A DNA stretch of 32,497 nt from Polyangium aurulentum (lineage in GTDB: Bacteria; Myxococcota_A; Polyangia; Polyangiales; Polyangiaceae). Numbering within the stretch: position 1 is the first letter of the stretch; each line of letters starts with the position of its first letter. Below the pieces are notes generated by a model. That model ran no database searches and was not told the DNA's origin. It saw nothing but the letters and a program-made list of their open reading frames with translations. Positions 1 through 32,497 of the stretch are shown here, piece by piece. The stretch is from the NCBI GenBank assembly GCA_945875545.1, contig CAMCKZ010000033.1, positions 1 to 32,497 on the forward strand, given 5' to 3'. The translations under genes were made by a program, and so were the position numbers.

Positions 1-780
1 CGCTCCCTTCATATCGCCGCCACGGGCATGCATGCGCAGGAGTCGCAGCTCGACACCATCGCGAACAACCTCGCGAACGCCAACACCGCAGGGTTCAAGA
101 AGACGCGGGCTGACTTTCAAGACCTGTTTTATCAAAACGTGCGCTTTGCAGGTACCCAGACGAGCGCCAACACGATGTCGCCCACGGGGCTTCAAATCGG
201 TAGCGGCGTTCGCATGGTGGGCACGACCCGCATTGATACGCAGGGTGCCATGAAGATGACTGGAAATAGTCTTGACATAGCCGTTGAGGGTCAAGGGTAT
301 TTCGTTGTACAGCAACCTGATGGTACGCCCGCATACACGCGGGCAGGCACATTTAAGGTAGATTCGCAGGGTCGCATGACGACGCCCGAGGGTTTCCCGT
401 TGGATCCCCCGGTGAGCATTCCCGCGGCGGCAACGAGCGTGGCGGTTGCGCGCGATGGCGGCATCTCCATCACCGTGGCGGGGCAACCCACGCCAACGCA
501 AGTCGGCTCCATTCAGATCGCAAACTTCGTCAACACGGCGGGCCTCAACGCCCTCGGGCACAACCTGTATCAAGCCACGATCGCGAGTGGCGATCCGCAA
601 CTGGGAACGCCGGGCACGGACGGTCGCGGAACGCTTTTGCAAGGCTCCGTCGAGCAAGCGAACGTCGAGGTTGTGGAAGAAATGATCGGCCTCATCGCTG
701 CCCAGCGTGCCTACGAAGTGAACAGCAAAGTCATCTCGGCGGCCGACGACATGCTGAAAAATGCCACCAACCTGCGCTGA
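1..780 (+). CDS. flgG: FlgG, distal rod protein (5' end cut by window edge)
   Basis: FlgG forms the distal rod of the flagellar axial structure, outside the inner membrane. The reading frame is open to base 1: the codons before the internal ATG at 28 read RSLHIAATG, which matches the usual FlgG start (M-x-R-S-L-W-x-A-x-TG), so only about two codons are missing and the ATG at 28 is not the true start. The bacterial rod signature (DTIANNLANANTAGFKK) follows at once. The C-terminal motif EMIGLIAAQRAYEVNSKVI is the conserved FlgG/FlgF tail helix. About 259 residues are visible, the normal family length. It heads the visible part of the operon and is followed ten bases later by flgA. The stop is TGA at 778-780. 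Confidence 0.97.
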   Translation, partial: RSLHIAATGMHAQESQLDTIANNLANANTAGFKKTRADFQDLFYQNVRFAGTQTSANTMSPTGLQIGSGVRMVGTTRIDTQGAMKMTGNSLDIAVEGQGYFVVQQPDGTPAYTRAGTFKVDSQGRMTTPEGFPLDPPVSIPAAATSVAVARDGGISITVAGQPTPTQVGSIQIANFVNTAGLNALGHNLYQATIASGDPQLGTPGTDGRGTLLQGSVEQANVEVVEEMIGLIAAQRAYEVNSKVISAADDMLKNATNLR

Positions 781-790
781 GGCCTAAACC

Positions 791-1528
791 ATGAATTTGC
801 GAGCATTTTCCCTGGCGATTCTCCTCTCCGCCGCAGCCCTCGCGGGTCCCGAATCCAAGGTCACGGTGTCGAGGTCGCGCATCGTCGTGGGCGATATTTT
901 GGACCGCGCGAACCTCCTCGTGGCCAGCATCGATTTGGGCCCGGCTCCCGCGCCCGGAGGCAGTCGCGTCTTTTCCCGCGACGACATCGAACTCGCGATT
1001 CGGCGCAGCGGGCAGTCGCCCCAGGGCCTTGTGATTCCCGGGATCGTTCGCGTGGAGTCGGCTTCGGTGCGCACCTCGGCGGCGGATCTCGCGTCGGTCT
1101 TGCGGCCCGAGATCGCGAAGCAACTTTCGACGGGCATCTCCCTCGTTAAGGTCGAACCCATGGGCGAATTGGTGCTGCCGCCCCGCGCCCGACTGCACGG
1201 CGTTACCTTCCCGAAGGTGCCACGTATTCGAGGAAATTTCCAGACCGCAGCCATGGCCGAATTCAGCCTCGATGGGGCCATCGTGGCGCGCATTGCCGTG
1301 CCCATTACGATGATGGTTGCGGACGAAGCAGTGCGCGCCGATACGGTTCGCGGCACCCGCATTGCTCTGACCTCGGACGTAGGCAACGTGCAAATCACGA
1401 CGAGCGCGGTGCTGCTATCCGACGCGCGCATCGGCGACACGATCTCGGCGCAGGTCACGTCCACCAACCGCGTGGTGCGCGTCCGACTTTCGCGGCCCGA
1501 TCTTGCGCAACTCGTCGAGGGACCATGA
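791..1528 (+). CDS. flgA: FlgA, P-ring assembly chaperone
   Basis: FlgA is the periplasmic chaperone that helps FlgI polymerise into the P ring around the rod. The 245-residue product starts with a short signal peptide (hydrophobic core about residues 5-18, ending AAALA). It has the SAF-type C-terminal region, including RGTRIALTSDV and GDTISAQVTSTNRVVRVRL near the end, typical of FlgA. The N-terminal half is divergent. A GAGG Shine-Dalgarno sequence at 779-782 supports the ATG at 791. The gene sits between flgG and flgH, and its TGA overlaps the flgH ATG (ATGA), so translation of the two is probably coupled. Assignment rests on the SAF-like end plus operon position. Confidence 0.9.
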   Translation: MNLRAFSLAILLSAAALAGPESKVTVSRSRIVVGDILDRANLLVASIDLGPAPAPGGSRVFSRDDIELAIRRSGQSPQGLVIPGIVRVESASVRTSAADLASVLRPEIAKQLSTGISLVKVEPMGELVLPPRARLHGVTFPKVPRIRGNFQTAAMAEFSLDGAIVARIAVPITMMVADEAVRADTVRGTRIALTSDVGNVQITTSAVLLSDARIGDTISAQVTSTNRVVRVRLSRPDLAQLVEGP

Positions 1529-2223
1529 AGCGCGAACCGCGGGCCATCGCCGGCGCCCTTCTCGCAGCCACCCTCGCAGCCTGTTCGCCAGCCCATGTGC
1601 AGCCATTTCAGGCGCGGCAGCGTCGCTACGACGCAGGCAAATACGCGGCTCTCGAGGCCACGCACCAGACGGGTTCCCTCTGGAGCAGCACCTCCGGCGG
1701 ATACTTGCAGGATACACGCGCTGCCCACGTGGGGGATGTGGTGACGATTCTCATCGACGAGCAGGCCGATGCGTCGGGCGACGCCTCCACGAAACTTTCC
1801 AAGTCGAGTTCCGCGCAAGAAGGTCTCACGAGCGTGCTCGGCCTCCTCCCCGCGTTGAAGCGTTCGAACCCCGAACTCGACGCCAACAATCTTCTTTCGT
1901 ACCTCGCCAAGAGTGAGTTCGCAGGCACCGGCGCAACGGCCCGCAAAGGTGCCCTCAACGGCAATATTGCCCTGCGAATTACCAGAGAAATGCCAAACAG
2001 CGATCTCTTCGTAGAGGGCACCAAAGTGCTGCTCTTGAACCACGAAGAATACCACCTGTACGTGTCGGGCATTCTGCGCCCCCTCGACATCAGCCGCACC
2101 AATACCGCGGCCTCCTCGCGCATCGCCGACGCCCAAATCGAGTTCACCGGGCGCGGCGACGTCGACGCCACGACGACCCAGGGTTGGCTCACAAAATTCC
2201 TCTCCGCCATCAATCCGTTCTGA
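1525..2223 (+). CDS. flgH: FlgH, flagellar L-ring lipoprotein
   Basis: FlgH builds the L ring, the bushing in the outer membrane through which the rod passes. The 232-residue product has a lipoprotein signal peptide with lipobox LAAC, lipidated Cys at residue 20. The family hallmark GSLWS follows at about residue 50, then VGDVVTILIDEQADAS, the characteristic FlgH strand-forming segment. The C-terminal part (LFVEGTKVLLLNHEEYHLYVSGILRP and the terminal WLTKFLSAINPF) is also typical. The length is normal. Start and stop overlap flgA upstream, and flgI begins seven bases downstream. The presence of an L ring shows that the organism is a diderm with an outer membrane. Confidence 0.96.
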   Translation: MKREPRAIAGALLAATLAACSPAHVQPFQARQRRYDAGKYAALEATHQTGSLWSSTSGGYLQDTRAAHVGDVVTILIDEQADASGDASTKLSKSSSAQEGLTSVLGLLPALKRSNPELDANNLLSYLAKSEFAGTGATARKGALNGNIALRITREMPNSDLFVEGTKVLLLNHEEYHLYVSGILRPLDISRTNTAASSRIADAQIEFTGRGDVDATTTQGWLTKFLSAINPF

Positions 2224-2229
2224 GGCCCC

Positions 2230-3366
2230 ATGCGCATGACTAACATTCTCCGCGCCTTCGCCGTCGTGCTCGGCATCGGGCTTTCGTTCTGCCCGAAACC
2301 CGCGCACGCCGACCGCCTTCGCGAGCTCTGCGACATCGTGGGAGTCCGGGAAAACCAGCTCATTGGCTACGGGGTTGTCACCGGCCTTCAAAGCACCGGC
2401 GACGATGTCACGGCACCCTTTGCCAACCAATCGATCATCGCTTTCTTGCGGCGCATGGGCGTGCAGGTCGAAAACGAACAGGTGCGTCTCAAGAACGTGG
2501 CGGCCGTCCTCGTCACCGCCACCATGCCCGCGTTCGCTCGCCAAGGTGCCCGCATCGATGTCACCGTGTCGTCGATGGGCAACGCAAAATCCCTTCAGGG
2601 CGGGGTGCTTTTGCAAACGCTGTTGTCGGGAGCGGATCGGCAAGTTTACGCCGTGGCGCAAGGCCCACTCATCGTCGGCGGCTACGAAGCCGGTGGCCGC
2701 AGCGGATCGACGGTGAAGGTCAATATTACCACAACTGGGCGCGTGCCATCTGGGGCCCTTTTGGAGCGGGAAATTGCTACAAAATTCGTCAACGATGGCC
2801 ACGTGATGTTGGCCCTGCGCGAACAAGACTTCACGACCGCGTCACGCATTGCGGCGGCCCTCGATAAGGCGTTTGGCGAGGGCACAGCCTTCCCTCTCGA
2901 CAGCGGCGCGGTTCGCGTCACGGTGCCCGAGGCCATGAAGGAGCGGCCCGTCGATCTCCTCGCGAAGCTCGTGGAAATCGACGTCACCCCCGCGGCACCT
3001 TCGCGCGTCGTCATCAACGAGCGCACGGGCACCATTGTGGCCGGCGGCGACGTTCGACTGAGCCCCGTTGCCATCTCCCACGGAAGCTTGTCCATCGTGA
3101 TCAAAGAGACGCCCGTCGTCTCGCAACCCGGAGCTTTTGCTCAGGGCGGCGCCACGACCCAAACCGTCGAGCGCACCGATATTCAGGCGACAGAAGGCTC
3201 GGCCCCCGAGGGTCCTCCGCCGATGGCGTACCTCCCCGCCGCCACGACCCTCGCCGACGTCGCCAAAGCGCTCACGAGCCTCGGCGTAACGCCCCGCGAA
3301 CTCGCAAGCATTCTCCAAGCGCTCCGCTCCGCTGGCGCACTCCATGCAGACCTCATCGTTCAATGA
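2230..3366 (+). CDS. flgI: FlgI, flagellar P-ring protein
   Basis: FlgI forms the P ring in the periplasm, in the peptidoglycan plane. The 378-residue protein has a Sec signal peptide ending AHA-D at about residue 27. The conserved family core follows: RLRELCDIVGVRENQLIGYG, then GLQSTGDD, FLRRMGVQV and VTATMPAFARQGARIDVTVSS. The C-terminal region contains INERTGTIVAGGDVRLSPVAISHG, another standard FlgI block. Two ATG codons are possible (2230 and 2236); both leave the signal peptide intact. The TGA overlaps the ATG of the next gene (ATGA at 3363). Length and organisation are ordinary. Confidence 0.97.
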   Translation: MRMTNILRAFAVVLGIGLSFCPKPAHADRLRELCDIVGVRENQLIGYGVVTGLQSTGDDVTAPFANQSIIAFLRRMGVQVENEQVRLKNVAAVLVTATMPAFARQGARIDVTVSSMGNAKSLQGGVLLQTLLSGADRQVYAVAQGPLIVGGYEAGGRSGSTVKVNITTTGRVPSGALLEREIATKFVNDGHVMLALREQDFTTASRIAAALDKAFGEGTAFPLDSGAVRVTVPEAMKERPVDLLAKLVEIDVTPAAPSRVVINERTGTIVAGGDVRLSPVAISHGSLSIVIKETPVVSQPGAFAQGGATTQTVERTDIQATEGSAPEGPPPMAYLPAATTLADVAKALTSLGVTPRELASILQALRSAGALHADLIVQ

Positions 3367-3827
3367 ACCCGCTCGCTCCCCTTCCCTTCGACGCCAGCGC
3401 CCTCAAAAACGGCGCCATCGACCCGAGCCAAAAGCCCGACGCTGCCCGCCAAAAAGCTGACGCGAAGATCGACAAGGCCGCTCAAGAGTTCGAAGCCATC
3501 TTCGTAAGAAAAGTGCTCTCGGAGCTGCACAAGACGACCAAACTTTCGGGGCAGAAAAAGCAGATGGCCGGCGCCGAAATGTACGACACGATGTGGCTCA
3601 ATGAGGTTTCGGCCTCCCTCGCCAAAGGCGGAGGTTTCGGCGTGGGGCGCGTGATCAAAGAGTCGATGGTCCGCCAAGGCAAGACACCGGAAGAGGCGCT
3701 TGCGGCCATGAACGGGGCTCTCAAGAAGCACGACCATGAAGAAATGGAGGCTCGCGCACGAACGGCTAAAGTTTCTGGCGCAGGTGCCGTTCCGTCGATC
3801 GATGAAGATCTCTCCCGCGTTAAGTAG
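3363..3827 (+). CDS. flgJ: FlgJ-type rod-binding protein, no muramidase domain
   Basis: This is a 154-residue protein matching only the N-terminal rod-binding half of FlgJ, the scaffold that caps the growing rod. The rod-binding signature AAQEFEAIFVRKVLSELHK occurs at about residues 40-58, followed by the conserved AGAEMYDTMWLNEVSASLAKGGGFGVG segment. The peptidoglycan-hydrolase (glucosaminidase) domain of gammaproteobacterial FlgJ is absent, as is usual in alpha-, delta- and epsilon-type lineages, so a separate lytic enzyme must open the wall. The start overlaps the flgI stop. It is the last gene of the first translationally coupled block; a sigma-54-type promoter for flgM lies 60 bases downstream. 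Confidence 0.9.
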   Translation: MNPLAPLPFDASALKNGAIDPSQKPDAARQKADAKIDKAAQEFEAIFVRKVLSELHKTTKLSGQKKQMAGAEMYDTMWLNEVSASLAKGGGFGVGRVIKESMVRQGKTPEEALAAMNGALKKHDHEEMEARARTAKVSGAGAVPSIDEDLSRVK

Positions 3828-3889
3828 CGCATCCACGCCCGGGCTCCATGGCGCGATCCATGGCAGGCATCATGGCTTCCCGGCTAGCG

Positions 3890-3906
3890 CTGGCACGGTG
3901 TTTGCT
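3890..3906 (+). promoter_or_regulatory. Sigma-54 promoter of flgM
   Basis: The sequence CTGGCACGGTGTTTGCT matches the -24/-12 consensus TTGGCACGNNNNTTGCW at every defined base but the first. GG (3892-3893) and GC (3904-3905) are exactly ten bases apart. Transcription would start near 3917, leaving a leader of about 16 bases with the AAGAGG Shine-Dalgarno at its very start, before the flgM ATG at 3933. Confidence 0.88.
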
Positions 3907-3932
3907 TATGGACTCCAAGAGGTAAGGCCGTC

Positions 3933-4244
3933 ATGAAAGTTAACAATTCGTCGACCCCCAGCGTTTACTCGAGGCCTGGGGTGCGCTCCACGTCAACAGC
4001 GACCAGAGGCACCAAGGCGGGCGCGGCGCGGTCAACCGACTCCGCCTCCGGCAGCGGCGAAGCAAAGCGCCCAGGGGGCACTACCGACGCCGCAACGGTC
4101 AGTCTTTCACCCCAGGCCCGCGCGCTCGCCAGTTCCAGCGGCGTCAACGAGGTCAAGGTCTCGGCCATCAAGGCGCAAGTCGATGCGGGCGAGTACGTGG
4201 TCGACTCGCATCAAGTCGCCGAAAAAATGATCGATCATCGTTAG
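3933..4244 (+). CDS. flgM: FlgM, anti-sigma-28 factor
   Basis: FlgM binds the flagellar sigma factor FliA (sigma-28) and is exported through the completed hook, releasing the sigma factor. The 103-residue protein has a low-complexity, Ser/Thr/Gly-rich, probably disordered N-terminal half. The C-terminal FlgM helices are the diagnostic part: VSLSPQARAL at about 56-65, then EVKVSAIKAQVDAGEYVVDS at 73-92 and VAEKMI at 95-100. A Shine-Dalgarno AAGAGG lies at 3917-3922. It has its own sigma-54-type promoter and is followed by a strong terminator at 4309-4346, so it is probably monocistronic. No FliA gene is in this window, and the flagellin promoter here looks sigma-54-dependent. Confidence 0.93.
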   Translation: MKVNNSSTPSVYSRPGVRSTSTATRGTKAGAARSTDSASGSGEAKRPGGTTDAATVSLSPQARALASSSGVNEVKVSAIKAQVDAGEYVVDSHQVAEKMIDHR

Positions 4245-4248
4245 CCGC

Positions 4249-4276
4249 GGTTTTCGGGTCAGGGTTTTCGGGTCAG
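4249..4276 (+). repeat. Two tandem copies of a 14-bp unit
   Basis: The unit GGTTTTCGGGTCAG occurs twice without a gap (4249-4262 and 4263-4276), between the flgM stop codon and its terminator. It looks like a local duplication. I see no coding role. Confidence 0.85.
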
Positions 4277-4308
4277 GGGAACGCGCATCCCCAATAATGC
4301 GCCGGGCG

Positions 4309-4346
4309 CGCCAGCACTTCTTCGGAGGCTGCTGGCGTTTTTTTTT
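4309..4346 (+). terminator. Intrinsic terminator after flgM
   Basis: A perfect 8-bp stem, CGCCAGCA (4309-4316) pairing with TGCTGGCG (4330-4337), encloses a 13-base loop and is followed by nine T residues (4338-4346). It separates the flgM transcript from flgN-flgK. Confidence 0.93.
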
Positions 4347-4415
4347 GTTCGATCCGTTGCCAGCAGTGAACGGCGAGCTCGGGGAAACTTGAACACTTTC
4401 GGGCAAGCGCCCGCC

Positions 4416-4432
4416 TCGGCAAGGCATTTGCA
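4416..4432 (+). promoter_or_regulatory. Sigma-54 promoter of flgN-flgK
   Basis: TCGGCAAGGCATTTGCA matches the -24/-12 consensus at GGCA, G and TTGCA. GG (4418-4419) and GC (4430-4431) are ten bases apart. The predicted start, about 4443, falls immediately before the flgN ATG at 4444. Confidence 0.82.
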
Positions 4433-4443
4433 GGTGCCCATGC

Positions 4444-4815
4444 ATGGTACCTCACGATTCGCCCCTGACCGCCGTGCTCGACGAAATCGAGCGCATCTTG
4501 GAAGAGGAACGCGAGGCCCTGCGGCACCTGAATCGCCCGGTCATCGACCGCTGCGCCGAGCAGAAGACGGCCCTCGAGGCAACGCTTCGCGCCGTGTTGA
4601 CGCGCCAAAACCCTGGTGAATTGCAGCGCGCGCGCATTGAGCGGTTGAAAGCTTCGGCGCTTGTGAATCAGATGCTCATCTCCCAAGCCCGCAATTGCAT
4701 TCGAGGAATTCTGGCCCTCGCGACCGGGCAAGGAGCTTCGTCGAGCATTCCGCCGGCCCCGGCGAGCATCGTTGCGCAGGCGGCCCCCACGCGCCGGCTC
4801 CTGGTGCAGGGCTAG
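4444..4815 (+). CDS. flgN: FlgN-like export chaperone for FlgK/FlgL
   Basis: FlgN is the cytoplasmic chaperone that keeps the hook-filament junction proteins FlgK and FlgL unfolded for export. The 123-residue product is mostly predicted helical. It has the FlgN-type heptad N-terminus (LDEIERILEEEREALRHLNR, about residues 11-30) followed by EQKTALEATL and a basic second helix. The tail from about residue 98 is rich in Ala and Pro. Sequence conservation in this family is weak, so the call leans on size, helical pattern and position directly before flgK. The ATG at 4444 is the only plausible start. With the sigma-54 element upstream, it predicts a leaderless or nearly leaderless message. The stop is two bases before the flgK ATG. 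Confidence 0.85.
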   Translation: MVPHDSPLTAVLDEIERILEEEREALRHLNRPVIDRCAEQKTALEATLRAVLTRQNPGELQRARIERLKASALVNQMLISQARNCIRGILALATGQGASSSIPPAPASIVAQAAPTRRLLVQG

Positions 4816-4817
4816 TC

Positions 4818-6203
4818 ATGGGCATCGCGCTCTCCAATCTTTTGTCCGTCGCCCGCGATGCCATGGCGGTGAACGCCAAGGCCCTCGACATCACGGGCCA
4901 AAACGTCGCGAACGTCAACACCGCGGGCTATGCGCGGCGCCGCGCAGAAATCCAGGCGCGCGGCACTTCCCGCGACTCGTACGGCGGCGTGACGATTGGG
5001 AGCATCACGCGCGCCGCCGACGACCTCACGCAGCGTCGACTTCTTGACGTTCGCGGTCAGGAAACCAGCGCGCGGCAGCGCAGCGACAGTCTCGCGTCCG
5101 TCGAAGCAGTCTTCAACGATGCCAACGGCACGGGCTTGGCCGGAGGCCTTGTAAAGCTCTTCGATTCGTTCAACAGCCTTGCGTCAAATCCACGCGACAC
5201 CACGGCCCGCAACGGCGTGCTCAGCGCGGCGCAATCCGTCGTGGACGACTTCACGATGGCGACCCGCACCATCGACGGGGCGCGCGCCGATATTTTTGCG
5301 CAGGCCCAGGGATATACCAAGCAAATCAATGAGATAGGTGTGGGTATTGCGGCGTTAAGCGGGTCGATTCAGTCGTCGCTGGCAGCGGGGCAAGACGCTT
5401 CCGACCTGCTCGACAAACGCGACATGCTGCTGCGCAATCTCTCCGAAATCGTTGACGTGCAGACTGCAAGCAATCCGGATGGCACGATATTGGTGCGGGC
5501 CGCGGGGCAATCGCTCGTCGAGGGGAACAGCGCCAACACGCTGTCGGTGACCCTCGACACGCCGGGCGCTCTTGCCTTCAAGATTTCGGTCGCCGGCTCT
5601 CCAGCCATGGGATTTTCCGCGCAAAACATGGGCGGCAAGCTCGGCGGAATGCGCCAAGCGCGCGACGAAGACATGGCGGAAACGCGTAAGAAGCTGGATG
5701 CGCTCGCCGCCGATCTGGCCACCGCCGTCAACGGCCTGCACAGCGCGGGCTTCGGCACCGATGGCGTCGCTGGCCGAAATCTCTTCACGTTCACGGCAGC
5801 CAATCCTGCCCACACCCTCGCCATCGATCCGGCATTGGCCGGCCATCCCGAGCGCGTCGCCGCCGCTTCTTCGCTGGCATCGAGCGCAGGCGGAAACGAT
5901 GTAGCGCGGCAAATTGCAGGACTTCAGTCCACGCCATCCACCGCCTCGGGTACCAAAACGCTCATCGAGTCTTACGCGGATCTCGTCGGCGATTTGGGCT
6001 TGCGGCGTCAAAAAGCGACGGGCGACGCGGAGGTCAAGGGTGCCCTCGCCGACCAGATTCAGGCGCTGCACCAACAAACGAGCGGCGTGTCGCTCGACGA
6101 AGAAATGGTCGATTTGACCCGCTACCAGCGCGCGTATGAAGCCTCGTCGAAACTCTTGAAGACCTTCGACGAGCTGATGCGCGGGTTGATTCAGAGCTTG
6201 TAG
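4818..6203 (+). CDS. flgK: FlgK, hook-filament junction protein 1
   Basis: FlgK joins the hook to the filament. The 461-residue product starts at the ATG at 4818 (MGIALSNLLSVARDAM), which matches the family N-terminus; an earlier in-frame start within flgN would add non-homologous sequence. The axial-protein motif GQNVANVNTAGYARRR occurs at about residues 29-44. The FlgK-specific GLAGGLVKLFDSFNSLASNP region lies near residue 115. The C-terminal signature LDEEMVDLTRYQRAYEASSK is just before the end. Terminal helices are those of flagellar axial proteins; the central region is shorter than in enteric FlgK (about 550 residues). It follows flgN by two bases and shares its promoter. Confidence 0.96.
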   Translation: MGIALSNLLSVARDAMAVNAKALDITGQNVANVNTAGYARRRAEIQARGTSRDSYGGVTIGSITRAADDLTQRRLLDVRGQETSARQRSDSLASVEAVFNDANGTGLAGGLVKLFDSFNSLASNPRDTTARNGVLSAAQSVVDDFTMATRTIDGARADIFAQAQGYTKQINEIGVGIAALSGSIQSSLAAGQDASDLLDKRDMLLRNLSEIVDVQTASNPDGTILVRAAGQSLVEGNSANTLSVTLDTPGALAFKISVAGSPAMGFSAQNMGGKLGGMRQARDEDMAETRKKLDALAADLATAVNGLHSAGFGTDGVAGRNLFTFTAANPAHTLAIDPALAGHPERVAAASSLASSAGGNDVARQIAGLQSTPSTASGTKTLIESYADLVGDLGLRRQKATGDAEVKGALADQIQALHQQTSGVSLDEEMVDLTRYQRAYEASSKLLKTFDELMRGLIQSL

Positions 6204-6216
6204 ACTGCACGTATTT

Positions 6217-6233
6217 TTGGCCCGCGCATTGCA
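6217..6233 (+). promoter_or_regulatory. Sigma-54 promoter of flgL
   Basis: TTGGCCCGCGCATTGCA differs from TTGGCACGNNNNTTGCW at a single base. GG (6219-6220) and GC (6231-6232) have the required ten-base spacing. The predicted start is about 6244, giving a 22-base leader with the purine-rich ribosome binding site AGGAAGAGAG. Confidence 0.88.
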
Positions 6234-6265
6234 GCTCACGGTGAAGCCAGGAAGAGAGTTCCATC

Positions 6266-7147
6266 ATGCGCATTTCCGACGCCACCCGTATGGATCGGCT
6301 CGTTTCGAACACGAGTCGGCTGGAAGGCAAGATTGCCACCGTGTCGCAGCGGGTGTCGTCGGGCATCGCCCTCGACGTGCCTTCCACCGACCCGGTGCAA
6401 GCCTCGGCGTACCTGCGGGCGCGCGGAAATTTGGGCCGCATGAAGGGCTACGCGGACGCCATTCGCGATGGCAAAGGAGAATTGGAGCTCGCGGAAGGCT
6501 CTCTCACGCAGGCCCAAGACATCATCGCGCGAGGCCGAGAAATCGCGCTGCAAGCGGCCAACAGCACGTATTCGGCGGTCGACCGAAGTCAGTTTGCAGC
6601 CGAGCTTGGCCAGCTTCGCGACCAGCTCCTCGCGTCGGCCAACCAAGAAGGCCCCAACGGCTACCTTTTTGGGGGCTCAAAAATGGACGCGCCACCCTTC
6701 TCGGCAGCAGGTATTTTTCAGGGTAACGGCGATCAGCGGTTGCTTGAGGTGAGCCCAGGATTCACGATTGCCACGAATGCGAGCGGTGCCCAAGCCTTCA
6801 CGGCGGCGGGCGGCCAAGATGTGTTTTCGCTCTTCGCGCAACTGCAAACAGCGGTCACGTCGAACGACGTCAACGCCATTGCAACGACGGGCAAACTCAT
6901 CGCCGACGCGCACCAACAGGTGGGCACCGCGCGCGGCGAAGTGGGCTACACGATGCAACGAATCGACCTCGCCGATTCGGCTCAAAACATGATGCAAATT
7001 CTCTGGAAGCAGCGCCAAGGCGAGGCGTCCGAAATCGATCCGGCCCAGGTTTATTCGGAGCTTTCCGCGCTTCAGAACACGCTCACCCAGTCGGTGTCCG
7101 TGGCGCGCACGCAGCTCCAAACGCTGTCGGTGAACCGTTTTGGTTGA
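6266..7147 (+). CDS. flgL: FlgL, hook-filament junction protein 3
   Basis: FlgL is the second junction protein, homologous to flagellin at both ends. The 293-residue product begins MRISDATRMDRLVSNTSRLE and has the flagellin-like N-terminal coiled-coil domain (TVSQRVSSGIALDVPSTDPV at about residues 26-45). An FlgL-type block follows around residues 100-136 (ALQAANSTYS, then NQEGPNGYLFGGSK). The C-terminal helix ends LSALQNTLTQSVSVARTQLQ. A strong Shine-Dalgarno AGGAAGAG (6249-6256) supports the ATG at 6266. Length is close to the family norm. It has its own sigma-54-type promoter, so junction proteins FlgK and FlgL can be transcribed separately. Confidence 0.95.
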   Translation: MRISDATRMDRLVSNTSRLEGKIATVSQRVSSGIALDVPSTDPVQASAYLRARGNLGRMKGYADAIRDGKGELELAEGSLTQAQDIIARGREIALQAANSTYSAVDRSQFAAELGQLRDQLLASANQEGPNGYLFGGSKMDAPPFSAAGIFQGNGDQRLLEVSPGFTIATNASGAQAFTAAGGQDVFSLFAQLQTAVTSNDVNAIATTGKLIADAHQQVGTARGEVGYTMQRIDLADSAQNMMQILWKQRQGEASEIDPAQVYSELSALQNTLTQSVSVARTQLQTLSVNRFG

Positions 7148-7244
7148 GCTTTGCGCGGCCAGGTCCGCGATAGGCGGGCGTGGAGAAAAAAGTCGCTGAA
7201 CATTGGACCTTCTCGGCAGCAAGTGCGAAGGTCTCCTCAGCGCA

Positions 7245-7640
7245 ATGTTGATGGTTACGCGCCGAATCGGCGAAAGAATCGTGATTGGCGAAGGAGTCGA
7301 GATCGTCATCACGGAGATTCACCGGCAGTCCGTTCGGGTTGCCGTAAAGGCCCCGCCGGGCCACGTGATTTTCCGAGGTGAGGTCTGGGACAAGATCGCG
7401 TTGGCCAACCGCAATGCCGCCGAGGCAGCGGCGAAACTCGACGACGACAAGCTCGCCATTATCGACGCCCTAGACGCACCGTCCACTTCGCCCGCATCGC
7501 CCGCCGCGGCCGTCCCCGCGAGCTTGGCCGGCGACGACGCGCCGCAGGTGCCGAGCGCTGCGGCAATGCCGCCTCGCCGCATGATTAGCGGCCTCAAGCC
7601 GCTCAAGCCACGGGCGCCCAAGAAGGCCGACGAACCGTGA
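7245..7640 (+). CDS. csrA: CsrA/RsmA post-transcriptional regulator with long C-terminal tail
   Basis: CsrA is a dimeric RNA-binding protein that binds GGA motifs in mRNA leaders and blocks or alters translation. The true start is the ATG at 7245 (MLMVTRRIGERIVIG), matching the family N-terminus. RNA-binding residues Arg6, Arg7 and Arg44 are present, with Val for the usual Leu4. The core ends at about residue 55. A further 75 or so residues rich in Ala, Pro and charged residues follow, so the 131-residue product is about twice the usual 60-70. Its GTG-TGA overlap with the next gene implies coupled translation. Its place between flgL and the flagellin suggests control of late flagellar genes. 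No fliW, the usual antagonist gene, is in the window. Confidence 0.93.
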   Translation: MLMVTRRIGERIVIGEGVEIVITEIHRQSVRVAVKAPPGHVIFRGEVWDKIALANRNAAEAAAKLDDDKLAIIDALDAPSTSPASPAAAVPASLAGDDAPQVPSAAAMPPRRMISGLKPLKPRAPKKADEP

Positions 7641-9565
7641 GCGACGATGCCGACAAGGCTTCGGCCTTCGACATCCGCGCTTCTTTTTTTCGCGAAAATA
7701 TCGGCATTGCCGCCCTCGGAAATCAGACGCGCGAAGCTCTCGAAGCGGCCACCGCGAAAGGTGTAGTCCTCACGCTTCCGTCGGGCGATCCGGCGCTCAC
7801 CTACGACGGAATTCTCTTCGGCGCTCCCAGCGATATCGCCATGGAAGACCGCATTCTTGGCCCGATTGGCTTGCACTACGACGGCGTCGTCGTGATCTTC
7901 GGCCTCGGATTTGGCCACGCGGTCCGCGCCATCCGTGATCGCACAAGGGCGCCCATCGTGGTCTTTGAGCCCGAGCCGGGCCTGCTGCGCACGGTCTTCG
8001 AACACGGCCCTTGGGATCTGCCCACGGTGCACATCGTCTCCACCACGGTCGAACTTGACCGCCTGTGGCCCCAAATTTCGAGCAACCGGCCCCACGCAAA
8101 ACTCATCGTGAGTCCGGGCTACCCGAAGCTGTACCCGGAGGCCCTTGAGCGCTTGGGCGCGGCGATTCGCAACCTCGTCGCCGACGTCGAACTCGTGGAA
8201 AACACCCGGTCGATCCGCTACCGCGAGTGGATTTCGCACGTTCTGCAAAACATCCCGGCCCTCGTCGAACACCCGCTCGCCGTCGGCATCGGCAGCGAGC
8301 TTCGCGGCGTTCCCGCGTTCATTATCGGCGCCGGTCCGTCCCTCGATATCAATGCAAAATACATCAAAGAAGCGGCCACCAAGGGCGTCGTGATTTGCGT
8401 GGAGGTTGCGGGTCGAGCCCTCGCAAAGCACAACCAAGGGCCAGCACATTTCGTAGTCTCGCTCGAGGGGCAAAATCTCGCGACAGAGCTCGAGGTCTCC
8501 ACGATCGAAGGTGAGACAATTCGTGTTATTTCGCTCTGCGCCCACCCGACGAGCTTGACCGCGGGCACCGGTGCGCTCATGCCCTTCTTTGAGTCTCTGC
8601 CGGCGTTTCGTCAGTTGCCCGAACTGACGGGCTCGCCGGGGCTCACGGTCGGGGGCAGCGTGTCAACGGTGGCGTTTTCCCTGGCTTTGCAGCTCGGGTG
8701 CAGCCCGATTGTGCTCGTGGGCCAAGACATGGCGTTTTCCGGTGGAAAAACGCACGCTGGCGGCACGCTCTTCGAAGACATCCGCGTGGAAAGTTCCAAA
8801 GAAACGGGCATGCTCCGCTTCTCGAATTTCGAGGTCGCCACGAGGCTTCGCGAGGCTTCTCACCTGGGCCCGCCCGCCAGCGCCGACGCCCTCTTCGAGG
8901 CGGAAGGTTGGGGCGGCACGGCCTCGGTATCCACCAATAGCACATTCAATTCGTACCGTATGTGGTTCGAAGTGGCCGCCGACACCGTGAAGCAAAGTGG
9001 CCTCGATTTTCGGCTCGTCAACTGCACCGAAGGTGGCGCGCGCATCAATGGTTTCGAGGAGATGACCCTGCGTCAACTTATCGACACCCTCCCCGACGTC
9101 CCGGTGACGCCCGCGTCGCTCCTCGCTGCGGGAAAGAGACGCGGCCTCGTGGCCAAGTCCGTTTTGCGCAAGTGGGCCGCAGACAATGCGAGTGTGTGCC
9201 ATCGCATCAAGCGCAGTGCGTTTCTCCTCGAGAAAACCTCCGAGATGGCCGCGCTCGCCATGGTCAAAAACGAGCCTCACGCCATCAAGCGAGCCTTCGA
9301 ACGCCTCGACCGCGCGGAGCGAGAAATGCGCCTCGCCGCGCGCCGCCAACCCATGCTCGATGCCTGGGCGTATGGCCTGCTTCACGACCTCACCGTCGCC
9401 CCTCAGGAAATCGTCGAAGCCCGCGAACGCGATGCCAAGCACGACGCCGAATGGGGCATTCGTACCGAAGGCGAGATTGCCAAAATTCTCCGCCGATCCG
9501 CCACGGATCTCGAAGAGCTTTTTCGCGCACTGGAAGCCCGCGTGGCGTCGGAAAGCAGCAATTAG
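7637..9565 (+). CDS. Maf/DUF115-family flagellin-modification protein (putative glycosyltransferase)
   Basis: This 642-residue protein belongs to the motility-associated factor (Maf, DUF115) family. Members are thought to transfer nonulosonic acids such as pseudaminic or legionaminic acid to flagellin in the cytoplasm. Seen directly: a Maf N-terminal domain (about 80-180, VVIFGLGFGHAVRAI and IVVFEPEPG), the central glycine-rich motif PAFIIGAGPSLDIN (226-239) and the downstream VGQDMAFSGGKTHA block (361-374). These resemble the Rossmann-like core of MptE/Maf proteins. The C-terminal third is helical and charged. It starts at GTG 7637, overlapping the csrA stop. The flagellin gene follows directly, fitting it as the acceptor. 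No sugar-biosynthesis genes are present here. Donor and acceptor are inferred. Confidence 0.87.
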   Translation: MSDDADKASAFDIRASFFRENIGIAALGNQTREALEAATAKGVVLTLPSGDPALTYDGILFGAPSDIAMEDRILGPIGLHYDGVVVIFGLGFGHAVRAIRDRTRAPIVVFEPEPGLLRTVFEHGPWDLPTVHIVSTTVELDRLWPQISSNRPHAKLIVSPGYPKLYPEALERLGAAIRNLVADVELVENTRSIRYREWISHVLQNIPALVEHPLAVGIGSELRGVPAFIIGAGPSLDINAKYIKEAATKGVVICVEVAGRALAKHNQGPAHFVVSLEGQNLATELEVSTIEGETIRVISLCAHPTSLTAGTGALMPFFESLPAFRQLPELTGSPGLTVGGSVSTVAFSLALQLGCSPIVLVGQDMAFSGGKTHAGGTLFEDIRVESSKETGMLRFSNFEVATRLREASHLGPPASADALFEAEGWGGTASVSTNSTFNSYRMWFEVAADTVKQSGLDFRLVNCTEGGARINGFEEMTLRQLIDTLPDVPVTPASLLAAGKRRGLVAKSVLRKWAADNASVCHRIKRSAFLLEKTSEMAALAMVKNEPHAIKRAFERLDRAEREMRLAARRQPMLDAWAYGLLHDLTVAPQEIVEARERDAKHDAEWGIRTEGEIAKILRRSATDLEELFRALEARVASESSN

Positions 9566-9603
9566 CCTCGTTTTTACGCGTGATTTTTCCCATGAGCCGG
9601 CCC

Positions 9604-9620
9604 TTGGCATGAGGGGTGCA
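9604..9620 (+). promoter_or_regulatory. Sigma-54 promoter of the flagellin gene
   Basis: TTGGCATGAGGGGTGCA fits TTGGCACGNNNNTTGCW with mismatches only at C7 and the first T of TTGC. GG (9606-9607) and GC (9618-9619) are ten bases apart. Transcription would begin near 9631, giving a leader of about 47 bases with GAGG before the ATG at 9678. Confidence 0.87.
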
Positions 9621-9677
9621 GAGAAGACCGCGTAGTGACAGCGCCCATCGCGCAGTCGCCCAATCGCGAGGTTTCTC

Positions 9678-10511
9678 ATGCCCCTGCAAATTCAAACAAA
9701 CGTCGCATCTCTTTCGGCACAGCGAAATCTCGCCACGTCGCAAACGAACTTGGCGACGGTGTTCAATCGCCTATCGAGCGGTTACCGAATCAACTCGGCA
9801 AAAGACGACGCAGCGGGCCTGGCGATCAGCGAGAGCATGAAGCTGCAGATTCGGTCGTACGTCGTGGCCGAGCGAAACGCGAACGACGCCATCTCGATGT
9901 CGCAAACCGCGGAAGGTGCTCTCGGGCAGATCAGCGACATCCTCGGGCGTATGCGTGAGCTTGCGGTGCAAGGGGCCAACGGCTCGCTCCAGTCGACGGA
10001 CCGCACCTACCTCCAAACGGAATTTCGCTCGCTGCAGCTGGAAATCCAGCGAATCATGACCTCCACGAAGTTCAACGGGCTGCCGCTCATCAACGCGTCG
10101 GCCGCCGTCGTCAACTTCCAGGTCGGCATCAGCAACATTTCCTCGGACCGCATTTCCGTCACGTTCGGTTCCGTGAAACTCGCGAATTTGATCTCGTCGG
10201 ACTCGCACCTCGACGGCGCCGCGGCGAACTCGATGACGGCGATGGACACCATCGATACCTCGCTCGCCCGCGTATCAACGGCCCGCGCCCGCTTCGGTGC
10301 CGTGATGAACCGCTTGGAAATCACGACCGCCAACATTCAGACGGTGCGCCTCAACGTCGCCGCCGCGAACTCGCGCATTCGCGACGTCGACGTGGCCGAA
10401 GAAAGCGCCAAACTCGCCCGCGAGCAGGTGCTCGCACAAGCCGGCACGTCGGTCCTCGCGCAAGCCAATCAGGTGCCGCAACAGGCCCTCGCCCTCCTCA
10501 AGGGCGGCTAA
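9678..10511 (+). CDS. fliC: Flagellin, short D0/D1-only type
   Basis: This is the filament subunit. The 277-residue product has the conserved N-terminal flagellin block (MPLQIQTNVASLSAQRNL, then RLSSGYRINSAKDDAAGLAI at about residues 31-50). It also has the conserved C-terminal block (RIRDVDVAEESAKLAREQVL, then AGTSVLAQANQVPQQALALL). The central region is only about 60 residues, so the surface-exposed D2/D3 domains are missing and the filament would be thin-walled. Residues 85-105 carry the TLR5-site-like stretch GRMRELAVQGANGS. A GAGG ribosome binding site precedes the ATG. It has its own sigma-54-type promoter. The upstream Maf gene suggests glycosylation, probably on the central Ser/Thr-rich part. 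Confidence 0.97.
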   Translation: MPLQIQTNVASLSAQRNLATSQTNLATVFNRLSSGYRINSAKDDAAGLAISESMKLQIRSYVVAERNANDAISMSQTAEGALGQISDILGRMRELAVQGANGSLQSTDRTYLQTEFRSLQLEIQRIMTSTKFNGLPLINASAAVVNFQVGISNISSDRISVTFGSVKLANLISSDSHLDGAAANSMTAMDTIDTSLARVSTARARFGAVMNRLEITTANIQTVRLNVAAANSRIRDVDVAEESAKLAREQVLAQAGTSVLAQANQVPQQALALLKGG

Positions 10512-10585
10512 ATGACGCCCTTCGCTCGGGGCCTATGACCTCACGGGCGATCGCCTCGTAACAATCTGAATTTGTATCGATTTTA

Positions 10586-10618
10586 GGATTTCGGATCCGG
10601 GCCGTTCAGGAGGTTGGA
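10586..10618 (+). promoter_or_regulatory. Cluster of four GGA motifs in the fliD leader (candidate CsrA site)
   Basis: GGA occurs at 10586-10588, 10593-10595, 10609-10611 and 10616-10618, directly before the fliD ATG at 10621. The third lies inside the AGGAGG Shine-Dalgarno (10608-10613), and the second is in the palindrome CGGATCCG (10592-10599). CsrA binds paired GGA motifs over ribosome binding sites, and csrA is encoded about 3 kb upstream. The regulatory role is inferred. Confidence 0.45.
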
Positions 10619-10620
10619 CC

Positions 10621-12024
10621 ATGGCAGCACTTGGCATTATCGGCGCTAGCGGTATCGATACGAGCAGCCTCATTTCGGCCCTCGTGTCGGCGTCCTCGGA
10701 GCCTGTCACCCTGCTAAGCCAAAAGGCCCGCGATGCGCGCTCGGCCTCCTCGCAGTTGTCGTCGCTAGGCTCCACGCTGGCCGGTCTTCGGTCCTCCGCC
10801 GGTGCCCTCGATACCGCCACCGAGGTTGCGTCGTTCGTGGTCACGCAAGCGAACACCAACGCCTTCACGACGGTGGCCGATGGCAGCGCGCAGCCGGGCG
10901 CTTACAACATCTCGGTCTCCCAGTTGGCCAAGGAGCAGCGCACGTATTCGAAAGCCTTCTCTGTGGCCAAGGCAGACGTCGCGTTGGGGCTCACAGGCAG
11001 CTTCACCCTGGCCATTGGGGCCGGAACCGCCAAAGAAATTACGCTCGCCGCCACCGACAGCCTCGAAACCGTGTCGTCGCGCATCAACGGCCTTGGTCTT
11101 CGGCTTCAGGCGGGTATTTTTCAAGAAGCCGATGGCAAGTTTCGCATGCAGCTCCGCGGCCTCGACACCGGCACCGCCAACAGCGTGACGTTCGGCGTCA
11201 GCGGTACGAGCGCCGCGGGCTCCACGTTAACCGACCCCCTCGGAATCGCCGAAACCGGGCTCACCGCCTCCGCCGGAAAGACCGTGCAGTCTGCAACGAA
11301 TTCCATTATGCTCATCGATGGTTTTTCCGTCGAGCGCACGACGAATCAGGTTTCCGGCGCCGTCGCGGGGCTCTCATTCTCGCTAAAAGATGTGACCAAC
11401 TCCACGGGCACGCACGTTCCTGTGAATGTTGCGGTGGCTCCCGACACGGGCGCTCTTGTGGGCAAGGTCACTGCCTTCGTAAGCGCCTTCAACGGCGTCG
11501 TAGGCTCGGTCAATAAGCTCGCGGGCGTCGGCGGCGTCAAGGCCGCGGTGCCGCTTTTGTCCGGCGATTCCACGCTGCGTAGCATTCTCTCGGAGCTTCG
11601 AAGCGTGGCAACTGCAGGCACTGCGGGCACGGCGGGTGGCCTCTACGCATCCATGCGCGAGGTCGGCGTCACGATCACGAAAGACGGCACCCTCGCAGTC
11701 GATGGAGACAAACTTTCGAAGGCCGTGATCGCCGATCCCGTCAGCGTTCAAAAACTTTTTGCGCGGCCCACGTCGGCGACCACCGGCGGCATCATGGCAA
11801 CGGTGCGTGAGGCGGTCGATGGCATCACGAACTTCACGACCGGCAAGCTCACCTCGCGCAAGAAGTACTTCGACGACAAGGCCGTAAAGGCCGACGCCGA
11901 GGCCGCGAAAAAGAGGACGGGCCTTGACGCGTACGCGGATCGCCTACGAAAGCAGTTCACGGCGATGGACGAGGCCTACGCAAAAAACGCGTCGCTCGGG
12001 CAACAGCTAAGTCGCATGGGATAA
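10621..12024 (+). CDS. fliD: FliD, filament cap protein
   Basis: FliD caps the filament tip and drives flagellin polymerisation. The 467-residue product begins MAALGIIGASGIDTSSLISA, the conserved FliD N-terminus (GSGID motif). It has the N-terminal coiled-coil region (SEPVTLLSQKARDARSASSQ) and the middle block VDGDKLSKAVIADPVSVQKLF near residues 360-380. The C-terminal helices end DAYADRLRKQFTAMDEAYAKN, the typical FliD ending. A consensus AGGAGG lies seven bases before the ATG. I find no sigma-54 element in the 109-base gap after the flagellin gene; it may be read through from the flagellin promoter or have another promoter type. fliS follows. Confidence 0.95.
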   Translation: MAALGIIGASGIDTSSLISALVSASSEPVTLLSQKARDARSASSQLSSLGSTLAGLRSSAGALDTATEVASFVVTQANTNAFTTVADGSAQPGAYNISVSQLAKEQRTYSKAFSVAKADVALGLTGSFTLAIGAGTAKEITLAATDSLETVSSRINGLGLRLQAGIFQEADGKFRMQLRGLDTGTANSVTFGVSGTSAAGSTLTDPLGIAETGLTASAGKTVQSATNSIMLIDGFSVERTTNQVSGAVAGLSFSLKDVTNSTGTHVPVNVAVAPDTGALVGKVTAFVSAFNGVVGSVNKLAGVGGVKAAVPLLSGDSTLRSILSELRSVATAGTAGTAGGLYASMREVGVTITKDGTLAVDGDKLSKAVIADPVSVQKLFARPTSATTGGIMATVREAVDGITNFTTGKLTSRKKYFDDKAVKADAEAAKKRTGLDAYADRLRKQFTAMDEAYAKNASLGQQLSRMG

Positions 12025-12065
12025 GGTTTTAGTTTTCTTCCCGCGGGCCGTTCTCTCCATGTGCG

Positions 12066-12084
12066 GGAGTTTCGCCGCAACTCC
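12066..12084 (+). other. Stem-loop just upstream of the fliS ribosome binding site
   Basis: GGAGTT (12066-12071) pairs perfectly with AACTCC (12079-12084) around a 7-base loop, ending next to the AGG (12085-12087) that serves the fliS ATG at 12096. There is no T-run, so it is not a terminator. It could affect access to the fliS start. Confidence 0.4.
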
Positions 12085-12095
12085 AGGTGCCCACC

Positions 12096-12494
12096 ATGAC
12101 CGACAACGCTGCAGCTCGATACCAACAGGTTCAGATCCGTACGAGCAATCCCGGAGAGATTCTGATCGCGCTCTTTGATGGTCTGTTCAAGTTTTTGCTC
12201 CTGGCAAAACACCACATGACCGCCGGCCGCCGTGGGCCAGCTGGTGAGGCAATTTCCAGGGCATTTGCGATCGTGTCGGAGCTTTACTGTTCGCTCGATC
12301 ACTCGAAGTCGCCGGAGCTCTGCGCCAACTTGTCGTCCCTCTACGACTTTTCGATGGACCGCCTGACGACCGCAAACATCAAGCGCGACCCGGCCATGAT
12401 CGACGAGTGCATTCGTGTCCTGACGCCCATTCGCGAAGCGTTCACCACGGTGGTGAAGCAGCAGAACGCAGCGGCGAGTGGTGGCCTCCGCTAA
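12096..12494 (+). CDS. fliS: FliS, flagellin export chaperone
   Basis: FliS binds the disordered C-terminus of flagellin in the cytoplasm, preventing premature polymerisation before export. The product is 132 residues from the ATG at 12096, which has AGG at 12085-12087; a GTG at 12087 would add three residues and is less likely. Conserved FliS features are ARYQQVQIRTSNPGEILIAL-FDG (residues 5-27), the helical LCANLSSLYDFSMDRLTTAN segment and the closing VLTPIREAFTTVV. The length is normal. It ends the flagellar block, 34 bases before an intrinsic terminator. Its order after fliC and fliD is the common one. Confidence 0.94.
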   Translation: MTDNAAARYQQVQIRTSNPGEILIALFDGLFKFLLLAKHHMTAGRRGPAGEAISRAFAIVSELYCSLDHSKSPELCANLSSLYDFSMDRLTTANIKRDPAMIDECIRVLTPIREAFTTVVKQQNAAASGGLR

Positions 12495-12528
12495 CGTCCA
12501 GGTGCCGCGTCACGGGCCGTGCACCACG

Positions 12529-12560
12529 CCGTGCATCGCAACGGGCTGCACGGTTTTTTT
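12529..12560 (+). terminator. Intrinsic terminator after fliS
   Basis: CCGTGCA (12529-12535) pairs with TGCACGG (12547-12553) and is followed by seven T residues (12554-12560). A second CCGTGCA at 12517-12523 could pair with the same right arm as an alternative fold. It marks the end of the flagellar transcription block. Confidence 0.92.
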
Positions 12561-12689
12561 GTCGGTAACTTCCGTGGCCGTAGGGCGAGCCGAAGAGGTC
12601 CCGCGCTTTGGTTCAGCCTCGCCGATTGCGAGGGAATTTGGCCGGGAATTTCGGTTCTTCCGCTTCCCTGTGCCACACTCCAGAGACCC

Positions 12690-14027
12690 ATGGCATCCAC
12701 GACCGACGCCCACGCTGACGCGCTTCCAACGAGCGGTATTCACCTTGAGTTTGCGCGCCTTCCGGGCTCGACAATCTTCGACGTCACGCTGCCCTCCGGT
12801 GAACGCGTGCGCGCCACGCGAAACCGTGAGCGCGTTTTTCCGGGGCTCGGCACCCTCGGCCCGTCGACGAACGCGCTCTACGAACTAGCCATCGAGGAAC
12901 TTGGTGCTGAAGCTCTCGCAGGCACGATCCTCGATCTCGGCGCAGGCTGCGGCCTTGGTGCCCAACAACTTTTGGAGGCTGGGGCGGCTGTCATCGCCGT
13001 CGATGCGGATGCAACGGCGTGCAAAGTTGCTGTCTTTTTCGCCGCGAAGGCCACCGTCATTCACGCGCCCATTGAGAGCGTTGTGCTCGATGCTCTCGCC
13101 GATGGTGCCGTGTTCATCGATGTCCTGGGGTTCTTGGAATCGCCTTTGGGTACCCTGCGCGCGGCCCGAAAACTCCTTCGACCCGGCGCGCGAATCGTCG
13201 TCGCGGAGCCCCTCGCGTATCCGGCGCAGGTCTTGATTCCACCCGCGCGCCGCGCCACGTCGCCCGCCGAGCTCGCGCTATTTTTGGAGTCCGCGGGGTT
13301 CGCTCTTCTGCGCTGCGCGGCCGATGGCGGCGTCGTGGTGGCCTCCGGCGTGGCGATCGAAGACGCCTCCGTGGATAGCCTCGTGCGGGGTGCGAACCAC
13401 TGCGGCTCCGGGGATCTGGTGGCTGCTTTGAAGCTGTTCGATGTGGTTGCTGGCGAGGGAAAACGCTCACTCGCCGTGCAAGCCGCGTTGGACTCCGTGG
13501 ACGTACTCGTGGCTCAGGGCCGAGGCGATGATGCGTGCTCACGCTTGCTGGCCATCTTGCGACGCTTTCCCGACGAGCCTCGCCCCCTTGCGGCGCTCTC
13601 GCAGTTCATGGTGGCCGCAAGTGAGTACACCGAAGCCCAGCAGCTCGCCGAAAAGGCCTCGCGTCTCGCGCCTCTCGATCCGGGCGTTCTCGTCGCGTTG
13701 GCGATCGCTCTCGATTCCACACGCAGCCCCGATGCGCCCGCAGCGTGGCGGAGAGCCTTCAACCTCACGCCACAATCGATGGAGGTCGCACTGCCTGCGG
13801 CCACGAGCGCGATGGAACATGCCTTTCCATTGCTTGCAGAACGCATCCTTTTGCGAAGCATGGAATACGCAGGAAATACCCTGGCAGATGCCTACATTTT
13901 GCGCGCCCGCGTGCGCATGGCCCTCGGGCGAAATGAAGATGCGTCCCTCGATGCGCGGCTCGCGGTGGCCTCCGATCCGCAGTCGCCCGTCGCGCGCGCA
14001 CTGCTCGCCGCCCTCGAAGCAGCGTGA
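12690..14027 (+). CDS. SAM-dependent methyltransferase with C-terminal TPR-like region
   Basis: The ATG at 12690 is chosen because earlier in-frame codons run through the fliS terminator. The 445-residue product has a class I methyltransferase core. Motif I is LDLGAGCGLG (81-90), followed by VIAVDADATA (acidic residue for the SAM ribose), a motif IV-like VFIDVLGFLESP and RPGARIVVAEPLAY. From about residue 230 the protein changes to repeated helix-turn-helix units (for example LAALSQFMVAASEYTEAQQLAEKASRLAPLDP), like tetratricopeptide repeats. The substrate is unknown. Position after the flagellar genes and downstream of Maf allows a role in flagellin modification, but the terminator shows it is a separate unit, so this is speculation. 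Confidence 0.75.
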   Translation: MASTTDAHADALPTSGIHLEFARLPGSTIFDVTLPSGERVRATRNRERVFPGLGTLGPSTNALYELAIEELGAEALAGTILDLGAGCGLGAQQLLEAGAAVIAVDADATACKVAVFFAAKATVIHAPIESVVLDALADGAVFIDVLGFLESPLGTLRAARKLLRPGARIVVAEPLAYPAQVLIPPARRATSPAELALFLESAGFALLRCAADGGVVVASGVAIEDASVDSLVRGANHCGSGDLVAALKLFDVVAGEGKRSLAVQAALDSVDVLVAQGRGDDACSRLLAILRRFPDEPRPLAALSQFMVAASEYTEAQQLAEKASRLAPLDPGVLVALAIALDSTRSPDAPAAWRRAFNLTPQSMEVALPAATSAMEHAFPLLAERILLRSMEYAGNTLADAYILRARVRMALGRNEDASLDARLAVASDPQSPVARALLAALEAA

Positions 14028-14142
14028 CCTAGCGCCCTTTTCAGTCGCATTGACCAGCCATGAAGGCGTGCGAGTCAGCATAAAAGCTGGTGGGGGTCGT
14101 TGGGGGAGCGGCAGCAGGCGCTCTCGCCGACCGTAAACTGCT

Positions 14143-14604
14143 CTAGCCGACGCGCTCCACGACGAGGGTCATTCCGTAGCCGTCGTCGTCCCAATCGACG
14201 TCGTCGAAGCAGCTGTAAATGATGCCAAGGCCGCGCCCGTGCAGCGAGATTTCGGACTGCTCGCTACGCCGTGACCGGAAGGGCGTGGGGCACGCCGCGC
14301 CCGTCCAGCGCATCGAAAATTTGACCGTTTTTTCCGTCGATTCCATGCGCACATGAATGCTGTGGGTGGCGCTGCGCTCGGCGGATCTCTCAGCAATCAG
14401 ATGCAGGTAATGCATGTAGTCTGCATCGCGCTCTGCTGAGTCGATTTCCAGTGTTCCGTGCACAAGAGCGTTCGTCAGCGCCTCCGTGAGACCAAACCGC
14501 ACGCGCTCTTTTTCGACCCAATTTGGAAGGGCCTCGACGAGTTTGTCCGTGAACGGACCCATGGCTTCCGCGCTCGCCGCAACAACGCGGTCGACGACCT
14601 TCAT
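14143..14604 (-). CDS. RsbW/SpoIIAB-like serine kinase (anti-sigma type)
   Basis: In partner-switching systems this type of GHKL kinase phosphorylates a STAS protein and binds either it or another target such as a sigma or anti-sigma factor. The 153-residue product has the N box RFGLTEALTNALVHG (36-50; Glu41, Asn45) and a glycine-rich lid HGRGLGI near residue 122. It ends in the expected strand MTLVVERVG. The G1 box is unusual: where DxGxG is expected there is RWTGAAC, so the ATP-contacting Asp is missing. The start overlaps the stop of the upstream phosphatase gene by four bases (ATGA), so the two are likely made together. Target not identifiable from sequence. Confidence 0.82.
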   Translation of the reverse strand: MKVVDRVVAASAEAMGPFTDKLVEALPNWVEKERVRFGLTEALTNALVHGTLEIDSAERDADYMHYLHLIAERSAERSATHSIHVRMESTEKTVKFSMRWTGAACPTPFRSRRSEQSEISLHGRGLGIIYSCFDDVDWDDDGYGMTLVVERVG

Positions 14605-15785
14605 GTGTCTCGGCGCTCCATGTACAAGAGGGTGGCATCGTCGGGCTGTACGGTGTCTGTTTCTAGAAATACCGCACGCACACGTTCGTGCAAACGCTCA
14701 TCAAGGGCTCCGAGCGTCTCGCCCGGATCCGCACGAAGAAGCGTGAGCCGTTCGAGCGTCTCTTCGATGGAATCCGCGAGACCAAAAGGCTCGGTCAAGC
14801 CGTCGCTTACGACGATGATCCGGTCGCCGGCCTCGATGGGAAGGCGCTCCACGCTGTAGCGCTGATCCGTGAGCAAACCCGGTGGAACGCCGCATGCGCG
14901 CACGGTGGCGATAATCTCGGAACCGCGCAAAATAGCGATGGGCGGGAGGCCTGCGTTGACGATCGCAACCTCGGCGCGGCCCAGCACAATGAGAGCCGCG
15001 CAAACGTAATGACCGGAATCTTCGTCGCACAGGTGAGAATTGAGCTGGGTCATCGCGTCGTCGATCGGGTGATCGCGCAAGAGCAAACGGAGAGAACTTT
15101 TCACACTGGAAGCCACCATGCCTGCGGACACCCCGTGCCCGCTCACATCGATCAACGCCGCAACCGGGTAGCCGTAAGGCCCTTCGATGATGTCGTAGAG
15201 GTCGCCGCCCACCTCACCGCTGGGAATAACCACGCCACTCAGGCGCCAGCCTGGCCGTTCTTGCGGCATCTTTGGCAGCTGGGAACGCTGGGTCTTGCGC
15301 GCGTCTTCGAGCTCGCTTTGAAGGGCGTCGAGTTGCGCCGCGGCGGTGTGGGCGGATTGGGCCTTCGTGCGGTCGGCGCGCGCACGAATCAGCGAGCGCA
15401 CGCGCGCCACAAGAATGCGCGTGTCGACGGGCTTGGTGATGTAGTCGTCGGCACCCGCATTGAAGGCGTCTTCGATGTGCTTCGGCAGATCAGAAGCCGT
15501 GAGCAGAATGACCGGAACGTCTTTGACTGCCTGCTTTTTCCGCATGATGCGGAGCATGGTCGGACCGTCCATTGTGGGCATCATGTAGTCGAGCAGAACG
15601 AGCGTCGGCGGCTTCTTGGCAAGCTCGGTGAGGGCTTGACTGCCGTCGTTGGCGAGCACGACTTCAAAGCCCGCTTGCTCAAGAACGGCCTTCAACATCT
15701 TGCGGTTCGCGACCGCATCATCGACAACCAGAATGGTCTCTTTGGCGGCGGCATCGGGGGGAGCCGGAGTGCGGGCGTTGGTCAC
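14601..15785 (-). CDS. Response regulator with SpoIIE-type PP2C phosphatase domain
   Basis: This 394-residue protein probably dephosphorylates the neighbouring STAS protein when its receiver is phosphorylated. The receiver covers residues 16-135: acidic pocket Asp22/Asp23, phosphoacceptor Asp66 in LLDYMMP, Thr96 and Lys118. A helical linker (about 140-175) follows. The PP2C/SpoIIE domain has all metal-site motifs: GGDLYD (193-198), DVSGHG (213-218), SDG (327-329) and PDDATLL (381-387). The start is a GTG at 15785, eight bases after the STAS gene, with no clear Shine-Dalgarno, so translation is likely coupled. The domain order is that of RsbU/RssB-like and HsbR-like regulators, except that the kinase domain is a separate gene here. 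The cognate sensor kinase is not evident. Confidence 0.92.
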   Translation of the reverse strand: MTNARTPAPPDAAAKETILVVDDAVANRKMLKAVLEQAGFEVVLANDGSQALTELAKKPPTLVLLDYMMPTMDGPTMLRIMRKKQAVKDVPVILLTASDLPKHIEDAFNAGADDYITKPVDTRILVARVRSLIRARADRTKAQSAHTAAAQLDALQSELEDARKTQRSQLPKMPQERPGWRLSGVVIPSGEVGGDLYDIIEGPYGYPVAALIDVSGHGVSAGMVASSVKSSLRLLLRDHPIDDAMTQLNSHLCDEDSGHYVCAALIVLGRAEVAIVNAGLPPIAILRGSEIIATVRACGVPPGLLTDQRYSVERLPIEAGDRIIVVSDGLTEPFGLADSIEETLERLTLLRADPGETLGALDERLHERVRAVFLETDTVQPDDATLLYMERRDT

Positions 15786-15793
15786 AGGATGAC

Positions 15794-16117
15794 TCAGGAT
15801 GCCACCGCAGCGTCGACGTCTGCGGTGATGGTGAATACGCGATCAAGGCGCGTCATGGTCAAGACCCGGCGGATGCCGTCGCCTACGCCGCAAAGCACGA
15901 GTTTTCCGCCCGCACCCTGAAGCGACGTGTGAACCTTGACGATGGCCCCGAGGGCTGTGGAATCGACGATGTCGGTGCCCTTCATGTCGAGCACGACCTT
16001 GGTCGCCTTCGAGGTCGTGACCGCCTCAACGAGCAACTTTGTGTTCGCTGCATCGACGCGCGCGGGAAGTGTGACAACGGCAAAAGAATCGCGATGAGCG
16101 GTAACAAAATCAGACAT
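15794..16117 (-). CDS. STAS-domain anti-anti-sigma factor
   Basis: This is a single-domain STAS protein of 107 residues (SpoIIAA/RsbV/HsbA type). Its phosphorylation state, set by the kinase and phosphatase encoded downstream, would decide its binding partner. The phosphorylation site motif is intact: VVLDMKGTDIVDSTALGAIV, with Ser53 after Asp52. The closing GKLVLCGVGDGIRRVL and TRLDRVFTI blocks are also standard. The ATG at 16117 with an upstream GAGG is preferred; an in-frame extension of 79 residues to 16354 is non-homologous and would overlap the divergent MBL gene. First gene of the three-gene minus-strand module. The sigma factor or FlgM-like target is unknown. Confidence 0.93.
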   Translation of the reverse strand: MSDFVTAHRDSFAVVTLPARVDAANTKLLVEAVTTSKATKVVLDMKGTDIVDSTALGAIVKVHTSLQGAGGKLVLCGVGDGIRRVLTMTRLDRVFTITADVDAAVAS

Positions 16118-16318
16118 GGGGCCTCGTTTCCCGATGGTACGGTACTGAGAGGGGCGTTGGAACACTTCCCGCGTGCGGAGACAAAAGTCGCGCAACCCCT
16201 GGGTTTTTAGCCACAAATGGCTCGCTGGCCCCCAATATCGACGACCGAGGCTTGCGGAAATAGACCCCTGTGAGCCGGCTCTCGTGACCTTCCACAAATT
16301 TCCTTGACACCCGGAAAC

Positions 16319-17422
16319 ATGCCCCACATTCACGACCTCGCGACGACCCTCCACGACTTCGACGACGCGTGGCTGGAGCCTCGCGCGGCCCTTCAGGTGC
16401 GGGGCATTCGCCGCGCCGCCGAACGTCTTCGCGAACGTTTCGCGGGTGGCGCACGATGCATCGCGGTGCGAACCTTAGAGCTCGCGACGCTCCCCTACCC
16501 CTCGCGGTTTGCCTTCCAGGGGGCCGCTCTGTCGCCTGCGCCATTTGTCGTAATGACCCACCGGGCCCTCCTCGTGCAGTTCCTGCGCCGCGGTCAACTA
16601 AAGACCCTGCTGTTCAACCCCACCGATGTGGTGGCCGCTCGTGAAACCCCGTATTTTGCTCGTCTTCGCGCCTCAATGCCCGAAATGGCGGAGCGCTTGG
16701 TGGCCCGCATCGAGGCCCCAATCGTGGAACAATTGGCCAAGCTATCTATACGGCCCGAAGACATCGACTATATCGCGTACGACCACTTCCATACGCAAGA
16801 TCTTCGCCCCATTTTGGGCACCACCGACGGCCATTACGCGGCGCGGTTTCCGAACGCTAGGCTCCTGGCCCCCGCAGCCGAATGGGAGGCCTTCGAAGAC
16901 CCTCACCCCATGCAGCGGGCGTGGTTAATCGCGCAAGGGCGCACGAACATTTCGTCCGATCGCGTGGTGCTCACGCGCACCGATTTGCAGCTCGGCGACG
17001 GCGTGTTGCTCCTGCGCACCCCCGGTCACACCATCGGCAATCAAACGCTCTTCGTCGCCACCGACACGGGCGTGTGGGGCACGAGTGAAAACGGAACTTG
17101 CGTGGATAATTACTCGCCGCACGAGAGCCAGATTCCCGGCGTGTCGGCCACCGCGCGCACCCTCGACCTCGACGTTCTCATGAATTCAAATACGCCCGAA
17201 CTGGGCGCGAGGCACTACGCCTCGATGCTGCTCGAAAAGACCCTCGTGTGCCGCGTGGCGCGGGCGCCGGGCTTCGTGCAAATGCTTTCGTCGAGCGAGG
17301 TGACCCCGCATCGCATTGCGCCGGGTCTGTCGCCCACGCTGCTCCACGGAGCTATCACCAGCGGCAGCCTCGTGATTCCGCGGCGCGAAAGGCCTCTCTC
17401 GCACGAGTCGCCGGCGACGTAA
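16319..17422 (+). CDS. Metallo-beta-lactamase-fold protein with atypical metal motif
   Basis: This 367-residue protein shows MBL-fold features: DYIAYDHFHTQDLRP (150-164) at the place of the HxHxDH motif, LRTPGHTIGNQTLFV (232-246) with the third His (His237), and VATDTGVWG with a following Asp. The first motif reads H-F-H-T-Q-D: His156 and His158 are kept, but the expected Asp-His pair is Gln-Asp. Metal content and reaction are therefore uncertain; a hydrolase acting on an ester or lactone is one possibility. The N-terminal 100 residues are not recognisable. The ATG at 16319 is preferred over a TTG 15 bases upstream. It is divergent from the STAS module and converges with the hybrid kinase gene (20-base gap). 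Confidence 0.7.
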   Translation: MPHIHDLATTLHDFDDAWLEPRAALQVRGIRRAAERLRERFAGGARCIAVRTLELATLPYPSRFAFQGAALSPAPFVVMTHRALLVQFLRRGQLKTLLFNPTDVVAARETPYFARLRASMPEMAERLVARIEAPIVEQLAKLSIRPEDIDYIAYDHFHTQDLRPILGTTDGHYAARFPNARLLAPAAEWEAFEDPHPMQRAWLIAQGRTNISSDRVVLTRTDLQLGDGVLLLRTPGHTIGNQTLFVATDTGVWGTSENGTCVDNYSPHESQIPGVSATARTLDLDVLMNSNTPELGARHYASMLLEKTLVCRVARAPGFVQMLSSSEVTPHRIAPGLSPTLLHGAITSGSLVIPRRERPLSHESPAT

Positions 17423-17442
17423 AAATGTGCCGAGAAACGCGG

Positions 17443-20067
17443 CTATTTCCTGTCGATCGCGATGAAGAGACCGCCGTCCGGGTGGGCTTGCCCGTGCTCT
17501 TGGTGGAGCCGCGCCAAACGCCGATACGGATCGAGACCTTGCAAGAACCGCGGGTCGAATGCGGCGCTTGACCGCGCGATGTGCGTGATGTCGCGCCAGC
17601 GGTCGGCGACCTCTTGCGTCACGGGAAAACACGAGCTGAGCGTGCCCACGGTTTCGATGGCTTCGCGGCCCACCACGCGCACGCGCGCGAGCTCCACGTA
17701 ATTTTTTCGGCCGACCTCCGCCAACGTTCGCGAGCAGCAAAGCACCGGAACGCCGAACATTTTCGTCAGCGACTCGAGGCGCGACGCAAGGTTTACCGCG
17801 TCGCCCAGAACGGTGGCATCGAAGCGCTTGGTCTCGCCCACGGTGCCCAAAAGAACAGGCCCGGTGGCAATCCCGATGCCCACATCGAGGTCGCGAAAAG
17901 TCTCCTCTTCGCGGAGGGCCGCAACCCCATCGAGCATGGCTTGCGCCGAGGAACATGCGTCGGTCGGGGTCTTGTCGAAGAGGCCGATGATGCCGTCGCC
18001 CACGTACTTGTCGACGAAGCCTCCGTGGTCGCGCACGCAGGGCCCGAGCTTGGCAAAAACCCGATTGACGAAGGTCATGGTGGCCCGCGCCCCAAGCCGT
18101 TCCGAGAGTTTCGTGAAGCCCCGTATGTCGGCAAAAAGCACGCTCAATCGCTTGGTGGCGCTGTCGCCGAGCTCGACGTCGAGAAGGTTGCCGCGCCCGA
18201 GGTGCCCAAGAATGGCGTCGGGAACGAACCGCGCCATGGAGCGAGCGGTGCGCCGCACGAGCAAATGCGTGCGAACGCGCGCGAGTATTTCACGTCTAGA
18301 AAAGGGCTTTGCTACGTAATCCGAGGCACCGGCGTCGAAACCTTCAACGACGTCCTCGACGCGATTCTTGGCGGTGAGCAAAATGATCGGCAACTCGGTC
18401 AGCCCGTACTGCTGCCGCATTCTCTTGCAGGCCTCGATGCCTCCCATGCGCGGCATCATGACGTCGAGGACCACGAGGTCGTAGGGGCCGCGCCGCGCAA
18501 GCTTTTCGAGGGCGTCGATTCCGTCTTCCGCTTGGTCCACTTCGACATCGAGAGAGCGCAGATTTGTGAGCAAAACCGCTCGATTTGTGGCCTCGTCGTC
18601 GACGATCAAAACCCGCGGGCGCGTGCCCTTGACCGCCAGCGACTCGCTAACCGCGATGAGCCCGCGGCTGCTCTTGTGACCCACGGATTTCGCGCCGTTG
18701 GCCGAGGGCGCGGACCATTGATCCGCGACCAGGATGTTGTTCCCGAGCGACCAGAGCGCCGTGTTGCCCGCGGCGAGATCGAAGGTGACGGAGGTGCCCT
18801 TTCCCTCTTCCGATTCCATCGAGACGCCGCCGCCGTGGGCCTCCACGAGGCGCTTGACGACGGCGAGGCCGAGACCCGTGCCCCCGTAGGCCCGGGTGTC
18901 GCCGGCTTGCCCCTGCACAAACGGATCGAACACCCGCGCGACCATGGGCGCCGCAACCCCAATACCTGTATCTTGCACGCAAAATTGAACGCGATCGCCC
19001 TCCTGGCGCACGCGCAGAACGATCGTTCCGCGATGCGTAAATTTCACGGCATTCGCCAGGAGATTCACCAAGATTTGATGGAGCTTTTGGGGCTCTGCAA
19101 GCACCGTCGGAATGCTGGCATCGACCTGGATTGACAGCTCCACGGGCTTCTCGCCGAGGAGCGGCCGAACGATCGCGATGGCTTGCTCGATCTGCGAGAT
19201 GACGTCGACCTCGCTGATTTGGAGGACCGGCGCCTGCGCGCGATTTCTTGAGAACTCGAGGATGTTGTCGACGAGGTCTTTCAGTCGGCGGCCCGCGCTC
19301 ACGATGAGCTCCAAGCGCTCCTTGACCTTCGGCGAGACGCGCCCCTCCGCACCCGCTGCAAGCCCCTCTGCGAGCCCCATGATGCCCGTAATGGGCGTTC
19401 GCAGCTCGTGCGAGGTCGTCGCGAGAAACTCATCTTTCAGCGCATCAAGGTCGCGGAGCCTTCGTGTCGTGACCTCGAGCTCCCGGGTTCGCGCCTCGAG
19501 CTCTGCGCGTTGACCGCGAATGCGCTCCGTCAGGCGACGCGTAAAGTTCGCGCTCATCGAGACGTAAACGACGACGCACGCGACCACGATGCCCGTGCCC
19601 AAACTGCTGATTTGCGTCCCGGGCCCGTGCCCAGGAAGGAGCACTTTCCACGCGCCAAAGCCGAGGCCAAGGGGCACCAAATTTCGGAGCAAAAAAGGCA
19701 CGCCGCCGACGACGATGGGGTTGGTCACGATGACCACGAGACCGCAGGCCACGACGATGGGGCTCTCGGAGTAAAGCCCGAGCACAGCCCCCGTATAGGC
19801 GCTGTCTGCGTACATCGCGGCCCGACCCGCACGCCCGCTGTTCGCGAAACGCAGACTGCCCCAAAAAAACAGGTGCGGCGCCAGAAGACCGTAGGCCATG
19901 ACGGCGAGGTCGACGGCGCCGAGTGGCCGATTTTCCACGAAAACAACCGCCAAGGCAGCCGCCGTGCACGCTAGAAAGCGAGGCCCGTACGTGTGCCGCA
20001 CGAGCGGTTGGGCCCGCTGGTACGAGGCCTTGAGCCAGTGAACAATCACGGGCGGACCGTACTCCAC
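17443..20067 (-). CDS. Membrane hybrid histidine kinase-receiver-adenylate cyclase with MASE2-like sensor
   Basis: This 874-residue multidomain signalling protein combines phosphorelay and cAMP synthesis. Residues 28-172 contain five or six hydrophobic helices resembling MASE2 (APHLFFWGSLRF, then VVGGVPFLLRNL). A coiled coil (175-210) leads to HisKA with His220 in FLATTSHELRTP. The HATPase domain has Asn335/Asn339, DTGIG (366-370) and GGTGLGL (395-401). A receiver follows (485-605; phosphoacceptor Asp535 in LVVLDVMMP). The C-terminal class III cyclase domain (640-800) has metal Asp647 and Asp691, purine-selecting Lys687 and Thr752, and transition-state Asn759 and Arg763. This set suggests an active adenylate cyclase of the IIIb kind. 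The start is a GTG at 20067; a second GTG six codons on is possible. Confidence 0.9.
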   Translation of the reverse strand: MEYGPPVIVHWLKASYQRAQPLVRHTYGPRFLACTAAALAVVFVENRPLGAVDLAVMAYGLLAPHLFFWGSLRFANSGRAGRAAMYADSAYTGAVLGLYSESPIVVACGLVVIVTNPIVVGGVPFLLRNLVPLGLGFGAWKVLLPGHGPGTQISSLGTGIVVACVVVYVSMSANFTRRLTERIRGQRAELEARTRELEVTTRRLRDLDALKDEFLATTSHELRTPITGIMGLAEGLAAGAEGRVSPKVKERLELIVSAGRRLKDLVDNILEFSRNRAQAPVLQISEVDVISQIEQAIAIVRPLLGEKPVELSIQVDASIPTVLAEPQKLHQILVNLLANAVKFTHRGTIVLRVRQEGDRVQFCVQDTGIGVAAPMVARVFDPFVQGQAGDTRAYGGTGLGLAVVKRLVEAHGGGVSMESEEGKGTSVTFDLAAGNTALWSLGNNILVADQWSAPSANGAKSVGHKSSRGLIAVSESLAVKGTRPRVLIVDDEATNRAVLLTNLRSLDVEVDQAEDGIDALEKLARRGPYDLVVLDVMMPRMGGIEACKRMRQQYGLTELPIILLTAKNRVEDVVEGFDAGASDYVAKPFSRREILARVRTHLLVRRTARSMARFVPDAILGHLGRGNLLDVELGDSATKRLSVLFADIRGFTKLSERLGARATMTFVNRVFAKLGPCVRDHGGFVDKYVGDGIIGLFDKTPTDACSSAQAMLDGVAALREEETFRDLDVGIGIATGPVLLGTVGETKRFDATVLGDAVNLASRLESLTKMFGVPVLCCSRTLAEVGRKNYVELARVRVVGREAIETVGTLSSCFPVTQEVADRWRDITHIARSSAAFDPRFLQGLDPYRRLARLHQEHGQAHPDGGLFIAIDRK

Positions 20068-20130
20068 GTATTCGTTCGGTTAGCAGCACGGATTTCCGGC
20101 CCGCACTTTTTTCGGCACGTGCGCGCGCGC

Positions 20131-21111
20131 TTATCCAACTTCGTTGACGGCTTGGACGAGCAGCGGCCCTTCGTGGAGGTACCGCGTAGCCACACGTTTG
20201 CGCTCAATATCGCGGTACACACGCAAAATTTGCACCTCGCTTAGGCCCAGCACCGCGCCCACTTCGGCGGGCGGAATACCGTGGTTGAGCGCGTACAAGC
20301 AGGCGTCCATCGCGGCATACGGCAGCGCGAAATAAAATTCGTCTTGGCCCTGGGGGAGAGAAAATGTGTCGGTCGTGGGTGGCCGCTGGCACACACTTTC
20401 GGGCACGCCGAGGTGGGCTGCCAGCGCGTACACTTGCGTCTTGTAAAGGTGCGCAATGGGCTTGACGTCCGCCGCGCCGTCGCCCTGCTTGACGAAGAAG
20501 CCCTGGTCGTACTCGAGGCGATTGGGCGTACCGATGACCGCAAAATTCATGCGGTCTGCATGCGTGTATTCTACAAGCTTTCGCACGCGCTGTTTTAGGT
20601 TCGTCGCCGCGATGAGACCGAGGTACGCCTTCGCGCTCATACGCGCTTCGGTGCGTTCGCCGTCGGGGCTTTCGACGACCAATCGCGAGACGCTGATGCG
20701 GTCCGAGTCAAGCACCGATGGCAGCACCACTTTGCACCGCCACCCTTCGCCATACCCGGGAAAAACCTCGCGAATCGCCTCGGTTTGGCGGCGGTAACAC
20801 CCGAGGGCATCAAGGGCCGGGCCAATCGCTTCGACGACGAGAGGCACCGCGAGAACGCGGGCAACCAGCTCGGCGAGGGCGAGGGATTCGTCCGCGGAGT
20901 CGCGTTCGGGCATTGCGATGGCGCAAACTTTTTCACTGCCGAACGCCTTCACCGCGAGGGCCGCGCACACAGACGAATCGATGCCGCCGGAGAGTCCGAG
21001 AACGACGCCGCGTTTCTTGAGCCGGCCAAGCACTTGCTCACGCATGGCGTCGACCACGCGACCCGTCTCGGTCGCCGAATCGATGACGAGATCAGACAGT
21101 TGAAAACTCAT
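20131..21111 (-). CDS. nadE: NAD+ synthase (ammonia-dependent type)
   Basis: NadE converts nicotinic acid adenine dinucleotide to NAD+ with ATP and ammonia, the last step of NAD synthesis. The 326-residue protein has the N-type ATP pyrophosphatase P-loop LSGGIDSS (40-47). The family block IGTPNRLEYDQGFFVKQGDG and ADVKPIAHLYKTQVY follows near residues 203-240, matching NadE substrate-binding segments. There is no N-terminal glutaminase (nitrilase) domain, so free ammonia or a separate amidotransferase must supply nitrogen. An insert around residues 105-150 makes it longer than the usual 270-residue enzyme. A specialised paralogue acting on another adenylated substrate cannot be excluded. It is 63 bases upstream of the hybrid kinase on the same strand. 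Confidence 0.85.
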   Translation of the reverse strand: MSFQLSDLVIDSATETGRVVDAMREQVLGRLKKRGVVLGLSGGIDSSVCAALAVKAFGSEKVCAIAMPERDSADESLALAELVARVLAVPLVVEAIGPALDALGCYRRQTEAIREVFPGYGEGWRCKVVLPSVLDSDRISVSRLVVESPDGERTEARMSAKAYLGLIAATNLKQRVRKLVEYTHADRMNFAVIGTPNRLEYDQGFFVKQGDGAADVKPIAHLYKTQVYALAAHLGVPESVCQRPPTTDTFSLPQGQDEFYFALPYAAMDACLYALNHGIPPAEVGAVLGLSEVQILRVYRDIERKRVATRYLHEGPLLVQAVNEVG

Positions 21112-21228
21112 TGTGTGAGGGTAGCTGCACGGTTTCGCGTGAGGGCAAAAATGGGCGCAAAAGGTCGTGGCGCTGAGCTTGTGTGATACGAAACTTTTCT
21201 ATCCGTGGTCCTTCAGGAGCAATCATCC

Positions 21229-21948
21229 ATGCGTAAACACATCGTTCTCGGCGCCATCGCCGCCCTCTCTCTCACATCGTCTGCCGCCTTCGCCCAAGAG
21301 CGCGCGGCACAAACCGCCACCGATCACGCGGGCGTCGTCGGGCATTGGGCGATCACGTGGTTCGCACCGGTATCGTTCGCGATCGTGCCACCCACGATGG
21401 ACGGCAATAAGGTAACCGCTGCCGCGCCCGCTGAAGTGAGGCCCGTCGGCGTTCGTTACTGGCTGAATTCGGGCATGGGCGTCGACGTGGGCGTCGGCTT
21501 CCTCTTCCAAGGCGGTTCACAAGAAACCAAGCAGCAAGGCGCCCCCACGCAGAACACCGATGCGCCAAGCAGCAGGGCCTTCGTGCTGCACGCCGGCGTG
21601 CCTTTCGCCCTCAGCACCGGGCACCACTACAGTCTCCTCGTCATTCCCGAGGCGAATTTGGGCCTTGGGTCGACGACGATCAAAGTCGCGAACAGCAGCG
21701 ACGCCACCATGTCGTCGTTCCGCCTTGACCTCGGCGCCCGGGCCGGCGCAGAAATCCATTTCGGCTTTATGAACGTGCCCCAATTGTCGCTGCAAGCCAC
21801 CGTCGGCGCGGCCTTCGCGATCAACACGACGAGCACCAGCTTCGGCGGCATCGATACTTCCACCAGCAGAACATCCTTGGCCACCTCCGTGCAGAACGAT
21901 CCATGGGCCCTCTTCACGGGCAACGTCGCGGCGCTCTATTATTTCTGA
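21229..21948 (+). CDS. Small outer-membrane beta-barrel-like protein, function unknown
   Basis: The product is 239 residues from the ATG at 21229, which has AGGAG about 14 bases upstream; a GTG at 21205 would place a hydrophilic leader before the signal peptide. The Sec signal peptide (MRKHIVLGAIAALSLTSSAA-FA) cleaves before QE. The mature part has alternating polar/hydrophobic strands rich in Gly and aromatic residues (VGVRYWLNSGMGVDVGVGFLF, FRLDLGARAGAEIHFGFM) and ends in Phe (VAALYYF), the outer-membrane insertion signal. It looks like an eight-stranded barrel of the OmpA/OmpW size class, but I recognise no specific family. It is divergent from nadE (117-base gap) and ends 8 bases from the converging lipoprotein gene. 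Confidence 0.75.
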   Translation: MRKHIVLGAIAALSLTSSAAFAQERAAQTATDHAGVVGHWAITWFAPVSFAIVPPTMDGNKVTAAAPAEVRPVGVRYWLNSGMGVDVGVGFLFQGGSQETKQQGAPTQNTDAPSSRAFVLHAGVPFALSTGHHYSLLVIPEANLGLGSTTIKVANSSDATMSSFRLDLGARAGAEIHFGFMNVPQLSLQATVGAAFAINTTSTSFGGIDTSTSRTSLATSVQNDPWALFTGNVAALYYF

Positions 21949-21956
21949 TGCTTCTC

Positions 21957-24569
21957 CTATTTCTGAACCGCGTCTCCGTCTTGACGTAGCGCGCGCAGCG
22001 GGAGACTCCTTAACCAGGGGTTTCCCGCTTCGTCGTTTTGGAGCCACAAAAGGCGCTGGTGGTCGATGGCGAGAGGCCGGTCTTGCGTCGCGGGCCTGAG
22101 CCCCCGCGTCACGGAAACGACGGGCCCCAAACGGACCCCCTCCTTCGAGGCGTGGACCTGCGCAGTTTCGAGGGAAAATGCAGCGGGTCGGCACCGTTCC
22201 ACCGCCAAAGTCGTGGGCGATAAAGCCACGTCGCACAGCACCCCCTCGCCGTCGCTCGCGAGGTTCACCGGATCGCCCACGGTCTCACCGCGATCGTTCA
22301 CGAGGGCCATCGTGAGGTACGCCGCGCCGACCCCAGCGTCGTCCGCCACGCGCGCCGCGCCATCGTCTTCGCGTTCGATGTAGACTACAAGTATCCCATT
22401 TTCGTGGTTCGCGATTCCGAGCGCGCCCGCGAGACCATCGCCCCGCGATACGCCGGTGGACTTCAGCTCCACGCGCGCATCGTGGGCCCCGACCCGCGCC
22501 ACGGTGGGCACGGCTTTCGTTGCCGCTGACGACGAACCTTTGGCGTCGATCCACGCGAGCCACACGCCGGAGCCCCGCACCGTGGCGGCCAAATCGCTCG
22601 CCTGAGAACCCGCGGCACTCACGCGTTCAAAGCGCGAAGTGCGCTCGAAGCCTGGATCGTAAGTTGCTGCAATTACTGCAGATTCTTGGCCTATCTGTTC
22701 AATCCACGCGGCCACATAACCCTCGCCCGTGGGGGCCAGTACAAGCTCGGTGACGTCTCCGGCGGCCTTCGTGAGCTGCCGATGCCGGCGGCGTGGAAGC
22801 GGCCATGCATCGGCGCGCCCCGCACACCCCGTCGCGGTGGGCCCCTTGCACGACTCCGCGCTGAGCAAGATTCCGTGCCCTTGTTGCACGCCCTTTTCAC
22901 GCGCCAGCCAGGTCGCCGCGATGACGCGCGGGTCTCCCTTCGCGGTGGTCACGTGAATCGATCCCATCGGCTGCGCGCGGTCCGTCAAGCGGTCGTCTTT
23001 CGTGACCTCACCGCGCCCTCCGTCGCCGCCGGCGCGCAGGGCCACGAGGCGCAGACTCTGAGCGTTTACGTCGTCGCCCTGAGAGACCTCGGACAGCTGC
23101 TCCAGACGAAGAACATACGTTGTATGCTCAAGCGAAGCTGCGGCAATTCGCGGGGTGGGCGCGCGAAAATGGGTCTGCACCTCTCGGGCCGACGGCGCGG
23201 GCAAGACCGCCTCTTCGGCCGCGCCAAACACCATGGGACCGTCCGTCAAGAACGCCGCCGAACCCTTCGCCTCGAAGCGCGTGAGCCGCAGTTCACCCCC
23301 GCGCCATCGCAAGTTCCACGCCTGCGAAAGCCCCGTCGCGGAGCGTTGACGCTGGGCCCCTCCCGACGACGAAACGCGCAGCACCATGGGCTTCGACGTC
23401 TCTCGCCCGTCGGCCACCATCACGTCGCCCTGGTCTCCGATGGTAAGAGATGCCGGCGTGGCCTCGCCCGCCCCCGCGGACTCCGGAAGCGCGTGTTCGA
23501 CCATCGCCCCGCCCTCGCACGTCAGCGCCACAAGATCGACGGCACCTTCCGCGGACGGAAACGCTTTCGCCAGAAGAAATCCAGCGTATTCTGCGCTCGA
23601 TGCCCCGGCGACCACGCGCCCTTCGAGCCTTTCTACGCGCACAAATCCGGCCCCTTGCTTGCGGAATACAAGCACCTCGGCGGAGGGTGCCGACAGCGTG
23701 ACGGCCACAAGCTCCGCGGCGCCCCTTCCGCTCACGTCGATGCGACTGACCGACCGAACGGCCACACCTTCAACGCGCGCGGAGGCAAGGACCTGAGGCG
23801 CGCCCTTGCCGTCCACATCGACGGCTTCAAGCACCGGATAGCCGCCGTCTTCCCTTATCACTACGAGAGATGCGCTTGGTGTTACTGCCCACGCCACAGC
23901 CTTCTTGGCGAGGGTCACCGGCGGCGTGCTTGGCGCTCCGTCGTCGCCGAGAAGCCGCGCCCGCATGACGGCTCCCCCCGCGTCTTGCTCCGCAACAAAG
24001 GCCACTCGCTGCCCCTCAGCGACCTTTGCGGCCACCCAGTAGGGTGGTGCAGACCGGCCCTGGGGCAAGATGCGCGGAAGGCCCATCGCCGTGCCATCAG
24101 GGCCAAGAGCCACGGCCACGACGACGGCCCGTTTCGTCCCCTCGATCCAGAGGGCGAGACCCGCGGCCGGGGAGAGCGCGAGGGCCAAACCGCGAGGAGG
24201 CTGGAGGGTGTCTCCGATGCCGCGAACCACGGTTGCACCGGCCGTTTCGACCCCGAGCTCGACGCGAAATTCTCCGTTGGCTGCACCGGGCTTGGGCTGG
24301 GCCAAAAGCATCGCGGTGCGCGCGCCATCGTCGACGACCACGGGACCAACGGCGCCATCGAGCACCGGGCCCATTCGCAGCACCGGCCCGAGGCTCGGGT
24401 CATCGGCCAGGGCAACGGGTGCAGCCTCGGACGCGTGGATATTTGCAGGCGAATCAATGAGCTTCGGCGGCGCGCATGCGCTCAGACCGACCAGCAAAAG
24501 GGAGACTCCGAGGGCTAACCGACCACGCGCCCCGAGGGCGAACGTGCCCAATATCGCTGTATTGTACAT
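21957..24569 (-). CDS. Large secreted lipoprotein, repetitive beta-rich, function unknown
   Basis: This 870-residue protein has a lipoprotein signal peptide (hydrophobic core about 18-29, lipobox LSAC, Cys32). The mature part is almost entirely short strands with recurring patterns such as VAVALGPDG, LVVIREDGGYPVL and VAAWIEQIGQESAVIAATYD. These resemble repeated blades of a beta-propeller, of a kind common among exported myxobacterial proteins, but no catalytic motif is visible. One Cys pair (CKGPTATGC) may form a disulfide. The start (ATG 24569) lies 17 bases after the FHA gene, so it is probably the last gene of gshB-FHA-lipoprotein. It converges with the barrel gene. I do not recognise the family. 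Confidence 0.75.
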   Translation of the reverse strand: MYNTAILGTFALGARGRLALGVSLLLVGLSACAPPKLIDSPANIHASEAAPVALADDPSLGPVLRMGPVLDGAVGPVVVDDGARTAMLLAQPKPGAANGEFRVELGVETAGATVVRGIGDTLQPPRGLALALSPAAGLALWIEGTKRAVVVAVALGPDGTAMGLPRILPQGRSAPPYWVAAKVAEGQRVAFVAEQDAGGAVMRARLLGDDGAPSTPPVTLAKKAVAWAVTPSASLVVIREDGGYPVLEAVDVDGKGAPQVLASARVEGVAVRSVSRIDVSGRGAAELVAVTLSAPSAEVLVFRKQGAGFVRVERLEGRVVAGASSAEYAGFLLAKAFPSAEGAVDLVALTCEGGAMVEHALPESAGAGEATPASLTIGDQGDVMVADGRETSKPMVLRVSSSGGAQRQRSATGLSQAWNLRWRGGELRLTRFEAKGSAAFLTDGPMVFGAAEEAVLPAPSAREVQTHFRAPTPRIAAASLEHTTYVLRLEQLSEVSQGDDVNAQSLRLVALRAGGDGGRGEVTKDDRLTDRAQPMGSIHVTTAKGDPRVIAATWLAREKGVQQGHGILLSAESCKGPTATGCAGRADAWPLPRRRHRQLTKAAGDVTELVLAPTGEGYVAAWIEQIGQESAVIAATYDPGFERTSRFERVSAAGSQASDLAATVRGSGVWLAWIDAKGSSSAATKAVPTVARVGAHDARVELKSTGVSRGDGLAGALGIANHENGILVVYIEREDDGAARVADDAGVGAAYLTMALVNDRGETVGDPVNLASDGEGVLCDVALSPTTLAVERCRPAAFSLETAQVHASKEGVRLGPVVSVTRGLRPATQDRPLAIDHQRLLWLQNDEAGNPWLRSLPLRALRQDGDAVQK

Positions 24570-24586
24570 ATTTATGGAAAACGGTT

Positions 24587-25561
24587 TTAGCGCCGAAGGA
24601 CGAGCATAAGACCCATGGCGCTGAGGGCGAGAACCACGAGTGACGTGACCAAAATGGCCAACTCGGCCTTCGTCGTAGCATCGGTCCCAGCGCCGTTTCG
24701 CGCGGTCTTGCGCGCCCGAGCATCGCGTGAAGCCTCGGTGGTATTTTTTCCTTCGGCGCCGACCGGAGGCGCCGCATCTCCGCTTGGTGGCCCCACAGAC
24801 TCGGGCTCCGGTGAAAGAATGGCGTCGGGCTCGGCTTCAATGGATGCCAGGGTTTTTCCTAGTGGATCGTCAAGTTCGAAGATGTTGTGGCCGAGGGTGA
24901 GCAGCGTTCCGAGCTTCCAGATGACGTCGCGTTTCGACGAAAGTTCCACCTCGCCGAGCAGGGTTCCGTTCTTGGAATTCAGGTCGCGCAGCAGCACCAC
25001 GCCGCCCCTTCGGGTGACCTGGGTCTGATCGCGTGAGACGTCGGTGTCGGTCAGAACGAGGTCGGCGTCGGCGTCGCGCCCGAGGCGGTACGCGCGGCCA
25101 TCTTCTTCCAAGCGAAGGCTCGCGCCCTTGTCGTCGCCCCCCGTGCACGTGAGGGTTGGAGTCGCGTCTATGTGGGATAATTCAAGGGATTCCGCAACGA
25201 GCCGCGACGCCAACTGGCGCGCCGCAATGGCCGGCTCGGGCTCCGGGGCAAACGTGCCGACGGTCACGCGCATGCGCACGCGACCCACGCGAAGCACGCT
25301 CGTCTTCTCGAGCGAGTGCGGTGCAACGGGCCGAACGGCCACCGCTCCGACGAAGGTTCCGTTCGTGCTTCGCTCGTCGCGCACGACGACGCGGTTGCCC
25401 GTGACCTCGATGGACGCGTGGCGCATCGAGACAGAAACCTCCGGCAGGCGAACATCCGACGACGCGCCCCTTCCTATGAGAATTCGCTGGCCATCGAGCA
25501 CGAGACTCGAACCCGTACGCGGCTCTCCGTCGTCATCGAGGACTTCAAAACGAACGGCCAT
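24587..25561 (-). CDS. Twin-FHA-domain protein with C-terminal membrane anchor
   Basis: FHA domains bind phosphothreonine peptides. The 324-residue product has two: FHA1 (about 26-98; ILIGRGASSDVRL, then RDERSTNGTFVG) and FHA2 (about 158-232; YRLGRDADADLVL, then RDLNSKNGTLLG). The NG(T) turns are intact in both. The usual S-R-x-H motif is altered: S-M-R-H in FHA1, S-R-D-Q in FHA2. An acidic, Pro-rich linker (233-298) leads to one transmembrane helix (301-321) ending in VLRR, so the protein should be tail-anchored with both FHA domains in the cytoplasm. The ATG at 25561 lies 7 bases after gshB; earlier in-frame codons run inside gshB and are rejected. No Ser/Thr kinase is encoded nearby. Confidence 0.88.
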   Translation of the reverse strand: MAVRFEVLDDDGEPRTGSSLVLDGQRILIGRGASSDVRLPEVSVSMRHASIEVTGNRVVVRDERSTNGTFVGAVAVRPVAPHSLEKTSVLRVGRVRMRVTVGTFAPEPEPAIAARQLASRLVAESLELSHIDATPTLTCTGGDDKGASLRLEEDGRAYRLGRDADADLVLTDTDVSRDQTQVTRRGGVVLLRDLNSKNGTLLGEVELSSKRDVIWKLGTLLTLGHNIFELDDPLGKTLASIEAEPDAILSPEPESVGPPSGDAAPPVGAEGKNTTEASRDARARKTARNGAGTDATTKAELAILVTSLVVLALSAMGLMLVLRR

Positions 25562-25568
25562 GCGGGTC

Positions 25569-26516
25569 TTAAAACCTCTTCGCGTGAACGCGATCGACGG
25601 CCCACTGAATGACCTCTTGGGCCACATCGCGACCAAGGTGCGCGGAGAGTTCTTGTATGCCAGTGGGTGAGGTGACGTTGACCTCCGTGAGTTTCTCGCC
25701 GACCAAATCGAGGCCCACAAAAAAGAGCCCATCGGCGACGAGACGCGGCGCTATCGCGTGCACGATCTCACGTTCGCGGTCGGTGAGTGTGCAGGGTTCG
25801 ACCCGGCCGCCCACGTGGATGTTCGATCGCAGGTCGTCGCCGCGGGGAATGCGGTTGATGGCACCCAGCAATTTTCCCTCGATCAAGAGCACGCGCTTGT
25901 CTCCTTCGACAACGCGCGGAAGGTACTCTTGCACCATCGCGAGCCGCGAGCCTTCTTGCGTCAGCATGTCGACAATGGACCGCGCGTTTTTGTCGGCCGT
26001 CGCGAGCTTTAGAACGCCGGAACCGCCTGCCCCATCGAGGGGTTTTATGACCGCCTCGCCGCCGACCTCTTTCACAAAATCGTGAATGCGATCGGGCCGC
26101 GACGTGACCAGGGTGCGCGGCGTAAACTGGGCAAAATGCAGGGCGTAAAGCTTTTCGTTGGCGTCGCGCAGGCCGCGCGGATCGTTCACCAAAAGGGTCT
26201 CGCCGCGCGCCCGTTCCAGCATCTGCGACGCGTGCAGGTACGCGCCGTCGAAGGGCGGATCTTTGCGCATGAAGACCGCGTGGGTTTCGCTGAGCGCCGT
26301 GTCGTGGGCTGGCCCAAGGCGAAAATGCGCATCGGCGTCGAAGACCTCACAGGCCTGAACCCGGGCAAAACACTGGCCGCGGTCAACAAAAAGGTCGCGC
26401 GGGTGGCACACGAAGGACTCGTGGCCGAGGGCCTGAGTCGCGCGAAGAAAGGCGAACGTTGTATCCTTGAAGCGATTGATGTGATCGAGGGGGTCCATCA
26501 CGTAAAGGAAACGCAT
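25569..26516 (-). CDS. gshB: GshB, glutathione synthetase
   Basis: GshB ligates glycine to gamma-glutamylcysteine using ATP, the second step of glutathione synthesis in the cytoplasm. The 315-residue protein, normal length, starts MRFLYVMDPLDHINRFKDTT, the conserved family N-terminus, which fixes the ATG at 26516. The ATP-grasp core is present: VIKPLDGAGGSGVLKL (about 155-170), MVQEYLP, GDKRVLLIEG, and the C-terminal LVGEKLTEVNVTSPTGIQEL carrying the Mg-binding Glu/Asn. No gshA is in the window. The start codon is one base from the divergent ggt start. Its ribosome binding site (CGGAGA, on the minus strand) lies in the first ggt codons, so its promoter must lie within ggt. Confidence 0.97.
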   Translation of the reverse strand: MRFLYVMDPLDHINRFKDTTFAFLRATQALGHESFVCHPRDLFVDRGQCFARVQACEVFDADAHFRLGPAHDTALSETHAVFMRKDPPFDGAYLHASQMLERARGETLLVNDPRGLRDANEKLYALHFAQFTPRTLVTSRPDRIHDFVKEVGGEAVIKPLDGAGGSGVLKLATADKNARSIVDMLTQEGSRLAMVQEYLPRVVEGDKRVLLIEGKLLGAINRIPRGDDLRSNIHVGGRVEPCTLTDREREIVHAIAPRLVADGLFFVGLDLVGEKLTEVNVTSPTGIQELSAHLGRDVAQEVIQWAVDRVHAKRF

Positions 26517-26517
26517 C

Positions 26518-28308
26518 GTGTTCTCCGTTCAAGCCACAAGCTTCTGGGCCAAGCTTTCGCTCCGTCTACCATGGCTCGCGTTCTCCGCGGCCCTTGTCGC
26601 GCCCTCCGCGGTGCTGGTGGTCTTGCTTCCGCCGCTGCTCTTCGCACCCTTGGCTCCGCGCACCGCGAGTGCCGCGGGCGATCGCGGTGTACTTGGAAAA
26701 AACCACGCCGTTTCTACGGACAGCCCCCTCGCAACCGAATCGGCGATGGCGGTTCTTGCGCGAGGCGGTGATGCGGTCGATGCGGCGGTGGCGGCCGTCG
26801 CCATGCTCGGCGTCGTGGCACCCGCAGGCAGCGGCATAGGCGGCGGCGGCTTCGCCCTCGTATGGCGCGCGAAAGAAAAAAAAGTCACCACCTTCGACTT
26901 TCGTGAGACCGCGCCGGCAGCCTTTGACGCCGCGGCCTTCGAGGCGCGCGAGGGGGCGAGCACCGAAGAAAAGTTGGCTTCGCGGGGCATGCTCGTGGGC
27001 GTGCCCGGCGAGGTGATGGGTCTCGTCACTCTGCATAACCGCTTCGGAAGACTCTCCCTCACAGATGACCTCGCGTACGCCGCAAAGGCTGCAAAAGACG
27101 GCTTTCCGCTCGGCCGCTACCTGGCCGAAGTCCTCCGCGGCGACCCGTTTAAGATTGCTTCGCACCCGAGCATCGGTCCCCTTTTTTTCGATGCTTCGAA
27201 TGCGGGCGCGCTCCGTGCGCGCGGAAGTATTTTGAGGCGACCCGCCCTCGCACGCACCCTCGACCGCCTCGGCGCCGAAGGGGCAACGGCATTCTACGAA
27301 GGCACCGTCGCCGCGCACATGGTCGCCGAGGCCCGGCGCTTCGGGTCGCTCATCACCCTCGCAGATTTTCAATCGCGATCGGTCATCGAGCGAGAGCCGT
27401 TGATGCGCACGTTTGGAACGCGTGCAGTCTACACGATGGGATCGCCTTCCGCCGGTGGCCTCATGCTGCTCGAAGCGCTGACGTTGCTCGGCGCGAGTCC
27501 GTCCGCGTCGGGGGCGAAGGCGGGCGCGGGATCAAGCACCTATCTTCATGAAATTGCAGAGATAATGCGCGGCGCGTTGGCCGACAGACTGGTCGCCGTT
27601 GGAGATCCCGCCGTGGACGCAGCGGCCCGCGAACGCTTGGACCGCATGGTCGACCGCAAGCGTCTTGAAGCGCGGGCCGCACACCGCAACCCCGCGCGGG
27701 CGCATGCGGCAACCGAGTACGCGGGCCGCGAGCGGGGCACGAGTCATGTGCTCGTGGCCGACGACGACGGCAACATCGTGTCGCTCACGACGACCGTGAA
27801 CGGACCTTTTGGAGCGCGCATCGAGACCGAAGACGGCGTTCTTTTGAACGACGAACTCGATGACTTCACCACCCGGGCGGAGGCCAAATTGTTTCTTGGA
27901 GACGCCGCGTCGCCCAATCGCCCGCGAGCCCTCGCGCGGCCCGTTTCGAGCATGATGCCGACCCTGATTCTCGAGGACGGAGAGCCCTTTTTTGCCCTCG
28001 GCGGCTCCGGCGGTCGACGCATCGCCACCGCGTGCACGCAGGTCGCTTTGCGCGCATTGCTCTTCGGAGACGATGCGGCGGAGGCCGTAGGTGCCCCGCG
28101 AATTCACGTCGGCGCGGGGCTCGAGCTTCTTCTCGAAAAAGACATTTCGCCGGATGTACAAGCGGCGCTGCGGGCGCGGGGTCACGAGCCAAAACGCGAC
28201 ACGATGAAGGCCGCGGTGCAGGCCATGCGCTTCACGCGCGAAGGCAACGAACGGCTCATCGAAGCAGCGGCGGACCCGCGGAAATACGGGCAAGCAGCCG
28301 CTCAGTAG
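26518..28308 (+). CDS. ggt: Gamma-glutamyltransferase (glutathione hydrolase)
   Basis: This Ntn-hydrolase cleaves the gamma-glutamyl bond of exported glutathione in the periplasm. The 596-residue precursor has an N-terminal signal peptide or anchor (hydrophobic 17-45, ending TASA-AG). The family motifs are FRETAPAAF (128-136; Arg129 binds the gamma-glutamyl carboxylate), GSGIGGGGFALV, GVPGEVMGL and SPSAGGLMLLEAL. The autocleavage and catalytic Thr408 is in RGTSHVLVADDDGNIVS. GGSGGRRI stands for the usual oxyanion-site GSPGGSRI. The GTG at 26518 is the only possible upstream start because an in-frame TAA sits at 26503. AAAGGA (26504-26509) in gshB serves as ribosome binding site. Confidence 0.93.
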   Translation: MFSVQATSFWAKLSLRLPWLAFSAALVAPSAVLVVLLPPLLFAPLAPRTASAAGDRGVLGKNHAVSTDSPLATESAMAVLARGGDAVDAAVAAVAMLGVVAPAGSGIGGGGFALVWRAKEKKVTTFDFRETAPAAFDAAAFEAREGASTEEKLASRGMLVGVPGEVMGLVTLHNRFGRLSLTDDLAYAAKAAKDGFPLGRYLAEVLRGDPFKIASHPSIGPLFFDASNAGALRARGSILRRPALARTLDRLGAEGATAFYEGTVAAHMVAEARRFGSLITLADFQSRSVIEREPLMRTFGTRAVYTMGSPSAGGLMLLEALTLLGASPSASGAKAGAGSSTYLHEIAEIMRGALADRLVAVGDPAVDAAARERLDRMVDRKRLEARAAHRNPARAHAATEYAGRERGTSHVLVADDDGNIVSLTTTVNGPFGARIETEDGVLLNDELDDFTTRAEAKLFLGDAASPNRPRALARPVSSMMPTLILEDGEPFFALGGSGGRRIATACTQVALRALLFGDDAAEAVGAPRIHVGAGLELLLEKDISPDVQAALRARGHEPKRDTMKAAVQAMRFTREGNERLIEAAADPRKYGQAAAQ

Positions 28309-28404
28309 TTGCTGAATAGCCGCTGTATACGTCGACCTTGTGGACCCCGTTGGACGCCGTTGGAGAGCGCAGATCACGAGGCGCGCGCATGCTCGCCCGT
28401 CGCT

Positions 28405-29295
28405 TTACGGCGACGCCACGTAGCGCACGAGTTCGACCGCCTGGGCCTCGTTCACGTCGCCGGAGAGCGCGTAGCCAATGCCGTTGTCTTCCATGACGGC
28501 GACGGGCATCCCTTGGGTTCGCGTGGTGCGCACTTGGTGAATCTCCTGCGAATCTCCACGCATTAACACCGACGGCAGGTGAATACGGCGCGGATCGAAG
28601 ACCAGCACACTGATGCGCCGCGGGGCACCAGCGCCGCCGCCTTCGGGCACAAGCTCGTATTGCACAATCGCCGCGCGCTCTTTCTGAACGGGCACAATAC
28701 GCGCGCCCACGAGCCGGGCCCGGCTTGGGGGGAAGTGCTTTCGAAGCGGTATTCCGATGTATTGTTCAAGGCCTTGCACCGTCTGTATATCGATGCCGTC
28801 CATCGGCAACGGGTGCACATGCTCGGCCACCAATTCGCGAAGCGCGTCGTCGTCGTCTCCGCTCACCGCGAGGGCCTCGCGCGGCGCCTCTCGTGCAAGA
28901 AGGCCCGGAAAAGGGCCCGCAAAAAGGCCCGGAATAAGATGCGGCACCACCAGAAACGCAGCGGCGATAGCGGCAACGAGGCCGAACGAAAGACCAACGA
29001 CGGCACTTCGCGTTCGGGGCGAACTTGTGCCGGCCGCCCGCGGAGACGGCGTACGAGCCATCTCTGCTTCCATGGATTTTCGCAGTCGAGAACGGGCTTC
29101 GTTGCCCATCGGCGCACACGTAAGCTCGCGCACCGAGGCCTTCAAAGCGCGGCCGAGCGCCACCCGTTCGCGGCAGTGCGCGCAGCTTGCGACGTGCCGT
29201 TCGCCCTCGATGAGCGCCGAGGGCTCGAGCTCGCCGTCGAGAAAACTTTCGACGACGCGCACGAACGACCGGCACCCGGGAGACGACGGAGTCAC
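28405..29295 (-). CDS. Membrane zinc-finger anti-sigma factor
   Basis: This is the probable membrane anti-sigma factor for the ECF sigma gene just upstream. The 296-residue product has an N-terminal zinc-binding anti-sigma (ZAS) motif H-x3-C-x2-C (His34, Cys38, Cys41 in HVASCAHCRERV). One transmembrane helix (about 98-120) follows, then a periplasmic domain of about 170 residues with no recognisable fold. In this family the ZAS domain holds the sigma factor until a signal triggers release or proteolysis. The start is a GTG overlapping the sigma TGA (GTGA), so the two are translationally coupled. The signal sensed is unknown. Confidence 0.88.
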   Translation of the reverse strand: MTPSSPGCRSFVRVVESFLDGELEPSALIEGERHVASCAHCRERVALGRALKASVRELTCAPMGNEARSRLRKSMEAEMARTPSPRAAGTSSPRTRSAVVGLSFGLVAAIAAAFLVVPHLIPGLFAGPFPGLLAREAPREALAVSGDDDDALRELVAEHVHPLPMDGIDIQTVQGLEQYIGIPLRKHFPPSRARLVGARIVPVQKERAAIVQYELVPEGGGAGAPRRISVLVFDPRRIHLPSVLMRGDSQEIHQVRTTRTQGMPVAVMEDNGIGYALSGDVNEAQAVELVRYVASP

Positions 29296-29951
29296 GGCGT
29301 GCCCCGGAATTTCTTTTCACGAAATGCCTGAAGATTTGCAGGCGGTTCGCTCTTCGCGTCGCCGGCAGCGTGCCCGTCGGCCTTGGTTATGCCGAGGCTT
29401 CTGCCCTGCTCGATGAGAACTTTTTGAAGCATCTTGCGGCCTCGATGCACGCGGCTCATGACCGTGCCCATCGGAATCGAAAGTGCCGACGCGGCCTCTT
29501 CGTAGGTGAAGTCTTGCGCGTCGATCAGAATCACGGCCATGCGAAAGTCTTCGGGCAAGAGCTCGAGGGCGCGTTCGAGTTCGGCGCGCAAAAGTGAGGA
29601 AATAGCCACCTGTTCTGGGTCGCGCAGTTGGCGCATGGTCTCGGCGCTGACCCACCCGTCGGAAATCGGATCGACCTCAGGGCCGTCGAAGGTGGCGCGT
29701 TCGAGCCCCGCGCGGCGGTAACGACTCACCCACAAGTTCGTCAAAATGCGAAAGAGCCAACTGCGGAGATTGGTGCCCGGCGCAAATTGGTCGCGGCCCT
29801 TGATGGCCTTCAAAAGCGTTTCTTGGACGAGGTCTTCGGCCAACGCGGCATCGCGGCACATGCGACGCGCCACGCCGTTGAGCGCATCGGCGTAGCCAAT
29901 GGCCTCGTCAAGGAAGGCGTCGTCGCTCGGGCGGCTGGAACGTAGAAACAT
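29292..29951 (-). CDS. ECF-family (RpoE-like) RNA polymerase sigma factor
   Basis: This 219-residue sigma factor of the extracytoplasmic-function group has region 2 at about residues 15-82 (AEDLVQETLLKAI, then TNLRSWLFRILTNLWVSRYRR) for -10 recognition. Region 4 lies at about 122-176 (LELLPEDFRMAVILIDAQDF, then EEAASALSIPMGTVMSRVHR), the helix-turn-helix for -35 recognition. A 40-residue C-terminal extension, absent from RpoE, follows. The ATG at 29951 is preferred because upstream in-frame codons are not homologous. It is cotranscribed with the zinc-finger anti-sigma factor. The upstream 108 bases contain a tandem 10-bp repeat and a GGAAC sequence resembling an ECF -35 element, so autoregulation is possible. 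Confidence 0.92.
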   Translation of the reverse strand: MFLRSSRPSDDAFLDEAIGYADALNGVARRMCRDAALAEDLVQETLLKAIKGRDQFAPGTNLRSWLFRILTNLWVSRYRRAGLERATFDGPEVDPISDGWVSAETMRQLRDPEQVAISSLLRAELERALELLPEDFRMAVILIDAQDFTYEEAASALSIPMGTVMSRVHRGRKMLQKVLIEQGRSLGITKADGHAAGDAKSEPPANLQAFREKKFRGTP

Positions 29952-30019
29952 GGGTGTCTCGGAAACGCGGGAACACCCCAAGCTATTCCGCGCGCCGTAA
30001 AAAACCAGCGTTCCTGTCC

Positions 30020-30059
30020 TAAACCGGCGTAAACGGGCGTAAACCGGCGTAAACCGGTC
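30020..30059 (-). repeat. Four tandem copies of a 10-bp unit upstream of the ECF sigma gene
   Basis: On the plus strand the units read TAAACCGGCG, TAAACGGGCG, TAAACCGGCG and TAAACCGGTC, with no gaps. A period of ten bases, about one helical turn, places every copy on the same face of the helix, as in operator arrays. The array starts at the phaR stop codon and ends 69 bases before the sigma ATG. Confidence 0.85.
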
Positions 30060-30649
30060 TAGCTCTTGCCGTTCGTGTCGGTGCCTTTTTTCTCGAGCGA
30101 AAGAATGCGCGAACGCAGCTGCCGCACTTCTTCTTGCAGCTCTTGCCACGGCTTAAACGACGGCATCACGCTGCGCAGGCGATCGTCAAAGCGGTTCTGC
30201 CAGTCTTCGATGGTCTCGCGCGCTTGATCGACGATCTTTGGCGAGGTCTTGGCTGGCTCGGGAATCGCCGCGCCGTCCGCGTGCTGGCCCATATCGGGCT
30301 GACTCTTACGCTCTCCGGGGATCAATCGCCCCATCGGGCCTTCGCGCAGCTCGTTCAGAACCTTGCCCGTACGCTGGTGAATGATCTCTTTCAGCGTCTG
30401 GAGCGGCACGAGGCGCGAAGCGTTTTTCTGCTCCTCAAAAATGATCTGCGCCAACGTGATCTCGGTCAGATCGTCTTTTGAGTTGTTGTCGATGATCTGA
30501 ACTTCTTGCCCCGCCCGCACAAACTCGGCGATTTGCAGAAGCGTCACGTACCGGCTCTCGCGCGTGTCGTAGAGCTTGCGGTTCGAGTAGCGTTTGATGA
30601 CGCGGCGGTTTGGGTCCGTTGGGGGCGTGCTAGGCGTCTGAGATTCCAC
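30059..30649 (-). CDS. phaR: PhaR-type polyhydroxyalkanoate accumulation regulator
   Basis: PhaR-type proteins are DNA-binding repressors that sense polyhydroxyalkanoate granules and control phasin genes and often their own gene. The 196-residue product carries the PHB/PHA accumulation regulator DNA-binding domain (residues 16-75: RVIKRYSNRKLYDTRESRYV, then LTEITLAQIIFEEQ). The C-terminal half has a helix rich in Gln, Glu and Arg (about 137-190, a probable coiled coil), as expected for a granule- or oligomer-binding part. No pha synthase or phasin gene is nearby, so the target is unknown. A 15-bp palindrome lies 75 bases upstream of its start. The TAG overlaps the 10-bp repeat array. Confidence 0.88.
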   Translation of the reverse strand: MESQTPSTPPTDPNRRVIKRYSNRKLYDTRESRYVTLLQIAEFVRAGQEVQIIDNNSKDDLTEITLAQIIFEEQKNASRLVPLQTLKEIIHQRTGKVLNELREGPMGRLIPGERKSQPDMGQHADGAAIPEPAKTSPKIVDQARETIEDWQNRFDDRLRSVMPSFKPWQELQEEVRQLRSRILSLEKKGTDTNGKS

Positions 30650-30723
30650 GGTAAACTCGCGTGCGGCTATGCGGCTAGGGGGGTCGGTCGAGGCCCAACA
30701 AGGGTCTTTCCGGCCTCGGAAGA

Positions 30724-30738
30724 GCTATGGCCCATAGC
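30724..30738. promoter_or_regulatory. 15-bp palindrome, candidate operator for phaR
   Basis: GCTATGG (30724-30730) and CCATAGC (30732-30738) form a perfect 7-bp inverted repeat about a single central base. It lies in the 116-base gap between tlpA-like and phaR genes. Dyad symmetry of this size suits a dimeric repressor. Autoregulation by PhaR is an inference. Confidence 0.5.
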
Positions 30739-30765
30739 ACCAATCACGCACGGCCAAGGGAGAAA

Positions 30766-31383
30766 TTAGCGCACTGCGGCGAGAAGTCGTTCGAGTTCGG
30801 CCCGTTGCGTTACGCCGACGCGCCGCGCCCTGATATTTCCCAGGCGATCAATGATGACGAGGGTCGGCAAATTCGACACGCCAAACGCGCGGCCCGCGGT
30901 TCCGTCGCCGTCGTGGGCAATGACGTAGGACACCCGATGACGCGTGAGCCACGTGCGCACGTCGTCTTCGTCGTTGTCGGTTGAAATGCCCAACACCGTC
31001 ACGCCCTCGGCTGCGTGGGCCTTCGCGAAGCCATCGAGAATGGGACTCGTGATGTTGCACGGGCCGCACCACGTTGCCCAAAAATCCAAGACGACGATCT
31101 GCCCGTGGAACGACGCGAGGTCGACGGTGTTCGCGCCCGTTGCCCCCGGCACGCCGCCCGCTTTAGTAGGGCCATTCGCCAGCAAATTTGCATGAATATT
31201 GGGAGCCACGCCGGATACATCCGGGGCGGCGCTCGCCTTCGCAACCATCCGCGGCACGAGCGCCAAAATCGCAAGAATAGCTGCAATCTGCACGCATACT
31301 TGGACGCGCTCACGAAGGTTCAACGGAACGGGCGGCTTGCGATCGCGGCCGCTCGGGCGCAAGAAGGGGAGGAGGATTCCCAT
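30766..31383 (-). CDS. TlpA/ResA-like membrane-anchored thioredoxin
   Basis: This is a probable periplasmic thiol-disulfide oxidoreductase. The 205-residue product has a basic N-terminus and one membrane-spanning signal anchor (about 27-46), with a thioredoxin fold behind it. The active site is WCGPC (105-109; Cys106 and Cys109) in VVLDFWATWCGPC, and the cis-Pro loop is VSNLPTLVIID. The pattern GVTVLGISTDNDEDDV is typical of the TlpA/ResA insertion. Roles in the family include cytochrome c maturation and reduction of specific partners; no ccm gene is nearby, so the substrate is unknown. It lies 53 bases after the histidine kinase gene and may be cotranscribed. Confidence 0.9.
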   Translation of the reverse strand: MGILLPFLRPSGRDRKPPVPLNLRERVQVCVQIAAILAILALVPRMVAKASAAPDVSGVAPNIHANLLANGPTKAGGVPGATGANTVDLASFHGQIVVLDFWATWCGPCNITSPILDGFAKAHAAEGVTVLGISTDNDEDDVRTWLTRHRVSYVIAHDGDGTAGRAFGVSNLPTLVIIDRLGNIRARRVGVTQRAELERLLAAVR

Positions 31384-31436
31384 GCGCAGCGGAATTAGCG
31401 CGTTTCGTTACGCGCGCGGCGAAAGTTGCGGCGCGT

Positions 31437-32497
31437 CTATGGAATCGGCCGCTCGGAGCCGCCGGATGCGCCGGCAGACGACGGCACCGAAATCGGCGCA
31501 TTCTGGGCCAGGGGGAGGCGGATGGTGAAGGCCGCGCCGCCAAGGGATTTGCTCGTTCCCACCGCGATGGTGCCGCCGTGTTCCATCACGATTTTTTTTG
31601 CGATCGCGAGACCGAGACCATCGCCGTCGTCTTTCGAGGTAACGTAAGGCTCGAAGATGCGTTCGCGCATGGCTTCGGGCACGCCCGGTCCGTCGTCTTC
31701 GACCACGACGACGTAAGCGTCACCGTCGCTGTCGGCTCGCACCACGATGGTGCCGCGCGATTCGGCGTCCGCATGGCGAGAGGCGCGCAGGGCCTGGCCC
31801 GCGTTGCGAACCAAGTTGATGACCACGCGGCGAAGCAGTTGCCGATCGATACGAACCGGCATGGCCGCGTGCGCAATGCGCCACTCGATGGAGGCCATCG
31901 AAGAGGCGATGGACGCGTCGTCGGGGCTCGAGTCCCGGGGCAACGCTTCGTGCGTGATGCGCTCATCTTCGACAGCGCCCATGTTCTCCCGCGTCTCGCG
32001 AAGAAAGAGCCCGAGGTCGCCGGGCGCAAGTTCCGCGGTGGGCATGCGGGCAAAGTTTGAAAACGATTCAACCAGGCGCCGGAGCGTCGCAACCTCTTCT
32101 TCCACAACTTCGAGAGTCGTGTCTAAAATACGGCGAAACGCTGGGTTTACGTCATCGTAGCGCCGATGGCACTCTTCGATCGCAAGCTGAATCGGCGTGA
32201 GTGGATTCTTTATCTCGTGGGCAAGACGCTGCGCCATTTCTTGCCACGCGGACACGCGCTCCAAGTACGCGATGGTCGATCGCGAACGCTCCACTTCCGA
32301 CACCATGCGGTTGAATCCCGCGGCGAGTTCCGTCAGTTCGTCGGTGCCCGTGACGGGAACGCGCGCCGAAAGATCACCCATCGCCACACGCTGCATGCCG
32401 CCGACAAGCCTGTAAACCCGGCGAGTGACGCCGCGCGCCAAAGCTAGGCCCATGGTTAGCGTAAGAACAGCCGTAGCCAATAGCAATACAAGGTAAG
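31437..32497 (-). CDS. NtrY-like sensor histidine kinase (N-terminus beyond window)
   Basis: The reading frame is open to the window end, so the sensor part is missing; the TTG at 32486 is not the true start. Visible, in order: the end of a transmembrane helix (LLLATAVLTLTMGLALA), a HAMP domain (ARGVTRRVYRLVGGMQRVAMGD, then VTGTDELTELAAGFNRM), HisKA with the NtrY-type H box LAHEIKNPLTPIQLAIEECH, and a HATPase domain with RRVVINLVRNAGQAL (N box), DDGPGVPE (G1) and DGLGLAIAKKIV (G2). The spacing and H box fit nitrogen-regulation-type NtrY kinases, but the ligand cannot be predicted. The C-terminal tail is Ser/Gly-rich. No response regulator lies on this side. Confidence 0.9.
   Translation of the reverse strand, partial: YLVLLLATAVLTLTMGLALARGVTRRVYRLVGGMQRVAMGDLSARVPVTGTDELTELAAGFNRMVSEVERSRSTIAYLERVSAWQEMAQRLAHEIKNPLTPIQLAIEECHRRYDDVNPAFRRILDTTLEVVEEEVATLRRLVESFSNFARMPTAELAPGDLGLFLRETRENMGAVEDERITHEALPRDSSPDDASIASSMASIEWRIAHAAMPVRIDRQLLRRVVINLVRNAGQALRASRHADAESRGTIVVRADSDGDAYVVVVEDDGPGVPEAMRERIFEPYVTSKDDGDGLGLAIAKKIVMEHGGTIAVGTSKSLGGAAFTIRLPLAQNAPISVPSSAGASGGSERPIP

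Follow-up and report, generated by a model that had tools for sequence, protein, structure and literature searches.

The window, a stretch of 32,497 nucleotides that makes up the whole of contig C33 in a 3.5-Mb genome of Polyangium aurulentum (G000), carries on its minus strand three adjacent genes encoding a STAS protein, a response regulator that combines a receiver with a PP2C phosphatase domain, and a stand-alone GHKL protein (Table 1). An earlier note on this DNA had placed the three genes here, and their positions and strand are confirmed by Pfam domains and by orthologs in congeners; since the module proteins are about 75–86% identical to their counterparts in two congeneric genomes, we consider them to be products of real genes. 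The phosphatase gene shares 4 bases (ATGA) with the GHKL gene, and the STAS gene lies 8 bases upstream of the phosphatase gene; because of this overlap and this short gap, translational coupling of the module genes, which had been taken as given, is plausible. Neither a sigma-28-like site upstream of the STAS gene nor a sigma-54-like site in the gap at 16118–16303 was found, which is weak evidence, as the consensus may differ. Identity with Pseudomonas RssB or RssC was considered and rejected, the scores being far under the curated cut-offs (106 vs. 700 bits for RssB and 19.9 vs. 250 for RssC).

Table 1. Genes of the module, its neighbors, and flgM in the window, with supporting matches.
Feature	Position	Strand	Matches
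flgM, anti-sigma-28 factor	3933–4244	+	TIGR03824 54.6 bits, over cut-off; PF04316 46.4 bits
Methyltransferase/TPR gene, end of flagellar cluster, convergent with module	about 12690–14027	+	
Stand-alone GHKL protein, SpoIIAB/RsbW fold, 153 aa	14143–14604	-	PF13581 39 bits
Receiver-PP2C (SpoIIE-type) response regulator/phosphatase, 394 aa	14601–15785	-	PF00072 99.6 bits; PF07228 94.7 bits
STAS protein, anti-anti-sigma type, 107 aa	15794–16117	-	PF01740 62.9 bits; TIGR00377 59.2 bits, over cut-off
MBL-fold (lactonase-like) gene, divergent from module	16304–17422	+	weak NCBIfam matches, best 42.6 bits (YtnP lactonase), below cut-off
Hybrid histidine kinase-receiver-class III nucleotidyl cyclase	17443–20067	-	Pfam HisKA, HATPase_c, Response_reg, Guanylate_cyc

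The module faces the end of a late flagellar cluster at 28–14027, which comprises flgG, flgA, flgH, flgI, flgJ, flgM, flgN, flgK, flgL, csrA, maf (MptE-like), fliC, fliD, fliS, and the methyltransferase/TPR gene, with names given by order and similarity and only some of the genes tested against families. The module had been described as lying one gene away from this flgM-containing cluster, and only the methyltransferase/TPR gene, whose start was picked by comparison with relatives and which follows fliS in many of them, stands between the module and fliS; however, flgM itself, the sole FlgM gene in the genome, is about 10 kb off. Just upstream of flgM, at 3891–3906, is a perfect sigma-54 −24/−12 consensus (TGGCACGGTGTTTGCT), the only site without a mismatch in the window. 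On the other side of the module, the hybrid kinase-cyclase might be a possible input or output of it, and this gene is found near the module in all three members of the genus. Further along, at 28405–30149, there is a separate sigma/anti-sigma pair: an ECF sigma factor gene and, after it, a gene for a membrane anti-sigma-like protein whose N-terminus is of the zinc-finger type.

We surveyed 183 genomes of the order, in which a receiver-PP2C ortholog (at least 260 bits) is present in 11. The residues expected for a partner switch are well conserved in two of the three proteins. The acid pocket and lysine of the receiver (D22, D23, D66, and K118) and the metal ligands of the PP2C domain (D195, D213, D328, D382, and D383) are invariant in all five receiver-PP2C orthologs compared, and the D52-S53-T54 residues of the STAS protein, within a DSTALG motif in which Ser53 is the acceptor, are invariant in seven of seven orthologs.

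The GHKL protein departs from this pattern. Its AlphaFold model (pLDDT 91.5) best matches, among solved structures, LvrC of Leptospira (Z 17.2 over 142 residues), followed by SpoIIAB (Z 14.7) and RsbW (Z 13.8), and it is thus predicted to be a Bergerat GHKL anti-sigma fold of the SpoIIAB/RsbW type with an altered nucleotide pocket; a single-sequence search had found no solved relative, whereas profile and fold searches did. The N-box (E41 and N45) and the G2 glycines are retained, but the G1 box reads RW-T-G-A-x-C-P, with the second glycine gone, and in a profile alignment Trp100 falls opposite the G1 Asp of SpoIIAB (VRDEG vs. VRWkG), so that the intact N-box, G1, and G2 set of the SpoIIAB and RsbW kinases is not found here. 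This change speaks against a kinase of the ordinary ATP-dependent kind, although, judging from the retained N-box and G2 residues, the protein may still bind nucleotide. The RW-type box occurs in the window, both congeners (G001 and G002), G004, G144, G175, and G070, and in an orphan GHKL protein of G080, whereas the G1 Asp is kept in G124, in every match below 92 bits, and in the second RsbW-like protein of the window genome, in a tally that leaves out G171, G170, G169, G031, and G134 and for which G004 was read separately. The orphan gene of G080 (L274:8335-8751, contig C87) has no STAS or phosphatase gene on its contig; its neighbors, identified by eye, are a large gene for a UvrD/AddA-like helicase and a small PilZ-like gene. 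The second RsbW-like protein belongs to a STAS-GHKL (RsbV/RsbW-like) pair on G000:C10 at about 35–36.4 kb (L064, L138), with a canonical G1 box (DEGEGFDP), kept in G001 and G002, and no sigma gene was seen alongside it.

By domain content, the activities of HsbR and HsbA of Pseudomonas aeruginosa are spread over three genes in the window (receiver-PP2C, STAS, and GHKL), as had been noted before. In common with the HsbR/HsbA system (with HptB and HsbD), the locus has the receiver, PP2C, GHKL, and STAS activities and a phosphorylatable STAS serine, but flgM, though in the wider neighborhood, is about 10 kb away, the GHKL protein is separate and altered in G1, and neither an Hpt nor a GGDEF gene lies beside the module, although an adjacent Hpt gene is present in the relative G175. 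CrsR/CrsA of Shewanella oneidensis has the same domain set, and its fused order of receiver, PP2C, and GHKL recurs in G004, G144, and G124, whereas the window is split. The adjoining cognate STAS gene with a phosphorylatable serine, a trait of both systems, is present here; the joining of receiver, PP2C, and GHKL in one polypeptide is absent from the window and its congeners. We do not assign the module to the HsbR/HsbA-CrsR/CrsA family, because it lacks that single-polypeptide layout and because the likeness was drawn from domain content and layout. By analogy, the module probably works like CrsRA and HsbRA, that is, as a receiver-controlled partner switch.

Other systems share parts of this design. 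SpoIIAB-SpoIIAA and RsbW-RsbV of Bacillus have the GHKL fold, a STAS protein with a serine acceptor, and a separate PP2C phosphatase, but in the window the phosphatase is under the control of a receiver, the position of the G1 Asp is taken by a Trp, and the insert after the N-box is longer. SpoIIAB and RsbW bind sigma factors as well as STAS proteins. LvrC, the best fold match, also has an anti-sigma-like GHKL domain linked to a receiver; in LvrC the two are fused, with no PP2C domain, and its structure was solved with ADP-Mg bound (PMC13269768).

The split arrangement had been pointed out earlier, but fused orthologs occur within the same family, and a split set is also present on a Salmonella plasmid; splitting is a minor trait and not the sign of a new system. 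In G004, G144, and G124, receiver, PP2C, and GHKL form a single protein whose gene is immediately preceded by a STAS gene, the layout of HsbR and CrsR. The genes are separate in G175, as in the window, and so are the receiver-PP2C and GHKL genes of G070, next to which no STAS gene was found. Outside the window, the complete triad, split or fused, is present in G001, G002, G004, G144, G124, and G175. In the receiver-PP2C tree, the genus is grouped (90/99) and G004 pairs with G144 (99/99), but the tree does not show whether the split or the fused layout is older, and we make no claim as to which came first. In G175, Hpt, STAS, receiver-PP2C, and GHKL genes lie in one run (L143:8548-10931, contig C66), a split equivalent of the HptB-HsbA-HsbR set.

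Searches of mobile elements gave only distant matches. No relative was found in viral contigs, and the plasmid search returned only receiver-PP2C relatives below 30% identity or receiver-only matches. A plasmid of Salmonella enterica (L230, CP053577.1, 41463–43432) carries receiver-PP2C, STAS, and ATP-binding genes as three separate adjacent genes, as in the window, but in the order phosphatase-STAS-GHKL, with receiver and PP2C regions about 27% identical to those of the G144 query, no flagellar genes near in the stretch seen, and an ATP-binding protein that keeps the G1 Asp (TDAGDPF). Pantoea plasmids have receiver-PP2C genes similar to that of the Salmonella plasmid.

Taken together, we propose a three-protein partner switch, in which a histidine-kinase or phosphorelay input would phosphorylate the receiver of the PP2C protein, the phosphatase, with its intact catalytic residues, would dephosphorylate the STAS protein at Ser53, and the unphosphorylated STAS protein would, as in the SpoIIA, Rsb, and CrsRA systems, bind the RsbW-like GHKL protein, which would then free its client. 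The input step is supported by the Hpt-containing run in G175 and by a hybrid kinase next to the module in G124, which has an Hpt domain. The client would most likely be a sigma factor that the GHKL protein holds directly, a FliA/WhiG-type sigma being the leading candidate and a group-2 sigma the next; we hold this reading tentatively, at somewhat less than even confidence.

The case for a FliA/WhiG-type client comes from other genera. A gene for such a sigma lies on the contig of the module about 8 kb away in G144, about 24 kb away in G004, and about 14.5 kb away in G175, where the match (165 bits) is below the curated cut-off; because G004 and G144 share synteny, these represent two independent lineages rather than three. 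In genomes of this size, a position falls within 25 kb of any one named gene with a chance of roughly 0.4 to 1%, so the two cases are suggestive, but they came to light after the fact, when any of several sigma factors might have drawn notice. The sigmas in G004 (L135:16376-17011, contig C342) and G175 (L237, about 7.9–8.5 kb, contig C66) belong to genomes without detectable flagellin or FlgM. With G163, which is cut off, left out, all seven module genomes with an RW-type GHKL protein have a FliA/WhiG-type sigma, and none of the three module genomes without this sigma (G124, G026, and G141) has an RW-type GHKL protein; taken alone, this co-occurrence is weak, FliA/WhiG-type sigmas being common in the order. 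The window genome has a single FliA, and because it lies on another contig (G000:C24:18698-19336), its distance from the module cannot be judged in this genus. The genome also encodes RpoD, a second RpoD-like sigma of group-2 type (L202; 310 bits to the RpoD model, below cut-off), and an RpoH-like sigma, and the last two could be alternative clients, against the FliA reading.

A general stress switch of the CrsRA kind, in which the GHKL protein would hold a group-2 (RpoS-like) sigma and the flagellar neighborhood would be incidental, is somewhat unlikely. The kinase domain of HsbR binds RpoS directly, and CrsR binds it as well (PMC6482189), the second RpoD-like sigma could serve as such a client, and orthologous modules occur in genomes without flagella. 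However, no module locus was seen beside a group-2 sigma gene, and group-2-type sigmas are found in module-bearing and module-free genomes alike, so that their distribution does not discriminate.

The earlier note had instead suggested a switch directed at FlgM, as in P. aeruginosa, where unphosphorylated HsbA binds FlgM (PMC6482189). Here, the unphosphorylated STAS protein would bind FlgM, free FliA, and thereby tune the late flagellar genes, the module having been recruited to the flagellar region in this genus, independently of the similar event in P. aeruginosa. The single FlgM and single FliA of the genome fit such a switch, and so does the gene order: in G001 and G002, both metagenome bins, the order from the flg genes through fliS, the methyltransferase/TPR gene, the module, the MBL gene, and the hybrid kinase-cyclase to nadE is the same as in the window, so that three species share the order fliS-methyltransferase-module. 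The only difference observed is that both congeners have a gene for a dehydrogenase-like protein of about 435 aa between the STAS and MBL genes (L041, about 6337–7640; L042, about 4145–5458); it is absent from the window, which has 186 bases there. However, nadE and the hybrid kinase, which have no flagellar role, are kept equally, and the linkage within the genus therefore reflects general collinearity and adds little to the FlgM link. The conserved linkage that the note had proposed to check thus holds within the genus and is lost above it, where the note's own ground for rejecting its idea, a linkage that is not conserved, applies: flgM is on the contig of the module, about 10 kb apart, in the three congeners, and in no module locus outside the genus.

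Beyond the genus, the module and the flagellar genes go separate ways. No flagellar genes were found in the fetched flanks of the module loci in G004, G144, G175, G124, G070, and G141, where the neighbors are instead ftsA-ftsZ and a Ser/Thr kinase gene (G004 and G144), the Hpt gene (G175), or the hybrid kinase and a pyrophosphatase gene (G124). FlgM is present in 75 of the 183 genomes, yet no module was found in about 25 flagellar clusters of relatives (6 + 19, 10 of the 19 extended past fliS), and 5 of the 11 genomes with a receiver-PP2C ortholog (G004, G026, G141, G175, and G124) have neither flagellin nor FlgM. The comparison with P. aeruginosa holds for the activities but is weaker than had been stated, since the hsbA/hsbR/hptB-flgM linkage is a relocation specific to that species among Pseudomonas (PMC5085249), likewise lineage-specific, and the HsbR kinase domain has the RpoS partner mentioned above. 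A FlgM-directed switch is therefore possible but not supported; we regard it as unlikely, and FlgM held by the STAS protein as less likely than a sigma held by the GHKL protein.

Finally, the GHKL protein might be a pseudokinase adaptor that sets the activity of a protein other than a sigma, such as the neighboring hybrid kinase-cyclase, as the Trp in place of the G1 Asp in all RW-type members, the retention of that gene in the genus, and the known STAS switch controlling the cyclase HsbD (PMC5085249) could suggest, but this is highly improbable, as outside the genus no hybrid kinase-cyclase was found beside the module, generic kinase/receiver matches excepted, and the kept N-box and G2 residues make nucleotide binding possible.

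Returning to the sigma held directly by the GHKL protein, a broader form of this reading would be that, in Polyangiales, receiver-controlled partner switches whose GHKL anti-sigma protein has no G1 Asp sequester FliA/WhiG-type sigmas directly, beside FlgM in flagellated species and in its place in non-flagellated species that kept the sigma; we regard this form as unlikely. If none of these readings holds, the module would be an ordinary orphan partner switch that lies beside flagellar genes in one genus by chance.

Two features deserve closer attention, the altered G1 box and the FliA neighborhood seen in other genera. Where a conserved GHKL subclass lacks the G1 Asp, one may ask how the STAS protein that it partners is phosphorylated. 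In the classical picture, FlgM holds sigma-28, and the related WhiG is held by RsiG, which is unrelated to FlgM. If our reading is true, control of a FliA/WhiG-type sigma by a GHKL partner switch would add another mode to these, and it would link two-component signaling with genes for motility or development in myxobacteria-like bacteria.

Follow-up and report, generated by a model that had tools for sequence, protein, structure and literature searches.

How are two genes transcribed in opposite directions when their start codons lie a single base apart? The question is raised by a 32,497-nucleotide stretch of Polyangium aurulentum DNA (GenBank assembly GCA_945875545.1, contig CAMCKZ010000033.1, positions 1 to 32,497), referred to here as the window, in which a glutathione synthase gene (gshB) and a gene of the gamma-glutamyltranspeptidase family (ggt) diverge from a junction that reads CATCGTG at 26514-26520 of the plus strand. 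A first-pass annotation had placed the gshB ATG and the ggt GTG one base apart on opposite strands, and these coordinates proved exact. Its placement of both candidate ribosome binding sites in the first codons of the other gene agrees with the coordinates as well.

25569..26516, minus strand: gshB, glutathione synthase, 315 amino acids, start codon ATG at 26516-26514; Pfam PF02951 and PF02955, NCBIfam equivalogs NF003573 and TIGR01380.
26518..28308, plus strand: ggt, gamma-glutamyltranspeptidase family, 596 amino acids, start codon GTG at 26518-26520; PF01019.
26517, no strand: the one base that separates the start codons, at the position which in 13 of the 20 interlocked clade rows described below is the G of the shared CATG.
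26504..26509, plus strand: AAAGGA, candidate Shine-Dalgarno sequence of ggt, within gshB codons 3-5; kept in congener L003, AAAGAA in congener L004.
26522..26527, minus strand: CGGAGA, candidate Shine-Dalgarno sequence of gshB, within ggt codons 2-4; GGAG kept in 3/3 congeners.

With a gap of +1 and no bases in common, the pair in the window does not belong to the class of divergent coding overlaps. Because there is no intergenic space at the junction, both promoters would have to be intragenic, as the first-pass annotation had argued from the geometry, and the codon choice on both strands that is described below agrees with that claim.

The gshB product falls in the GshB family, with GSH-S_N and GSH-S_ATP domains and scores above the cut-offs for TIGR01380 (357.8 versus 299.05) and NF003573 (366.2 versus 272). 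The ggt product falls in the GGT family (PF01019, G_glu_transpept, 445.4 versus 27 bits), and its residues 60-590 align to Escherichia coli GGT 2e0w (E 4e-67) through the large and small chains. Its N-terminus was judged by eye to be a signal peptide. The score for the gamma-glutamyltransferase equivalog TIGR00066 was below the cut-off (332.3 versus 357.85 bits), and for this reason the substrate may differ from glutathione. Glutathione is a likely but not certain substrate for a protein that scores below the NCBIfam equivalog and far above the Pfam cut-off. This ggt is the sole PF01019 match in the genome assembly (97.5% complete). A GCS2-type glutamate-cysteine ligase candidate is located on another contig of the same genome, and thus the glutathione synthesis pathway may be complete.

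The in-frame TAA at 26503-26505, which had been taken to fix the ggt start, is in the ggt frame and provides an upstream bound on the start, but does not by itself fix it. The start at 26518 is supported by L003 and L004, two congeners with a GTG at the corresponding position and, from the stop to the conserved enzyme region, no further in-frame ATG, GTG, or TTG that would leave a signal peptide. AAAGGA, which had been proposed as the ggt ribosome site, is not conserved. The sequence is altered in L004, and no Shine-Dalgarno match for ggt was found in 10 of the 16 interlocked loci listed, so AAAGGA was rejected as a conserved element. The ggt starts in relatives were assigned by us from the frame and the signal peptide.

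The arrangement is rare within the genome. In 432 kb, window included, in which 284 genes were called, only one of 39 divergent pairs had a gap of 5 or less, and that pair was gshB-ggt. The 5% quantile of the divergent gaps in the same sequence was 26 and the median 178, values to be read with the caveat that our own gene caller was crude (0.66 genes per kb), missing genes and inflating the larger gaps. The near-zero gap is more than chance because of this rarity and because a clade of relatives has conserved the arrangement.

That conservation was evaluated in the family of the window genome and its relatives, which we take to be the Polyangiaceae. A search at E 1e-60 detected gshB in 98 of the 108 genomes of the family, and 119 loci (from the family, from the order, and four without a genome handle) were oriented at the gshB start. 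Named copies (L032, L033, and L035-L039), a paralogue (L002), and a duplicate of the window locus (L097) were left out before counting. A divergent ggt was found upstream of gshB at 74 of the 119 loci by tblastn, and at L111 by eye. The gshB tree had 115 rows, without L034 (whose first 50 ggt residues are the same as those of L089) and L040-L042, which lack a genome handle. Rows with a plausible ggt start at -20 to +5 of the gshB start were labelled interlocked, by hand and before codon 18 of the relatives was printed. Among the named contigs, those of the two congeners (isolates ErkenSummer_bin-0132 and Kiruna3_bin-1548) carry the label uncultured delta proteobacterium; several others are labelled Myxococcales bacterium.

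Of the 115 rows, 21 were interlocked, and 20 of these belong to one 38-row clade (support 100/95). ggt lies alongside gshB in 24 rows of the clade: the 20 interlocked rows, one ambiguous row (L006), and three with wider gaps. Outside the clade none of 40 ggt-linked family rows was interlocked, and one more was ambiguous. Thus, the conservation of the junction in relatives, which had been suggested as a check, is borne out by abutting or overlapping starts in 20 clade rows. The predominant form among them is a shared CATG, in which the two ATGs overlap by two bases (13 rows); the others are gaps of +1 (three rows, the genus of the window), 0 (two rows), and +3 (one row), and L084, so that the gap ranges from -20 to +3. 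The CATCGTG of the window may be the CATG form with the ggt start shifted by one codon in the same frame. CATG alone was rejected as evidence, since an in-frame ATG can arise there by chance, and is present but probably unused in L124, L163, and L165. In L084 (genus g26) there is no ggt start at the junction; the best ATG is 20 nt inside gshB, which would give a longer coding overlap on opposite strands.

In the other 14 rows of the clade, ggt was scored as absent from the junction. In one of these, L012, the contig ends 176 nt from gshB and the neighbour is unseen; this row was counted as ggt-less in the codon 18 tally and left out of the recoding test and the tree-aware fit. By eye the upstream frames of L099 contain no GGT, and those of L111 do show GGT; L111 was wrongly counted as ggt-less in the tallies. 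Six non-interlocked loci (L009, L014, L017, L020, L025, and L045) have CTAGGATGC in common in the gap between gshB and ggt. It is possibly one pseudo-symmetric -10 element serving both genes, and the junction could have had this form earlier.

A candidate -10 element for ggt was noted within gshB before codons were tallied in the relatives.

26462..26467, plus strand: TATCCT, candidate -10 of ggt, antisense of gshB codons Lys17-Asp18-Thr19.

TATCCT needs GAT at gshB Asp18, and the choice of codon 18 therefore bears on the candidate. The GAT/GAC counts were 17/3 in interlocked rows, 4/10 in rows of the same clade without an adjacent ggt, and 3/57 in the family outside the clade. Codon 18 ranked first of the 315 gshB codons in both comparisons, with p of 1.1e-11 against the family (next most extreme codon, 4.6e-5) and 0.0014 within the clade (0.006 without L012 and L099), in tallies of relatives that are not independent. 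The three wide-gap clade rows have GAC and the ambiguous L006 has GAT. In a tree-aware dependent-trait model (FastTree, 100 rows, 12 random starts) dependence of GAT on interlocking gave an LRT of 20.3 (2 df, p 4e-5). The reverse dependence, of interlocking on GAT, fitted nearly as well (LRT 18.5), and thus the model indicates association, not direction. Three interlocked rows (L004, L043, and L082) nevertheless have GAC. Within the genus TATCCT is intact in the window alone; L003 has AATCCT, with GAT, and L004 has AGTCCT, so that of the two congeners one has a weakened version of the putative ggt -10 and the other has lost it. No -35 was recognized by eye upstream of TATCCT, and a consensus scan of 26300-26760 found no full sigma-70 promoter (-35/-10). 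Codon 8 of gshB, which is Asp in the window, ends in A or T in 16 of 20 interlocked rows, all GAT, and in 13 of 19 outside-clade family rows without ggt; such endings are common there regardless of ggt, against the bias toward GC-ending codons elsewhere.

A corresponding candidate for gshB lies within the signal-peptide codons of ggt.

26563..26571, minus strand: TGGTAGACG, candidate extended -10 of gshB, antisense of ggt codons 16-18 (CGT CTA CCA, Arg-Leu-Pro).

The TA of TGGTAGACG precedes the gshB start by 52 nt. All 3 congeners retain CTACCATGGCT amid diverged sequence, and the window -10 ends in G, not T. The complements of the leucine codons CTA and TTA, TAG and TAA, begin -10-like hexamers of gshB. 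In interlocked ggt genes CTA or TTA accounts for 21 of 108 Leu codons in codons 2-32 and for 14 of 820 in the remainder of the gene; the corresponding counts are 8 of 203 in the N-termini of non-interlocked ggt genes and 45 of 992 in the N-termini of the genes called in the window genome. At least one CTA or TTA is found in ggt codons 2-32 of 19 of the 20 interlocked rows.

The codon signature was evaluated on both strands with 300 synonymous recodings that kept the protein and the codon usage of each locus, counting antisense TANNNT. This general motif was used beside TATC[CT]T and TA[GA][GC].T, which had been chosen after looking. In gshB codons 7-27, TANNNT was found in 16 of 20 interlocked loci, compared with 7.0 under the null and with none of 300 recodings as high. 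Clade rows without ggt (4 of 13 versus 4.2) and wide-gap rows (0 of 3 versus 0.7) were at the null, and the family outside the clade was depleted (5 of 59 versus 20.2). In ggt codons 5-25 the motif was found in 14 of 20 interlocked loci versus 1.8 (0/300 as high) and in 1 of 43 non-interlocked loci versus 2.7; the latter set also draws on other families of the order, and its starts were assigned by rule. Internal control segments of the 20 interlocked loci gave 3 versus 1.9 (gshB codons 101-121), 0 versus 1.7 (gshB codons 201-221), 1 versus 1.2 (ggt codons 61-81), and 0 versus 2.8 (ggt codons 111-131). One gshB control segment, codons 41-61, was above the null (7 of 20 versus 1.9, 0/300 as high), perhaps because of a second ggt promoter or a locally weaker codon bias.

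With a near-zero gap, its conservation across the clade, and a codon signature that points to an embedded -10 on each strand, the reading that we consider the most probable, with better than even confidence, is an interlocked divergent pair whose embedded promoters face each other, whose mRNAs overlap at their 5' ends, and whose expression is coupled negatively in both directions. No usable intergenic region would remain, and each core promoter would lie within the first 20-odd codons of the other gene and face it, that of ggt with its -10 in gshB codons 17-19 and that of gshB with its -10 in the ggt signal-peptide codons. The predicted -10 elements, for which no -35 was found, are apart and facing (26462-26467 on the plus strand, 26563-26568 on the minus strand). 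A shared back-to-back promoter between the genes was rejected, there being no space for one. What we infer from this layout is where transcription starts, that the transcripts overlap, and that the coupling is negative.

26474..26556, no strand: predicted 5' overlap of the two mRNAs, with transcription starts set by rule 7 nt downstream of each -10.

A polymerase leaving either promoter would cross the other within about 100 bp. The 5' ends of the two mRNAs would be complementary over about 80 nt, a stretch that takes in both start codons and ribosome sites. The overlapping antisense 5' ends proposed in the first-pass annotation follow, as a prediction, from promoters that lie inside both genes. 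Collision or occlusion at the promoters, possibly with RNA pairing, could then couple glutathione synthesis and breakdown negatively, and by analogy with phage 186 pR-pL and scbA-scbR the stronger promoter would be expected to depress the weaker. Opposing control through interference or RNA pairing, also proposed earlier, is plausible from the geometry. A bolder version, which we regard as doubtful, is a spacer-free toggle with promoters written as synonymous codons, in which the synthase and a secreted GGT would alternate, either kept from an ancestor of two families or evolved twice with Asp18 GAT.

A rival reading places the true ggt start downstream, at GTG 26611 or later, with ordinary spacing and no overlap. 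The window does contain GTG codons at gaps of 94 and 100, but these leave no charged n-region, and L003 and L004 lack such a codon; in them the GTG at gap +1 alone precedes the conserved LPWL stretch. Furthermore, in L010, L083, and L089 the enzyme motif and the gshB start are just 172-181 nt apart, and the overlapping ATG is the sole start listed that gives a charged signal peptide, bar a TTG deeper in gshB in L010. The downstream start was rejected on the n-region and on L003 and L004, and we consider it very improbable. It is also unlikely, to a lesser degree, that Asp18 GAT and the low-GC first codons serve gshB translation or a protein-binding site rather than a ggt -10. In its favour, AT-rich codons are frequent at the beginning of genes, the search for a -35 found none, and codon 8 leans to GAT also in rows without ggt. 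However, GAT at codon 18 goes with an abutting ggt, not with gshB itself, and the outside-clade family rows are depleted of antisense TANNNT rather than enriched. A regulator site in the codon 18 region is possible.

The strongest competitor, to which we give somewhat less than an even chance, is tolerated compaction: an ancestor lost the spacer, selection keeps each promoter working, and the overlap has no regulatory role. Keeping two promoters accounts for all of the codon evidence equally well, the link is not essential (in 14 of 38 clade rows no ggt was scored beside gshB), and the gap varies from -20 to +3. Yet the gap is near zero in 20 of the 24 ggt-linked clade rows, although a downstream start would open it, and it is near zero also in genomes of 12.2-13.6 Mb (G021, G059, and G130), in which compaction is unexpected. 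The CATG form, moreover, is also found in a second family.

That second family supplies the 21st interlocked row, L070, from another family of the order. In four of its five genomes (L063, L070, L150, and L151) ggt adjoins gshB with an in-frame ATG at CATG; no ggt was found beside gshB in the fifth, L075. Other ggt starts are also possible, an ATG at gap 97 in L063 and a GTG at gap 70 in L150. L151, with ggt at the contig end, was missed by tblastn, and L063 was labelled not interlocked in the tree and in the non-interlocked ggt comparison sets. Asp18 is GAT in all four genomes with ggt and GAC in the lone genome without it. The other 14 rows from other families have GAC. Among further order-level loci with ggt, besides L150, codon 18 is GAC in six (L153, L154, L157, L161, L163, and L165), and L163 and L165 combine GAC with an in-frame ATG at CATG, the likelier start being an ATG at 49-52. 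L166 and L167 have GAT without a junction of the CATG type. In these two loci, from another family, the ggt frame runs into gshB (ATG at -17 and -20, TTG at 16) and Asp18 GAT is preceded by Glu17; they are possibly another interlocked form.

Nothing on the gshB-ggt gene pair was found in the open-access literature by title or listing. Among the closest counterparts is scbA-scbR of Streptomyces coelicolor, adjacent genes with face-to-face promoters and overlapping transcripts, for which a model with polymerase collision and antisense pairing yields a switch (PMC3134472); the overlap of gshB-ggt transcripts is predicted. scbA-scbR is concerned with butyrolactone signalling, whereas gshB-ggt comprises two opposed enzymes with no spacer and comparative evidence. 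At the close convergent promoters pR-pL of phage 186, interference is mainly of the sitting-duck type and 5.6-fold at pL (PMC6593788). That switch has a repressor and was measured, unlike the gshB-ggt promoters, which are predicted and lie each in the coding sequence of the other gene. In the Listeria excludon and in antisense RNAs with 5' UTR overlap, divergent genes with related or opposite roles have one mRNA antisense to the other (PMC4179725). The antisense RNA of an excludon is remarkably long and spans neighbouring genes; the overlap predicted for gshB-ggt, roughly 80 nt, would be closer to the class with 5' UTR overlap. In bidirectional -10 promoters, as would hold for the predicted gshB-ggt arrangement, one short region serves both directions. 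Their start sites are usually 18 bp apart (7-25 bp) and diverge from a shared -10 (PMC10268837), in contrast to the candidate gshB-ggt promoters, which lie about 100 bp from each other and point inwards. Overlaps between divergent genes have been described as strongly under-represented, probably since both upstream regions need regulatory sequence (PMC2174442), and 75 of 75 divergent overlaps longer than 60 bp that were examined were judged to be annotation errors (PMC2478687).

The gshB-ggt pair thus provides a short conserved divergent junction with codon-level evidence for upstream regions written into the codons of the neighbour. The genomes form a natural series, interlocked, wider, and with ggt gone, along which gshB codon 18 tracks the neighbour. 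The pair is a concrete, testable case in which opposed enzymes of one metabolite are possibly wired through promoter geometry.

Genes on either side of the pair were also noted. The longest open reading frame of an FHA-domain gene (24587-25732, minus strand) overlaps gshB, but has an internal ATG at 25561 (MAVRFEVL...) just past the gshB stop at 25571-25569; with the ATG so close to the stop, the two genes look like a single operon. Beyond the 3' end of ggt, at 28405-30149 on the minus strand, there is an ECF-like sigma factor gene (Sigma70_r2 and r4) followed by an anti-sigma-like gene, whose product gave no Pfam match and by eye has a Cys/His-rich N-terminus.
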